Source: Legionella sp. W10-070 | GTDB lineage: Bacteria; Pseudomonadota; Gammaproteobacteria; Legionellales; Legionellaceae | Direction of reading: 5' to 3' | DNA: 51,350 bases | Assembly (NCBI RefSeq): GCF_900640175.1 | Contig: NZ_CAAAJC010000021.1 | Location: 1 to 51,350 of the forward strand | Shown here: one piece after another, positions 1-51,350 of the stretch | Layout: every line of letters begins with the position of its first letter | Position numbering within the stretch: position 1 is the stretch's first letter | Translations under genes and position numbers: made by a program | The notes under the pieces: generated by a model | What the model was told of the DNA's origin: nothing | Database searches by the model: none | Seen by the model: only the letters and a program-made list of their open reading frames with translations

Positions 1-89
1 AAAGCGCCCACACAGTTTGTCTTCTATTTCTTAATGAACCCGCCCCGAAGGCGTGATGCGTATTCTACTCATCTCAACTCCCTTGTCAA
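1..89 (-). promoter_or_regulatory. Probable rRNA-operon promoter and leader reading out of the left edge
   Basis: On the minus strand a consensus -35 box TTGACA (84-89) is separated by 16 bases from a -10 box TAGAAT (62-67), followed by a G+C-rich stretch at about 40-55. The transcribed part then contains a motif close to ACTGTGTGGGCGCTT (about 4-18), similar to the leader and spacer elements of gamma-proteobacterial rrn operons. This suggests that a 16S rRNA gene starts just outside the window. The boxes are seen directly; assignment to an rRNA operon is inference from the leader motif, and another strong stable-RNA promoter is possible. Confidence 0.55.
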
Positions 90-121
90 ACACTTTTTTT
101 GTTTTTTTGTGAATTGTCCTT

Positions 122-1339
122 TTATTCGAATTGCTCGTCTAACCAGTCATACATTATAGCATTAGCCAATACTGGATTACCTACCTGACAATGAGTGCTT
201 GCCCCGGTAGTATCATTAAACTTATATTCCGCGGCATTTGTCTTTTTTACAAATTGACGACTTTGTCTTTCAGGTTCCCTGCCTTCTGCCTCGCCGATCA
301 ATGCCAATGTTGGACATTTGATTCTGTCTAGCATCTCTTCGACTTTAAATTCCTGCAAATACCTAAATGTTGCCTTAAATGTTTTCTGACCAAATCGGCT
401 AATCAGACTTTCTGTCTGAGCCTTCAGTTGTTTCGACATTTCTTGTTCTGGAATATAAGCCAGATCTTCAATGGAAAAATCGTCCGTATCAGGAATATCC
501 TTCAGAGGGTCAATGCCACTAAACGCGCTCATATAAGCGTAGAGGTCAACAATAGGTGAATTAGCAATCAGCGCTTTAACACGAGGCTCAAAGCAAGCTG
601 CTCTTGTCGCAAAATAGCCGCCAAAGCTAATACCGCAAAGTGCCAATTTATTGTGGTCTATTTCTTGTCTATGCGCCAATTGATCAATAACCAAGGCCAA
701 TGGCTTTTCATAATCCGGCTTAAAACAAGAGCCGTCATTTAATCTAGCAGTATCCATCTGCCCCGGACCTGCCATTAAAATCACATTATACCCGCGCTCA
801 AGTCCGGCAATTCCCCGCATGCAATATTCTTCTTCCATGGTGCCATCAAAACCACTAACAATAATAATGGTTTTTTTAGGAGTCCTCTCTTTATAAGGGC
901 AGATAAGGTAGGCAGGAATTATTTCCCCATCCAGGTTGAAGGTGAATGATTCAAAATAATGCTTGCTAAAGGCCATTGCCTGCTGAAAACACGCTCTGGA
1001 AAGCAAGCCTAATTTACGATGCCCTTCTTTTTGCCAAGGACTGTAGTACTCAGCAGCACGGAACGAATTACTTGCTTTAAGGAATTGCTCGTAAGCACTT
1101 AGCGCATGATTCTTTGCTGCTCTGGCAATTGCTTCTTGTTGTTGATTATTCCCCCACTTTGCAAACGCTTTTACCCAAGTCTCTGGCTCACCTTCCTGAA
1201 TTTCATCAGCCATAGCAAAGCATTCTCCCACAGAGGCACCTCCATAGGCCGTAGAGCCTAATTGTCGGAGTAATTGGAACTCCATTTCCGGATCAGAAAA
1301 GCCTTTAATCTTGATGATCCCGCGGGCCAAATCAGTCAT
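122..1339 (-). CDS. Alpha/beta hydrolase, esterase/peptidase-like with N-terminal helical region
   Basis: A 405-residue cytoplasmic protein of the alpha/beta hydrolase fold. The first 130 or so residues look helical. The hydrolase core follows, with an oxyanion-type strand IIIVSGFDGT (about 158-167), the nucleophile elbow GISFGGY with Ser238, and a late His near the C terminus (STHCQVGN) that could complete the triad. The layout fits the FrsA/2,6-dihydroxypseudooxynicotine hydrolase type rather than a classical lipase. There is no signal peptide. Substrate is unknown. It is a single gene; the next gene, at 1471, diverges from it. The start at 1339 is followed by a plausible N terminus (MTDLARG). 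Confidence 0.8.
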   Translation of the reverse strand: MTDLARGIIKIKGFSDPEMEFQLLRQLGSTAYGGASVGECFAMADEIQEGEPETWVKAFAKWGNNQQQEAIARAAKNHALSAYEQFLKASNSFRAAEYYSPWQKEGHRKLGLLSRACFQQAMAFSKHYFESFTFNLDGEIIPAYLICPYKERTPKKTIIIVSGFDGTMEEEYCMRGIAGLERGYNVILMAGPGQMDTARLNDGSCFKPDYEKPLALVIDQLAHRQEIDHNKLALCGISFGGYFATRAACFEPRVKALIANSPIVDLYAYMSAFSGIDPLKDIPDTDDFSIEDLAYIPEQEMSKQLKAQTESLISRFGQKTFKATFRYLQEFKVEEMLDRIKCPTLALIGEAEGREPERQSRQFVKKTNAAEYKFNDTTGASTHCQVGNPVLANAIMYDWLDEQFE

Positions 1340-1407
1340 ATCTCTCTCTTTGCTGTTGGTTGATTGCAGTATTCATGGTAACCGATGCAAGAATCAACTG
1401 CCAGACG

Positions 1408-1437
1408 TTGAATTATAGCTAAGGACTAAGCTATTAT
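1408..1437 (+). promoter_or_regulatory. Candidate promoter of the DM9-repeat protein gene
   Basis: TTGAAT (1408-1413) and TATTAT (1432-1437) are spaced by 18 bases and lie about 35 bases upstream of the start at 1471. A short palindrome ATAGCT/AGCTAT sits between the boxes and could be an operator. Both are read directly from the sequence; activity is inferred. Confidence 0.4.
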
Positions 1438-1470
1438 CTGCGCAAATAATTAACTTCCTGAGGATTATAT

Positions 1471-2250
1471 ATGCGCACTGCCTGTATTATGCTAGTCGTT
1501 TTTTCTCTACAATCAACCTGGGCAAGCAATACTTATTATCATCAACAATATAATTCCTTGAACAATGCATTAAGGACAGGAACAGATACCAATGGAAAAC
1601 CCTTGTATTTATGTACAGCAAGGCTTTTCAACAGCACTCAGCCCGGCAAAACCTGGGAAGGCTATGGTCGTTGTAACGTTCCTTACGGTGGTAAGGAATA
1701 TATTGTCGATAAATTTGAAGTCCCCCTCAAGGATAGGTTCAGAGGTAGCTATTGGCAAAATAATGGCGGTATGGCCATGCCTGTGGGACAAGAGGCTGAT
1801 GGTACGCCTTTGTTTTTATGCCAGGTTTTTTTCAAGGGAAGCAAGCAACCCGGAAAAACCTGGCCTGGATATAATCATTGTAATATTTCCTACGCGGGTC
1901 AGGAAATCATTACCGATAATTATCAGGTCTTAACCAAAGAAAGGGCAGGAAGACATCACCATCGGCATCAAGCTGAACAGCAGTGCATTCACGGCCGCTT
2001 TGGACAAATGGCCTGTGGCTATAATTGCATACAGTCAATTAATCGGGTTGGCTGCGCCTCTTCGCCAGACCAGCAATGTCTTGCTGATAATTTTGGCACC
2101 ATTACTTGTGGCTATGGCTGCGTAAAAACTCCCCTTAAAGTCATCTGCGCAAACCGACGCAGCGAAAACTGTGTCATTAATAATTATAATGAAAGCCGTT
2201 GTGGAAAAAACTGCCGCATAGACCGCTTTAACCGTATTCAGTGCAATTAG
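1471..2250 (+). CDS. Secreted DM9 (DUF3421)-repeat protein with C-terminal cysteine repeats
   Basis: A 259-residue protein with an N-terminal signal peptide (MRTACIMLVVFSLQSTWAS). Two DM9-like repeats follow (about 33-86 and 98-155), each with the pattern G-x-DxNG-x-PLYLC and PGKTW-x-GYxxCN-x-YxGxE. After a His-rich linker (about 161-166, RHHHRH), three Cys repeats of about 30 residues fill 171-259, each with the spacing C-x8-10-C-x3-C-x7-8-C. DM9 repeats are lectin-like in animals, and proteins with them occur in Legionella. Here carbohydrate binding is inference. A good Shine-Dalgarno, TGAGGA, precedes the ATG. The gene stands alone and converges on folA. Confidence 0.75.
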   Translation: MRTACIMLVVFSLQSTWASNTYYHQQYNSLNNALRTGTDTNGKPLYLCTARLFNSTQPGKTWEGYGRCNVPYGGKEYIVDKFEVPLKDRFRGSYWQNNGGMAMPVGQEADGTPLFLCQVFFKGSKQPGKTWPGYNHCNISYAGQEIITDNYQVLTKERAGRHHHRHQAEQQCIHGRFGQMACGYNCIQSINRVGCASSPDQQCLADNFGTITCGYGCVKTPLKVICANRRSENCVINNYNESRCGKNCRIDRFNRIQCN

Positions 2251-2289
2251 CATCCAACACAGCCATAAAAGGCATGAGGATAATATCTT

Positions 2290-2790
2290 TTATGGCACCC
2301 GTTTGCTTTCTTTCTCATATCGACAAAAGGTCATATCGAACTTATTTTTTTCATCTCGAGGTCGAAAAATCGCTTCTTTACAACTCCAAATGTCTTTATC
2401 CAACTTTGGGAAAAAAACATCGGCCTCAAATTGATGATGAATTAGCGTCAAGTATATCCGCGAAGCCAGAGACAAGGTCTGCTCATAGAGAGTGGCGCCA
2501 CCAATCACCATTACTTCTGGCACATCCGCTGTTAAAGTCAAGATCTCCGCTAAAGAGCTAACCAGTTTTACCCCTTCAAGCTTCCTTTCTTGACGACTTA
2601 ACACGATATTTAAGCGACCAGGCAGAGGTTTGCCTATAGAGTTAAACGTTTTTCGACCCATGATAATTGGTTTACCCATGGTTATGGTTTTAAAGTGCTG
2701 CAAATCTGCTGGTAAATGGCAAAGCAAACGGTTATCTTTCCCTATGCCATAATTCTCATCAATTGCAGCAATCAAACTAATTATCGGCAT
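2290..2790 (-). CDS. folA: Dihydrofolate reductase
   Basis: A 166-residue type I dihydrofolate reductase that reduces dihydrofolate to tetrahydrofolate with NADPH in the cytoplasm. The sequence has the usual N-terminal strand ISLIAAIDENYGIGKDN, the LLCHLPADLQHFK helix (in the position of the active-site acid Asp27 of E. coli, an Asp is present in PADLQ), the NADPH-binding GRKTFNSIG motif and the VMVIGGATLYEQ loop. Length is normal. The gene is the last of a minus-strand run; its start overlaps the end of pdxA by 10 bases, which suggests translational coupling. An inverted repeat (2262-2271/2287-2296) lies over its stop codon but lacks a T-tract. Confidence 0.95.
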   Translation of the reverse strand: MPIISLIAAIDENYGIGKDNRLLCHLPADLQHFKTITMGKPIIMGRKTFNSIGKPLPGRLNIVLSRQERKLEGVKLVSSLAEILTLTADVPEVMVIGGATLYEQTLSLASRIYLTLIHHQFEADVFFPKLDKDIWSCKEAIFRPRDEKNKFDMTFCRYEKESKRVP

Positions 2791-3764
2791 CTGCTTTCCT
2801 TTCGTTTTGCCATAGATTCAGCCATCCTCACTGCAGCCAATAAACTTCCTGTTTCTGCCAATCCAGTACCAGCCAACTCTAATGCGGTTCCATGATCCAC
2901 TGAAGTACGGATAATGGGAAGGCCTAAGGTGACATTTACCGCTGAACCAAATCCTGAATATTTTAACACAGGCAACCCTTGATCATGGTACATGGCAACA
3001 AAGGCATCACAACGCTTCAGATTATGAGGAGTAAATAAGGTATCCGCCGGAAAGGGACCGTCTAGATTGATCCCTTTATCCTTTAGTACACTGAGGGCAG
3101 GATTTATAATTTCGATTTCTTCCCGTCCCAAATACCCCCCCTCCCCTGCATGTGGGTTCAGACCCGCAACATAGATACGTGGATTATGGATACCAAATTG
3201 AGAGATTAGCGCCTCATTGAGTCGGCTAATTACCTTAGCAATCAAAGATACAGAAATGGTATCAGCCACTGCTCTTAAAGGAAGATGGGTAGTGACCAAG
3301 GCTACTTTCATGGAATCAGTTGCCAACATCATCACCACTGTTTCTGTCTTGCAATGCGCCGCCAGGAATTCAGTATGGCCAGTAAACGCAATACCTGCCT
3401 GATTAATTACAGCCTTATGGACAGGCGCTGTGACAAGACCTGCAAATTCGCCCTGAGAACATTTATCTGCTGCCAGCGTTAACATATCAACAACATAAGG
3501 CGCGTTTAATGGATCTAATTTTCCGGTTATGACTTCAGCCTTACAAGGAAGAGAAAGAACAGTCAGGTATCCAGGTTTTTGATTTAAGGGCAAATCAGGC
3601 TGATAATCTAAAAAATTGACATCCAGCCGCAATTGCCGGGCACGCTGAATAAGGAGAGCTTTATCCGCTAAAATTACTACTGGTAACTTATAGGCAGCGA
3701 GAGCAAGGCATAAGTCAGGCCCGACTCCCGCAGGTTCACCACTGCTAACAAGCAGTGGCTTCAT
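2781..3764 (-). CDS. pdxA: 4-hydroxythreonine-4-phosphate dehydrogenase
   Basis: A 327-residue PdxA, which oxidises 4-phosphohydroxy-L-threonine on the way to pyridoxal 5'-phosphate. Family signatures visible are SSGEPAGVGPDL at the N terminus, TGHTEFLAAHC (metal-binding His), GLNPHAGEGGYLGREE, and MYHDQGLPVLK with the late RTSVDHGTALE block. Length agrees with the family. It overlaps surA by 4 bases (ATGA) and folA by 10, so surA-pdxA-folA is almost certainly one transcript. The pdxA-surA-lptD order is the same as in enterobacteria. The PLP it provides is also the cofactor of the alpha-oxoamine synthase further along the window, though no direct link is implied. Confidence 0.95.
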   Translation of the reverse strand: MKPLLVSSGEPAGVGPDLCLALAAYKLPVVILADKALLIQRARQLRLDVNFLDYQPDLPLNQKPGYLTVLSLPCKAEVITGKLDPLNAPYVVDMLTLAADKCSQGEFAGLVTAPVHKAVINQAGIAFTGHTEFLAAHCKTETVVMMLATDSMKVALVTTHLPLRAVADTISVSLIAKVISRLNEALISQFGIHNPRIYVAGLNPHAGEGGYLGREEIEIINPALSVLKDKGINLDGPFPADTLFTPHNLKRCDAFVAMYHDQGLPVLKYSGFGSAVNVTLGLPIIRTSVDHGTALELAGTGLAETGSLLAAVRMAESMAKRKESRCR

Positions 3765-5050
3765 GCCAATTCCTTATCAACAATACTGATATAAGCATTT
3801 GAGCGCAAATGCTGTTGCCAGTTCTGCACAGCCTCAGTAAATTTTCGCTGCTGTAAAAACTGCCTGACCTGTTGTCGTTTAAATGACTCCGTATCATCTA
3901 TTTTTTTACGTTCCAATACCTCAATTAAGTGCCAGCCAAAAACTGATTTCACCGGTTTGCTAACCTTATGGGCAGGCAAGGAGTCCATGGCCTTTTCAAA
4001 TTCCGGCACCAACTCTCCGGGATTAACCCAACCCAAATCCCCTCCTTTGACAGCACTTGCCGCATCCAGTGAATATTGCTTGGCTAACAGGGAAAAATCC
4101 TTGCCTGATTTCAGCTGTTGGTATAAATTGTATGCCTGCTTACTCGCCTCTCCGGAGGTGATGCTGGTATCAGGTTTCAATAAGATATGACGCACATGGG
4201 TCTTAACTACTTCATGATGCTGACTGTCCCCGCCACCTACCGTGATCAATTTAATAAGCTGGAACCCATTACCTGTTCTTATTGGCCCTGCCACCTGGCC
4301 GACCTTCATCGCAACCACTTGCGTGGCAAACACCTCAGGTAATTCCGCCAGATGACGCTCCCCTAAGTCGCCTCCTTCCAAGGCAAATTCACCACTGGAT
4401 TCAGCAATGGCCAGACGACTAAAATCCTCTCCCTGTTTAACCTTGGCGAGTAATTCCATTGCTTTCTGACGTGCTTTCTTTAGTTGTTCAGTAGTAGGTT
4501 CCTCAGGTAATGGAACCACAATATTTTGCAAATGGTAGGTTTGTTGCTTTTTCTCATCCTGCTGAACGGTTTTTAAGTAATCTTCCACCTGTTCAGGAGT
4601 TATACTTAGATCCTTGGCCACTGCTTTTTGCTGCAAACGGCTGATTAGCATTTCCTTGCGTATATTTTCTTTATAAGTCTGCCAGGTTAATCCCTGCCTG
4701 GTTATTTCTTCTCGCAACTGGGTAACGGACAAATCATTCGCTGCGGCAATTTTGGCAATAGCGTCATTCAAATCAGTATTATCTATAGTGATATCATTTT
4801 GTTTTGCTAACTGTAATTGTAAATCAACATCAATAAGATGTTGCAACACCTGTTTGCGCAGCACTTTTTCAGGCGGCAGCTGCATATGCTTTGCTTCAAG
4901 CTGCTGTTTTAAGGTTTCCACCTGGGTATTTAATTCACTCTCCGTGATAACCCCATCATTTACAATGGCTACCACCTTATCCAAAGGTTGTGCTTCTGCC
5001 ATGGTAAATACCGATAAAAGCAATGTTAAAGATGCTATTCGTTTTAGCAT
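3761..5050 (-). CDS. surA: Periplasmic chaperone / peptidyl-prolyl isomerase SurA
   Basis: A 429-residue periplasmic chaperone for outer-membrane proteins. It has a signal peptide (MLKRIASLTLLLSVFTMAEA), an N-terminal SurA chaperone domain beginning with the typical DKVVAIVNDGVITESEL, and two parvulin domains. The first is at about 170-272 (YHLQNIVVPLPEE to GNGFQLIKL), the second at about 285-385 (RHILLKPD to FGWHLIEVLE). Length matches the E. coli protein (428). It lies 84 bases downstream of lptD, whose product is a main SurA client, and overlaps pdxA by 4 bases. Confidence 0.95.
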   Translation of the reverse strand: MLKRIASLTLLLSVFTMAEAQPLDKVVAIVNDGVITESELNTQVETLKQQLEAKHMQLPPEKVLRKQVLQHLIDVDLQLQLAKQNDITIDNTDLNDAIAKIAAANDLSVTQLREEITRQGLTWQTYKENIRKEMLISRLQQKAVAKDLSITPEQVEDYLKTVQQDEKKQQTYHLQNIVVPLPEEPTTEQLKKARQKAMELLAKVKQGEDFSRLAIAESSGEFALEGGDLGERHLAELPEVFATQVVAMKVGQVAGPIRTGNGFQLIKLITVGGGDSQHHEVVKTHVRHILLKPDTSITSGEASKQAYNLYQQLKSGKDFSLLAKQYSLDAASAVKGGDLGWVNPGELVPEFEKAMDSLPAHKVSKPVKSVFGWHLIEVLERKKIDDTESFKRQQVRQFLQQRKFTEAVQNWQQHLRSNAYISIVDKELA

Positions 5051-5134
5051 ATAATTTCCCCTGTTAACCCTTTTGCAAGATTGGGTATTTTAATCAAATT
5101 AAAAGCAACTTTCATCAATTTAGCTCAACTCGCC

Positions 5135-7753
5135 TTAACTATTATGAAAAGTATCCAGATAACCAGGAATAAAAGTATTAATAGTACTCGATGGATCGCT
5201 GTTGCCTGCAGAGCCAAGCCCTTTTAATAAAATCTGAAAAAAGACATTATTGTTATACCTTGGCCGAGCCTGAGAATCCAGACTTTGGAAGCTTCGCCCA
5301 GCCATTAAACGCACAGCCCAGCAGCAACTGTCATATTGTACACCCAGCAAGGACAACATCTCATAGCGCTTGCTAATGTTGTAGTTATAGGCTCCCAAAC
5401 TGCTCCATTGTTCATTAAAAGGCCAGGCATAAGAAAAACTTAACTGATTGAGGGCATTGTCTTGCACATTGCTAAACGCCACCTTGGTGATATCCCCATT
5501 GGCAAGGTAAGAATAACCAATGTTAACAATATGATTTAACTCCGGTTCATAATGGAAATTAAGATGGGCATTATCAGTCGAATTGCTGCTGACATTCCAA
5601 ATATAATCCCCTGTCAGAACCCAGGCAGGATTAAAGCGATACAAGGCTCGTGCTGTAACAGGTGAATAGTCTGTATCCGGTGGCAAATAGCCCAGAGCAA
5701 GGGGATTATCCACGCAATAACCGGCGCTGCTTTGACATAATTTCACCCGCCTGTTGGCAAAATAACGCAGCTGCCCAATAGAGAAACTGGCTTTCTGCTC
5801 TCCTGTTTCCTCCGACAACCACTGAGAGCTCAATGCATAGGCAACCTGATTCGCATCCCCAATACGATCAAAGCCAGAAAAGCGGTTTTTACGAAATAAT
5901 TGATCGTAATTAAATATCATATACCCAGAATCAAAAACCGGAATGGGTGTTTGATCATGATAGGGGACATAAAGATAGTAGAGCCGCGGTTCCAGGGTTT
6001 GGGTAAAGGACTTGCCAAATACTGGAAGAGAACGCTCGAAATATAAACCACTATCAATGCTATAGCGGGGAATAGTACGGTTAAATTGCTGAGACCTGTT
6101 ATTAGTCTGCAAGGGAAAACCGTAATTATTGATTGGATTACTATCATTGTAAGAAGCGTAATTATTATTACCGATGCCATAATAATTCTCCACAACCTCT
6201 ACCGAAGGGGTAATATATCCCCAAGGCTTGATTTGCGGCAGTGCCAGGACTGGATTTAAATGATAGCGAGATCCTTGTGGTTTCACTGAGGTATTCACAG
6301 GCCACTGATATCTGTCGAATTGTCCCAGGATGGATAGATTGCCATTCAAAGGCAGGTCACTATAGGTTCCATTTGCCATAAGCTGAGGCAGCCGTTGGTA
6401 AACATCCTCTATCGGCGTTTGATTAACGGGATGCAAGGTCTGGTAGCTTTGTACCATACCTCGAAGTAACCAATGATCAGTAGTGTAGATTAATTTAGCC
6501 TCACGCAATAATTGACGCTCGGTTAACACTGCCAGATTACTGCTGAAATCCTGAAGGAAATAATCATCAGAAACCTGTTGGAAATTAATCCCCAAATGCA
6601 GATTAGGCAGCAACTGGGTGTTATTTAACATTTGAAAAGACCATCTGTTGTCAGACAGTCCTTTTAGTCGGGGATATAGCACCTCTTGATCGAAAAGATA
6701 TTTTTTAAAGGCTTGATCATCAGGGAGAATACGCCCATTAAAAACTCCTGATGAATAAGGGGTTAAATATCGAAACTGCCCTTCCATCATCAAACCGCGG
6801 CGTGAATAAAGGTGAGGGGTTATTGTTGCATCGTAATTGGGGGCGATATTCCAATAATAAGGTTGTGCATAATCAAAACCACCGATATTGGAAGAACCAA
6901 ATACCGGCATTAAAAATCCGGATTTACGCTCTCGGGAGGTGGGGAAACTGAAGTAGGGGGCATAGAGTACAGGCCAGTCATAAATGCGTAGTTTGGCATG
7001 ACGGGCAACCCCTGTCGCCTTGGCATCATCCAATGTAATTCGTTCTGCCTCAATCTGCCATGCCTTATCCTGGGGAGCGCAATTGCTGTAAGTGGCTTTT
7101 TCCAAACGATAATCCTTATTAGCAAAACGCTCGATAAGGCTTGCTCGACCCCAGGCAGGTAAAACAGCACCGTGCCGTTGAAAGTTAAAACGGTATAACA
7201 CATCTTCGACTTTTCCCGACTTGTCCTGCGGGTAAATGGTTGCTTTTCTGGCAAGCATCAAGCGCTCGGGTTCCATGTAGTGAACCTCACCCAGCAGTTC
7301 AATTTTAGTGACCTTGTTTGATTTTGCATCGCGGTAAACATAGGCTGTCTGTGCACTTACCACCCGCTCGGCCTCCTGCACCTCCACATTGCCAGTCAGC
7401 CGCGAACGGCCTTGCGTGTAAAAAGAGACTTCATCAGCCATGATCCGCACCTCACCTTCTCCTGCTAACGGCGTGATGGTAATCGGTTGATAATGGCCAT
7501 GGCAAAGCGATGTGATGTCAGCCTCAGCTACCTGCCACCCTAAACAATCTGCAAACCGGGCGCGAATAGCATCGGTTAAATCCACATCGCGGGCAATGAC
7601 GCAGGCTTTTACTGGTTCAACGACCAATACGCCTGAAGCATAGCTTATCTTATGGTACGTGCCGACAGCCGCACTGACTACAGCAAGCATGCTCGCAAAA
7701 AGATAACGATGAGAAATTATTTTATTAATAGCAAACCTAATGTTCAGCGTCAC
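5135..7753 (-). CDS. lptD: LPS-assembly protein LptD
   Basis: An outer-membrane beta-barrel of about 872 residues that, with LptE, inserts LPS into the outer leaflet. An N-terminal hydrophobic stretch (about 14-35) acts as signal. The jelly-roll (OstA) domain includes the strand pattern TQGRSRLTGNVEVQE, and the barrel follows with LptD hallmarks such as the YSNCAPQDKAWQI segment and the paired cysteines SCCWAVRLMAG near the C terminus, which form the essential disulfides in E. coli. I prefer GTG at 7753 (AAGG 7 bases upstream) over the TTG one codon earlier. The gene leads the lptD-surA-pdxA-folA run. Confidence 0.93.
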   Translation of the reverse strand: MTLNIRFAINKIISHRYLFASMLAVVSAAVGTYHKISYASGVLVVEPVKACVIARDVDLTDAIRARFADCLGWQVAEADITSLCHGHYQPITITPLAGEGEVRIMADEVSFYTQGRSRLTGNVEVQEAERVVSAQTAYVYRDAKSNKVTKIELLGEVHYMEPERLMLARKATIYPQDKSGKVEDVLYRFNFQRHGAVLPAWGRASLIERFANKDYRLEKATYSNCAPQDKAWQIEAERITLDDAKATGVARHAKLRIYDWPVLYAPYFSFPTSRERKSGFLMPVFGSSNIGGFDYAQPYYWNIAPNYDATITPHLYSRRGLMMEGQFRYLTPYSSGVFNGRILPDDQAFKKYLFDQEVLYPRLKGLSDNRWSFQMLNNTQLLPNLHLGINFQQVSDDYFLQDFSSNLAVLTERQLLREAKLIYTTDHWLLRGMVQSYQTLHPVNQTPIEDVYQRLPQLMANGTYSDLPLNGNLSILGQFDRYQWPVNTSVKPQGSRYHLNPVLALPQIKPWGYITPSVEVVENYYGIGNNNYASYNDSNPINNYGFPLQTNNRSQQFNRTIPRYSIDSGLYFERSLPVFGKSFTQTLEPRLYYLYVPYHDQTPIPVFDSGYMIFNYDQLFRKNRFSGFDRIGDANQVAYALSSQWLSEETGEQKASFSIGQLRYFANRRVKLCQSSAGYCVDNPLALGYLPPDTDYSPVTARALYRFNPAWVLTGDYIWNVSSNSTDNAHLNFHYEPELNHIVNIGYSYLANGDITKVAFSNVQDNALNQLSFSYAWPFNEQWSSLGAYNYNISKRYEMLSLLGVQYDSCCWAVRLMAGRSFQSLDSQARPRYNNNVFFQILLKGLGSAGNSDPSSTINTFIPGYLDTFHNS

Positions 7754-7858
7754 CAAAATACCTTATGATGCACATGCACAAAGGGTGCACGATAATTAAT
7801 TAGTACAATAGTTAAATCCACATTTTGTACGCGGTAAATTAAGGCTTGGGAGTATAAC

Positions 7859-8842
7859 ATGCAAAATCGGCAAAACGCACTTAACAAATGGTTAGGCGAA
7901 CTATTCGCGCAAGCCCGATTTACTCTCACCCCTTTAGCAGGGGATGCCAGCTTCAGACGCTATTTTCGCCTCCATACCCATAATAGCAGCCAGATTGTTA
8001 TGGACGCCCCCCCTGAGAAAGAATCATTGGAGTCATTCCTGGCAGTCAATGAATTGCTGATCCAGCTGGGCATCGATGTTCCGAGGATACAAGCCGTTGA
8101 CAAAGAACAAGGATTTGCAATCCTGGATGACTTAGGTGATGAGCTGCTACTTGGCAAACTGTCAACCGGGACTGCCAGCCGATTATACACAGCAGCAATG
8201 GATGTTCTGCTCACCATGCAGCAATGCCCTGTCCCCAGTCTCAACCGATTGCCTGCCTTTGATAAGCAATTCATGCTGCAGGAACTTGCTATCTTTAAAG
8301 AGTGGTTTCTTCATGCCTATTTGGAAATTCGGCTTGACCCCGGGGAAGAAAACCTCTTAAACGAGACGTTTAACTGGCTCAGCAATCAAATTTCAATGCA
8401 GCCGCAGGTATTTATTCATCGCGATTATCACTCACGCAACCTTATGCTACTTCATGAGAGTGGCAAAATAAAACTAGGTGTTATTGACTTCCAGGATGCC
8501 ATGCGCGGACCCTTCACCTATGATCTGGTGTCTTTGCTTAAGGATTGTTATATCCAGTGGCCGCATGAGCAAGTCATCTTTTGGCTTGAACATTTCTATC
8601 AACACTCATCAATAGCCCAGCAATGGACGATAAAGGATTTTATTGGTGGGTTTGATTTATGCGGACTCCAGCGCCATTTGAAAATACTTGGTGTTTTTGC
8701 ACGCCTGTACCTGCGAGATAATAAGGCGAATTACCTGAAGGATTTACCGCTAACTCTTCACTATATATTGGCTTGCCTTGAGCGCTATAACGAATTACAA
8801 CCCTTCTACCATTTCATGCAAAACAGAGTTCACCTGCCATGA
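7859..8842 (+). CDS. amgK: N-acetylmuramate/N-acetylglucosamine kinase (aminoglycoside phosphotransferase fold)
   Basis: A 327-residue sugar kinase of the APH/choline kinase fold. The Brenner-type motif FIHRDYHSRNLML holds the catalytic Asp, and LGVIDFQDAMRGPFTYDL holds the metal-binding Asp. In Pseudomonas, AmgK phosphorylates the anomeric position of MurNAc in a peptidoglycan recycling route that bypasses de novo synthesis, and it lies next to lptD and murU exactly as here. Start ATG at 7859 is preceded by GGGAG with 6-base spacing. It diverges from lptD and overlaps murU by 4 bases (ATGA). Function is assigned by fold plus conserved context. Confidence 0.88.
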   Translation: MQNRQNALNKWLGELFAQARFTLTPLAGDASFRRYFRLHTHNSSQIVMDAPPEKESLESFLAVNELLIQLGIDVPRIQAVDKEQGFAILDDLGDELLLGKLSTGTASRLYTAAMDVLLTMQQCPVPSLNRLPAFDKQFMLQELAIFKEWFLHAYLEIRLDPGEENLLNETFNWLSNQISMQPQVFIHRDYHSRNLMLLHESGKIKLGVIDFQDAMRGPFTYDLVSLLKDCYIQWPHEQVIFWLEHFYQHSSIAQQWTIKDFIGGFDLCGLQRHLKILGVFARLYLRDNKANYLKDLPLTLHYILACLERYNELQPFYHFMQNRVHLP

Positions 8843-9516
8843 AAACTGCAATGATCCTGGCCGCTGGCCGAGGGGAACGATTAAAACCCCTAACCAATAT
8901 AATTCCTAAAGCATTGTGCCAGGTACATAACAAACCGCTTATTGAATACCATGTGATAAAGCTGGCACGCTGCGGTTTTGAACGTATTGTCATTAACCAT
9001 GCCTATTTCGGCGGGCAAATACGTCGTCACCTGGGCAATGGAAAAAAATGGGGAGTGGAAATATGCTATTCTCCTGAGCCACCTGGCGGACTTGAAACTG
9101 GCGGCGGAATAGTCAACGCTTTACCTTTACTGGGCAAAGAACCCTTTATGACCATCAATGCTGATATTTTTACCCACTACGATTTTAGTACCCTGAACAT
9201 GGCTGATGATGCACTTGTCAAGCTGGTACTGACTAACAACCCGCAACATAACCGCCAGGGCGATTTTGGTTTGTTTAACCAGCAACTCACTAATGAAAGA
9301 GTTTATACTTATCTTGGCATCGCCTGCTATCATCCGGAGGCCTTTCAGCAGAGTCAGGCAGGAAGATACTCCGTAACCCCACTGATACGCCAGCTGGTTA
9401 AAGAAAACCTCGCTCAAGGCGAGCTTTTTCAGGGCATATGGGCAGACATCGGTTCTCCAGAAAGACTGTCTTTTGCCAATACCTTGCCTGATTGCCTTGA
9501 ATTATCAACCACCTGA
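8839..9516 (+). CDS. murU: N-acetylmuramate alpha-1-phosphate uridylyltransferase
   Basis: A 225-residue nucleotidyltransferase that makes UDP-MurNAc from MurNAc-1-phosphate in the AmgK/MurU recycling route. The signature MILAAGRGERLKPLTN with PKALCQV (nucleotide binding) is at the N terminus, followed by GGGIVNALPLLG and the metal-binding INADIFTHYD. Length agrees with MurU (about 223) and is shorter than glucose-1-phosphate thymidylyltransferases. It is translationally coupled to amgK. Its last 12 bases overlap the end of the convergent gene at 9505. Confidence 0.88.
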   Translation: MKTAMILAAGRGERLKPLTNIIPKALCQVHNKPLIEYHVIKLARCGFERIVINHAYFGGQIRRHLGNGKKWGVEICYSPEPPGGLETGGGIVNALPLLGKEPFMTINADIFTHYDFSTLNMADDALVKLVLTNNPQHNRQGDFGLFNQQLTNERVYTYLGIACYHPEAFQQSQAGRYSVTPLIRQLVKENLAQGELFQGIWADIGSPERLSFANTLPDCLELSTT

Positions 9517-10302
9517 AGAAGGACTGCGGTAGCCCGTCGCCTCAGGCGCCTCTTCATTACGTTGCGGTCCCTTAGCTTCAACCGTTGGCGTTTCTGCAAC
9601 TTCAGCTTTGGGGGTCGGATAAGCATGGGATTGGGGATTGACCTCTACTGAGTTATTTGCTCCTTGTAGCTGCTGCAGGAACTTTTGTATTCCCTGGTTA
9701 CTGTCAGTAATCAATTCTCTCAATTCGGCAGGGTCAGCCTTCACCGGCTCTCTGCTGTCATCATAAAGAACCTGGCCCTGCTCGTTTGTTTTATAGATCA
9801 CACTATGTCCGTCAACACGTTGATTAATCATATTATTTTTTGCAAGCCAGCTGTTAAAAAGGGTGTCCAGGTCATTAACTGCTTTAGCATCAGTGACAGA
9901 TTTACCCCCCGTAGAATAGCCTCTTACAAATTGAGATTCATCGCTAACAGCAAAATCCATCGTGATAGCGCCATTGACCGTCGAGGCAACATTTCTTACC
10001 GCCTCTGCGGCGCTATTTTGCTGCAAATTCTGGAACGTGGAGAGCGGGCTGGTTTTGCCAGTCCAGGGATTATTTCTTGAGTCAAGCTGCAGACCAACCC
10101 TATGAGCGAACTCTTCAATATTAGCCAACGCCGACCTGGCTTTATCAACCAGTCCATGTGCCTTTAATATTTGTTCAAATCTTGTAAGCAAGTAGTCAGC
10201 CGCTTCTTTGGTGGCGGCAGCAACTTCCTTACATTGGATTAACATCTCTTTCGTCGGCAAGGGACTATTCTCTTTACTGCTAATAACTCTTGAACGCGGC
10301 AT
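9505..10302 (-). CDS. Hypothetical protein, possible effector
   Basis: A 265-residue soluble protein that I do not recognise. It has no signal peptide or membrane segment. The N-terminal 110 residues look helical (TKEMLIQCKEVAAATKEAADYLL). The middle is mixed, and the C-terminal 50 residues are low-complexity, rich in Pro, Glu, Ala and Thr, ending in GYRSPSSGG. A disordered, Glu-containing tail is common in Dot/Icm substrates of Legionella, but this is weak evidence. The start at 10302 has GAGAGAA upstream. A -10-like TATAAT lies on the minus strand near 10392-10397. The 3' end overlaps murU by 12 bases. Confidence 0.6.
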   Translation of the reverse strand: MPRSRVISSKENSPLPTKEMLIQCKEVAAATKEAADYLLTRFEQILKAHGLVDKARSALANIEEFAHRVGLQLDSRNNPWTGKTSPLSTFQNLQQNSAAEAVRNVASTVNGAITMDFAVSDESQFVRGYSTGGKSVTDAKAVNDLDTLFNSWLAKNNMINQRVDGHSVIYKTNEQGQVLYDDSREPVKADPAELRELITDSNQGIQKFLQQLQGANNSVEVNPQSHAYPTPKAEVAETPTVEAKGPQRNEEAPEATGYRSPSSGG

Positions 10303-10401
10303 AATATTCTCTCATTCCTGATTACCAAGAGGAAACACTCAAGACTTTCAGTTGAAGACCTCTTTAGTCTTTTGTCAATAAGTTTTAGATGATTATAGCA
10401 A

Positions 10402-10427
10402 ATTCCCCTCGTTTGACCGAGAGGAAT
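10402..10427. terminator. Hairpin in the 210-bp gap between fadE and the 9505-10302 gene
   Basis: Arms ATTCCCCTCG (10402-10411) and CGAGAGGAAT (10418-10427) pair with one mismatch around a 6-base loop. It lies 3' of fadE (minus strand), so it could end that transcript, but no clear T-tract follows. A TATAAT-like box on the same strand just downstream of it probably belongs to the promoter of the next gene. Confidence 0.35.
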
Positions 10428-10512
10428 AATGCTGTCTAATCGTTAAGAGAAAGTAAAATTTTAATAAAATAAGAGACGATAATCTGACTAAAATTACCCT
10501 GTCTGTGGTTAA

Positions 10513-12951
10513 TTAATCCAGCGGATTAGGGAGCATATCGGTCACTGAAGCAAAAGATTTCTTCTTCATTGACTCGAAAGAAAACTCATCAACCTGTATT
10601 GCATCCCAGCGTGCTTTTTCAACAGCAATTAAGGTATCCATTTCCTGTTGAGTCAGTTCACCCTTGCCCACCTTAATTGCCAACTGCTCTTTTAAAGCAT
10701 CAAACTTAAAGCGTTTTAAATCCTTAATCTTGCGATAAAGATCCCCATGATTAATTAACAGCTGCAGTGCATGCTCCATCTTGTCTATGGGCTGTTTCGC
10801 ATCACCGCTTAAATAAATCGACTGTTTAATGCCATCTCGGTAATGGTTGTTGCGCATCATTAATTGAGCCAAATGATGATCAAGCCTATCGCCAGGGTAA
10901 TGCATGGTTTGGCCGAAAGGAAATAATAATACCCGTACTAAAAAACCAAGTGGCTTTGAGGGGAAATTACGGCAGAAAGAGAGCATGGCCTTCTGAGCCT
11001 GATAGAAACAATAAGTCACTGCCCATTTGGCATGCAGCTTTTGATCTTCATGTTCTTCATTTTGTTGATAATATCGAAGGCTTGCCATAGCCATGTAGAG
11101 GTAGGACATCCCATCGGCGAGCCTTGCTGACAACCGCTCCTTGCGTTTCAAATCCCCCCCGAGGTAAATGAGAGATAAATCAGCAAGCCAGGCATAAGCA
11201 TGACTCAAACGGGCCAGACGCTGATACTCCCGCTTTAAAGCGCTACGAGGAGCATTAATTAAAAGACCGGCAGTCCATCCAGAGCAAAGCCCTTTGGCAA
11301 AATTATGCATGAAATAATAAATATGCTTCCAGATTAATTGCCTGAATGCCATTTTATCATCTCGGGAAACGGCATAGAATTCATCGCGAACAAAGGGATG
11401 GCAAGCCATCGAGCCTTGTCCAAAAATTAGCAGGTTACGGGACATAATATTAGCCCCTTCGACAGTAATTGAAACCGGGATCCCCAGATAGCAACTGGTT
11501 AAATAATTGCGGGGGCCTACTACAACAGCACGACCGGCATGAACATCCATGGCATTATTTATGGTGATACGGCCAAACTCGGTATTAAAATATTTTGTCA
11601 TTGCTGAAGCTACGGAAGGTTTTTTGTGCTCATTCACCGCCGCTACGGTTAGCAGGCGCGTAGCATTCGCCAGGTAATTCAGGCCGGCAATTTCTGCAAG
11701 CTTTTCTTCCACCCCCTCAAATTGCCCTATTTCTGTATTGAACTGGCGACGAATTCTGGAAAATGCACCGGTGGTTAGATAAGCAATAGTAGAAGAAGCA
11801 GCGCCCAATGCAGGCAAGGAAATTGAACGACCAATTGATAAACATTCAACCAGCATCTGCCAGCCGTGGCCGGCATTTTTTTGCCCGCCGATAATAGTGG
11901 AAATAGGGACAAAAATATCTTTCCCTCGTATGGTGCCATTCATAAATGGCTGAGAAGCCGGTAAATGCCGATTGCCGATTTCAAGATTTTCCGTATCACG
12001 CGGTATCAACAAGCAGGTTATTCCTTCCTCGCCCTCTCCCTTCAATAAACCTTGCGGATCTTTCAAATTAACCGCCAGGCCAATTAAGGTGGCAACAGGC
12101 GCTAAGGTGATCCAGCGTTTATTCAGGCTGACATTAAGGCCAAGAATCTCTTTATCACCAACTTTCTTTTTGAGTACGATGGCTTCAGATTGGATTGATG
12201 TAGCATCGCTTCCTGCGCCAGGTTCCGTCAGGGCAAAGCAGGGAATATCCAATCCTTTCGCTAAATTTGGCAGATACTGGGCTTTTTGTTCTTCAGTTCC
12301 ATAATGAGTCAGCAACTCACCTGGGCCTAATGAGTTGGGTACCATCACCGTAACCGCTGCAACGCCCGAACGGCTGGCAATTTTCATCACGATATCTGAA
12401 TGAGCGCGTGCAGAAAAGCCTTTGCCGCCATATTCCTTGGGGATCACCAGACCAAAAAAGCCGTTTTCCTTAATGTAATTCCACACCTCATCTGATAAAT
12501 CGCTGGCCTGGCTTATCTTCCACTCATCAAGCATGTCACATAAAGTTTGGGTTTCATTATCAACAAAAGCCTGCTCTTCTGCAGTCAGTACGGTTGAAAT
12601 ATTAGCCAATCGCTCCCAATCAGGCGATCCGGTAAATATGTCTTTCTCCAACCAGGTATCTCCTGCATTTAACGCTTCCTCTTCGGTTTTTGAAAGCTTG
12701 GGGATCGAATTACCCAACCGCGCGAACAAAAAATCACTGATAGCATCTCTCACCGCATCGACACGGAGAACGATTACCGTGCCAATAACCACTAACCAGA
12801 TTAATATTCCGGGCAGCCAATGCATGCCGACAAAAAAGGTCGCAATCAGCAAATAGATTGCACTGCCTATTTCCCAGATTAACGGATTTAAGCGGCGATA
12901 CAGCACCGTCAAGGTAAATGCGAGATATACAAGAAATAAAAGTGTAGCCAT
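10513..12951 (-). CDS. fadE: Acyl-CoA dehydrogenase, FadE type
   Basis: A large membrane-associated acyl-CoA dehydrogenase for the first step of fatty acid beta-oxidation. Two hydrophobic segments at the N terminus (MATLLFLVYLAFTLTVLY and IYLLIATFFVGMHWLPGILIWLVV) precede the flavoprotein core, which has the substrate/FAD motif CFALTEPGAGSDATS and the block GRITINNAMDVHAGRAVVVG. The C-terminal DUF1974-type region continues to the end. I choose ATG 12951 because AGGAAGGG lies 6 bases upstream, giving 812 residues (E. coli FadE has 814). An upstream in-frame ATG at 13017 would add 22 residues. It stands alone. Confidence 0.93.
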   Translation of the reverse strand: MATLLFLVYLAFTLTVLYRRLNPLIWEIGSAIYLLIATFFVGMHWLPGILIWLVVIGTVIVLRVDAVRDAISDFLFARLGNSIPKLSKTEEEALNAGDTWLEKDIFTGSPDWERLANISTVLTAEEQAFVDNETQTLCDMLDEWKISQASDLSDEVWNYIKENGFFGLVIPKEYGGKGFSARAHSDIVMKIASRSGVAAVTVMVPNSLGPGELLTHYGTEEQKAQYLPNLAKGLDIPCFALTEPGAGSDATSIQSEAIVLKKKVGDKEILGLNVSLNKRWITLAPVATLIGLAVNLKDPQGLLKGEGEEGITCLLIPRDTENLEIGNRHLPASQPFMNGTIRGKDIFVPISTIIGGQKNAGHGWQMLVECLSIGRSISLPALGAASSTIAYLTTGAFSRIRRQFNTEIGQFEGVEEKLAEIAGLNYLANATRLLTVAAVNEHKKPSVASAMTKYFNTEFGRITINNAMDVHAGRAVVVGPRNYLTSCYLGIPVSITVEGANIMSRNLLIFGQGSMACHPFVRDEFYAVSRDDKMAFRQLIWKHIYYFMHNFAKGLCSGWTAGLLINAPRSALKREYQRLARLSHAYAWLADLSLIYLGGDLKRKERLSARLADGMSYLYMAMASLRYYQQNEEHEDQKLHAKWAVTYCFYQAQKAMLSFCRNFPSKPLGFLVRVLLFPFGQTMHYPGDRLDHHLAQLMMRNNHYRDGIKQSIYLSGDAKQPIDKMEHALQLLINHGDLYRKIKDLKRFKFDALKEQLAIKVGKGELTQQEMDTLIAVEKARWDAIQVDEFSFESMKKKSFASVTDMLPNPLD

Positions 12952-13161
12952 ACCAGTCCCTTCCTTTGCCTTTGAATAACCTATGGTATCAGAGAATAAC
13001 CACTCTGATTGATGCATCCTGATGCGAATGACAGATAATCAGGGTGAAATTCAGCTATTATCCACAGAAAATAAATATTAACAATTAGTTAGTGTAAGTA
13101 AAATATTGCTTTGCTAATATTAATTATTTAGCGTAACACTTTTACTTTACCTATTACCATA

Positions 13162-13785
13162 ATGAATAAACGCCTGGTGTGGAATTTTGAAATCAATGAG
13201 CATAATAGCCTTACTGTCTCCGCTTTGCCCAAAGACAGTAAGGATGAGCTAAAGTGGGAGGCACGATTTTTCTGGCCAGGGGAGCAAATTATTACCTTGC
13301 AAGGGCTTGATGAGAAGCTTCTTGATATAGGGAATTACCAGGTAAAACATCGTCAGGACGTTTATTTTCTACTCCCTGACCAGCATTACAATATTAAACG
13401 GCGACGCAACGAATTAATCTACAAACCATTGTTAAGAGAGGGAAGGCAGAGTCAAGGTTATGGTAAAAAAATTAAACTGGCAGAGCACCCTGACAAGCAA
13501 CCATTGCCAGGCACCCCATCGCTGACCAGGGAACAATTATTAAGTCATCTACAAAAAAAAGGTGTTGAGATTGCAGTCGATAAATGTGCCTTAATCTACA
13601 AGTTCCCCAGCACTCCTGCCGTCAAGCTTGAATTGGCAAGACTTCAAATCGCCAATAAAATTTATTTTAGCGCCTGCATTGAAGGATGGTCACAACAACT
13701 GGTTGAGCAGATAACAAAACACTTGCTCGCCTCTCAGGTTTCCTGCAACTATGTTAATTTTCTTAAACAAACGTTCACCTCATGA
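13162..13785 (+). CDS. Hypothetical protein, weakly CYTH-like
   Basis: A 207-residue soluble protein. I do not firmly recognise it. It has alternating charged beta-strand patterns such as NYQVKHRQDVYFLL, YNIKRRRNELIYKPLL and VEIAVDKCALIYKF, and KLELARLQIANKIYFSACIEG near the end. These recall the strands of CYTH/triphosphate tunnel enzymes, though the classical ExExK start is absent. It overlaps the chromate-transporter half by 4 bases (ATGA) and lies two genes before ppk, so a polyphosphate-related role is tempting but unproven. No clear Shine-Dalgarno precedes the start. Confidence 0.6.
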   Translation: MNKRLVWNFEINEHNSLTVSALPKDSKDELKWEARFFWPGEQIITLQGLDEKLLDIGNYQVKHRQDVYFLLPDQHYNIKRRRNELIYKPLLREGRQSQGYGKKIKLAEHPDKQPLPGTPSLTREQLLSHLQKKGVEIAVDKCALIYKFPSTPAVKLELARLQIANKIYFSACIEGWSQQLVEQITKHLLASQVSCNYVNFLKQTFTS

Positions 13786-14315
13786 TTAAAACATTACTGG
13801 CTATCAGCCTGAGTTTCGGCAAAATTGGCATTATTTCACTAGGTGGCGGCAATTCGATGTTAAAGCTGCTGGAGTATGAGGCAGTCAATTATCGCCACTG
13901 GATAGGCCAGGAAGAATTCATACGCATGGTGGGTTCAACGTTCCTGTTTCCCGGCCTGACCGCAGTTAAGTTAGCCGCCTTGATTGGTTATAAGGCAGCG
14001 GGAATGAGCGGGCTAATCCTCGCTGTTGCCTGCCTGAATTTACCAGGGCTCATCCTGGCAGTAATCGGTTACCAGATTTTAAACAGCCATAACGGACCAA
14101 TGGCCCATAAAATCATGGTTGCAGTTCAATACGGGGCTTTGGCACTGTTGGCAGCAGCCTCTTTCTCCATCGCACAAGGCGTGGTTGCAACCTATTATTC
14201 CCTTTCTGCCGTCATTGCTTGTGTTTTGTTCTTCCTGGGTTTGGTTTATCTGCAACTTTCCCCATTCTGGGGGTTTATTGCTTTCATAGGAATTTGCTTT
14301 TTCCTTGTTCAATAA
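13782..14315 (+). CDS. Chromate transporter family protein, single CHR domain
   Basis: A 177-residue inner-membrane protein with one CHR domain. The family signature FGKIGIISLGGGNSMLKLLEYEAV lies at the N terminus and GSTFLFPGLTAVKLAALIGYKAAG follows. About five to six hydrophobic helices can be seen. Full-length ChrA proteins have two CHR domains, and short ones usually come as adjacent pairs; here only one is present and no partner is visible in the window. The substrate could be chromate/sulfate or something else. It is translationally coupled to the upstream hypothetical gene. Confidence 0.8.
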   Translation: MIKTLLAISLSFGKIGIISLGGGNSMLKLLEYEAVNYRHWIGQEEFIRMVGSTFLFPGLTAVKLAALIGYKAAGMSGLILAVACLNLPGLILAVIGYQILNSHNGPMAHKIMVAVQYGALALLAAASFSIAQGVVATYYSLSAVIACVLFFLGLVYLQLSPFWGFIAFIGICFFLVQ

Positions 14316-14402
14316 ATAGCTTAATCATGGCAAGGCTTGCCTGGAATAAGAAGGTGCACTAACCTAGCTTTAGCAACCAGCTATTTTTTTTGGAGTCTTG
14401 GC

Positions 14403-16469
14403 TTGAATGATCAACTGGATAACCCGGAATATTATATCAACCGGGAATTTACGGCCTTAGCCTTTAACGAGCGAGTCCTGCAACTTGCCAAAGATGAGCG
14501 CGTACCACTTTTAGAGCGGATGCGCTTTCTTTGTATATGCAGCAGCAACCTTGATGAATTTTTTGAAATTCGCGTTGCAGGCTTGAAGGAAAAAATGGCC
14601 CTGGCTTCACAAAAGATGTACATTGATGGCTTGCATGCTGATCAAATCTTCACTCAGCTAAGTAAAAAAGTTCACCAGCTGAGCGATGAACTGTATCATA
14701 TTTTTAACAGGCAATTACTGCCAGCAATGAAAAAAGAAAATATTCATTTCCTGGCAACTGAAGAATGGACCGACGATATTCATCTATGGGCAAAGCACTA
14801 TTTTAAAAATGAAATCTTACCGATTGTCAGCCCTATCGCCCTTGATTTAGCCCATCCATTCCCACGTCTTTTTAATAAAAGCCTCAATTTTATTATTTCT
14901 CTGCGCGGCAAGGATGCGTTTGATCGTAACATTGACTATGCGGTGGTTCATGCTCCTCGTTCCTTGCCTCGCCTGATTCCTCTGCCCTCAGAGCTACGTA
15001 CAGAAGGCAGCTCCCATTTTGTTTACCTGTCTTCCATCATTGAAACGCATATCCATAGCTTATTTCCAGGCATGGAAATAAGCGGTTGCTACCCTTTTCG
15101 TTTAACCCGCAACAGCGATTTATTCTTACGCGAGGAAGAGATAGAAGATTTGGCCGTGGCCGTGCAGCGTGAGTTGTTTTCCCGCCACTATGGGCATGTA
15201 GTCCGCCTTGAAGTCGATAAACGTTGCCCAGGCAGTATTGTCGATTTCCTGCTGCAAAAGCATCACCTTCATCATGAAGACACCTATTATTGTGATGGCC
15301 CGGTGAATCTGCAGCGTTATTCCTCGGTGATTAACCGCATTGAACGGCCTGATTTAAGCTACCCCCCTTTTATTGTTCAGTATCCTGAGGCATTGGGCCA
15401 TAAGCGTTCTATCTTTAGCGTACTTGATGAGCAGGACATCTTATTACACCACCCCTACCAGAGTTATGAGGTGGTCATTGACTTTGTCCGCCAGGCTGCT
15501 GCTGACCCTAATGTCCTGGCCATCAAGCAAACCCTTTATCGTACCCATTCAGAATCAATCATGGTAAAAGCATTAGTGGAGGCTGCGCGCTCGGGAAAAG
15601 AGGTGACTGCCGTGATTGAATTGCGCGCCCGCTTTGATGAGGAATCCAACCTGAAACTCGCCAACCGCTTGCATGAAGCCGGTGTATTAGTACTTTATGG
15701 TGTCGTTGGCTATAAGACGCATGCCAAAATGACACTGGTCGTTCGCAAGGCGCATGGGAAATTAAAACGGTATGTCCATTTAGGTACTGGCAATTACCAT
15801 GAGCAAACAGCAAAACATTATACTGATTTTGGTTTATTAACCAGCGAGCCAACGATTACTGCTGATACACAAATTATTTTTCAACAACTCACAGGCCTTG
15901 GACGAACCATCAAGCTCAAAGCATTATGCCATTCTCCTTTTACTCTGCAGCGAAATCTGCTTCAGTTAATCGAAGAATGCAATCAGGCCGCATCAGAAGG
16001 TAAAGAAGCTGAAATTAATATCAAAGTAAATGGCTTGACTGACAAAACAATGATAAAAGCCCTTTACCGTGCTTCACAGGCCGGAGTAAAAATTAATTTA
16101 CTGGTTCGCAGCGTTTGTTGCCTTAAACCAGGCATCCCTGGTATTTCCGATAACATCCGCGTGCTTTCTGTTGTTGGCCGTTTCCTTGAACACCATCGCA
16201 TTTATTATTTTCGTACCGAGGATTCTGAGCGCTTGTATTGTGCAAGCGCCGACCTGATGGAGCGCAATTTATATAACCGTATTGAGATTATGTTTCCCAT
16301 CCTTGATGAGGGATGCCGCAAACGGATTAAACAGGAAATATTTAAAAACTATCTGAAGGATAACTCCAGTACCTGGGAAATGCAGGCCGATGGCAATTAT
16401 AAGCCGCTGACCAGCGGCAGCTACAGTGCTCAGGAAAAACTATTACAACTCTATGCCAAACATGTTTAA
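14403..16469 (+). CDS. ppk: Polyphosphate kinase 1
   Basis: A PPK1 of 688 residues that makes inorganic polyphosphate from ATP. The N-terminal domain begins NPEYYINREFTALAFNERVL. The phosphohistidine-type motif is at GVVGYKTHAKMTLVVRK, followed by YVHLGTGNYHEQTAKHYTDFGLLT and the second half-site YFRTEDSERLYCASADLMERNLYNRIE. I choose TTG at 14403 (TTG AAT GAT CAA) because GGAG lies 7 bases upstream and the length then equals typical PPK1. A TTG at 14337 would add 22 residues with no homology-like start. It follows the CHR gene after about 90 bases. Confidence 0.93.
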   Translation: MNDQLDNPEYYINREFTALAFNERVLQLAKDERVPLLERMRFLCICSSNLDEFFEIRVAGLKEKMALASQKMYIDGLHADQIFTQLSKKVHQLSDELYHIFNRQLLPAMKKENIHFLATEEWTDDIHLWAKHYFKNEILPIVSPIALDLAHPFPRLFNKSLNFIISLRGKDAFDRNIDYAVVHAPRSLPRLIPLPSELRTEGSSHFVYLSSIIETHIHSLFPGMEISGCYPFRLTRNSDLFLREEEIEDLAVAVQRELFSRHYGHVVRLEVDKRCPGSIVDFLLQKHHLHHEDTYYCDGPVNLQRYSSVINRIERPDLSYPPFIVQYPEALGHKRSIFSVLDEQDILLHHPYQSYEVVIDFVRQAAADPNVLAIKQTLYRTHSESIMVKALVEAARSGKEVTAVIELRARFDEESNLKLANRLHEAGVLVLYGVVGYKTHAKMTLVVRKAHGKLKRYVHLGTGNYHEQTAKHYTDFGLLTSEPTITADTQIIFQQLTGLGRTIKLKALCHSPFTLQRNLLQLIEECNQAASEGKEAEINIKVNGLTDKTMIKALYRASQAGVKINLLVRSVCCLKPGIPGISDNIRVLSVVGRFLEHHRIYYFRTEDSERLYCASADLMERNLYNRIEIMFPILDEGCRKRIKQEIFKNYLKDNSSTWEMQADGNYKPLTSGSYSAQEKLLQLYAKHV

Positions 16470-16472
16470 AGA

Positions 16473-17456
16473 CTAAATTAACAGCGTCTTGCCGGGTTTG
16501 CCCGCTTCTTCACGAGCCAGACGGGGAAGCAGGTAACCGGGCAACTGCTTTTGCAACTGCCTGTAGAGAGACAATGCAGTATCCTCTGGGATATCAAAAT
16601 GCGCAGCCCCTGCAACCTTGTCTAACAGATGCAAATAATAAGGAAGGACACCAAAACTGAATAAGCGCTCACTTAACTCAGCCAATACATCTGCAGAGTC
16701 GTTAACTCCCTTCAACAACACAGATTGATTCAGTAAATGGCAGCCAGCCTGGCGCAAAGCCCCGCAAGCATGAAGCACTGTATCATCCAATTCTTGCGCA
16801 TGATTACAATGCAGCACTATCACCTTATGTAAAGGGGTTGCCTGTAGTAACTGCAAGAAACTTTTATCAATCCGTTCAGGAAGAACCACAGGAATGCGAG
16901 TATGAAAACGCAGCGTATGCACATGGCTGATAGACTGCAATTGCTGCAACAGTTCAGACAGCACGGCATCGGCTGCGAGCAAAGGATCACCGCCGCTTAA
17001 AATGACCTCATGGATAGTATGGTCCTTACGAATGTAATCAAGTACCGCCGGCCACCCTTCCCGTCCGGGATTATTTGCCTGGTAAGGAAAATGGCGCCGG
17101 AAACAATAACGGCAATTGATTGCACAGGCACCGGTTAGTGTCAGCAATACACGTCCGCGGTATTTGTGAATCAAACCCTCAACAGGGTTCGCTTTGGCTT
17201 CAGCAAGCGGATCGTTGACATAGCCTTGCACGGGGTTTAATTCTTCAGCAGAGGCAAGCACTTGCAAAAGGAGAGGATCCCGGGGGTTAGCCGATTGCAT
17301 CCGGGCAACAAAACCACGGGGAACTCGTGTCTTGAATTGTTTTTCGGCGAAAGGATTACCTAAATTTAAAGGCAAGGCTAAAAATTCGAGCAACTCATTG
17401 ACGGAGGCAAAGCCTTGTGCCAGTATTTTTTGCCAACTCACAAAGGAATCTCGCAT
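16473..17456 (-). CDS. epmB: EF-P beta-lysylation protein, lysine 2,3-aminomutase EpmB
   Basis: A 327-residue radical SAM enzyme that converts (S)-alpha-lysine to (R)-beta-lysine for EF-P modification. The [4Fe-4S] motif CAINCRYCFRRHFPY (CxxxCxxC) is clear, as are the SAM-binding VILSGGDPLLA and the lysine aminomutase-type LHCNHAQELDD. Length matches EpmB, which lacks the extra C-terminal part of clostridial aminomutases. It is divergent from efp with a 71-base shared promoter region, a common arrangement. It converges on ppk with only 3 bases between stops. The lysyl transferase EpmA is not in the window. Confidence 0.93.
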   Translation of the reverse strand: MRDSFVSWQKILAQGFASVNELLEFLALPLNLGNPFAEKQFKTRVPRGFVARMQSANPRDPLLLQVLASAEELNPVQGYVNDPLAEAKANPVEGLIHKYRGRVLLTLTGACAINCRYCFRRHFPYQANNPGREGWPAVLDYIRKDHTIHEVILSGGDPLLAADAVLSELLQQLQSISHVHTLRFHTRIPVVLPERIDKSFLQLLQATPLHKVIVLHCNHAQELDDTVLHACGALRQAGCHLLNQSVLLKGVNDSADVLAELSERLFSFGVLPYYLHLLDKVAGAAHFDIPEDTALSLYRQLQKQLPGYLLPRLAREEAGKPGKTLLI

Positions 17457-17527
17457 TGATTATACAAAATTGATAAACTGCGCGAACTCTAGCGAAATTG
17501 CAACAAAATCTCAACAGTGGAGCACTG

Positions 17528-18097
17528 ATGGCAATCTACAGTACAAATGAATTTAAAAATGGTTTAAAGGTAATGGTCGACAATGCGCCATGTAATATTG
17601 TTGACTGTGAGTTCGTCAAACCCGGCAAAGGCCAGGCATTTACCCGCGTTAAAATCCGTAACCTGAAAACAGGACGCGTTGTTGAGCGCACCTATAAATC
17701 AGGTGAAACCTTGCCCTCTGCCGATGTCATTGACGTGGAAATGCAATACCTGTACACGGATGGTGAGCATTGGCATTTCATGGTGCCAGACACATTTGAG
17801 CAATATGCTGTCGGCTCTGAAGCAATCGCTGATGCCCTACAATGGTTAAAAGAACAGGACATCTGTGTTGTTACCTTATGGAACAATGAAGCCATCCAGG
17901 TGCTGCCACCCAATTTTGTTGTGCTAGCCATTACTGAAACGGATCCGGGCGTTAGAGGCGATACTTCAGGCGGCGGCGGCAAACCCGCAAGATTGGAAAC
18001 AGGGGCAGTTGTCCGTGTTCCGCTTTTCGTACAAACCGGTGAATTAATAAAAGTGGACACCCGCAAAGGCGAGTATGTCTCAAGGGCAAAAGAATAG
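17528..18097 (+). CDS. efp: Elongation factor P
   Basis: A 189-residue EF-P that relieves ribosome stalling at polyproline. The conserved loop PGKGQAF carries Lys34, the residue that EpmA/EpmB beta-lysylate in E. coli. The three beta-barrel domains are complete, ending in [25 protein letters not shown]...GEYVSRA. The ATG at 17528 is chosen because GGAG lies 5 bases upstream and the N terminus [12 protein letters not shown] is canonical; an earlier in-frame start at 17498 would add 10 residues. The presence of epmB next door supports the lysylation type. Confidence 0.96.
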
Positions 18098-18108
18098 GAG
18101 AAAGAGCC

Positions 18109-18216
18109 ATGGCTGCAATAGATTTTGAGGAAGACTTTAAAATATTGCAGCTTGAGCCTGGCTACAATGAATCATCCATTGCCTGCAACCTCAGTCTCTC
18201 TCATTACATACTCTAA
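18109..18216 (+). CDS. Possible 35-residue protein downstream of efp
   Basis: An ATG 12 bases after the efp stop is preceded by a strong AGGAGA Shine-Dalgarno (about 18096-18101). The frame reads MAAIDFEEDFKILQLEPGY and ends after 35 codons, overlapping the 3' end of the convergent ATP-grasp gene by 45 bases. No homology is recognised. It may be a true small protein co-transcribed with efp, or the remnant of a longer gene cut by the convergent neighbour. Confidence 0.35.
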   Translation: MAAIDFEEDFKILQLEPGYNESSIACNLSLSHYIL

Positions 18217-19083
18217 TATCTGCATGGCAATATCTTCCCTCATTACTTGCTCCATGCCTTTAAAGCCTGGTGAAGAATTCGCTTCACAAATTTTAAAACC
18301 GTCCTCAGCGAACAATAAATCAATCCCGGCAATCTTCAAATTGAACAAATCCGCACAAGCTATTGCCAGCTGCTCTATCTCATCATTAAGGGGATAGGGA
18401 AAAACCTCACCACCCAAAGAATAATTCGCCTTAAAGCTGTTTTTTGCCTTTCTCTGCATGCTGCCAATCACCTTTCCGCCCAGGACGAAAACACGCAAAT
18501 CCCGGCCGTAGCTGCTGGCGATGTATTCCTGGAGAATCATCTGCTGATTGCCCCCATGACTGGCAATTAACTCCATGAGATCAATAAAACTGATTTCTGA
18601 CTCGCATAAATGAATACCAATACCGCGTGCCCCGGAAGTATTTTTGATAACCAATGGAAAGCCAATTTCGCGTTTCACCACGGAAGCAGAGACAGGGAAT
18701 TTAACCAACATGGTTTTAGGGAAGGGTAAATCACTTTGGGCAAATAACTGACTAAGAAGCATCTTGTCCCTGACTGTTTCAATCGCACTGGAATCATTAC
18801 AAGTATAGACACCCGATTTCTCCAGTTGACGAACCACAGCCAAGGCAAAATAACTGGTTTCAGCCCCGAGGCGAGGGAGCAGAAAATCAGGCAACAAAAC
18901 TCTGGAGCCATCCAACAGAATGCTTCTCTTCTCTTCTCGAGTCACCACTAACTCAAATTGCTCCGGTTTGTAAACTTCAAGCTCTAATTGTAAATGCGCC
19001 GCAGCGGCCAATAACCGATTGACCCCATGATCGGCATCGGTCAATTCTTGCTTACTCCGTTTATAAAGAACCCATCCCTTCAT
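18172..19083 (-). CDS. RimK-family ATP-grasp alpha-L-glutamate ligase
   Basis: A 303-residue ATP-grasp enzyme of the RimK type, which joins glutamate or a similar amino acid to a carboxyl acceptor (ribosomal protein S6, coenzyme F420 or a peptide). Seen are DKMLLSQLFAQSDLPFPKT, the glycine-rich ATP loop FPLVIKNTSGARGIGIHL, RDLRVFVLGGKVIGSMQRKA and the Mg-binding end IAGIDLLFAEDGFKICEANSSPGFKGME. Acceptor specificity cannot be read from the sequence. It converges on efp and shares a divergent region with the gene at 19186. Confidence 0.85.
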   Translation of the reverse strand: MKGWVLYKRSKQELTDADHGVNRLLAAAAHLQLELEVYKPEQFELVVTREEKRSILLDGSRVLLPDFLLPRLGAETSYFALAVVRQLEKSGVYTCNDSSAIETVRDKMLLSQLFAQSDLPFPKTMLVKFPVSASVVKREIGFPLVIKNTSGARGIGIHLCESEISFIDLMELIASHGGNQQMILQEYIASSYGRDLRVFVLGGKVIGSMQRKAKNSFKANYSLGGEVFPYPLNDEIEQLAIACADLFNLKIAGIDLLFAEDGFKICEANSSPGFKGMEQVMREDIAMQILEYVMRETEVAGNG

Positions 19084-19128
19084 TATGATGCCTTAGAAAA
19101 ATACAATTTGAAAATATAAGGAAACTGT

Positions 19129-19157
19129 TTGCTCAAAAAAAAGCCTTGAGATAAAAT
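19129..19157 (+). promoter_or_regulatory. Candidate promoter for the gene at 19186
   Basis: TTGCTC (19129-19134) and TAAAAT (19152-19157) with an optimal 17-base spacer lie about 30 bases before the ATG. The -35 match is modest. Confidence 0.4.
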
Positions 19158-19185
19158 CTCTTTAAGTTTCATCTTAGGACAGTTC

Positions 19186-19998
19186 ATGAAATTCTACTTT
19201 AATACCCCTGATCAGATAAATGCTGATGAAGCCTTTAATAACAAAGAATATGAAAAAGCACTTCAATTATACAACCATGCACTGCAAACACTGCAACAGC
19301 CAAGCGCTTCTGATACCGGAATGGAATTATCCACTATGAATGACCTAATGGGTACTCCTGATACCCCGTCTATCAAACCTGCGCTAGCCCCCAGACTCCT
19401 AAAAGGAATTATCACTCCTGCTTCTACCCCAGTATCCTCTAATGAAACCACAAAATGCTCCCAAGCCTTCATGACTGCCATTGAAAGCATTATAACGCCC
19501 TCGGTAAATCCTAAATTTCTGGCAAATTTATTATCTCTGGCAGCTGATTTTTTCCGTCAATACCAATGTCAATCAGTACCTACCCGCACATTTATCGTAT
19601 TAGCGTTTGATCTTTATCAACAGGTACGGATGATTAACTCAGAGCATAAGAGAGCAAGGCATTTTATCGAGAAAATTTTAAAAGACCACCCCGAGATGCT
19701 TGATGATTATACCCGTTTCAACCAAGCACCAGCTAACAGGCGTGGCCAGGACGACCGGAAAATATTTAATCAGGCATTGGAGGAGATGACAACTCAATTG
19801 GAAACCCTAATGATAACTACTCCTGAAAGTCTGGAATTAACCATGAATTTACTCGTAGACTCTATTACCAACAACCTTGACTCTATCATTATAAAAGCCC
19901 AGCTGGAAAAAAGCCCCCTGGCTGAGACATTTTCCAAAATTTATCAGTCTGAAAAGTCTTTACCAGAAAGTAGCCAGGGGATAGAGCAGTTTCTGTAA
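19186..19998 (+). CDS. Hypothetical protein with N-terminal TPR-like helix pair, possible effector
   Basis: A 270-residue soluble protein. The first 35 residues (INADEAFNNKEYEKALQLYNHALQTL) match a tetratricopeptide/MIT-like helical hairpin, as found in proteins binding ESCRT or chaperone tails. A Ser/Thr/Pro-rich stretch (about 40-85) separates it from a helical C-terminal part (about 95-250). There is no signal peptide. The C-terminal end (EKSLPESSQGIEQFL) is polar with several Glu, compatible with but not proof of a Dot/Icm signal. The gene stands alone between divergent and convergent neighbours. Confidence 0.6.
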   Translation: MKFYFNTPDQINADEAFNNKEYEKALQLYNHALQTLQQPSASDTGMELSTMNDLMGTPDTPSIKPALAPRLLKGIITPASTPVSSNETTKCSQAFMTAIESIITPSVNPKFLANLLSLAADFFRQYQCQSVPTRTFIVLAFDLYQQVRMINSEHKRARHFIEKILKDHPEMLDDYTRFNQAPANRRGQDDRKIFNQALEEMTTQLETLMITTPESLELTMNLLVDSITNNLDSIIIKAQLEKSPLAETFSKIYQSEKSLPESSQGIEQFL

Positions 19999-20026
19999 CA
20001 CCGCTCTTCGACATACAGCCCGCAGA

Positions 20027-20281
20027 TTACCATCTGCGGACATAACCATACCAGGCTCTAGGGTAGCCCACACTATAGACACCGCGGTAGCCGCTCCAAT
20101 AGCCGCTTCGCCAGCCATAGCCAGCATAACGACTACCCCAGTAAGGACGATAGCCATAATAACCTACAGAATAAACATAGTCGTTAGTGTATCCGGGATG
20201 GTAGGCTGTTCTTGTTACTGTGCAACTCGAAAGAAACAGAGTTGGGGAAAACATTAACAAGGCGATGATTAACTTCTTCAT
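20027..20281 (-). CDS. Small Gly/Tyr-rich lipoprotein
   Basis: An 84-residue protein with a lipoprotein signal peptide: MKKLIIALLMFSPTLFLSSC, with lipobox LSSC and Cys20 as lipidation site. The mature part is almost entirely Tyr, Gly, Arg, Trp and Ser (for instance YWGSRYAGYGWRSGYW), a composition known from short envelope lipoproteins of Legionella and other gamma-proteobacteria. The role is unknown. The ATG is at 20279-20281 with GGAAG 5 bases upstream. Confidence 0.7.
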   Translation of the reverse strand: MKKLIIALLMFSPTLFLSSCTVTRTAYHPGYTNDYVYSVGYYGYRPYWGSRYAGYGWRSGYWSGYRGVYSVGYPRAWYGYVRRW

Positions 20282-20762
20282 GATGCTTCCTTGCCAAAGA
20301 TATTGTTTTATAATTATACTTCATGTTTTAAAAACATACAAAATAAACCAATTACCTCACCCTGCTGAGGGAAGATAAAATCAAGGTTAAAAGCCTGAGA
20401 ATAAGAACCAATCAAACAACTGGAAAAAAGGGAGCTTGCATAGATAAAGGCAACGAGACCTGAGTATCTGAGCCGCAAAAAACTATAACTGTGGTGATCT
20501 ATGAGGCGCTTTAGGCTTCTGTCTCAACAATACTGCACACTGCGCTTCAAAACGATCTCCTATACCGTGATTAACTTATGGTTCAGCCAAGTCTGTCGTC
20601 ACCTACTATTTATAATAGACCATAACGCTATTTGTAGGCATTTTAACCCCTATTGGCTGTGTACATGACAGGTTTTTTTGTCAATTTCCCTGAGGGAGGA
20701 TAGATTCCGCACATAAAGCGCGGAACGTAGGCTCTGGTTACAATTTGTCAACAAACCCTATT
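20282..20762. other. 480-bp stretch without a gene
   Basis: No credible coding frame is seen. The stretch holds several small inverted repeats: CCTCA/TGAGG (about 20355-20370), CCCTGAGGG (about 20688-20696) and TTCCGC/GCGGAA (about 20704-20725). It also has a T-run after GACAGG (about 20667-20678). It might carry a small RNA or the decayed end of a mobile element. I cannot assign it to a known RNA family. Confidence 0.4.
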
Positions 20763-21248
20763 CTAATCGCGGAAATTTTCAAATTGCAACGGTAACTTAA
20801 TATCTGATTTTTTCAATAAAGCAATTGCCTCCTGCAAATCATCGCGCTTTTTGCCTGTGACACGCACCTTGTCGCCCTGTATTGAAGTTTGTACTTTTAA
20901 TTTACCGTCTTTGATTAATTTGATAATTTCCTTGGCGATTGGCTGTTCAATACCTTGCTTAAACGTCATATTCAGCGAATAGGTCTTTCCGCTGTGCACA
21001 GGCTCCTCTTCCATCTCGACGCCAACTGCACTCACCCCTCTTCGTGTCAGATGATTGCGAAGCAACTCTTCCAGCTGACGAACCTGAAAATCCGACTCTG
21101 ACTTCAAGGTTACCGTTAAGTTATTAAGTACAATGCTTGATTCCACACCGCGAAAATCAAAACGGGTTCCCATTTCCCGTACCGCATTATCAACAGCATG
21201 GCGTAACTCCACGGTATCAATTTCTGAAACAATATCAAAAGAAGGCAT
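20763..21248 (-). CDS. yajQ: YajQ-family nucleotide-binding protein
   Basis: A 161-residue YajQ-type protein. It begins with the typical MPSFDIVSEIDTVELRHAVDNAVREM and TRFDFRGVESS, and ends with IQGDKVRVTGKKRDDLQEAIALLK and the LPLQFENFRD tail. The family has two ferredoxin-like domains; members bind c-di-GMP in Xanthomonas and tRNA/GTP in E. coli, so the ligand here is open. Length is normal. Confidence 0.93.
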   Translation of the reverse strand: MPSFDIVSEIDTVELRHAVDNAVREMGTRFDFRGVESSIVLNNLTVTLKSESDFQVRQLEELLRNHLTRRGVSAVGVEMEEEPVHSGKTYSLNMTFKQGIEQPIAKEIIKLIKDGKLKVQTSIQGDKVRVTGKKRDDLQEAIALLKKSDIKLPLQFENFRD

Positions 21249-21347
21249 GAATTCCTCAATGCTAAATGACTAAAAAAACATTGTAACCAAGGTTTATCAG
21301 ACATAAAAGGCATCAGTATACCTTTTATGTCTGTCATTAAAGCTCTT

Positions 21348-22574
21348 TCATCGACAGGGTTGCTCTGACCTGAATTCGCTTAAACCCAATTGCTCACGTA
21401 GATTGGCAGACGTTGAGTCCCCGCATCTGATATTTTGAGGATAAATTTTAACCATTTCCTCGCGCATGTTTTCCAGGAGCAAGGTAAGTTTACCCTCGCC
21501 ATCCACCATTCTTGCATGCTGCTTGTAGCATTGCTCATTGGCTTTGATAGCCTCCAGCAATGCCACAGCAAACCACTGGGGGTTGCTGATAGGCTTGCCA
21601 TCTGACAATTGCATGGTCTGCAGCTGCATCAATAATCTTGCCGCCACATCAATACGGGCATCCTGCAAGGTTTTATTGTAGAAGATGCCTCTGTCAACCG
21701 GACGATAGCTGCGAGTTAATGAATTGCCCGATGCTTCCACCGGTTCTAATTTTGCCCTCTCTTGTAAATACTCCTCAAGCCTGGCAATTAATGTTTCTCT
21801 TGCCTGTTCAAGCTGAAAGGCAGAACCTGCATGATTCAGATCGGTTCCGGGAGTCATGGTGCTGTCTTTCAATGTCTTTTCAAGCTGGTTGGGCAGTGTT
21901 TCGGCGAAAAGATCGGCTGTGCTATCAGTATGAAAAGGGTCTGCTGCCAACCCCATTTGCGCCAACACATCCGCTGAGACAGCAACACTGGCAATAACCG
22001 CCGACACTGACTTTGCACAGGCAATCAACTGTTTGGCTTGGGCAATTACTTTACGGCAAGATGCCATTTTTGATGGAAATTTCTTACAGAAATTGCTGTT
22101 TTCTTTATCTAGCACCTTTTCAAATGAATCCAGTTTAACGATCAGATCCTGCTTGATTTTTTCCAAATTGGCAGTAGTCATGTGTTTGAACGATTCAGAC
22201 AAAGCCTCTCCATCGGCGAGGTAAATTTCTTCGAAATGCGGGCGATTGATGCCATCGGTAGTCAACGAAATCTCTTCTAAATTCTTATCGTGGTCATACA
22301 TCAAACTGATCTTTCGTGCCGTTGCTACCGCAGTGCTCAAAGCGTATGCCACAGCGAGTGTATTACCCTTTTCTCTGCGATCTACCCTTTGAACTTCTTC
22401 TACGTTTTTCTCGCTCGCACCCTGAAGCTCTTTTTCAAGCTGCTGTTGCGCTTCAAGCGCCGCTTTAGCCGTACCTCTTACCTTATCCTTTCTATTTACA
22501 ACCGTTATGTCGATTGTATGGTCCGAATATTTTACTTTCTTCACCCGAAAAAAATCGGTTAAGGAATCCAACAT
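21348..22574 (-). CDS. Hypothetical protein, helical, possible effector
   Basis: A 408-residue soluble protein that I do not recognise. It begins MLDSLTDFFRVKKVKY and has a charged helical segment with coiled-coil character at about 36-65 (AKAALEAQQQLEKELQGASEKNVEEVQ). A more hydrophobic Ala/Val/Ser stretch (about 185-215) could be a buried helix. The rest is helical, and the protein ends in GLSEFRSEQPCR. There is no signal peptide. It lies alone between yajQ and the polysaccharide cluster. Its size, helicity and isolation fit Legionella effectors, but this is inference only. Confidence 0.6.
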   Translation of the reverse strand: MLDSLTDFFRVKKVKYSDHTIDITVVNRKDKVRGTAKAALEAQQQLEKELQGASEKNVEEVQRVDRREKGNTLAVAYALSTAVATARKISLMYDHDKNLEEISLTTDGINRPHFEEIYLADGEALSESFKHMTTANLEKIKQDLIVKLDSFEKVLDKENSNFCKKFPSKMASCRKVIAQAKQLIACAKSVSAVIASVAVSADVLAQMGLAADPFHTDSTADLFAETLPNQLEKTLKDSTMTPGTDLNHAGSAFQLEQARETLIARLEEYLQERAKLEPVEASGNSLTRSYRPVDRGIFYNKTLQDARIDVAARLLMQLQTMQLSDGKPISNPQWFAVALLEAIKANEQCYKQHARMVDGEGKLTLLLENMREEMVKIYPQNIRCGDSTSANLREQLGLSEFRSEQPCR

Positions 22575-22741
22575 GATTTACCTGCCATTGCAATTAAAGG
22601 AAGGGATGATATCCCAGACTAAAGAAAAATGACAAGCAGACAAGTCTGCTGCCATTCAGCTGAGACAGGCAATCATCGTTTTTTGAATCTACACTAGACT
22701 ATATGCAACAAGACAGCGTTATCTCTAATAAGGATATTGTT

Positions 22742-23698
22742 ATGAGAATATTAGTTACCGGTGCCGCTGGATTTATAGGCTCCCATCTTGTCCAATACCA
22801 CCTCAAGAAAGGGGACACCGTCTGTGGCATTGATGATATGAGCTCCGGCGTTGAAAGCAATATACAGCCCTTTCTTCCTGACCCTGAGTTTCATTTTATA
22901 CAGGATGACATCATTACCTGGCCTGAGATTGAAAAATTCGCCGCCTGGGCTGACAGGATATACCACATGGCCGCGATTGTTGGCGTTTACAAGGTAATCG
23001 ATGAGCCCGAACGGGTTTTGGCAGTCAATATTGCCGGTTGTGAGCGCTTACTCAGGGCTGTGCGCAAAGCCAACTGGAAAGCCCAACTCTTATTGGCATC
23101 GAGCGCAGAGGTTTATGGCCCGAGCAATAAATTACCTCTGGCTGAGGATGACAATATCATTCTCGAGACTGCCGCCAAAAATCGCTGGAATTATGCGATT
23201 AGCAAGCTGGCCAATGAGGCCATGGGTTTATCCTATCATCAAAAATTTAACATCCCCATCGTCATGGCCCGTCTGTTTAATACTATCGGGCCAAGACAAA
23301 CAGGGCGATATGGGATGGTTGTTCCCAACTTTGTAAAACAAGCGATGTCCAATCTTCCGATTACTGTCTTTGGCACGGGAAATCAGACTCGCTCATTTTG
23401 CGATGTACGCGATACGGTAGTTATGCTTGATTTATTAATGAATACCAACTCAAGTTTTGGAGAAATTATCAATGTCGGGAATGACAGGGAAATAACCATC
23501 AACCAGCTTGCCAATGTCGTAAAACAAACGGTCAATCCAGATGCAGTCATTGACCACATCCCTTACCTCGAAGCTTACGGGGAGAATTATGTTGATATCC
23601 AGCGAAGAAGACCCCAACTGAAAAAACTGTTTAGTCTGATTGAGTTTCAGCATCAATGGTCACTTGAAGCAACTATCAAATCGCTGATGAATTTATAA
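22742..23698 (+). CDS. NAD-dependent sugar epimerase/dehydratase (extended SDR)
   Basis: A 318-residue extended short-chain dehydrogenase acting on a nucleotide sugar. It has the NAD motif RILVTGAAGFIGSHL, the SSAEVYGPSN block and the catalytic Tyr-Lys in NYAISK, then ARLFNTIGPRQTGRYGMVVPNFV as in UDP-glucuronate decarboxylase or ArnA-like enzymes. I start at ATG 22742, with AGGA 6 bases upstream, instead of an in-frame ATG at 22703. It opens the exopolysaccharide cluster and lies 71 bases before the UDP-sugar dehydrogenase. It may use that enzyme's uronate product, but the exact reaction is not determined. Confidence 0.88.
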   Translation: MRILVTGAAGFIGSHLVQYHLKKGDTVCGIDDMSSGVESNIQPFLPDPEFHFIQDDIITWPEIEKFAAWADRIYHMAAIVGVYKVIDEPERVLAVNIAGCERLLRAVRKANWKAQLLLASSAEVYGPSNKLPLAEDDNIILETAAKNRWNYAISKLANEAMGLSYHQKFNIPIVMARLFNTIGPRQTGRYGMVVPNFVKQAMSNLPITVFGTGNQTRSFCDVRDTVVMLDLLMNTNSSFGEIINVGNDREITINQLANVVKQTVNPDAVIDHIPYLEAYGENYVDIQRRRPQLKKLFSLIEFQHQWSLEATIKSLMNL

Positions 23699-23769
23699 AC
23701 AAGCGATTTTACTAATAGCTAAAAAATAACTATCCTAATTAATATCTTGCTTTACTCTGGTAATCATTT

Positions 23770-25047
23770 ATGGGAATTTTTGCCGTTGTAGGTTTGGGAT
23801 ATGTCGGACTGGAATTAGCTGTTGCCCTGGCGAAGTCGAGTCAAACAATTGGCTACGATATTTCCAAGGCAAGAATAGAAGAATTACAACAAGGCTATGA
23901 CAGGAATAATATTGTCCCTTCAGAGCGGCTAAACAATACCCAGTTACAACTCACTGCTGATGTGGATGCCATACGGAAAGCCGATTTCTATATCATAGCG
24001 GTTTCCACCCCCGCTTATTATTATGAGCTGCCAAATTTAGAGCCTTTAATCAAGGCAACCCGGGATGTGGGCAAGCTGCTCAAGAAAGGGGATATTGTTG
24101 TTTTTGAATCAACCGTATACCCGGGAACAACGGAAGAAATTTGCCTGCCACTGTTAGAGGAACTAAGCCACTTGCGCTGTGGCAAGGATTTTAATATCGG
24201 TTATTCACCTGAGCGAATCAGTCCTGGCGATAAGCAACATCATTTAAAAAATATCCCCAAGGTGATCTCGGCACAAAACCCGGAAACACTGCAGGCAGTC
24301 CAAACCGTTTACCAGTTAATCTGTGATAGGGTCTATCCCGTTTCCAATATAAAAACAGCAGAGGCAGTCAAAATCCTGGAAAATACCCAACGGGATATCA
24401 ATATTGCCTTTATGAATGAATTTGCACAAATCATGCATGCGCTCAATTTGGATACCCATGAAATTATCGAGGGGGCAAAGACAAAATGGAGTTTTGCTCC
24501 TTTCAAGCCAGGATTTGTCGGAGGGCATTGCATAGCCGTTGATCCTCAATACCTTGCATTTAAAGCAAAACGGCATGGTGTAGAGCCCAAGTTAATTTTA
24601 ACCGCCAGACAAATCAATGATGGCATGACTCAGTTTATCATCCATGAAATGAATAAAATTCTTATCCGAAATAAGATTTTTTTTAAGGAAATAAGAATTG
24701 GCTTATTTGGAGTGACCTATAAGGAAAATGTGCCTGACATACGCAACAGCCTTTCTTTTAAACTCATTAAAGAGTTTAAAGATTATGGTTATGAGGTCAT
24801 CGTCCACGATCCATTGGCTGATAAAAAAATAGTACAAAATCGATATGGTGTGGATTTGCAGGAATTTAACACCATACAAGATCTTTCTGTTGCCATTATT
24901 ATTGTGCAACATGATTTTTACCGTGAAATGGGCCTGGAAAAATTCATTACTCGATTCAGCAAAACAGGGCTACTCATGGACATACCCAATTTATTTATTG
25001 AAGAAGGAAATAACCTTGATAGCCCGATTATATATTGGAGCTTATAG
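23770..25047 (+). CDS. UDP-sugar 6-dehydrogenase, TviB/WbpA type
   Basis: A 425-residue nucleotide-sugar dehydrogenase that oxidises C6 of UDP-GlcNAc, UDP-ManNAc or UDP-glucose in two steps with NAD. Seen are the Rossmann motif VVGLGYVGLELAVALAK, ESTVYPGTTEE, IGYSPERISPGDK, the central NTQRDINIAFMNEFA, and the catalytic-Cys loop GFVGGHCIAVDPQYL. The pattern and length match TviB of the Salmonella Vi antigen and WbpA/WbpO better than Ugd. Together with the 4-epimerase-like SDR at 29342 it could supply an amino-uronic acid such as GalNAcA; this is inference. Confidence 0.88.
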   Translation: MGIFAVVGLGYVGLELAVALAKSSQTIGYDISKARIEELQQGYDRNNIVPSERLNNTQLQLTADVDAIRKADFYIIAVSTPAYYYELPNLEPLIKATRDVGKLLKKGDIVVFESTVYPGTTEEICLPLLEELSHLRCGKDFNIGYSPERISPGDKQHHLKNIPKVISAQNPETLQAVQTVYQLICDRVYPVSNIKTAEAVKILENTQRDINIAFMNEFAQIMHALNLDTHEIIEGAKTKWSFAPFKPGFVGGHCIAVDPQYLAFKAKRHGVEPKLILTARQINDGMTQFIIHEMNKILIRNKIFFKEIRIGLFGVTYKENVPDIRNSLSFKLIKEFKDYGYEVIVHDPLADKKIVQNRYGVDLQEFNTIQDLSVAIIIVQHDFYREMGLEKFITRFSKTGLLMDIPNLFIEEGNNLDSPIIYWSL

Positions 25048-25130
25048 TAATAATTATCCTATCTTTTTTCTCTGGCTTATTAACGTTACTATTTAACATT
25101 GCCGGCTAATTTCTGAAGCGAATATTGATA

Positions 25131-26939
25131 ATGCATTTGAAAAAAGGATTTTTTATAACATGTCTGCTGTTGTCGCCTATAATGTCATTATCCAGCGTAA
25201 ATAATACCCTGATTTCAACCGACAGTACGCCTCTGAAACAATTAGAAAAAAAATACCATGAAAAAGATTATCAAAGCGTGGTAGATAAAGGGGATACCTA
25301 TCTGCAAAGTGAAGAAGACCCTGATATCAGGCTCTATACTGGTTTGGCCTATTATCAGCTACGGGAATATGATAAGGCAATTGAAGTATTAAAGCCGGCG
25401 CTATCAGCCTATCCAAAGTATCTGGACGTGCGTCTGGGCCTGGTGCGCGCTTACATGGCCCAAGGCGACAACCATACGGCCTATACATTGATACTCGATG
25501 GTTTAATCCTCCAACCAGGTAATGTGGCTCTATTATATCAAAAAGCCTCCCTCGAAATTGCAATGCAAAAAAATAGCGAAGCAAAACAGACTTTGAATAT
25601 CCTGCTAAAAATTAAAGCAGATTATGAGCCTGCCCTGCAGCTGAAAAAAAATCTGGATATCGCGCCTACAGAAAAGTTTGTCTTGGCAAAAGAACAACTT
25701 CCCTATGATGAGGAGTACTTTAAGTCTTTATATCAAAGTAAACAATATGAAGAGGTCATTAAAAAAGGTAAAGAGTACATTCGGGCCTATCCCAACGCCG
25801 TGGATGTGCGATATTACATCGGATTATCGTATTATCAGCAAAAAAAATACCCGCAGGCAAACGATCAATTCCTGATAATTCTGCAACAACATCCCGACTA
25901 TCTGGATACCCGGGAAGCGTTAATTAGCACCTTGTTCGCGATGGAAGACTACCCCTCTATACTGAAGGCAGCAACAGAGGGGTTGCAAATAAAACCTGAC
26001 AGCATCCATCTGCTGATGGCAAAAGCAAAGGTCTTTATCCTTGAGAAAAATTATGAAGCAGCTGGTCAACAAATTGCCCAAATACAATTAGTTAATGAGA
26101 ATTACCTGCCTGCACTTGAGCTGAGAAAAAAACTCAATACGCTGATAAAAGAATCACTTAAAAAGTCTAAACCAACCACATCTTTGCCACCAGAAGAAAT
26201 AAAAAAAGAGCAAGCGATATTCCCCAGGTATACTTTTTCGGCAGGAACCAGCATCATGGATGTGACACTCCCTCGGCAATACTGGAATTTCTCCAGCATG
26301 TCGTTATACCGTGAAGCTGAACATCTTAATTATGGTGCAATAATGAATTACGCACGCCGACTTGGGATGGAAGCAGTTCAAGGCGGCATCGCCGTCAACC
26401 CTCAAATTAATAAGGACACCTGGTTTGAAACCAGCTATTATTATGCGAACAGTCCGTCTCTATTCCCTGATCATACCGTTTACGGAGAAATGTTTCAGAA
26501 TCTATTTGGTGCATTTACCGTATCAGCAGGCAATACCTATCGCAAAATCGCAAAAACTTACTTTAATACCTATACCGCCAACCTTACCACCTATGCCGGC
26601 TCTTATTCATTTTCCTTCAGACCCTTTATTTACCGGACAAAATCAGGCCCTAATTCTATCCTTTACCGTATGAGCCTGCACTATGATTTTGATGACCCTG
26701 ATCAATACGTTGAGGTAGCCTATTATACCGGTTATTCGCCAGACTTATTCGATTTAACAACCGTAGATTTTTTTAAGGTGCATGAACAAATTATTATGGT
26801 TAAAGCACAAGCAAAGATAAGTAACGCCCTGATGATACAGATTGGTGGCGGCTATGAAAATCAAAAATTTTTGAACAATCGACAGCGCGAACTGACTTAT
26901 CTGAACCTCGGTTTGAAATACAGGATGGAAAATGTTTAG
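25131..26939 (+). CDS. TPR protein with C-terminal YaiO-type outer-membrane beta-barrel
   Basis: About 602 residues. A signal peptide (MHLKKGFFITCLLLSPIMSLSS) is followed by tetratricopeptide repeats in two blocks (about 28-170 and 190-330). Both blocks carry the same core, such as VDVRYYIGLSYYQQKKYPQANDQF, which suggests internal duplication. The C-terminal 240 residues, from FSAGTSIMDVTLPRQYWN, consist of alternating aromatic beta-strands of the YaiO family and end in LNLGLKYRMENV. TPR plus barrel is the architecture of polysaccharide exporters such as PelB, PgaA and AlgK/E. ATG 25131 is preferred over TTG 25125. It overlaps the next gene by 8 bases. Confidence 0.85.
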   Translation: MHLKKGFFITCLLLSPIMSLSSVNNTLISTDSTPLKQLEKKYHEKDYQSVVDKGDTYLQSEEDPDIRLYTGLAYYQLREYDKAIEVLKPALSAYPKYLDVRLGLVRAYMAQGDNHTAYTLILDGLILQPGNVALLYQKASLEIAMQKNSEAKQTLNILLKIKADYEPALQLKKNLDIAPTEKFVLAKEQLPYDEEYFKSLYQSKQYEEVIKKGKEYIRAYPNAVDVRYYIGLSYYQQKKYPQANDQFLIILQQHPDYLDTREALISTLFAMEDYPSILKAATEGLQIKPDSIHLLMAKAKVFILEKNYEAAGQQIAQIQLVNENYLPALELRKKLNTLIKESLKKSKPTTSLPPEEIKKEQAIFPRYTFSAGTSIMDVTLPRQYWNFSSMSLYREAEHLNYGAIMNYARRLGMEAVQGGIAVNPQINKDTWFETSYYYANSPSLFPDHTVYGEMFQNLFGAFTVSAGNTYRKIAKTYFNTYTANLTTYAGSYSFSFRPFIYRTKSGPNSILYRMSLHYDFDDPDQYVEVAYYTGYSPDLFDLTTVDFFKVHEQIIMVKAQAKISNALMIQIGGGYENQKFLNNRQRELTYLNLGLKYRMENV

Positions 26940-27957
26940 TCAAGGACAGCTCATTGTCATCTCGTTTATCATCCTGGAATTTCTATTGATTTTCTTATTT
27001 ATCTTACTGGTCTATGCAGCCAAGCTTTTTTCCCTTTTAACAAATTTTTTTTTTGAATGTAAAGTCAAAAAATACACGCAACTCCTCAATCAATATAAAA
27101 AAGACAGCGATTGCCGTCACTTTGGTAAACTACGCTCGGCAGATTTGTTTTTACCCTTATTAAACAAGACTGGCTTGAAAAATGAACAAAAAATTAAACT
27201 GATAAAAATAATTTTGCCCAAAATACTCCCATGCCAAAAATCAAAAAAATGGCAAAAGCGTTATCATTTATTAACCGCATTAAAGTATGATTTAACAAAA
27301 GAGTATTATCCAACTCTCATCCAATTAATAGGTGACCCAATACCGATTATCAGTATTGAGGCCGTGCGGATTGGATCATCAATCAATAATTGGGACATTT
27401 ATAACGCCATTCTGGATCAATTGTTGCACTGCGATCATTCTAATCAAACAATGTACATCGATAATCTCCATAAAAACAAAGCGATGTTACCTTTTTTGCT
27501 CGACCAACTAAGGCGGCAGCATAATTCACAATTGAAAAAAATTATTTATGACATGTTATTGCACATCGGCTGTGATGCGTCATTTTACGAGGCAGCGAAA
27601 TATGACAGTATCTTTGGCCATAGAAATATGCGTCTTGCAGCAATCCGCATTTTACCCTATACCAATAGAGAGCAAGCAGGGGGGGTTTTACAATCGTTAA
27701 CCCATGAGGATGACTGGCTATTAAGAAATGTTGCAGTTCAATCTTTAGGCGTGTTGAGAGATGAACATTACATTCCTGATATTATAAAACGATTGGACGA
27801 TCCTGTATGGTGGGTAAGACTCTCAGCGGCAAAAGCGCTGGTACAGCTTGGGGGCAGCGGCCTGCAGATACTTAAGGATTGTAAGACACAGATCCCGGAT
27901 ACTTTTACTGATTATGCAGAATATTTTTATAAGTTGGAGCGATTAAAGAATAAATAA
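26932..27957 (+). CDS. Membrane-anchored HEAT-repeat protein
   Basis: A 341-residue protein. The N terminus has one long hydrophobic segment (about 6-40: IVISFIILEFLLIFLFILLVYAAKLF), followed by a Lys-rich stretch, so the rest is probably cytoplasmic. HEAT-like helical repeats run from about 110 to 325, clearest in LAAIRILPYTNREQAGGVLQSL, LLRNVAVQSLGVLRDEHYIPDIIKRL and WWVRLSAAKALVQLG. It overlaps the TPR-barrel gene by 8 bases and the glycosyltransferase by 1 base (TAATG). A scaffold or regulator of the synthase is likely from context. No enzymatic motif is seen. Confidence 0.8.
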   Translation: MFSQGQLIVISFIILEFLLIFLFILLVYAAKLFSLLTNFFFECKVKKYTQLLNQYKKDSDCRHFGKLRSADLFLPLLNKTGLKNEQKIKLIKIILPKILPCQKSKKWQKRYHLLTALKYDLTKEYYPTLIQLIGDPIPIISIEAVRIGSSINNWDIYNAILDQLLHCDHSNQTMYIDNLHKNKAMLPFLLDQLRRQHNSQLKKIIYDMLLHIGCDASFYEAAKYDSIFGHRNMRLAAIRILPYTNREQAGGVLQSLTHEDDWLLRNVAVQSLGVLRDEHYIPDIIKRLDDPVWWVRLSAAKALVQLGGSGLQILKDCKTQIPDTFTDYAEYFYKLERLKNK

Positions 27958-29330
27958 TGGAAGAACTACTCTACTACATCAATTTCGCCATTCTGATATA
28001 TTTTATTGGCTCTGCAATTATTTATACTACTTTATTAATTGGTTCTTTTCCTACCATTTTGCGGTTTTTTAATATCAGTCACTATCTAGTCGCAAGCGAG
28101 GTCATGGAAGCCGAAACACAGTTAGCGGTTACTTTGATCACCCCTATGTACAATGAGCGCGAACTTGCCTTGAATACAATTCTGAGCGCATTGAAATCAA
28201 CGTATAAAAATCTTTACCTCATAGTAGTCAACGATGGTTCAACAGATGACAGTCTGGAATTTCTGCAGGAAAAATTTAAGCTCGAAGAAGTGCCGGTAGT
28301 GGTCAATCCAATAATAAAAACCAAATCCGTAAAGCGATCTTTTATTTCCAGTATCTATCCTAACCTGATGGTTCTTGATAAGGAAAACGGTGGCGCAGGC
28401 GATGCCATTAATGCTGGTCTAAACGCCTGCTTTACCCCTTATTTTTTTACCCTTGACTCTGATTCAGTTATTGACCCCAACGCAATATCATTGGTTATGT
28501 ATGAGGTTTTCACCCATATAAACCCTATCGCTATTGGATGCGGCATCTATGTCCTTAATGGATGTGACGTAGAAGACGGTATTGTGAAGCAATCATTGGT
28601 ACCTTATCGCTATACTAGTGGCATTCAGGCTAATGAATACCTGCTTTCACATTTATTCAACCGTACTGGTTGGAACAGTTTTGGCGGCAGCATGAGTTAC
28701 TCTGGAACAGGCACCCTCTTTAATCGTCAAGTGGTGTTAGACGTGGGCGGATTTGATGCAGGTAATTATGCCCAGGATAGTGAAATTATCATGCGCTTGC
28801 AAAAAATCATGCGTGAGCAGCCGAAAAAATATACCATTTCATTTACACCAGCGGCCGCTGTCTGGACGGATGTACCTAAAAATTTAAAGGAGTTTGCGCA
28901 GCAGCGCGATAAATGGACTCGCGGATTATTACGTTCAGTATGGCTTAATAGAAAATTATTATTTAACCCAAAATATAAAATTCAGGGTTTGTTCGGGTTC
29001 CCAGCCTATATTCTATTGGAAATAATAGCACCTTATGTTGAGTTTACTGCTTATTTTACCGTTAGTTTGGCTTATTATCTTGGGTTTTTAGATACGGTTT
29101 CGGCAATTTTATATATTATCCTCGCTTGGGGGTTTGCGTCTTATTTATCTGTGGCCAATACTTTTATAAGTATTGTGACATTTAATCGTTATCAACGCTT
29201 AAGTAACGTCTTATGGATGTTGCTGTTAGCTACACTGGAAATGTTTGGCTTCCGACAATATCGTGTGTTGATTAGCGTATATGGCACATTTCATTATTTC
29301 TTTAATCGACTAAAGGGAAAGTTGCTGTAA
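27957..29330 (+). CDS. Processive family 2 glycosyltransferase (polysaccharide synthase)
   Basis: A 457-residue inner-membrane glycosyltransferase. Hydrophobic helices lie at about 8-35 and in the C-terminal third (about 345-445), with a cytoplasmic GT-A domain between. Motifs are LITPMYNERE, VVNDGSTDDSLEF (nucleotide binding), FTLDSDSVID (DxD), AQDSEIIMRL (catalytic acid region) and QQRDKWTRGLL, the equivalent of the Q(Q/R)xRW motif with Lys in place of Arg. This pattern belongs to synthases such as PgaC, HasA and BcsA, which polymerise and extrude in one step. No PilZ domain is present. Confidence 0.88.
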   Translation: MEELLYYINFAILIYFIGSAIIYTTLLIGSFPTILRFFNISHYLVASEVMEAETQLAVTLITPMYNERELALNTILSALKSTYKNLYLIVVNDGSTDDSLEFLQEKFKLEEVPVVVNPIIKTKSVKRSFISSIYPNLMVLDKENGGAGDAINAGLNACFTPYFFTLDSDSVIDPNAISLVMYEVFTHINPIAIGCGIYVLNGCDVEDGIVKQSLVPYRYTSGIQANEYLLSHLFNRTGWNSFGGSMSYSGTGTLFNRQVVLDVGGFDAGNYAQDSEIIMRLQKIMREQPKKYTISFTPAAAVWTDVPKNLKEFAQQRDKWTRGLLRSVWLNRKLLFNPKYKIQGLFGFPAYILLEIIAPYVEFTAYFTVSLAYYLGFLDTVSAILYIILAWGFASYLSVANTFISIVTFNRYQRLSNVLWMLLLATLEMFGFRQYRVLISVYGTFHYFFNRLKGKLL

Positions 29331-29341
29331 AAGGAGTTTCT

Positions 29342-30259
29342 ATGGGCAAATATATTGTTACTGGCGGCGCCGGTTTTATCGGCTCGCATTTAACCGAACG
29401 ATTGCTTGCACAGGGTCATAAAGTCATCATTATTGATAATCTTTCCGTAGGTCAGCATTGTGCCCCAGATGCTCATCTGGTCAGAGAGGACTTGAGAGAC
29501 TACAACGCTATTAAATCTTTTTTTAGGGATATTGACGGTTGCTTTCATTTAGCAGCAGTTCCATCGGTTGTTTCTTCAGTCGAAGATTGGTTCGATTTAC
29601 ATAATATTAATCTGCAGGCCGGATTAAATATATTGAAACTTGCCCATCTTGGCGGAAATATCCCACTGGTGTATGCCTCTTCCTGCGCCGTCTACGGGGA
29701 CGCACAAACCCTTCCTTTAACAGAAGCCATGCACATCAAACCAATTTCTTCTTATGGATGTGACAAATTATCGCTTGAACTAAATGCTTATTTTATGGCC
29801 AAAAGCCACTCTTTACCTGTAATGGGATTACGTTTTTTTAATGTCTATGGTCCACGTCAACAGCCTGACTCGCCTTATGCCGGAGTCATCAGTCTGTTCA
29901 TCGAAAATTTATTAAATGACCGTGGTGTAACCATCTATGGTGATGGGCAACAAACCCGTGATTTTATTTATGTTGACGATGTTGTTTCCGGGTTGATAAA
30001 AGCAATGCAAATTGTAAATTCTGAAGCAGAAGTGATTAACCTATGCAATGGCAAAAGCATCACCATCCAAGCACTTGCCCATGAAACGGCTTCCCTAATG
30101 AAAAAAAAACTGTGCATAAACTATCAACCGGAAAGAAGCGCGGATGTAAAACACTCCTTGGGATCAGTAAAGAAAATGCATCAGTTTGGTTTTAGCTCGA
30201 AGATACCATTAGCTACAGGGCTCAAAGAAACGATTAAATACATGAGCGAGCATCAATAA
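29342..30259 (+). CDS. NAD-dependent UDP-sugar 4-epimerase (GalE/WbpP/TviC-like)
   Basis: A 305-residue extended SDR. It has the NAD motif YIVTGGAGFIGSHLTERL, the catalytic Ser block YASSCAVYG and the Tyr-Lys pair in YGCDK, followed by LRFFNVYGPRQQPDSPYAGVIS and the GDGQQTRDFIYVDDV signature of UDP-hexose 4-epimerases. A purine-rich AAAGGAG precedes the ATG. It lies 11 bases after the synthase and ends the polysaccharide run. Combined with the TviB-like dehydrogenase it could make a galacto-configured (amino)uronate. Confidence 0.87.
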   Translation: MGKYIVTGGAGFIGSHLTERLLAQGHKVIIIDNLSVGQHCAPDAHLVREDLRDYNAIKSFFRDIDGCFHLAAVPSVVSSVEDWFDLHNINLQAGLNILKLAHLGGNIPLVYASSCAVYGDAQTLPLTEAMHIKPISSYGCDKLSLELNAYFMAKSHSLPVMGLRFFNVYGPRQQPDSPYAGVISLFIENLLNDRGVTIYGDGQQTRDFIYVDDVVSGLIKAMQIVNSEAEVINLCNGKSITIQALAHETASLMKKKLCINYQPERSADVKHSLGSVKKMHQFGFSSKIPLATGLKETIKYMSEHQ

Positions 30260-30354
30260 AAATAATATGGGGGTTGTCAAATGATCCGATCATTCCTTAA
30301 TTTTCTACTAATATTACTATCATCGTATCTTAACAACTGTTTATGAGGTCTTCG

Positions 30355-30921
30355 ATGAAAACAAAAAAAGAATGTTTAAAAGAAATCGTAAAGGCTTTTG
30401 TATTGGAGATTGATAAACTCGCTGATGTAGAAAGAACCGTACTTAATCGGAATTACAACGGCTCGCTTTTTTTAAACAATGACGACGTGGAGAGGATAAA
30501 AGCAAGAAAAAAGGTGATGGAGGGACTCTTTGACTCCATAACCGCGCAAATATTTGAAAAATCATCATTAAAAGAAAAATATCTCCCTGTCAATTACAAT
30601 AAAAACCAGAAAGTTGACCACCTTGGGAAGGGTATTGATACATTAGATGACAAGAAAGCCGGTGAAATCCTGCATTATTTCCTACAGCAGGCCGAAGAAA
30701 TCGTAAACAAGCCTGAAAACCAAAAAGCCCTGAAGGAGCATTCATTTAGTGATAAATGGGTTTTTAATTTCCTTGCCAAACTTGTTAAAACCGTGCGTGA
30801 AGTGCTTGGTATGAAAACCACCTCTGAGAAACTTTTAGAGGAATCAAAAGAGAAGGCGTCAAATTTCAAGGATGATACAGCCCCTTCAGGCGAAAACGGG
30901 ATGAAACCACCCGGGCTCTAG
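30355..30921 (+). CDS. Hypothetical charged helical protein
   Basis: A 188-residue soluble, Lys/Glu-rich, mainly helical protein with no recognised domain. It starts MKTKKECLKEIVKAFVLEIDKL and ends SGENGMKPPGL. ATG 30355 is chosen because GAGG lies 6 bases upstream; an ATG at 30343 would add four residues. It follows the polysaccharide cluster by about 95 bases but lacks any membrane or export signal, so it may be independent, possibly an effector. Its stop codon lies at the edge of a long palindromic repeat, which probably terminates its transcript. Confidence 0.6.
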   Translation: MKTKKECLKEIVKAFVLEIDKLADVERTVLNRNYNGSLFLNNDDVERIKARKKVMEGLFDSITAQIFEKSSLKEKYLPVNYNKNQKVDHLGKGIDTLDDKKAGEILHYFLQQAEEIVNKPENQKALKEHSFSDKWVFNFLAKLVKTVREVLGMKTTSEKLLEESKEKASNFKDDTAPSGENGMKPPGL

Positions 30922-31061
30922 GTTCTGTGCGCTTATCGCTAGCTTGGGTCAAAAAGCCTTGATTGGCGAGCACCGAAGCGGAGCATACATAGAAGTATGT
31001 GAGCCTCGGAGGGCAGAAAATCAAGGCTTTTTGGCCAAGATAGTAGATAAGCACAGAACCT
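30920..31061. repeat. About 140-bp palindromic repeat element (Legionella-type)
   Basis: Nested inverted repeats. The outer arms begin AGGTTCTGTGC (30920-30930) and end GCACAGAACCT (31051-31061). The inner arms pair around TCAAAAAGCCTTGATT (30949-30964) and AATCAAGGCTTTTTG (31019-31033). The centre CATACATAGAAGTATGTG (about 30984-31001) forms the tip. Elements with the core pattern GAGCACCGAAGCG...CATAGAAGTATG...GAGCCTCGG are, as far as I recall, dispersed in Legionella genomes. It could act as a terminator, an mRNA stabiliser or a non-autonomous mobile element. Confidence 0.75.
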
Positions 31062-31181
31062 GGAATATAAAACCCTGATTGACTGCAGTTAACTTAAAAC
31101 CATTCAGGGATAACCGGGTGATGGGAATTTAAGCTATATTTAAATTAAGCACTCACGTTACGCGGTCAAAGGGGGAGAATA

Positions 31182-31481
31182 ATGAAGGAGTTTATTCTGA
31201 TTGCGGTTTTAATGCTTGGCATGGCGTCAGCGCACAGTCATTTTCAACCCAATACGACAAGCCCCCGGCACTCCACCCACCATCATTATCCATTTATGGA
31301 AAAAGGGCATGAATTCAGTCCTTATAATAATTTGCATCATCATAATGCGCTTACCGGTAACGACGATGCATCAACCCACAACGGCCACATCGATATCCAC
31401 AAACCTGTGGATACTACCGGCAAGAAAGACCATATCTACCACCACACGCACCATCCTCACTGGGATGTGCATCACTATTAA
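31182..31481 (+). CDS. Small secreted histidine-rich protein
   Basis: A 99-residue protein with a signal peptide (MKEFILIAVLMLGMASAHS). The mature part has about 20 His residues, many in runs (THHHYP, LHHHNA, YHHTHHPHWDVHHY). Such composition suggests Zn, Ni or Cu binding in the periplasm or outside the cell. There is no recognised fold. GGGGGAG lies 6 bases before the ATG. It converges on the SDR gene at 31490 with 8 bases between stops. Confidence 0.7.
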   Translation: MKEFILIAVLMLGMASAHSHFQPNTTSPRHSTHHHYPFMEKGHEFSPYNNLHHHNALTGNDDASTHNGHIDIHKPVDTTGKKDHIYHHTHHPHWDVHHY

Positions 31482-31489
31482 GCCGATAT

Positions 31490-32359
31490 TTAACCTTCAT
31501 CCAGCCTGTCTGCCTTGATTTTTTTCAGGCCATCACGAAAGGATGGGTATTGCAAAATTACCTTAAGCTCTTCTTTTATTTTTGCATTTGAAACCCGGCG
31601 ACTCTCTGCATAGAAAGCTTTTTCCATCGCAGATAAGGCTGCCTCCTCCACAGGGAGGCAGGGCAAGGCGGGCCTACCCAGCAAATGGGCGGCATATGCA
31701 TCGACAACATGGGCGGGCGCAGGCTCATCATCGGCCACATTATAAACCGATAAGGGGTTGGGCGACTGGATTGAGGCGATAATTGTCAAGGCGATGTCTT
31801 CGACATGTATCCTTGAAAAGACTTGCCCCTCTTTATAGATGGAGTATTGCTTCCCGCCTTCCAGGCGTGTAAGCGCATTTCTGCCTGGACCATAAATACC
31901 TGCCAGTCTGAAGGTATGGAGCGGCAGCGTGCAGGCTTCTGCGAAAGACCGCCATGCATTTTCTGCTTCAAACCTTAAAATGCCATGCCTGCTTGATGGA
32001 ATGCAGGAGGCTGATTCATCAACCCATTGCCCGTTTTGATTGCCATAAACACCTGTTGATGAGAGATAACCAATCCATTGGATAGAGGAAGAACAACGCT
32101 TGAGCAAATCAGTATAATGCGCCAAAACAATGTCTCCGACCGACTCTATTGGCGGAATAGTGATCAGGATATGGGTTGCCCTCTCCAGCTGCGACTCTAA
32201 CTTGGGATCAAAAAAATCAATTAAATTATAAGCCTGCCTATCACCCTGTTTGATTTTTCCTGGCTGGCGTGTAGTACCACTGATTGAAAAGCCCAGTTGG
32301 GAAAGCTCAGGGGCTAAAAACTGCGCCGTATAACCGAAACCAAAAATAAAAAAAGTCAT
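31490..32359 (-). CDS. SDR-family NAD(P)-dependent epimerase, YeeZ-like
   Basis: A 289-residue atypical SDR with the nucleotide motif FIFGFGYTAQFLAPEL instead of a classical TGxxGxxG. Further signatures are GYLSSTGVYGNQNGQWVDE, FRLAGIYGPGRNALTRL and SRIHVEDIALTI, followed by YNVADDEPAPAHVV. This pattern fits YeeZ-like proteins of unknown substrate. I choose ATG 32359 (GAGG 5 bases upstream); earlier in-frame starts would add up to 16 residues that hide the Rossmann strand. Confidence 0.8.
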   Translation of the reverse strand: MTFFIFGFGYTAQFLAPELSQLGFSISGTTRQPGKIKQGDRQAYNLIDFFDPKLESQLERATHILITIPPIESVGDIVLAHYTDLLKRCSSSIQWIGYLSSTGVYGNQNGQWVDESASCIPSSRHGILRFEAENAWRSFAEACTLPLHTFRLAGIYGPGRNALTRLEGGKQYSIYKEGQVFSRIHVEDIALTIIASIQSPNPLSVYNVADDEPAPAHVVDAYAAHLLGRPALPCLPVEEAALSAMEKAFYAESRRVSNAKIKEELKVILQYPSFRDGLKKIKADRLDEG

Positions 32360-32598
32360 CATATCCTCTGGTTGAAGCAATATTGAATCAGAGCAACAGT
32401 GTTGCATGGAAACGTATTCATATGCCTGTCATCATCATAACCCTGTCAAAGCTAATGCCAAATTCAACCTTGCATTAAGATCAGCCACTGCATTATCGAT
32501 TGACATTTGACCAATGGAATTCAATGCTATCATATGGATTTCTTTATTCTAAATTCCCTCAAAAAAGAGGATGAATCCTGTTGAGGCAGATTAAGCCC

Positions 32599-32826
32599 AT
32601 GTTTAAATTTTTTGATGATAAAAAAGTAGCGATTTACGGTATCGGCACAGCCTATGTGCTCATTACTCAAAAGAACGTCTCCAAATCCTATGCGGCTGCC
32701 CATGATATGCTTTTAAGCAATGGAAAATATCCAGGAATTATCATTGGCAAACCAAATTGCCACCTGAAATCCGGCAAGATTATCAACGCTATGTGGAATT
32801 ATTGCCGAACGGAGAGCACAAACTAA
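32599..32826 (+). CDS. Small hypothetical protein
   Basis: A 75-residue basic protein from ATG 32599 (MFKFFDDKKVAIYGIGTAYV), or 81 residues from a TTG at 32581, which has AGAGG at 10 bases. It contains a YGIGTAYVLITQKN stretch and a segment HDMLLSNGKYPGIIIGKP. No family is recognised. It stands alone in a gap between the SDR and the outer-membrane protein. Confidence 0.5.
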   Translation: MFKFFDDKKVAIYGIGTAYVLITQKNVSKSYAAAHDMLLSNGKYPGIIIGKPNCHLKSGKIINAMWNYCRTESTN

Positions 32827-32954
32827 AAATCACCCTCTAATCAACTGAATCGTATTTAAGCTTAAAAAGAAAATCAAACCGGACAGATGGTGTTTCTGGT
32901 AATTTATCTTTAATTCAATTAGGATAGCCTCCTAAATTACCCCAAAGGATTGCG

Positions 32955-33716
32955 GTGAAAAAATTTGCTCCAATTTTTGTTTTACTATTAAGTCAATTAT
33001 CACCATCTTACGCGGGTGGCACTTCCGCTAATACTGCTTCAGGTCGCTGGTATTTAGGCGGCAGCATGGGCGCGTCCTATCCTGAAGTAACGAAAAACCA
33101 GTATGCTCCTAACGGTGATGGATGGCCAGATGACCGCTATATCAGTCATAATCCAAACTCCTCCGTTCTGGTGTCATTGACAGGAGGCTATACCTGGTTT
33201 ACCCAGCGGGATTGGCTGCCATCTTACAGCGTGGGGGCAAGCTATACCTATTATTTCCCCAATACTGTCAAAGGAACGATTCAGCAATATTCCTTAGCCC
33301 AATTTGAGAACTATAACTTTCAATACCAACTCAAACGCCAGACAGTGCTTGCCGTTCTAAAAGCTACTATTTTCCAATACCGCAGACTGATGCCCTTTAT
33401 TTCAGCTGGCATCGGCAGTTCCTTTAACCAGATGGGAAATTATATTGAATCGCCGGTCTCTCCTGACATCACCCCCCGAGTTTCCCCTCACTTTGAAAAT
33501 AACCGCCATAGTCATTTTAGCTATACCTTAATGGCTGGGATTGATTACCTTGTCAATGCTAATCTTTGGCTGGGTGCAGGATACCGCCATGGGTATTTTG
33601 GTGATGCACAAACAGGCTATGGCAAGTCTGGTTATTCTACAGATTACTTAAAAGCCAGAGTAACTGATAACGCGGTGGTTATTAATATAAATTATTTTTT
33701 CGATCATGCTGCTTAA
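32955..33716 (+). CDS. Outer-membrane beta-barrel protein
   Basis: A 253-residue exported protein. The signal peptide (MKKFAPIFVLLLSQLSPSYAG) is followed by alternating amphipathic, aromatic strands: GRWYLGGSMGASYPEV, VSLTGGYTWFTQ, YSVGASYTYYF, LMPFISAGIGSS and FSYTLMAGIDYLVNANLWLGAGYRHGYFG. The end AVVININYFFDH fits an eight-stranded OmpA/OmpW-like barrel. The start is GTG 32955 with AAAGGA upstream. It lies 16 bases before the GH17 gene, so the two are probably co-transcribed. Confidence 0.8.
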   Translation: MKKFAPIFVLLLSQLSPSYAGGTSANTASGRWYLGGSMGASYPEVTKNQYAPNGDGWPDDRYISHNPNSSVLVSLTGGYTWFTQRDWLPSYSVGASYTYYFPNTVKGTIQQYSLAQFENYNFQYQLKRQTVLAVLKATIFQYRRLMPFISAGIGSSFNQMGNYIESPVSPDITPRVSPHFENNRHSHFSYTLMAGIDYLVNANLWLGAGYRHGYFGDAQTGYGKSGYSTDYLKARVTDNAVVININYFFDHAA

Positions 33717-33732
33717 AGGGAGTTGTTGCAAT

Positions 33733-35550
33733 ATGACTGCATTTCGGGTTTTCTTTTTCGTTCTCCTGTCTTTTTTTATCAATACGTTATTTGTTGCTCC
33801 GGTATTTTCACAGTTTGAAAAGAAAATCGGTGTTGACCCAATTGCACCGCGAATAACCTCCAATACCACTATTCCTGCTGCCAGTTCGCTTGGCGGAGTT
33901 TATCTGGTGGCCTATACTGTCACCTCAAACCTGCCCTTCACCATGCCAACTGCTTTCTCCAATTCACTGCAGATTTCTGCTCCCAGCGGCGAGTTTACCG
34001 TTACCGATCATTGCAACGGCATACGTTTATCTCCTGGACAAAGCTGTGAGATATCGGTTGGCTTAAATGCACGGACAACAGGGAATAAATCGGCTGTGGT
34101 CTATTTGAATTATGGTAAAAACTCTGTGCCGATACGAATCTCTACCAGAGTCACCGCCGTCATCCAGGATGCTGGCTGGAGTGGTTTAATTGGGGTCGAT
34201 TACCAACCTAATCATTACCCAAATGGCAACCCGTTCAATGGTCATGATGTATTTTATTCGGGTACTGCCAATGGATTAGCCATCACCAATGTCTATGCTG
34301 AGCTTTCCCAGCTTAAAGCAGCCGGGTTTAATACCGTGCGCTCCTATCAAACAGTCGAGTATGCCTGGATTGATATTATCAATCAGGCTAATGCCTTGGG
34401 CATGAAGGTCGTTTATGAAGCAGTCATCCCTCAGAATGGCTCACAAACGGATATCACAAATGCCATTACCGTTTTAAATCACGTGATTGATACCGTAGGC
34501 ACTACCACCTTCAATAATACGGTTATCCTTTTATTTGCAGGCCATGAAAATTACAGCAACACGAATATTAATTATTTAACCAGCGCCATAACTCAACTTA
34601 AATCGGCTCTGGCCAGCAAAGGGATAACCAATGTGCCCGTTGGTTCTGCCCTGATAAGTGGCAACCTGGTCACCCCAAGCCCTGCCATCGCCGCTGATAT
34701 GACCACCCTGGTCAACAGTTATTCGGCTAACGCCCCTTGGGCATTTGACCCTTATCCATTTCAATGGGGGGTTAGTCCGCCAGATCAGGCCGTATCCAAT
34801 GTGACATTGATAAATTCAATTGCCTGGGATTATGCCCAGGTTATCAGTCAATCCTTTTATACAGCAGCTCCCCGCACCATTATCATGGCTGAAACAGGCT
34901 GGGCCACCAGCGGACTTGGAACCTATGCTGGTTATTTTTGCGCCACTCAAAATAATTGTGCTCCCAGTGTTGCAAATGCCGGAACCTATTTGACCGCACT
35001 GTATGCTTATGTCGGCAATTCTGGTAATAATAGCGGCGCTTTAGTCTTTGAAGCCTATAATGAACCAGCAAAAGATCCTGTTCATGCCGATAATGCAGAG
35101 AACTTTTACGGCGTATTCGACAGTAATTGTGGCTTAAAGGGGGTTTCCTTATTACCCAACCGCAGTTTTTCAATCGCATCAAACCCGGGGTGTGCCGGTT
35201 TTACCAGCGGCGCTTTATTCAATGTAATTGGTGGCAACACCACTACTCAGCCCCAATTTGAAGTTCAAGTTAGCCAAACCAACCCTGTGACTATGGCGGA
35301 TGCCGGAATCACGGCTATTATTCCTAATGAAAATAGAGATAATATGGCCATCAACCCCTGGCCCTATTTTGTAGTCTACAATGGTGCTGAAGTAACCATC
35401 AATGGCACAGGCACAGGGAACAGCTGCAGTGTAACTGTCAGCGTAGCGGGCGGAGCAATTACCGGCTTCTCAGCAGTAAATTGTACCGGTGCGATTGTTG
35501 TAAACTGTAATGCAGGGATCTCAGCCTGTTTTCTGCCTGCTGATTACTAA
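33733..35550 (+). CDS. Secreted GH17-family beta-1,3-glucanase-like hydrolase
   Basis: About 605 residues. A signal peptide (MTAFRVFFFVLLSFFINTLFVAPVFS) is followed by an Ig-like domain (about 40-145) and a GH17-like TIM barrel (about 150-450). The barrel starts WSGLIGVDYQPNHYP; LLFAGHENYS carries the proposed proton donor Glu272, and AETGWAT the nucleophile Glu387, both as in GH17 glucan endo-1,3-beta-glucosidases. The C-terminal 120 residues are a small beta-rich Cys-containing domain. ATG 33733 gives a clean signal peptide; ATG 33706 would overlap the upstream gene. A role against fungal or algal glucan, or in processing its own polysaccharide, is inferred. Confidence 0.78.
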   Translation: MTAFRVFFFVLLSFFINTLFVAPVFSQFEKKIGVDPIAPRITSNTTIPAASSLGGVYLVAYTVTSNLPFTMPTAFSNSLQISAPSGEFTVTDHCNGIRLSPGQSCEISVGLNARTTGNKSAVVYLNYGKNSVPIRISTRVTAVIQDAGWSGLIGVDYQPNHYPNGNPFNGHDVFYSGTANGLAITNVYAELSQLKAAGFNTVRSYQTVEYAWIDIINQANALGMKVVYEAVIPQNGSQTDITNAITVLNHVIDTVGTTTFNNTVILLFAGHENYSNTNINYLTSAITQLKSALASKGITNVPVGSALISGNLVTPSPAIAADMTTLVNSYSANAPWAFDPYPFQWGVSPPDQAVSNVTLINSIAWDYAQVISQSFYTAAPRTIIMAETGWATSGLGTYAGYFCATQNNCAPSVANAGTYLTALYAYVGNSGNNSGALVFEAYNEPAKDPVHADNAENFYGVFDSNCGLKGVSLLPNRSFSIASNPGCAGFTSGALFNVIGGNTTTQPQFEVQVSQTNPVTMADAGITAIIPNENRDNMAINPWPYFVVYNGAEVTINGTGTGNSCSVTVSVAGGAITGFSAVNCTGAIVVNCNAGISACFLPADY

Positions 35551-35563
35551 CGAAGGATAATCG

Positions 35564-36295
35564 ATGCCCGCAGACATACCTTACATTACTTTCGGAGATG
35601 ATAAAATCCCCTTCGAGCTTCAAGCAAAAAAACGGCAAAGCCGGCGTATCACCATCAAAGTAAAGGCCGATTGCCGGGTGGTTGTTTCAGCACCCCCTTC
35701 AGCAGCAAGAGATGAAATTATTGTCGCTGTTAATAAGCGCGCCCGTTGGGTTCACAATAAATTACAATGGTTTAAAAACCAGCAGGAAGTTATTTCTCCC
35801 CGGCAATATATAAGTGGCGAAAGCCATTATTACCTTGGGAAGGAATATATCCTCAAGGTAATCGACGAACCGGATATGACCCCACAGGTAAAATTATCAG
35901 ACGATTACCTGCAAGTCATTTCCCCCAGGGAAAAGAAAAACAGCCAACAATTATTATCATCCTGGTACAGGGAAAAAGCCGATGAAATTTTTAACTGTCG
36001 ATTAGCGCTGCTTTTACCTGAAACGACATGGGTAAGAGTGTATCCTGATATTCGCTTAAGGGCGATGCGCTCACGCTGGGGCAGCTGTTCAGCCAAAGGG
36101 AAAATAACCCTAAATACCCACTTAATCAAAGCACCTTTGGCCTGCATTGACTATGTTATCCTCCATGAGCTATGCCATATTGCCGAACACAATCATAGCC
36201 ATAAATTTTATCGATTATTGGATAAGGTCAGTCCAGACTGGAGGCAAGCCAAATCTTATCTGGATAAAACAGCAAGTTTATACCTTACTGTCTAA
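35564..36295 (+). CDS. YgjP-like metal-dependent hydrolase (M48-related, DUF45)
   Basis: A 243-residue cytoplasmic protein with the zinc-protease-like signature VILHELCHIAEHNHSHKFY (HExxH plus a distal His) preceded by RAMRSRWGSCSAKGKITLN, diagnostic of the YgjP/DUF45 family. The N-terminal half is a beta-rich domain (SRRITIKVKADCRVVVSAP). Length and order fit the family. Its substrate is not known. It starts 13 bases after the GH17 stop. Confidence 0.85.
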   Translation: MPADIPYITFGDDKIPFELQAKKRQSRRITIKVKADCRVVVSAPPSAARDEIIVAVNKRARWVHNKLQWFKNQQEVISPRQYISGESHYYLGKEYILKVIDEPDMTPQVKLSDDYLQVISPREKKNSQQLLSSWYREKADEIFNCRLALLLPETTWVRVYPDIRLRAMRSRWGSCSAKGKITLNTHLIKAPLACIDYVILHELCHIAEHNHSHKFYRLLDKVSPDWRQAKSYLDKTASLYLTV

Positions 36296-36355
36296 AATGC
36301 CAGGAATAAGAAACAGCACTATAGGCAGATTATTACTAATGTTCGCCAAGATAGT

Positions 36356-37207
36356 CTAACCTGATGTTTTGTCAGTGGATGTAAGGCGGGAAGCTTTATT
36401 AGACCAGATTAAAATACGGGTGTATTTTTTAAACATTGGCGCTATCAAACTAGAAAATAACCGTATCATTTTGGAGGCGAACCCTGGATTGATATTATTC
36501 TTTTTTAGTTTTTTCAAAGTATAGATTGCAACTTGTTCAGGTTGCCAAAACCCTCCATTCTTTGTAATAATCCGGGTTACCTCAGGCTTGAGCCGCTCCT
36601 CATAATGCAACTGCTCGGTATTGGTGTCTGGTGGGTAAAGGATAGATAATGAAACCGTCGTTCCTGCTAATTCCTGCTGCAGAATTTGCCCATACATACT
36701 GATGGCTGACTTGGTAGGGCTATAAGTTGAATAACCATATATGGCTATTAATCCGGCCACAGACGAAGTTAGCAAAATTTTTGCGCACTGATTTTGGCGT
36801 AAAAAAGGTAAGCAATATTGGACACAATAAACACTGCCAAGATAATTCACTGTAATCGCGGACTGGTAAAGCGGGACTTCAAGCTGGGCCGCCATCCCCG
36901 GATGAGCAATACCAGCGGTGATAATGAGCAAATCAATCCCAGCCATTGTTTCAATTGCCTTTTTTAATGCAGTCTCAATATCAGTTTGGTTGGCAACATT
37001 GGCAGGGAAGCAATGTACTTTGGTCCCTTTTTTTTCTCTTATTAAACTATTTCTGGCCAGTTCCAGTTTTTCCTGGCTTCTTGAAATAAGGCTAATTTCA
37101 TTTGATTCATCAAGCAGCTCTTTTGCCAGACAAAACCCAATCCCTGAAGAGCCACCGACAATGACAATTTTTTTAAACTGCTTGTAATAATCCGTATTTC
37201 TTTTCAT
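36356..37207 (-). CDS. Short-chain dehydrogenase like 3-ketodihydrosphingosine reductase
   Basis: A 283-residue classical SDR. The cofactor motif is VIVGGSSGIGFCLA, the catalytic Ser is in LLTSSVAGL and Tyr/Lys in YSTYSPTKSA. The segment after the active site reads LSILYPPDTNTEQLHYEE; a PPDTDTPG-like sequence at this place is characteristic of 3-ketosphinganine reductases (KDSR/TSC10). The C-terminal part has hydrophobic stretches (MIRLFSSLIAPMF) consistent with membrane association. Reduction of the ketone made by the oxoamine synthase at 42381 is therefore the likely role; this is inference from motif plus context. It diverges from the hydroxylase gene. Confidence 0.8.
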   Translation of the reverse strand: MKRNTDYYKQFKKIVIVGGSSGIGFCLAKELLDESNEISLISRSQEKLELARNSLIREKKGTKVHCFPANVANQTDIETALKKAIETMAGIDLLIITAGIAHPGMAAQLEVPLYQSAITVNYLGSVYCVQYCLPFLRQNQCAKILLTSSVAGLIAIYGYSTYSPTKSAISMYGQILQQELAGTTVSLSILYPPDTNTEQLHYEERLKPEVTRIITKNGGFWQPEQVAIYTLKKLKKNNINPGFASKMIRLFSSLIAPMFKKYTRILIWSNKASRLTSTDKTSG

Positions 37208-37277
37208 GTAGTTAACACCAGCCCGATAATCATTGATTATAATTATAGAATTAAAATCTAATTTGGGTGTTTCGCCA

Positions 37278-38039
37278 ATGACTACTCCCCCTATTATTCT
37301 GGATTTATTTATTTCCTGGATAACGATATATGGTGGTTTGGTGTGCCTTTATTTTATAACAGGATGGATTATTGAATGCATTGTAGCCAAAAATCCCAAC
37401 CTGAAAATACAAAAAGGAACAATGGTTTTCCACAAGGATAAACTTCTTGATATCAAGCAAAGTGTTATCTCTTTACTATCAATTAGTTTTTTTATTGCTT
37501 TAGGATATACACTACAAGGCTATGGTTTTAGCTTATTTTCACCGCAGCCTCATTCGCTGCTAAGGGTGATTATTGAATATCCGCTTTATTTTATTTTATC
37601 GTTAATTCTTTTCGATACCTGGTTTTACTGGATGCACCGCTTAATCCATGTACAACCGCTATTTAAATACGTGCATGCGTGGCACCATCGTCGTAGTTTA
37701 AGAACCCCATCAACGTGGGCAAATAACAGTGATACATTACTTGATGATCTATTTTTGCAATCCTATTGGTTCTTTGCTTTTGTTTTATTGCCTTTCCCGG
37801 CAATAGTACTGTTCATCCATAAAATTTATGATCAGATAACCGGCATGATGGGCCATTCCGGCTATGAAATTAGCGGCGTATTGCCTTTGAAATGGAAATT
37901 TCTTGTGGCTGTTGTCCACCATGACCAGCATCATAGTGCAGTAAAATATAATTTTGCCACTCATTTCAGCTGGTGGGATAGAATGGCAGGTACGCTTCAT
38001 CCAGATTACGACGCTAAACGCAATTCATTTAAACGCTGA
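37278..38039 (+). CDS. Sterol desaturase/fatty acid hydroxylase superfamily protein
   Basis: A 253-residue integral membrane di-iron enzyme. The histidine boxes are complete: HRLIH (120-124), HAWHH (133-137) and HHDQHH (214-219), with another His at 193. Four or so hydrophobic helices surround them. The superfamily (PF04116) includes C-5 sterol desaturase and the sphinganine C4-hydroxylase Sur2. In this neighbourhood, hydroxylation of a sphingoid-like chain is the best guess. ATG 37278 is chosen; a TTG at 37233 has no better signal. The 3' end overlaps the convergent condensation-domain gene by 15 bases. Confidence 0.85.
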   Translation: MTTPPIILDLFISWITIYGGLVCLYFITGWIIECIVAKNPNLKIQKGTMVFHKDKLLDIKQSVISLLSISFFIALGYTLQGYGFSLFSPQPHSLLRVIIEYPLYFILSLILFDTWFYWMHRLIHVQPLFKYVHAWHHRRSLRTPSTWANNSDTLLDDLFLQSYWFFAFVLLPFPAIVLFIHKIYDQITGMMGHSGYEISGVLPLKWKFLVAVVHHDQHHSAVKYNFATHFSWWDRMAGTLHPDYDAKRNSFKR

Positions 38040-39572
38040 ATAATTATTAAGGTTATTTAAGATCGTCTGCATTATTTGCTTATCAATTACTTCCAGGTAA
38101 TAGGATTCAATATGGAGTATCAGCCCACCATCATTAGTGTCATCAATATTTATAGAAACGTAATTTTTTGTATTGTGATATAACGGATAAAAATAGTGTT
38201 TTAGTTTCAGCTGATTAGAAACAAATCCTTTTTTTATTTTCTTATCAGACACCGCATTACGAAAATTAAAGCTTAGCAAAGGAAACGCTTTATTTTTATT
38301 GGCAAAAAATTCATAAGCTATCAGCCCGGCATAACAATCTGCCATTGCTTTGCTCACCCTCGTATATTTTGATATGCCGGTAAAGGCGCGGAGCATAAAA
38401 CTTATCAAAGGTGCACTTTTTTTATACTTGCAATAATACAACCATCCTAATGCCGCTCCATAAGGTAAATTAGAATAATTTAATGATTTTCTATTTTTAT
38501 TTTTTAAATCTTCCGTCATTCCAATTAAATCGTCATTAACGGGATTAAACGCAAACGAACGTTCATTAAGACAAGGTCCTAAAATTTCCTGATACTGATT
38601 ATTAAAGTGGGGCTGACTAATCAATTGAATAAGGAAATTATTATTCTTGCAATAAGGCTTGAAAGCATTCAGTGTTGCACTAATAATGAGTTCTTCTATC
38701 GTATAATCATGAGAATAAGCAAATTCCTTCAGTGCATCTGTTTGGTGTTTTTCTAAAGTATAGAGTAAGCGCTTTTTTATGGATGTTTGTTGATCAATAA
38801 TGTCATTACTAATCTGACAGGGACTAAAATTCCCATAGTCCTTTTCAATATGCCGCTGCAATGATTGGTAAAGATTAGCGTAATAGCTTTTTTCACTATG
38901 GATATAGTTTCGATAGGGATAATAATTTTTAATTTCCAAATCATTATATTTTTGCCACAAAATTTGCCATATAAGGGATTTGGTTTTAGCATCGATTGCC
39001 TTATGCGTGATCACTAACTGCAATAATGCATTACGTTCATCGATTTGAATCAAACAGGGGTAAATGTTCTGCTTTAGTTTGCGTAAATCAACCTGTGCCA
39101 ATTGCATGTTAATTGCATCAATTTGCTCTTCATAGGACTTTGTCTGTTCTAAAGGAAAGGTTACCAATTCAATTTTTTGTTTGGGCAATTTTTTTGCGTA
39201 AGGAAGCCAATTGTTAACCCGGAAATTAAATATATCAAATTCAGTAACTAAATAATTAAGTACATTTTCCAGTTTAATTTTGTCTAATTTCCCTTCCCAA
39301 AAAAAGGAAATAACTTCATTCTTGGAATATCCTGAAGTCAATTCGATACTCCAAAAGAGAAGTTGGCAGTCACTAAGAGGAATTTTATTAGGATGGCGCA
39401 TTTTCTCAAGCAGCCGTTCCTGCTGTTTTATGTTTTTATGCAGCAGGCTTAGTTTTTCCTGGCTGTAGTTTTTTTTTATTTCTGATAAACAGGCTTGCTT
39501 TGCCTTTTTTGGCAAAGCCAGTATCCTTTTAGCAATCAAGCCAAGACGCTGATTAATCCTAAACTGCTCCAT
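38025..39572 (-). CDS. Stand-alone condensation-domain-like acyltransferase
   Basis: A 515-residue protein resembling a single NRPS condensation (chloramphenicol acetyltransferase-like) domain. The first 60 residues are basic and helical. The domain then starts with LSDCQLLFWSIEL and a strand-helix run ending EFDIFNFRVN. The active-site motif HxxxD is ITHKAIDAKTK with His180 and Asp184 (second His of HHxxxD; Thr replaces the first). Near the end, KHYFYPLYHNTKNYVSINID matches the latch region. Such free C domains make amide or ester bonds from a carrier-bound acyl group; the carrier on the 40574 gene is the natural donor. It overlaps the lyase gene by 14 bases. Confidence 0.75.
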   Translation of the reverse strand: MEQFRINQRLGLIAKRILALPKKAKQACLSEIKKNYSQEKLSLLHKNIKQQERLLEKMRHPNKIPLSDCQLLFWSIELTSGYSKNEVISFFWEGKLDKIKLENVLNYLVTEFDIFNFRVNNWLPYAKKLPKQKIELVTFPLEQTKSYEEQIDAINMQLAQVDLRKLKQNIYPCLIQIDERNALLQLVITHKAIDAKTKSLIWQILWQKYNDLEIKNYYPYRNYIHSEKSYYANLYQSLQRHIEKDYGNFSPCQISNDIIDQQTSIKKRLLYTLEKHQTDALKEFAYSHDYTIEELIISATLNAFKPYCKNNNFLIQLISQPHFNNQYQEILGPCLNERSFAFNPVNDDLIGMTEDLKNKNRKSLNYSNLPYGAALGWLYYCKYKKSAPLISFMLRAFTGISKYTRVSKAMADCYAGLIAYEFFANKNKAFPLLSFNFRNAVSDKKIKKGFVSNQLKLKHYFYPLYHNTKNYVSINIDDTNDGGLILHIESYYLEVIDKQIMQTILNNLNNYSAFK

Positions 39573-40422
39573 TTTTTTTAAATCTCCGCGACATATTTTT
39601 ATTTAGCACCTCAGTACATTCTTCAAGTACAGATGAAGGGCTGATTTTACTTAATAAAAAATCATGCTCCATTAGTTGCTGCATGGCTTTTTGAATTGCG
39701 TGTTGGGCGGAAAAAAGGCATGGGGTACTGAATATGGCCAGTCCTATGCCACATTCTTCTAATTCAGTCAGGTTATGAGGGCTGGATTTCCCGCCCGCTA
39801 TCTGATTATAAGCAATTTTATTTTCTTTCCTTAAATCATAAAGCACATCCAAAGAGCAAAGTTGCTCGACAGACATACCGTCAACCAGAATAGAATCTAC
39901 CGGGAGCGCTTTCATTTTTGAAACCCGTTCAAGTATCTCTTCCATCTGGGTTGCATCCGTACGTGCAACAACGAAAAGATCCCCGCTCACGGACATGACT
40001 TCCTCTAATTTTTTAATATAATTATCTGGCGAAACAAGGGTTTTCCCGTTGTAATGGCCGCATCGCCTTGGCCTTGATTGATCCTCGAGGATAATTCCTG
40101 AAGCGCCGGCATCATACAGGCAGGCAGTAATCATTTTTGCATTATGGATATCCACAAAACCATCGTCTATATCAACCAGGATATGTGCATCTGGAAGTAT
40201 GCTTCTAATTCGCATGACATAATTCAACAGATCAGACCAGGTATTAAAGCCAATATCAGGAAGTCCATAGTGACTAGCGGCAAACCCAAAGCCACTGACA
40301 AATAAACAATTATGATAATTTGCCACCAGGGAAGCAGAAAAAACATCATATATTCCGATAAAAGGCAAAATCTTTTTCTCGTTTTTTAACTGCCTGAGTT
40401 TTTGTCCGTACAAAAGAGACAT
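39559..40422 (-). CDS. Isocitrate lyase/PEP mutase superfamily lyase
   Basis: A 287-residue TIM-barrel enzyme of the isocitrate lyase/phosphoenolpyruvate mutase superfamily. Metal and substrate residues are visible: VSGFGFAASHYG, ILVDIDDGF (Asp84, Asp86, Asp87) and ILEDQSRPRRCGHYNGK (Glu113, Asp114, Cys121, His123). The Cys in RRCGH is the general acid of lyases such as methylisocitrate lyase; PEP mutases have a different EDK...KxxS loop, so this is probably a C-C lyase or decarboxylase on a 2-oxo/hydroxy dicarboxylate. A near-perfect Shine-Dalgarno AGGAGGT lies 6 bases before the ATG. It is co-transcribed with the condensation-domain gene. Confidence 0.82.
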   Translation of the reverse strand: MSLLYGQKLRQLKNEKKILPFIGIYDVFSASLVANYHNCLFVSGFGFAASHYGLPDIGFNTWSDLLNYVMRIRSILPDAHILVDIDDGFVDIHNAKMITACLYDAGASGIILEDQSRPRRCGHYNGKTLVSPDNYIKKLEEVMSVSGDLFVVARTDATQMEEILERVSKMKALPVDSILVDGMSVEQLCSLDVLYDLRKENKIAYNQIAGGKSSPHNLTELEECGIGLAIFSTPCLFSAQHAIQKAMQQLMEHDFLLSKISPSSVLEECTEVLNKNMSRRFKKNGAV

Positions 40423-40485
40423 AGCAATACCTCCTCACGTTTAATTAATACTATAGGATAGAATCATTTAAAAAGTTCAATTTTT

Positions 40486-40514
40486 TTGTTTTTGGCTAAA
40501 AAGCAACCTATATT
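40486..40514 (+). promoter_or_regulatory. Candidate promoter of the two-gene ligase/synthase operon
   Basis: TTGTTT (40486-40491), a 17-base spacer and TATATT (40509-40514) lie about 60 bases before the start at 40574, within the 151-bp divergent region shared with the lyase gene. Boxes are seen; activity is inferred. Confidence 0.4.
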
Positions 40515-40573
40515 AAGACAATATGTATTAACGCAGCTGGCTGATAAGTGGTTATTTCCCTATGAGGTCAAGT

Positions 40574-42394
40574 ATGTTATCAACTAAGCTTTTTATAGAA
40601 AACAGCAGCAATTACTATGGTTTAATTGCCTTGGAAAGCAGCCAATATCAATTAAGCTATGAAACATTATACAGGCTGGTCGACTACCTCCAATTGCAAT
40701 TTGCTGCCATTGCTTCTCCAGAAAAAACACCCTGCATTTTACTTTTTAATAACAACATCGAGTACGTAGCAACATTCCTGGCAGTGGCCCGACTATGTCC
40801 GGTCATGCCAATTAATCCCGCATTGCCACTCGAACACATTCAAGAAGTTGTACAATCCTTAAACCCAGCATCGGTGATTCATGACCCGATGAATGCGGAC
40901 AAGGCGGGTGAACTCGCTCAAAGAATCGGGATTCATGCCCGGGAAATAAGACTGGATAATGCGCTGGTGCAATCCAAAAAACAAAAAAAACACCAGGACG
41001 TCGCGGCATACCCTAAAGAAAATGAAGTAGCCCTGATTCTCCATACATCAGGGACCACAGCCAAGCCCAAGTGCGTTCCTCTCTCTTATAAAAATTTAAA
41101 CGAAAGCATTGCGAATATCATTAGAACACTGCAATTAAGTATAAACGACCGTAATTTAAATATGATGCCTCTTTTTCATATCCACGGTATCGTTGCCTCA
41201 ATGCTCTCCACCCTTGCAAGTGGCGGCACCCTGATTTTAAAAGATATCGATTATACGAAAATAACGGATTATTTAATTAATGACAAACCAACCTGGTATA
41301 CCGCTGTTCCTACCATTCATCACAAAATTTATCAGGCACTCTCCATGCAGCCAAATGAGTGCGCAACCGGTAGTTTACGTTTTGTACGCTCTTGTTCATC
41401 GCCGCTGTCTGAAGTGTTGCAGCAAAAGATACAAGCGCTGTTGAATGTGCCCGTGATACAAGCATATGGCATGACTGAAGCAGCACACCAGGTTTCTACC
41501 AACCCCCTATCCATCGCTGATATTAAAATAAATTCGGTAGGCCAAACCAAAGGGGGCATTTCTGTCATGATCATTGGAGATGAGAATCAGAAACTAAATC
41601 GCAATGAAGTGGGAGAAGTTTGTATTCAAGGAGACAATGTATTCCAAGGCTATATGAATAATCCTGAGGCGAACAAAGACGCTTTTATTCAAGGCCATTT
41701 CCGAACAGGGGATCTTGGTTATATTGATTCGGACGGATATTTATTTTTAACAGGAAGAAAAAAAGAAATAATTAATAAAGGAGGGTTTAAAATTGCCCCC
41801 CTGCAAATTGACCAGGTAATGTTAAGACACCCTCAAATCAAAGAAGCCATTACCTTCCCAATCCCTCATGAAACACTTGGCGATGATATTGGCTTAATGG
41901 TTGTTACTGAACAAGGTTTGGAGAAAAAGGCGATTTATGAGTACCTGCAGGACAAAGTTGCAGAGTATATGCTTCCTTACGAGATTTATATTGTCGATGA
42001 CATACCTAAATCAGCAACCGGAAAAATTAATAGGCTCTCGATTGCACAATCATTACCTGCAACCAATAAACCCTTCCGGAAGCCGCAAAATAAATTGGAA
42101 GAAGAGCTTGTGGAATTGTGGAAGTCCCTGTTGATGGTTCCTCAGGTTTCTGTGGATGATAATTTTTTCCAATTAGGCGGAAATTCATTATTAGCTACAG
42201 AATTCTATAACTACATTGCAACCTCCCATCAGTTGCAGCTCCAACCTATAGAGTTATACCAAGCGCCAACAATCGCAAAAATAGCAATCCGTATTTACGA
42301 AAATAAGAAAAATGCAGAAAGTGACTGGCTCAGCGAGATAGAGCAGCTTCTAAAAGAATATGAAAATAATGAGGTTCATTATGGCTATGAATAA
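40574..42394 (+). CDS. AMP-dependent acyl ligase with C-terminal carrier (PCP/ACP) domain
   Basis: A 606-residue ANL-superfamily enzyme fused to a phosphopantetheine carrier. The ATP loop LHTSGTTAKPKCVP is at about 156-169, followed by AYGMTEAAHQVS, FRTGDLGYIDSDGYLFLTGRKKEIINKGG and the catalytic Lys484 in SATGKINRL. After a linker, the carrier has DNFFQLGGNSLLATEF with attachment Ser538. It adenylates a carboxylic acid and loads it on its own carrier; the substrate is unknown. ATG 40574 has GAGG 6 bases upstream (ATG 40562 would add four residues). It overlaps the next gene by 14 bases. Confidence 0.88.
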   Translation: MLSTKLFIENSSNYYGLIALESSQYQLSYETLYRLVDYLQLQFAAIASPEKTPCILLFNNNIEYVATFLAVARLCPVMPINPALPLEHIQEVVQSLNPASVIHDPMNADKAGELAQRIGIHAREIRLDNALVQSKKQKKHQDVAAYPKENEVALILHTSGTTAKPKCVPLSYKNLNESIANIIRTLQLSINDRNLNMMPLFHIHGIVASMLSTLASGGTLILKDIDYTKITDYLINDKPTWYTAVPTIHHKIYQALSMQPNECATGSLRFVRSCSSPLSEVLQQKIQALLNVPVIQAYGMTEAAHQVSTNPLSIADIKINSVGQTKGGISVMIIGDENQKLNRNEVGEVCIQGDNVFQGYMNNPEANKDAFIQGHFRTGDLGYIDSDGYLFLTGRKKEIINKGGFKIAPLQIDQVMLRHPQIKEAITFPIPHETLGDDIGLMVVTEQGLEKKAIYEYLQDKVAEYMLPYEIYIVDDIPKSATGKINRLSIAQSLPATNKPFRKPQNKLEEELVELWKSLLMVPQVSVDDNFFQLGGNSLLATEFYNYIATSHQLQLQPIELYQAPTIAKIAIRIYENKKNAESDWLSEIEQLLKEYENNEVHYGYE

Positions 42395-45300
42395 GCTCAC
42401 CTTCCCTTATCAGTTTTTACAAAACGTTATTAGTAATCCTGATAAAATCGCAATTACTTTCCTTAACGAGAAGAAAGAAGCCATTGATATTAGCTATTCG
42501 GAATTAATGAAGAAAATCAATGGAGTAGGGAATGCAATATTGGAGTCAACTCATAACGGCGCGCCTGTATTGCTGCTTTATACACCTGGAATCAACTTCA
42601 TTGTTGCCTTTCTTGCCTGTCTGTATACAAACAGATTGGCTATCCCTGCTTATCCACCCATTAATTTTTCCGCGGTTTCCCGCCTGGAAAGTATCATCAG
42701 AAACTCAAATCCTGCGCTAATTTTGAGCGAGGAAACTATTCTGAAAAATTTAAAGAAAATCCCTTTGATAAAGTACCTTCTCCTCCCTTATATAAAAAAG
42801 AAAGTGCTTCGTGCATTTCATGTACCCGATAATATTGTGTTTTTATTTGAGAGCGTGTCACAGATGATGGCAACTGATTCACTAAGTGATGACCAGGCTA
42901 ATTTTGATGTAGCAAAAATAGAGGGGCCTGCGTTTATTCAATATACTTCAGGAACGACCTCAAATCCCAAAGGGGTACTAATTAGCCACAGCAATATTGC
43001 CGATAATCTACATTTGATTCGAGAAGCATTTAATATCCACTCCGAGTCAAAAGGATTTATCTGGTTGCCTCCATACCATGATATGGGATTAATTGGCGGA
43101 ATTTTGGTACCCCTATACCACTGCATCCCGGTCGTCTTGACAAGCCCGCTCAATTTTATCAAAAATCCTAACCTCTGGCTGGAATCAATTTCCAAGTACA
43201 GAGCAACAATCAGCGGCGGCCCCAATTTTGCCTATAATCTATGTAATCGTCGAACCAGTGATGAATATCTAGAGCGTCTGGATTTGTCGTCCTGGGAAAT
43301 TGCATTTTGCGGCGCAGAACCCATTAATGCAGAAACAATGAACCACTTTGTTCGCAAATTTAAAGCCTGCGGTTTTAAACCAACCGCGTTAATACCCTGT
43401 TATGGAAATGCTGAAAGTACTTTAATTGTTAGCAGTACAAATTATAATGAGCATTTGAATGTGGTAAAAATCAATCGCGACTCCTTAAGCAATGGACAGG
43501 TCGTCTTTGATTCTTCCCATAACTCAGTCAGTGTGGTGGATTGTGGCATGCCACTGCTTAATGTGAAAATTGCCTCAACCGAAACAGGTGAGTTTCTGCA
43601 AGAAAAGCAAATTGGTGAAATTTTAATTAATGGGAATAGTGTTTCTTCCGGATATTGGAATGACCAACAAAAGACGGATGCTGCTTTTAAAGTTGCCCCT
43701 GATGGAAATCGATATTATCACAGCGGCGATTTAGGTTTTTTATCTGAGGGAAAATTATTTATTAGCGGTCGAATGAATGATCTGATCATTATTGGTGGAC
43801 GGAATTATTTTGCCCATGAAATCGAATCCATTGTTCATGTTTGCAGCCCTGATATCCGACAAGGCTGCTGCGTTGCCTATGAGTCCTTTGAATCAGGGAT
43901 TAGTCAACTGGCGTTGGCTATAGAAGTAAAATCAGGAAAAGAAGACCATTATCCGGATTTGGTTCGCCATATTATGCTTGAAGTCAACCAGTATTTTGGA
44001 ATTTCAGTCGCCGAAATTAAGTTGCTCAAACCGCATTCTATCCTTAAAACAACCAGCGGAAAATTACAGAGATATCAAACAGTAAAACACATTGAAACCC
44101 ACCCTGAATGCGTTCTTTTCCATTTTAACAATCATCTGCCGCAGGACGGTAGGGCAGAGGTACCTGTAAAACCAGCGCCAGAGCATAAAAAATGCCATTA
44201 TGAAGGTAAAAAAAGAGCTAAACTTATTGAACGCACCATAATTGAATTGGTCAATGCCAATTATTCCCAATTATTAAAATGCAAGCCTAACACGTCTTTG
44301 GAAAGATTAGGCCTTGATTCGATTATGTATATAAAATTGTTGTCCTCTCTCAAGCAACGGCTATCCTTGGAATTTGAAGTAAATGATATCGTAGTCAATA
44401 AAAATCAAACAATCAGGACATTAGCAAAAGAGATAGCCCGATTAACGCAGGAGTCAAAACGCATTACACGACTGGAGCAGCTGCCAAAAATCAAAAATCT
44501 GTTGGAAAGGCATAGCGATTTAGTTGAAAAAAATTATCACCAATTATTTATGCGGGCTTTTGAAGGGCCTGCAAATAGTATTATATCCCTGGATGGCAAA
44601 CCATTTATTAATTTTGCTTCATATAATTATTTAGGCTTAAGCGATGATAAAGAAATGAAGCAATTTATAAAAGATAATGTCGATCGATACGGCAGTTCAG
44701 CGTCGGCAAGCCGCCTGGTCGCTGGAAATCGAGTTTTAACGGAGCGATTGGAACAGGAACTGGCGCAATTTGTCGGCTATCCTGACGCGATACTGTTTAC
44801 TGCGGGTTATCAGACCGTCGTGTCAACAATTACCCATTTATTTGGTCATAATGACGCGATTATTTATGATGAATTAGTCCATAACAGCAGTTTGCTAGGT
44901 GCCTATTATTCAGGAGCCGAGTTATATACCTTCAAACATAATGATCCAGAATCATTACACAACCAACTGGCTCTATTAGCGAATAAGTTTGAAAAGATAT
45001 TAATTATTACTGAAGGTGTCTTTAGCATGGATGGCGATATTGCCCCTATCGACAAAATTATAGCCCTCAAAAAAGAATACGGTTGCTTTTTAATGATTGA
45101 CGAGGCGCATTCATTGGGAGTCATTGGCAATACAGGCCGCGGTGTTATTGAATATTTTCAACAGTCTCCCGAAGATATTGATATCATTATTGGTACCTTG
45201 AGCAAAGCTTTTTCCAGTTGCGGTGGCTTTGTTTGTGCGAGCAGAGAATTAATCCAGTATATGAAATTTTCCGCTCCTGGTTTCGTTTTTTCTGCAGGAA

Positions 45301-45665
45301 TTACACCCGCGAATGCTGCAGCCGCACTTTATGCGTTGCAACGCATAAAGAAAGAGCCACAATTAATTCAACGCATGCAGCATAATGCTGATTATTTTCT
45401 TAAACAAGCAAATACGCTTGGACTTGATACAGGAGAATCAAGAAACACCCCTATTGTCCCTGTAATTATAAAAGACTCCAACAAAACGCTGGAAGCATCA
45501 TATCAATTATTCTGTGAGGGAATCTACGCACCGCCAATTATTGCACCCGGGGTAACTGAAGAGCAGGCGAGGATTCGATTTTTTATTACTGCGCTACACC
45601 AAAAAGAACAACTGGACTTTTGCATTGAGGAATTAGCCCGAATCAAGCCAACACTGCTGCAATGA
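42381..45665 (+). CDS. Trifunctional fatty-acyl-AMP ligase / acyl carrier protein / alpha-oxoamine synthase
   Basis: A 1094-residue fusion. Residues 1 to about 580 are a fatty-acyl-AMP ligase: FIQYTSGTTSNPKGVLISH (near 187), YGNAESTLIV, HSGDLGFLSEGKLFISGR (near 447) and KTTSGKLQRYQT (near 556). Residues about 610-690 are an acyl carrier with ERLGLDSIMY and attachment Ser647. Residues about 725-1094 are an alpha-oxoamine synthase (SPT/KBL/BioF): FASYNYLGLS, MIDEAHSLGVIG with Asp907, and GTLSKAFSSCGG with PLP-binding Lys942. Expected chemistry is activation of a fatty acid, loading on the carrier and decarboxylative condensation with an amino acid to an aminoketone. ATG 42381 is chosen by GAGG at 6 bases. 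Confidence 0.88.
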   Translation: MAMNKLTFPYQFLQNVISNPDKIAITFLNEKKEAIDISYSELMKKINGVGNAILESTHNGAPVLLLYTPGINFIVAFLACLYTNRLAIPAYPPINFSAVSRLESIIRNSNPALILSEETILKNLKKIPLIKYLLLPYIKKKVLRAFHVPDNIVFLFESVSQMMATDSLSDDQANFDVAKIEGPAFIQYTSGTTSNPKGVLISHSNIADNLHLIREAFNIHSESKGFIWLPPYHDMGLIGGILVPLYHCIPVVLTSPLNFIKNPNLWLESISKYRATISGGPNFAYNLCNRRTSDEYLERLDLSSWEIAFCGAEPINAETMNHFVRKFKACGFKPTALIPCYGNAESTLIVSSTNYNEHLNVVKINRDSLSNGQVVFDSSHNSVSVVDCGMPLLNVKIASTETGEFLQEKQIGEILINGNSVSSGYWNDQQKTDAAFKVAPDGNRYYHSGDLGFLSEGKLFISGRMNDLIIIGGRNYFAHEIESIVHVCSPDIRQGCCVAYESFESGISQLALAIEVKSGKEDHYPDLVRHIMLEVNQYFGISVAEIKLLKPHSILKTTSGKLQRYQTVKHIETHPECVLFHFNNHLPQDGRAEVPVKPAPEHKKCHYEGKKRAKLIERTIIELVNANYSQLLKCKPNTSLERLGLDSIMYIKLLSSLKQRLSLEFEVNDIVVNKNQTIRTLAKEIARLTQESKRITRLEQLPKIKNLLERHSDLVEKNYHQLFMRAFEGPANSIISLDGKPFINFASYNYLGLSDDKEMKQFIKDNVDRYGSSASASRLVAGNRVLTERLEQELAQFVGYPDAILFTAGYQTVVSTITHLFGHNDAIIYDELVHNSSLLGAYYSGAELYTFKHNDPESLHNQLALLANKFEKILIITEGVFSMDGDIAPIDKIIALKKEYGCFLMIDEAHSLGVIGNTGRGVIEYFQQSPEDIDIIIGTLSKAFSSCGGFVCASRELIQYMKFSAPGFVFSAGITPANAAAALYALQRIKKEPQLIQRMQHNADYFLKQANTLGLDTGESRNTPIVPVIIKDSNKTLEASYQLFCEGIYAPPIIAPGVTEEQARIRFFITALHQKEQLDFCIEELARIKPTLLQ

Positions 45666-45675
45666 TCAAGGATAA

Positions 45676-46083
45676 TTATAAGGAACGAAAAGTCCAATAT
45701 TTATGACCCAAAAAAATGGTGAACACCGGAAATATCAATCCAAAGGCATGTGCTATTTCATGTGTATACGCACTAATATTCATCGTTGGCAAGACATAAT
45801 AAGCCAGTATCAGGCTAATCAGCAATGTCTGCAGCAAACCCATCAAATTTACCAAAATAAAAAATACAATCGAGCGCAAAAAAGTTTGTTGACCATGACG
45901 AAATACAAACAATTTACTGAGCGTAAAAGCAGTCACCATCCCGGTAATATAGGCAAATATAATCGAGATTGAAAAACCAAAAGAATAATTATATAAAATC
46001 CTGCTGCAGAAATTCACTATGAGTGATATCCCCCCGGTTAACAGAAAAATAAAAAATTGTTTTGAAATAAAATGATTGATCAC
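45676..46083 (-). CDS. GtrA-family membrane protein
   Basis: A 135-residue protein with four hydrophobic helices, beginning FISKQFFIFLLTGGISLIVNFCSRIL and ending in FLGHKYWTFRSL, the typical GtrA end. GtrA proteins are thought to flip or help deliver polyprenyl-phosphate sugars, or take part in lipid glycosylation. Start is GTG 46083. It converges on the trifunctional synthase with 10 bases between stops, so it may belong to the lipid cluster and act in headgroup glycosylation or transport; this is a guess from position. Confidence 0.8.
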   Translation of the reverse strand: MINHFISKQFFIFLLTGGISLIVNFCSRILYNYSFGFSISIIFAYITGMVTAFTLSKLFVFRHGQQTFLRSIVFFILVNLMGLLQTLLISLILAYYVLPTMNISAYTHEIAHAFGLIFPVFTIFLGHKYWTFRSL

Positions 46084-46284
46084 AAACCACCCTTATTTAC
46101 TGGCATTAGTTACCTTTTCTCCTATACACCCCTGGCTTAAGCCTGAGCTTGTTTATGATATCCAAATTAACAATAAGCATCATTACCCTCTTATAAAAAA
46201 TGCATGCCTGATTTTCGGCGGCAACAGGCTGATAAAAAACTTATACTGATAAAGCCAGGTTAAATTAATTTGAAGCCAATTAAT

Positions 46285-47328
46285 ATGAATAAGAGTAAAC
46301 ATCAGGAATATTACGAGGCATTAATTGCCAAGGATACAAATTATGAAGGTATATTTTTTGTTGGGGTTAGAACAACCGGTGTGTTTTGTCGTCCAACGTG
46401 CACCGCCAGAAAACCGAAGGCTGAGCATTGCGAATTTTTTAGGGCAACACAAGAGGCCTTGCTGGCAGGTTATCGTCCCTGCAAACGTTGCCGACCGCTG
46501 TCACATCCCAATCAAGCAACTGATATTGTTCGTCTTTTAGTTGAAGCAGTTGAGAACAACCCAACCAAACGCTGGCAGGCAGCCGACTTTAAAAATCTGG
46601 CCATCGATGAGTCGACTGCCAGACGTCAATTTAAAAAACGTTTTGGAATGACCTTTGTAGCCTATGCCAGGGCAAGAAGAATAGGAGAAGCAATGAAAGA
46701 AATTCGTCATGGTACTTCGGTGATCGATACCCAATTGCAAGCAGGTTATGAGTCCGGCAGTGGATTTCGGGATGCGTTTTCAAAATTATTTGGTAATGTG
46801 CCCAAGCAAACTAATAAACAAGCTGTTATCTTAAGGGCTGCCTGGATAGATACTGCCTTAGGTCCAATGATAGCCATTGCTGATGATGAGAGGCTATATT
46901 TGCTCGAATTTGTTATGAGGAGGGGCTTGGAACGCGAAGTGGAGCGTTTAAGGAGCCGTGGTTTTGCTATCATTCCTGGGTATACAGCACCTCTAACCTC
47001 GATTGAAGTCGAATTGAAAGCCTATTTTGAGGGTAGATTAAAGGCGTTTAAAACGCCTTATCGGCTGTTCGGCAGTCCTTTTCAGCAACAAGTATGGCAA
47101 GCACTGTGTCAAATTCCTTATGGCGAGACACGGTCTTATCTGGATATTGCCAAATTCATCGGCAAACAATCGGCTTTTAGAGCAGTAGCTCAAGCCAATG
47201 GGGCTAACCAATTAGCAATAATTATTCCTTGTCATCGTGTCATTAATGAAAATGGCCAATTAGGCGGTTACGGCGGGGGAATAGCACGTAAAGAATGGTT
47301 GATTAACCTGGAAAAAACCAATCAATAA
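46285..47328 (+). CDS. ada: Bifunctional transcriptional activator / O6-methylguanine-DNA methyltransferase Ada
   Basis: A 347-residue Ada. The N-terminal zinc domain has Cys35, Cys39, Cys66 and Cys69 (GVFCRPTC and PCKRC), where the first accepts methyl groups from phosphotriesters and turns on DNA binding. An AraC-type helix-turn-helix follows (about 90-180; TQLQAGYESGSGFRDAFSKLFG). The C-terminal domain has the suicide cysteine Cys316 in IIPCHRVI. All key residues are present. ATG 46285 is preferred over TTG 46270. Tag lies 39 bases downstream, so the pair is probably a methylation-inducible repair unit. Confidence 0.94.
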   Translation: MNKSKHQEYYEALIAKDTNYEGIFFVGVRTTGVFCRPTCTARKPKAEHCEFFRATQEALLAGYRPCKRCRPLSHPNQATDIVRLLVEAVENNPTKRWQAADFKNLAIDESTARRQFKKRFGMTFVAYARARRIGEAMKEIRHGTSVIDTQLQAGYESGSGFRDAFSKLFGNVPKQTNKQAVILRAAWIDTALGPMIAIADDERLYLLEFVMRRGLEREVERLRSRGFAIIPGYTAPLTSIEVELKAYFEGRLKAFKTPYRLFGSPFQQQVWQALCQIPYGETRSYLDIAKFIGKQSAFRAVAQANGANQLAIIIPCHRVINENGQLGGYGGGIARKEWLINLEKTNQ

Positions 47329-47367
47329 TTGGTTTAATTGAATTCAAATAATTAAAAGAGGTTGCTG

Positions 47368-47952
47368 GTGATAAAACAACGCTGTGAGTGGGCTAAAACG
47401 GATTTATTATTAATGCAATACCATGATGATGAATGGGGAACACCAGTTTTTAACGGACAAATGTTATTTGAATTTTTAACCCTGGAAGGCATGCAAGCAG
47501 GATTAAGTTGGTTGACCATCTTAAAAAAAAGAGAACATTTTCGTGCTGCATTTGATAATTTTGACGTTAAAAAAATCGCGAGTTACGACATCAATAAATT
47601 TAACGCATTAATAAACGATGCCGGGCTTATTAGAAATAAACTAAAAATTCAATCGGTCATTAACAATGCCCATGCTTTTCTAGAGGTTGAGAAGGAATTA
47701 GGCGATTTTTCAAAATACTTATGGAATTTTGTGAATGGTAAGCCAATTCTCAATCAATGGCAAAGTGCCAGTCAAATTCCAGCCCAATCTGCCATATCCG
47801 ATCTCATGGCAAAAGATTTGAAGAAGCGGGGGTTTAAATTTGTCGGTTCTAAAATTTGCTACGCCTTGATGCAAGCGACAGGAATGGTTAATGATCACAC
47901 TATAAATTGTTTCCGCCACCAGACCATCAAGAAAAGTGGCTTGCCGCGCTAA
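47368..47952 (+). CDS. tag: DNA-3-methyladenine glycosylase I
   Basis: A 194-residue Tag that removes 3-methyladenine from DNA. It begins RCEWAKTDLLLMQYHDDEWGTPV, whose Cys and later His/Cys residues bind zinc, and has LFEFLTLEGMQAGLSWLTILKKRE, with the catalytic-region Glu, and MQATGMVNDHTINCFRH near the end. GTG 47368 is used because GAGG lies 6 bases upstream. It follows ada and is probably under Ada control. Confidence 0.94.
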   Translation: MIKQRCEWAKTDLLLMQYHDDEWGTPVFNGQMLFEFLTLEGMQAGLSWLTILKKREHFRAAFDNFDVKKIASYDINKFNALINDAGLIRNKLKIQSVINNAHAFLEVEKELGDFSKYLWNFVNGKPILNQWQSASQIPAQSAISDLMAKDLKKRGFKFVGSKICYALMQATGMVNDHTINCFRHQTIKKSGLPR

Positions 47953-48102
47953 AATATGACCAACATCAAGTTTAACGGAATTAACAACTCATCAGCCTGG
48001 TAATTCAAAATTTATAAAGAACCAGCTTTATTTTGCTGTCTCTAACGCCCCCAGTTTGTTTTCAAAATTGACGCCTGCATTGCCATAATTTTTCAATTAT
48101 TT

Positions 48103-48465
48103 TTACTGAACGTGAAGTTGATGCAAAGTTAAAGCATTCCCTTCAGAATCAACGATGATCGCCATTCTACATACAGGAGAAGAGAAAATATCCAACTTAA
48201 CTTCTACATTTTTTTCTTTCAGTTGAGTCATAAGCGCATCAAGATCATCAACTTCAAAAGCGACACTACCACCACTGTTAGAGCTTGGTTGACCTCCTTC
48301 AGCCCAGTTTGTAATGGCTAAACAGCCGCCTCCGGGAAGATCATACTCTACCCATTGTTCTTCAACTTTACCTGGTTTAAGACCAAGTGTTACTTCATAA
48401 AATTTACGGGCTCGATGAATATCGAGCACTGGATACATGGTAAAAGCAACTTTTTTAAACATCAT
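48103..48465 (-). CDS. VOC (glyoxalase/bleomycin resistance) family protein
   Basis: A 120-residue protein with the vicinal oxygen chelate fold. The repeat pattern is clear: FTMYPVLDIHRARKFYEVTLGLKPG at the N terminus, WVEYDLPGGGCLAI in the middle and VAFEVDDLDALMTQLKEKNVEV, RMAIIVDSEGNALTLHQ at the end. The substrate is unknown. ATG 48465 with AAGGA 6 bases upstream is chosen over a TTG at 48483. Confidence 0.85.
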   Translation of the reverse strand: MMFKKVAFTMYPVLDIHRARKFYEVTLGLKPGKVEEQWVEYDLPGGGCLAITNWAEGGQPSSNSGGSVAFEVDDLDALMTQLKEKNVEVKLDIFSSPVCRMAIIVDSEGNALTLHQLHVQ

Positions 48466-48692
48466 CTCACTTCCTTGTTTCAAATATTATGGTTTGGCAC
48501 CAAAAACAGCTTCTATGTTACGCCGACTTGAGTCGATTATAAAACATAATTGTTTTAGCGTATTTCGGGTTACCTATTTCCGTGATGCAACGGGGGTGGC
48601 ACCCATAATATTAGATTTCTATGTGTAGATAATGGGAGAACCAAGGATTTTTCTATCCATTGAGGTTAAGCGAGTTTGGTGCTTTTTACTAG

Positions 48693-49181
48693 TTGGCACA
48701 AGCCGACTGGATAACCAGAAAACAAAACCTGCTTCTTACAGGGCCTTGTGGCAGTGGAAAAACCTACTTAGCCTGCAGTCTCGGTCATAGCGCTTGCCTG
48801 AAAGGTCTTCAAACCAGATATTACCGTCTGTCACGATTGTTTATCACCTTGGCGAAAGCCAAAGCCGATGGCACCTATCACAAGGAATTAACAGCGCTGT
48901 CACAAACCAGGTTATTGATCATTGATGATTGGGGAATGGAGCCAATAACTCAAGCTCAACGAAGTGATCTAATGGAAATTATGGACGATAGACACGAACA
49001 GTCATCAACACTAATCATTAGTCAGCTTCCTGTCGAACAGTGGTATGCCTGTATTGGTGATAACACACTGGCTGACGCTATTTTGGATCGACTGGTTCAT
49101 AATGGTCATCGACTAAATTTAAAAGGTGAATCCATGCGAAAAATACTTGGGAAATTGACTGAAAGTGAACACTTGGTGTAA
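48693..49181 (+). pseudogene. Truncated istB-like ATPase of an IS21-family element
   Basis: A 162-codon frame matches the C-terminal two thirds of IstB, the AAA+ helper of IS21 transposition. The Walker A loop LLLTGPCGSGKTYLACSLGHSAC and Walker B LLIIDDWGMEP are present, as is the IstB end RLNLKGESMRKILGKL. A full IstB has about 250 residues; the N-terminal 70-80 are missing, with a TAG stop in frame just before 48693, and no istA is seen. It is thus a remnant that could not move by itself. Confidence 0.82.
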
Positions 49182-49211
49182 AAGGTCATTTGGACAATGC
49201 GTAAAATAATA

Positions 49212-49242
49212 GGTGTTCACGTTCGACCAGAATGGGTGTTCA
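49212..49242. mobile_element. Terminal repeats of the IS21-type remnant
   Basis: Two copies of GGTGTTCA at 49212-49219 and 49235-49242, 23 bases apart, in a context (GTTCGACCAGAATG) often found at the right end of IS21 elements next to istB. They mark the probable right boundary of the element. The left end is lost or outside the recognisable part. Confidence 0.55.
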
Positions 49243-49304
49243 TTTTCGTCAGAATACGCAAGGGTTTGTGATGGGCTTTGGTGGTCAGGAATGGTTTTAA
49301 TAAT

Positions 49305-49331
49305 TGGGGCGGCGGGAATCGAACCCGCGAC
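49305..49331 (-). other. tRNA/tmRNA 3'-end-like fragment, possible attachment site
   Basis: On the minus strand this 27-bp stretch reads GTCGCGGGTTCGATTCCCGC followed by CGCCCCA: a perfect T-arm (GCGGG/CCCGC around TTCGATT) and an acceptor-stem end, as in tmRNA or a tRNA. The rest of the RNA is absent and CCA does not follow. Integrases commonly duplicate such 3' ends, so it may be an att remnant of a genomic island or prophage. The surrounding small reading frame (containing GAAGIEPAT) is a by-product of this sequence. Confidence 0.5.
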
Positions 49332-49560
49332 AATTTTTTTTAATCTATTGATATTACTTCGTTTTATTTTTAGCTCAACTTTTTTGGGCAGATATTGGGT
49401 AGTTTTTTGTTAACAATTGCGTTTTTGTTCAGTTTGATTCCGTATATGGGAATTGAATTTGTTTCCTTACAACCGCTATATTTTTTAATTAACCTTTGGT
49501 GTTACTTGATAACCCAATTTATGGTTGGTTGAGTGGTCATAAAAAAATTGTTCTACCATC

Positions 49561-49619
49561 ATTTACCTTAATCTCCAGTAATAGGTAAGTATTAGTATTT
49601 AATGGAGATTAAAGTAAAT
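49561..49619. repeat. Inverted repeat with 17-bp arms
   Basis: Arms 49561-49577 (ATTTACCTTAATCTCCA) and 49603-49619 (TGGAGATTAAAGTAAAT) match with one mismatch around a 25-base loop. It lies in the gene-free stretch 49182-49803 between the IS remnant and the ATPase gene. There is no T-tract; it could be an operator or a leftover of a small mobile element. Confidence 0.6.
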
Positions 49620-49662
49620 ATCATGTGGTGTTACTAGCCCTCAATACTTTAAAAATTCAAAT

Positions 49663-49761
49663 AACAACCCTCTGTTTTCCATGGATATTAATTAAAACAG
49701 GGCGCTGTTTTGTTGGTTTAATAATAAAAACAACCGTCTGTTTTGTTGACTTAAATATATT
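49663..49761. repeat. Three degenerate 33-bp direct repeats upstream of the ATPase gene
   Basis: Units 49663-49695, 49696-49728 and 49729-49761 have an exact 33-base period; the shared core CTGTTTT starts at 49672, 49705 and 49738. Units 1 and 3 share AACAACC at the start, and units 2 and 3 share CTGTTTTGTTG. The third unit overlaps the -35 box of the promoter at 49746. This is the arrangement expected for an operator array or iterons. Confidence 0.6.
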
Positions 49762-49773
49762 ATTGCTTATAAT
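49746..49773 (+). promoter_or_regulatory. Promoter of the DUF4143 ATPase gene
   Basis: TTGACT (49746-49751), a 16-base spacer and a perfect TATAAT (49768-49773) lie about 30 bases before the start codon at 49804, which has no clear Shine-Dalgarno. The -35 box is inside the third 33-bp repeat, so a protein bound to the repeats would block it. Confidence 0.6.
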
Positions 49774-49803
49774 TTAGTATATTACTAATGATAAGTATAT
49801 TAA

Positions 49804-51171
49804 ATGAAACGAACTCTATTAAATTATATGGATAACTGGCTGGTTTCACCTGACCGGAAACCATTAGTCATTCGTGGGGCAAGACAAGTTGGTAAAACAT
49901 GGCTAGTAAGGCACTTAGCTGAAAAGACAGGAATGCAATTAATTGAACTCAACTTCGAGAAGCAACCTTCCTATGCCAGTCTTTTTGCTTCTAATGATGT
50001 AAATCAAATTTTATTAAATTTAAGTACGGTATTAAATCAGAAAATAGATCCCCCAAAGTGCTTATTATTCCTAGATGAAATACAGGCAGCACCTCAACTG
50101 CTTAGCAAACTCCGTTGGTTTGCAGAAGATTTACCCCAACTAGCAGTAATCTCCGCTGGCTCTCTATTAGAATTTATTCTAGCGGAGCACTCATTTAGTA
50201 TGCCGGTTGGGCGAGTTAGCTATATGCATTTGGAACCATTGTCATTTGATGAATTTTTATTAGCAAATGACAAAGAATCACTTTATGACTATTTAAATCA
50301 ATATGACCTAAGTATCGAGCTCCCCTCTGCGATTCACGAGCAATTAACTACTTTATTTAAAGAATATCTGATTATCGGCGGTATGCCCGCTGTAGTCTCT
50401 AATTGGGCTGCTGAACGCTCTCTGAATAGAGTTAGTCAAATACAAAATGACTTATTGGCCACCTATCGCGATGACTTTTCAAAATATAAAGGTCGTTTAG
50501 CGACAGAAAGATTAGACGAAGTACTTAATTCTATTCCAAAAATGCTTGGACAAAAATTTGTATTTAGTAGAGTTAATAAAACGATTCAAGCATCGACAAT
50601 AAAGCATGTATTAGATCTGTTAGAAAAAGCCCGAATTAGCCACCGAGTACAAAGTAGCTCAGCAAATGGTGTTCCCCTCGCATCTGAAATTAAAGAAAAA
50701 TTTTTTAAAGAAATTTTCCTTGATATAGGCTTATGTAGTACAGCACTAGGACTGAGTTTAAACCAAATTAATTCAACAAATGAAATTCTTTTGATTAATA
50801 ATGGCGGCATCGCTGAACAGGTAGTTGGCCAATTGCTAAGAACAATTGAACCACCCTATATTGAACCAGTTTTGTATTATTGGCATAGAGAAGAGGCTGG
50901 TTCAAGTGCTGAAATTGATTATGTAATCCAACATGGTAATAAAATTATACCTATTGAAGTAAAAGCTGGTGCCACAGGAAGCCTAAAGTCACTACATGTT
51001 TTCATGGGATTAAAAAAATTACCTCTCGCCATGCGAATTAATTCTGATTATCCAAGTAAAACTAATGTAGATGTAAAAGATAATTTAGGGAAATCCGTAA
51101 ACTATACTTTTATATCCATTCCCTTTTATCTTGTGGGGCAGATACATAGATTACTTAGTTTGCTCAACTAA
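49804..51171 (+). CDS. AAA+ ATPase with DUF4143 domain
   Basis: A 455-residue protein of the AAA_14/DUF4143 family. Walker A is RGARQVGKTWLVRHLAE (about 23-39), Walker B CLLFLDEIQAAPQLLSKLRWF, and sensor-like ISAGSLLEF and PLSFDEFLLA follow. The C-terminal DUF4143 part has SSAEIDYVIQHGNKIIPIEVKAG, which resembles a PD-(D/E)xK nuclease core (Asp...Ile-Glu-Val-Lys). Such proteins are widespread accessory genes of unclear role. A+T-rich composition, the neighbouring IS remnant and the att-like fragment suggest recent acquisition. It has its own promoter with repeats. Confidence 0.88.
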   Translation: MKRTLLNYMDNWLVSPDRKPLVIRGARQVGKTWLVRHLAEKTGMQLIELNFEKQPSYASLFASNDVNQILLNLSTVLNQKIDPPKCLLFLDEIQAAPQLLSKLRWFAEDLPQLAVISAGSLLEFILAEHSFSMPVGRVSYMHLEPLSFDEFLLANDKESLYDYLNQYDLSIELPSAIHEQLTTLFKEYLIIGGMPAVVSNWAAERSLNRVSQIQNDLLATYRDDFSKYKGRLATERLDEVLNSIPKMLGQKFVFSRVNKTIQASTIKHVLDLLEKARISHRVQSSSANGVPLASEIKEKFFKEIFLDIGLCSTALGLSLNQINSTNEILLINNGGIAEQVVGQLLRTIEPPYIEPVLYYWHREEAGSSAEIDYVIQHGNKIIPIEVKAGATGSLKSLHVFMGLKKLPLAMRINSDYPSKTNVDVKDNLGKSVNYTFISIPFYLVGQIHRLLSLLN

Positions 51172-51350
51172 CATATATAGTGCAAAAACCAAGTGCAACT
51201 CATATGAGTTTGACATTATTTGTCAGTATCACTAATTAAATTAGGCTCCGTGAACGAAATTTCTAATTAGTTGAAAAAAAGGCAGTTTCTATAGTGAAAT
51301 ACGATTTGCCGTCGAAAAATCACTAAAAGAACTGCCAAAATGAATAATAA
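51172..51350. mobile_element. Possible left end of another insertion sequence at the window edge
   Basis: No gene lies between the ATPase stop and the edge. Near 51246 a GGCTCCGTGAACGAAATTTC stretch resembles terminal repeats of some IS families. An inverted pair GGCAGTTT/GAACTGCC lies about 51282-51289 and 51328-51335, followed by an ATG at 51340 that opens a frame running off the window. This is weak and depends on sequence outside the window. Confidence 0.25.

What the first reader, a model, noticed from the sequence alone, without database searches (positions are those of the whole stretch)
36356..46083. Gene cluster with all parts for a sphingoid-base-like lipid or sphinganine-analogue metabolite
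Seven neighbouring genes form a plausible pathway. A fatty-acyl-AMP ligase/ACP/alpha-oxoamine synthase fusion would make an aminoketone. A KDSR-like SDR would reduce it and a tri-His hydroxylase would hydroxylate it. A ligase-carrier protein with a free condensation domain would attach a second acyl group. A C-C lyase may supply or adjust that acid, and a GtrA protein may act on export or glycosylation. Known bacterial sphingolipid synthesis uses separate spt, acp and ligase genes and a different reductase, so this set is unusual. The toolkit parallels fungal fumonisin assembly (AOS, ketoreductase, hydroxylases, ligase plus PCP-C protein adding a polycarboxylic acid). Legionella is known to manipulate host sphingolipids, so a mimic would make sense. 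Product and host role are inference.
Basis: partly seen in the sequence, partly recalled or inferred. Interest (0 to 1): 0.92.

Follow-up and report, generated by a model that had tools for sequence, protein, structure and literature searches.

The report
Mobile cluster for oxalate-capped sphingoid lipid
A set of neighbouring genes in a Legionella-family bacterium looks like a transferable pathway that builds a sphingosine-like lipid and caps it with a small acid, most likely oxalate; no precedent turned up in the papers searched.

Summary
The cluster is real and reads as one pathway. Hydroxylase, condensation-like protein, lyase, ligase-carrier protein and FAAL-ACP-AOS fusion sit together in three Legionellaceae genomes; ligase-carrier, lyase and full-length condensation-like protein were found in just these 3 of 143. 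In G134 the five, plus SDR and an MFS transporter but no GtrA, are the cargo between two identical inverted Tn3-family elements.
New point: the second acid. Among solved structures the ligase is nearest to oxalyl-CoA synthetases and keeps their recalled pocket Ser and His. The lyase is of oxaloacetate hydrolase's superfamily. In another family of the class, relatives of both lie beside a free condensation domain and a TPP enzyme nearest oxalyl-CoA decarboxylase.
Best reading: fatty acid plus amino acid (perhaps serine) give a sphingoid-base-like aminoketone, reduced and hydroxylated; oxalate is made, loaded on a carrier and transferred to it. Lipid half well supported; oxalyl half about even odds. 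Against: the recalled hydrolase marker serine is missing and the condensation-like protein fails Pfam. The fumonisin parallel holds in logic, less likely in acid.

The parts
36356..37207 (-). Short-chain dehydrogenase/reductase; proposed 3-keto reductase
   Evidence: Pfam adh_short 3.5e-36; glycine motif, Y162 and K166 invariant in the 6 sequences aligned; orthologue in the G134 cluster 61%, none in the G129 cluster, where a different SDR (25%) follows GtrA
37278..38039 (+). Membrane fatty acid hydroxylase/sterol desaturase superfamily enzyme with three His boxes; proposed hydroxylase of the sphingoid chain
   Evidence: Pfam FA_hydroxylase 2.7e-21; HRLIH, HAWHH, HDQHH invariant in 3 of 3 orthologues
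38025..39572 (-). Free-standing, divergent NRPS condensation-like protein; proposed to move the carrier-bound acid onto the lipid
   Evidence: No Pfam/NCBIfam hit alone; 3-sequence profile matches NRPS Condensation domains; HHxxxDG appears as THKAIDA with H190 and D194 kept
39559..40422 (-). ICL/PEP-mutase superfamily C-C lyase; proposed source of oxalate from oxaloacetate; overlaps the start of the condensation-like gene by 14 bp
   Evidence: Pfam PEP_mutase 8e-21; nearest solved structures petal death protein, a 'CPEP phosphonomutase' entry, 2,3-dimethylmalate lyase, oxaloacetate acetylhydrolase; CGH motif and VDIDDG kept in 8 of 8 aligned
40423..40561 (.). Divergent intergenic region between lyase and ligase-carrier genes; same divergent arrangement in all three clusters
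   Evidence: Coordinates; three-way alignment shows no clear shared operator
40562..42394 (+). Oxalyl-CoA-synthetase-like adenylation domain fused to a carrier protein (GGNSL)
   Evidence: Nearest solved structures are three oxalyl-CoA synthetases, 310, 303 and 291 bits, against 186 for the next enzyme type; S279 and H309 shared with stand-alone relatives
42360..45665 (+). FAAL - ACP - alpha-oxoamine synthase fusion (start 42360 or 42387); proposed to make the long-chain aminoketone
   Evidence: Pfam AMP-binding, PP-binding, Aminotran_1_2; FAAL part nearest 3kxw (listed as saframycin Mx1 synthetase B, recalled as a Legionella FAAL) with named FAALs following; AOS part nearest serine palmitoyltransferase 3a2b; carrier DSI and GTLSK lysine invariant in 3 of 3
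45676..46083 (-). GtrA-family small membrane protein; accessory at most
   Evidence: Pfam GtrA 1.5e-12; orthologue in G129 (64%), none among ORFs of at least 70 aa in the G134 stretches viewed

Best explanation
A horizontally moving biosynthetic unit that makes a sphingoid-base-like lipid carrying an oxalyl group. Steps: (1) the FAAL domain activates a fatty acid as acyl-AMP and loads the fused ACP; (2) the fused alpha-oxoamine synthase condenses the acyl-ACP with an amino acid, perhaps serine, giving a long-chain 2-amino-3-ketone; (3) an SDR reduces the ketone and the tri-His membrane enzyme hydroxylates the chain; (4) the lyase makes a small acid, most likely oxalate from oxaloacetate; (5) the ligase activates it as oxalyl-AMP and loads its own carrier domain; (6) the free condensation-like protein transfers it to the amine (oxamate) or a hydroxyl (ester) of the base. 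Shown here: domain identities, co-conservation, boundaries, pocket-residue conservation. Inferred: every substrate, the order of steps, the product.
For: The same five genes lie together in three genomes; ligase-carrier (E <= 1e-60), lyase (E <= 1e-40) and full-length condensation-like protein are found in exactly those 3 of 143 genomes; the Tn3-bounded cargo in G134 delimits the set. AOS domain nearest among solved structures to serine palmitoyltransferase, 253 bits against 230 for the next type. Ligase nearest among solved structures to grass-pea, Arabidopsis and yeast oxalyl-CoA synthetases. H309 is in 15 of 34 adenylating enzymes aligned (window, G129, G134, G499, 11 stand-alone relatives) and in 0 of the other 19; 0 of 8 other adenylating enzymes of the same genome have it. 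In 12 of 13 stand-alone-relative loci viewed a PanE/ApbA-family gene is present, in 10 directly beside the ligase; a Methylobacterium PanE is an oxalyl-CoA reductase (PMC9485241, passages). G499: condensation domain, TPP enzyme (best NCBIfam oxalyl-CoA decarboxylase, 337 bits, below cut-off), lyase and ligase-carrier in one run on one strand. Oxaloacetate hydrolase + oxalyl-CoA synthetase + BAHD acyltransferase were among the enzymes joined by design in E. coli to make an N-oxalyl amino acid (PMC9485241, passages), so the proposed chemistry is workable.
Against: The serine marker of fungal oxaloacetate hydrolases (recalled) aligns with Met, and the stretch there is three residues shorter; the Glu of NxxExG seen in the petal-death, dimethylmalate and oxaloacetate enzymes is Ala, Thr or His in the three orthologues. 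The best NCBIfam AOS model is BioF (357 bits), ahead of SPT (322); all are below cut-off, so serine is open. The G499 TPP enzyme scores only slightly better with oxalyl-CoA decarboxylase than acetolactate synthase (337 against 325); G499's run lies at a contig end, where another condensation domain begins and is cut off, so its pathway may be larger. NCBIfam names the three PanE-like neighbours scanned 2-dehydropantoate 2-reductase. Actinomycete lyases 45-47% identical have no ligase of this kind within about 15 kb in five plasmid loci; one has an ordinary NRPS about 11 kb away. The condensation-like protein is below Pfam detection and keeps part of HHxxxDG. The SDR orthologue is missing in the G129 cluster. 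No product, substrate or expression data. In grass pea the acid can pass from oxalyl-AMP without a thioester (PMC9935904, passages), so the role of the carrier is inferred too.
Confidence: 0.5

Rival explanations
1. Same lipid half, but the second acid is another small polycarboxylate (tricarballylate, succinate, malate type) or glyoxylate, as in fumonisin-like esterification by a ligase plus a carrier-condensation protein.
For: Fumonisin synthesis uses an AOS, a ketoreductase, hydroxylases, an acyl-CoA synthetase and a condensation-domain NRPS to attach tricarballylic acid (PMC7711896, passages). The lyase superfamily also makes succinate, glyoxylate and pyruvate (family names; reactions recalled). 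NRPS-fused relatives of the ligase have Ser or Thr at position 309, so specificity can drift. Whether the fumonisin ligase is itself of the oxalyl-CoA-synthetase type was not tested.
Against: The window enzyme keeps the S279/H309 pattern of the stand-alone relatives and of the three solved oxalyl-CoA synthetases. No Fum7-type dehydrogenase or tricarboxylate carrier among the window's seven proteins by Pfam.
Confidence: 0.22
2. The acid is joined to an amino acid or to something other than the sphingoid base: two pathways side by side (an AOS lipid, and an oxalyl or small-acid conjugate).
For: The lyase, ligase-carrier and condensation genes occur in G499 without relatives of the AOS domain, SDR or hydroxylase in the 16 kb fetched, though the contig ends beside them; G134 separates the AOS-SDR block from the ligase block.
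Against: In 3 of 3 Legionellaceae clusters both blocks are together with the hydroxylase, and in G134 both are inside one transposon-bounded cargo. At the thresholds used, no lyase or ligase-carrier was found in the other 140 genomes.
Confidence: 0.15
3. An ordinary membrane sphingolipid (ceramide) pathway: ligase-carrier plus condensation-like protein replace ceramide synthase and add a normal fatty acid.
For: Ceramides are reported from L. gormanii, with only candidate synthase genes (PMC9146996, passages). The ligase's best NCBIfam model is named FadD7 fatty acid-CoA ligase, below cut-off.
Against: Among solved structures the ligase is far closer to oxalyl-CoA synthetases than to fatty acid ligases, and it is paired with a lyase of small acids. 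Found in 3 of 143 genomes, rare for a membrane staple (inference).
Confidence: 0.08
4. Chance neighbourhood of unrelated genes.
For: Mixed strands; GtrA is a common small membrane protein.
Against: Recurrence with rearrangement, constraint on the proteins, and transposon-defined boundaries.
Confidence: 0.02

Closest known systems
Fumonisin / AAL-type sphinganine-analogue clusters of fungi (FUM8 AOS, FUM13 reductase, FUM10 ligase, FUM14 condensation protein)
   Same: AOS step, ketoreduction, hydroxylation, and attachment of a second acid by a ligase and a condensation-domain protein (PMC7711896, passages).
   Different: No polyketide synthase domain by Pfam: a ready fatty acid would be loaded by FAAL; AOS fused to its own ligase and ACP; tri-His membrane hydroxylase and no P450; carrier fused to the ligase and condensation protein free; ligase of oxalyl-CoA-synthetase type; a lyase in the set.
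Oxalyl-CoA synthetase AAE3/Pcs60 and the Lathyrus AAE3-BOS pair making beta-ODAP
   Same: Nearest solved relatives of the adenylation domain; an oxalate-activating enzyme working with an acyltransferase partner (PMC9935904, passages).
   Different: Here a carrier domain is fused on, the partner is a condensation-like protein and not a BAHD enzyme, and the acceptor would be a lipid.
BioWF fusion of biotin synthesis
   Same: Acid-activating enzyme fused to an alpha-oxoamine synthase (PMC9544090, passages).
   Different: Pimeloyl-CoA synthetase type, described as di-domain without a carrier; pimelic acid with alanine.
Serine palmitoyltransferase of bacterial sphingolipid synthesis
   Same: AOS domain nearest among solved structures.
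   Different: The solved enzymes are single domains of about 400 residues, not fused to FAAL and ACP; NCBIfam SPT cut-offs not reached.
Oxaloacetate acetylhydrolase / petal death protein / 2,3-dimethylmalate lyase
   Same: Superfamily and CGH motif.
   Different: Shorter stretch at the marker position, marker Ser missing; groups with actinomycete and G499 members.
Ligase-carrier-C-A-carrier-C and ligase-carrier-C synthetases in genus g392 (same phylum, genomes of 6-9 Mb)
   Same: Ligase, carrier and condensation domain in the same order, fused in one chain.
   Different: Pocket position 309 is Ser or Thr; no relative of the AOS domain, hydroxylase or SDR found by BLAST in the stretches fetched.

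Membership tests
Oxalyl-CoA synthetase (AAE3/Pcs60) | Closest by sequence to proven members, among solved structures | tested here: met
   310, 303, 291 bits to 6qjz, 5ie0, 8aff; next enzyme type 186 bits
Oxalyl-CoA synthetase (AAE3/Pcs60) | Pocket Ser289 and His319 of AtAAE3 (recalled; no paper seen for them; numbering checked on the printed 5ie0 stretch) | tested here: met
   S279, H309 in window and orthologues; His in 15 of 34 aligned, 0 of 19 others
Oxalyl-CoA synthetase (AAE3/Pcs60) | Adenylates oxalate | not testable with these tools
   needs an enzyme assay
Oxaloacetate acetylhydrolase | Superfamily motif KxCGH and metal-site Asp residues (recalled) | tested here: met
   RRCGH/RCCGH (Arg for Lys) and VDIDDG
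Oxaloacetate acetylhydrolase | Marker Ser after ARTDALQ (recalled, Ser157 of the Cryphonectria enzyme) | tested here: not met
   ARTDATQM followed by a three-residue gap against 3lye; so not filed as a member, only as a possible functional analogue
Serine palmitoyltransferase / alpha-oxoamine synthase | PLP lysine and cofactor-stacking His (roles recalled), AOS family | tested here: met
   GTLSK invariant in 3 of 3; Lys and His aligned with those of 3a2b
Serine palmitoyltransferase / alpha-oxoamine synthase | Score over an SPT equivalog cut-off | tested here: not met
   322 against 640 and 284 against 500; BioF model 357 against 426; filed as an AOS, not as an SPT
Fatty acyl-AMP ligase | Nearest to FAALs and not CoA ligases | tested here: met
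   3kxw 352 bits (recalled as a FAAL), 3pbk named FAAL 243, FadD23 229; NCBIfam FAAL model 325, below its cut-off 600
NRPS condensation domain | Pfam Condensation over cut-off | tested here: not met
   no hit for the window protein
NRPS condensation domain | HHxxxDG catalytic motif and ordered C motifs | tested here: inconclusive
   THKAIDA keeps the second His and Asp; other motifs align with a bona fide C domain at 18% identity; profile matches to C domains; fold not predicted, tool off
Sphinganine-analogue (fumonisin-type) cluster | Polyketide synthase supplies the chain (recalled) | tested here: not met
   no PKS domain in the seven proteins
Sphinganine-analogue (fumonisin-type) cluster | AOS, ketoreductase, hydroxylase, ligase with condensation protein | tested here: met
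   families present; activities not tested
Canonical bacterial ceramide cluster | Separate SPT, ACP, reductase and N-acyltransferase genes as in Caulobacter (recalled) | not tested
   no reference cluster was compared

The most novel reading that the evidence does not exclude
A transposon-borne pathway that makes an oxalylated sphingoid base (an oxamate or oxalate ester of a sphinganine analogue), a lipid class unknown to me, by loading oxalate on a carrier protein and transferring it with a free condensation protein; and a portable oxalylation cassette (lyase, oxalyl-ligase-carrier, condensation protein) that other bacteria attach to other scaffolds.
Probability: 0.35. Interest if true: 0.85.

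Novelty: new variant of a known kind. Interest (0 to 1): 0.7.

Why it matters
If true it adds a new sphingoid-type lipid and a new use of oxalate as a biosynthetic acyl group, gives a bacterial counterpart to the fungal sphinganine analogues, and hands specialists a compact, transposon-delimited gene set in a family of intracellular bacteria from which sphingolipids have been reported with only candidate genes (PMC9146996, passages). The lyase/ligase-carrier/condensation set also gives a genome-mining handle for oxalyl-bearing metabolites.

Tried and rejected
A scan of genome contigs for the fusion protein gave only four weak adenylation-domain matches, so no named organism was obtained. Plasmid search for the condensation-like protein: none. 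PDB profile search for it: three weak coiled-coil matches. PDB search for the hydroxylase: none. No clear shared operator in the divergent promoter region. Traces of the G134 Tn3 element beside the window or G129 clusters: none by blastn or tblastn. A gene near two stand-alone ligases that I took for a decarboxylase is a gamma-glutamyltransferase. The NRPS-fused relatives were first taken as support for oxalate; their pocket differs (Ser/Thr at 309), so they support only the ligase-carrier-condensation arrangement. My first count of PanE-type neighbours, from an ORF list that drops overlapping frames, was too low; recounted by tblastn. An apparent ligase-carrier end at the edge of an Embleya locus proved to be part of an ordinary NRPS. 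Paper searches: FAAL with AOS, none; Legionella with AOS, two papers, both read in passages; Legionella with sphingoid clusters, none; oxalyl with NRPS condensation, one paper, read in passages, no oxalyl-loading NRPS in them; AOS with gene cluster and carrier protein, five papers, two read in passages. So 'no precedent' means these searches of an open-licence library only.
Full report
What is there. The cluster is richer in A+T than equally long stretches to its left. The genome (2.7 Mb, 64 contigs, the window being the whole of contig C21) holds a Dot/Icm IcmL/DotI protein (over cut-off; 0 of 14 control genomes have the family) and an LqsA-type synthase over its equivalog cut-off, so I take it to be of the Legionella family; the species name was not obtained.

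Co-conservation. The fusion protein was searched in 140 genomes of the family (up to five candidates scored in each): 68 have some match at E <= 1e-60, but only three loci (window 100%, G129 71%, G134 64%) are close; at least twelve further fusions, one of them (G089) split by a stop, are 34-42% identical and sit among other genes. The ligase-carrier protein (E <= 1e-60, up to nine candidates scored in each) and the lyase (E <= 1e-40) are each found in the same 3 of 143 genomes (meant to be order-wide, examined 143 genomes again with the same result). The condensation-like protein matches 46 of 143 at E <= 1e-5, but at full length only those three; the others are partial matches, and the two of them that I scanned are NRPS condensation domains. 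The hydroxylase, SDR and GtrA were not searched across the family. Gene content: G129 has hydroxylase, condensation-like protein, lyase, ligase-carrier, fusion and GtrA in the window's order, no SDR orthologue but another SDR after GtrA; G134 has the five core genes and the SDR in another order, with an MFS transporter and no GtrA among ORFs of 70 aa or more. DNA similarity between window and G129 runs from 37309 to 46076 and stops at the cluster ends. All seven genes show constraint on protein.

Boundaries. In G134 the cluster lies between two copies of a 4,048-bp Tn3-family element (transposase and resolvase) that are 100% identical and inverted; each has ends that are inverted repeats of about 167 bp at 92%. 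Between them are the fusion, SDR, hydroxylase, MFS, ligase-carrier, lyase and condensation-like genes, and one 116-aa ORF of no known kind at the edge of the second copy. I read this as a recent composite element whose cargo is the functional unit. No trace of the element was found beside the other two clusters.

Lipid half. The FAAL part is nearest to FAALs among solved structures and the AOS part to Sphingobacterium-type serine palmitoyltransferase (3a2b, organism recalled; 253 bits, next type 230). Among NCBIfam models BioF leads (357 bits) over SPT (322), none over cut-off, so serine is plausible and not shown. The carrier serine and PLP lysine are kept. The hydroxylase has three His boxes, invariant in the three orthologues. 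The SDR keeps its active site; that it is a 3-ketosphinganine reductase is inference.

Acid half. The adenylation domain of the ligase-carrier protein is nearest, among solved structures, to the oxalyl-CoA synthetases of grass pea, Arabidopsis and yeast, by a wide margin. Two pocket residues that I recall as oxalate-binding in the Arabidopsis enzyme (Ser289, His319; no paper seen) fall on Ser and His in the printed sequence and are S279 and H309 in the window. Across 34 aligned adenylating enzymes the His is in 15 (window, G129, G134, G499, 11 stand-alone relatives) and in none of the other 19, among them NRPS-fused relatives with Ser or Thr; none of 8 other adenylating enzymes of this genome has it. 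The relatives come from a class search (12 of 369 genomes at E <= 1e-70, three candidates scored in each) and a phylum search (36 of 398 at E <= 1e-100), of whose 36 hits 17 neighbourhoods were fetched and 15 aligned. Of 13 stand-alone-relative loci viewed, 12 have a PanE/ApbA-family gene, 10 of them directly beside the ligase. PanE of Methylobacterium is an oxalyl-CoA reductase (PMC9485241, passages), but NCBIfam names the three scanned here 2-dehydropantoate 2-reductase; which they are was not tested. The lyase is of the superfamily of oxaloacetate acetylhydrolase, petal death protein and methylisocitrate lyase, but lacks the recalled marker serine, so it is not filed as an oxaloacetate hydrolase. 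Actinomycete relatives at 45-47% (five plasmid loci, two of them near-identical plasmids) have no such ligase nearby.

Independent occurrence. G499, of another family of the same class, has a condensation domain (Pfam 1e-94), TPP enzyme, lyase (44%) and ligase-carrier protein (37%) in one run on one strand. The TPP enzyme's best NCBIfam model is oxalyl-CoA decarboxylase, 337 bits, with acetolactate synthase at 325, all below cut-off. The run lies at a contig end, where another condensation domain begins. In 23 genomes of that family 2 have the lyase; the second copy is on a 5-kb contig without the ligase. In one genus (g392) five proteins viewed have ligase and carrier followed by a condensation domain in one chain; the two scanned read ligase-carrier-C-A-carrier-C (by counts of domains) and ligase-carrier-C.

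Reading. The simplest account of the whole is a lipid assembled by the AOS route and capped with oxalate. A designed E. coli pathway joined oxaloacetate hydrolase, oxalyl-CoA synthetase and a BAHD acyltransferase, with other enzymes, to make an N-oxalyl amino acid (PMC9485241, passages), the same logic. Whether the oxalyl goes to nitrogen or oxygen cannot be told. A host role is unsupported either way; ceramides reported in L. gormanii (PMC9146996, passages) show only that sphingoid lipids in the genus are plausible, and a 2018 review says that Legionella appears to lack them (PMC6148460, passage).

Noticed in passing
L052:6247-14688 (G000:C3): Second AOS cluster in the same genome: PAPS-reductase-family protein, FAAL-carrier-KS-AT-carrier synthase, AOS, ComA phosphosulfolactate synthase, ComB-type phosphatase; suggests a cysteate-using, capnine-like sulfonated sphingoid lipid.
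   Followed up: partly
L053:8666-12006 (G000:C4): A further FAAL-carrier protein next to an AOS in the same genome, near alanine-dehydrogenase and ETF genes.
   Followed up: no
L041-L044, around 5200-11900: Four other FAAL-ACP-AOS fusions preceded by an SDR and two genes of matching length; in the one scanned (L041) these are DJ-1/PfpI-like and D-arabinono-lactone-oxidase-like; a different aminoketone pathway.
   Followed up: partly
L046:4821-10996: Another fusion with a polysaccharide-deacetylase-like gene and two genes without a Pfam hit just upstream; L045 and L047-L051 hold fusions of the same group, not scanned.
   Followed up: no
L139:6390-12881, L140:5965-9219: Synthetases with an oxalyl-synthetase-like first domain, carrier and condensation domain in one chain, in genomes of 6-9 Mb, with Ser/Thr at the pocket His.
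   Followed up: partly
L039:4211-8258 and L157:914-4961: Two identical inverted Tn3-family elements flanking the G134 cluster; a further Tn3-transposase-like ORF lies at L157:4850-5968.
   Followed up: yes
L038:3180-4073: Beta-lactamase2-family gene next to the G129 cluster; described only.
   Followed up: no
window 33706-35550: 614-aa protein whose residues 42-154 match the N-terminal part of the LegT effector model, far below its cut-off (47.8 against 1200 bits).
   Followed up: no
window 48693-51171: IS21 IstB-like helper and a DUF4143 AAA ATPase right of the cluster, signs of a mobile neighbourhood.
   Followed up: no
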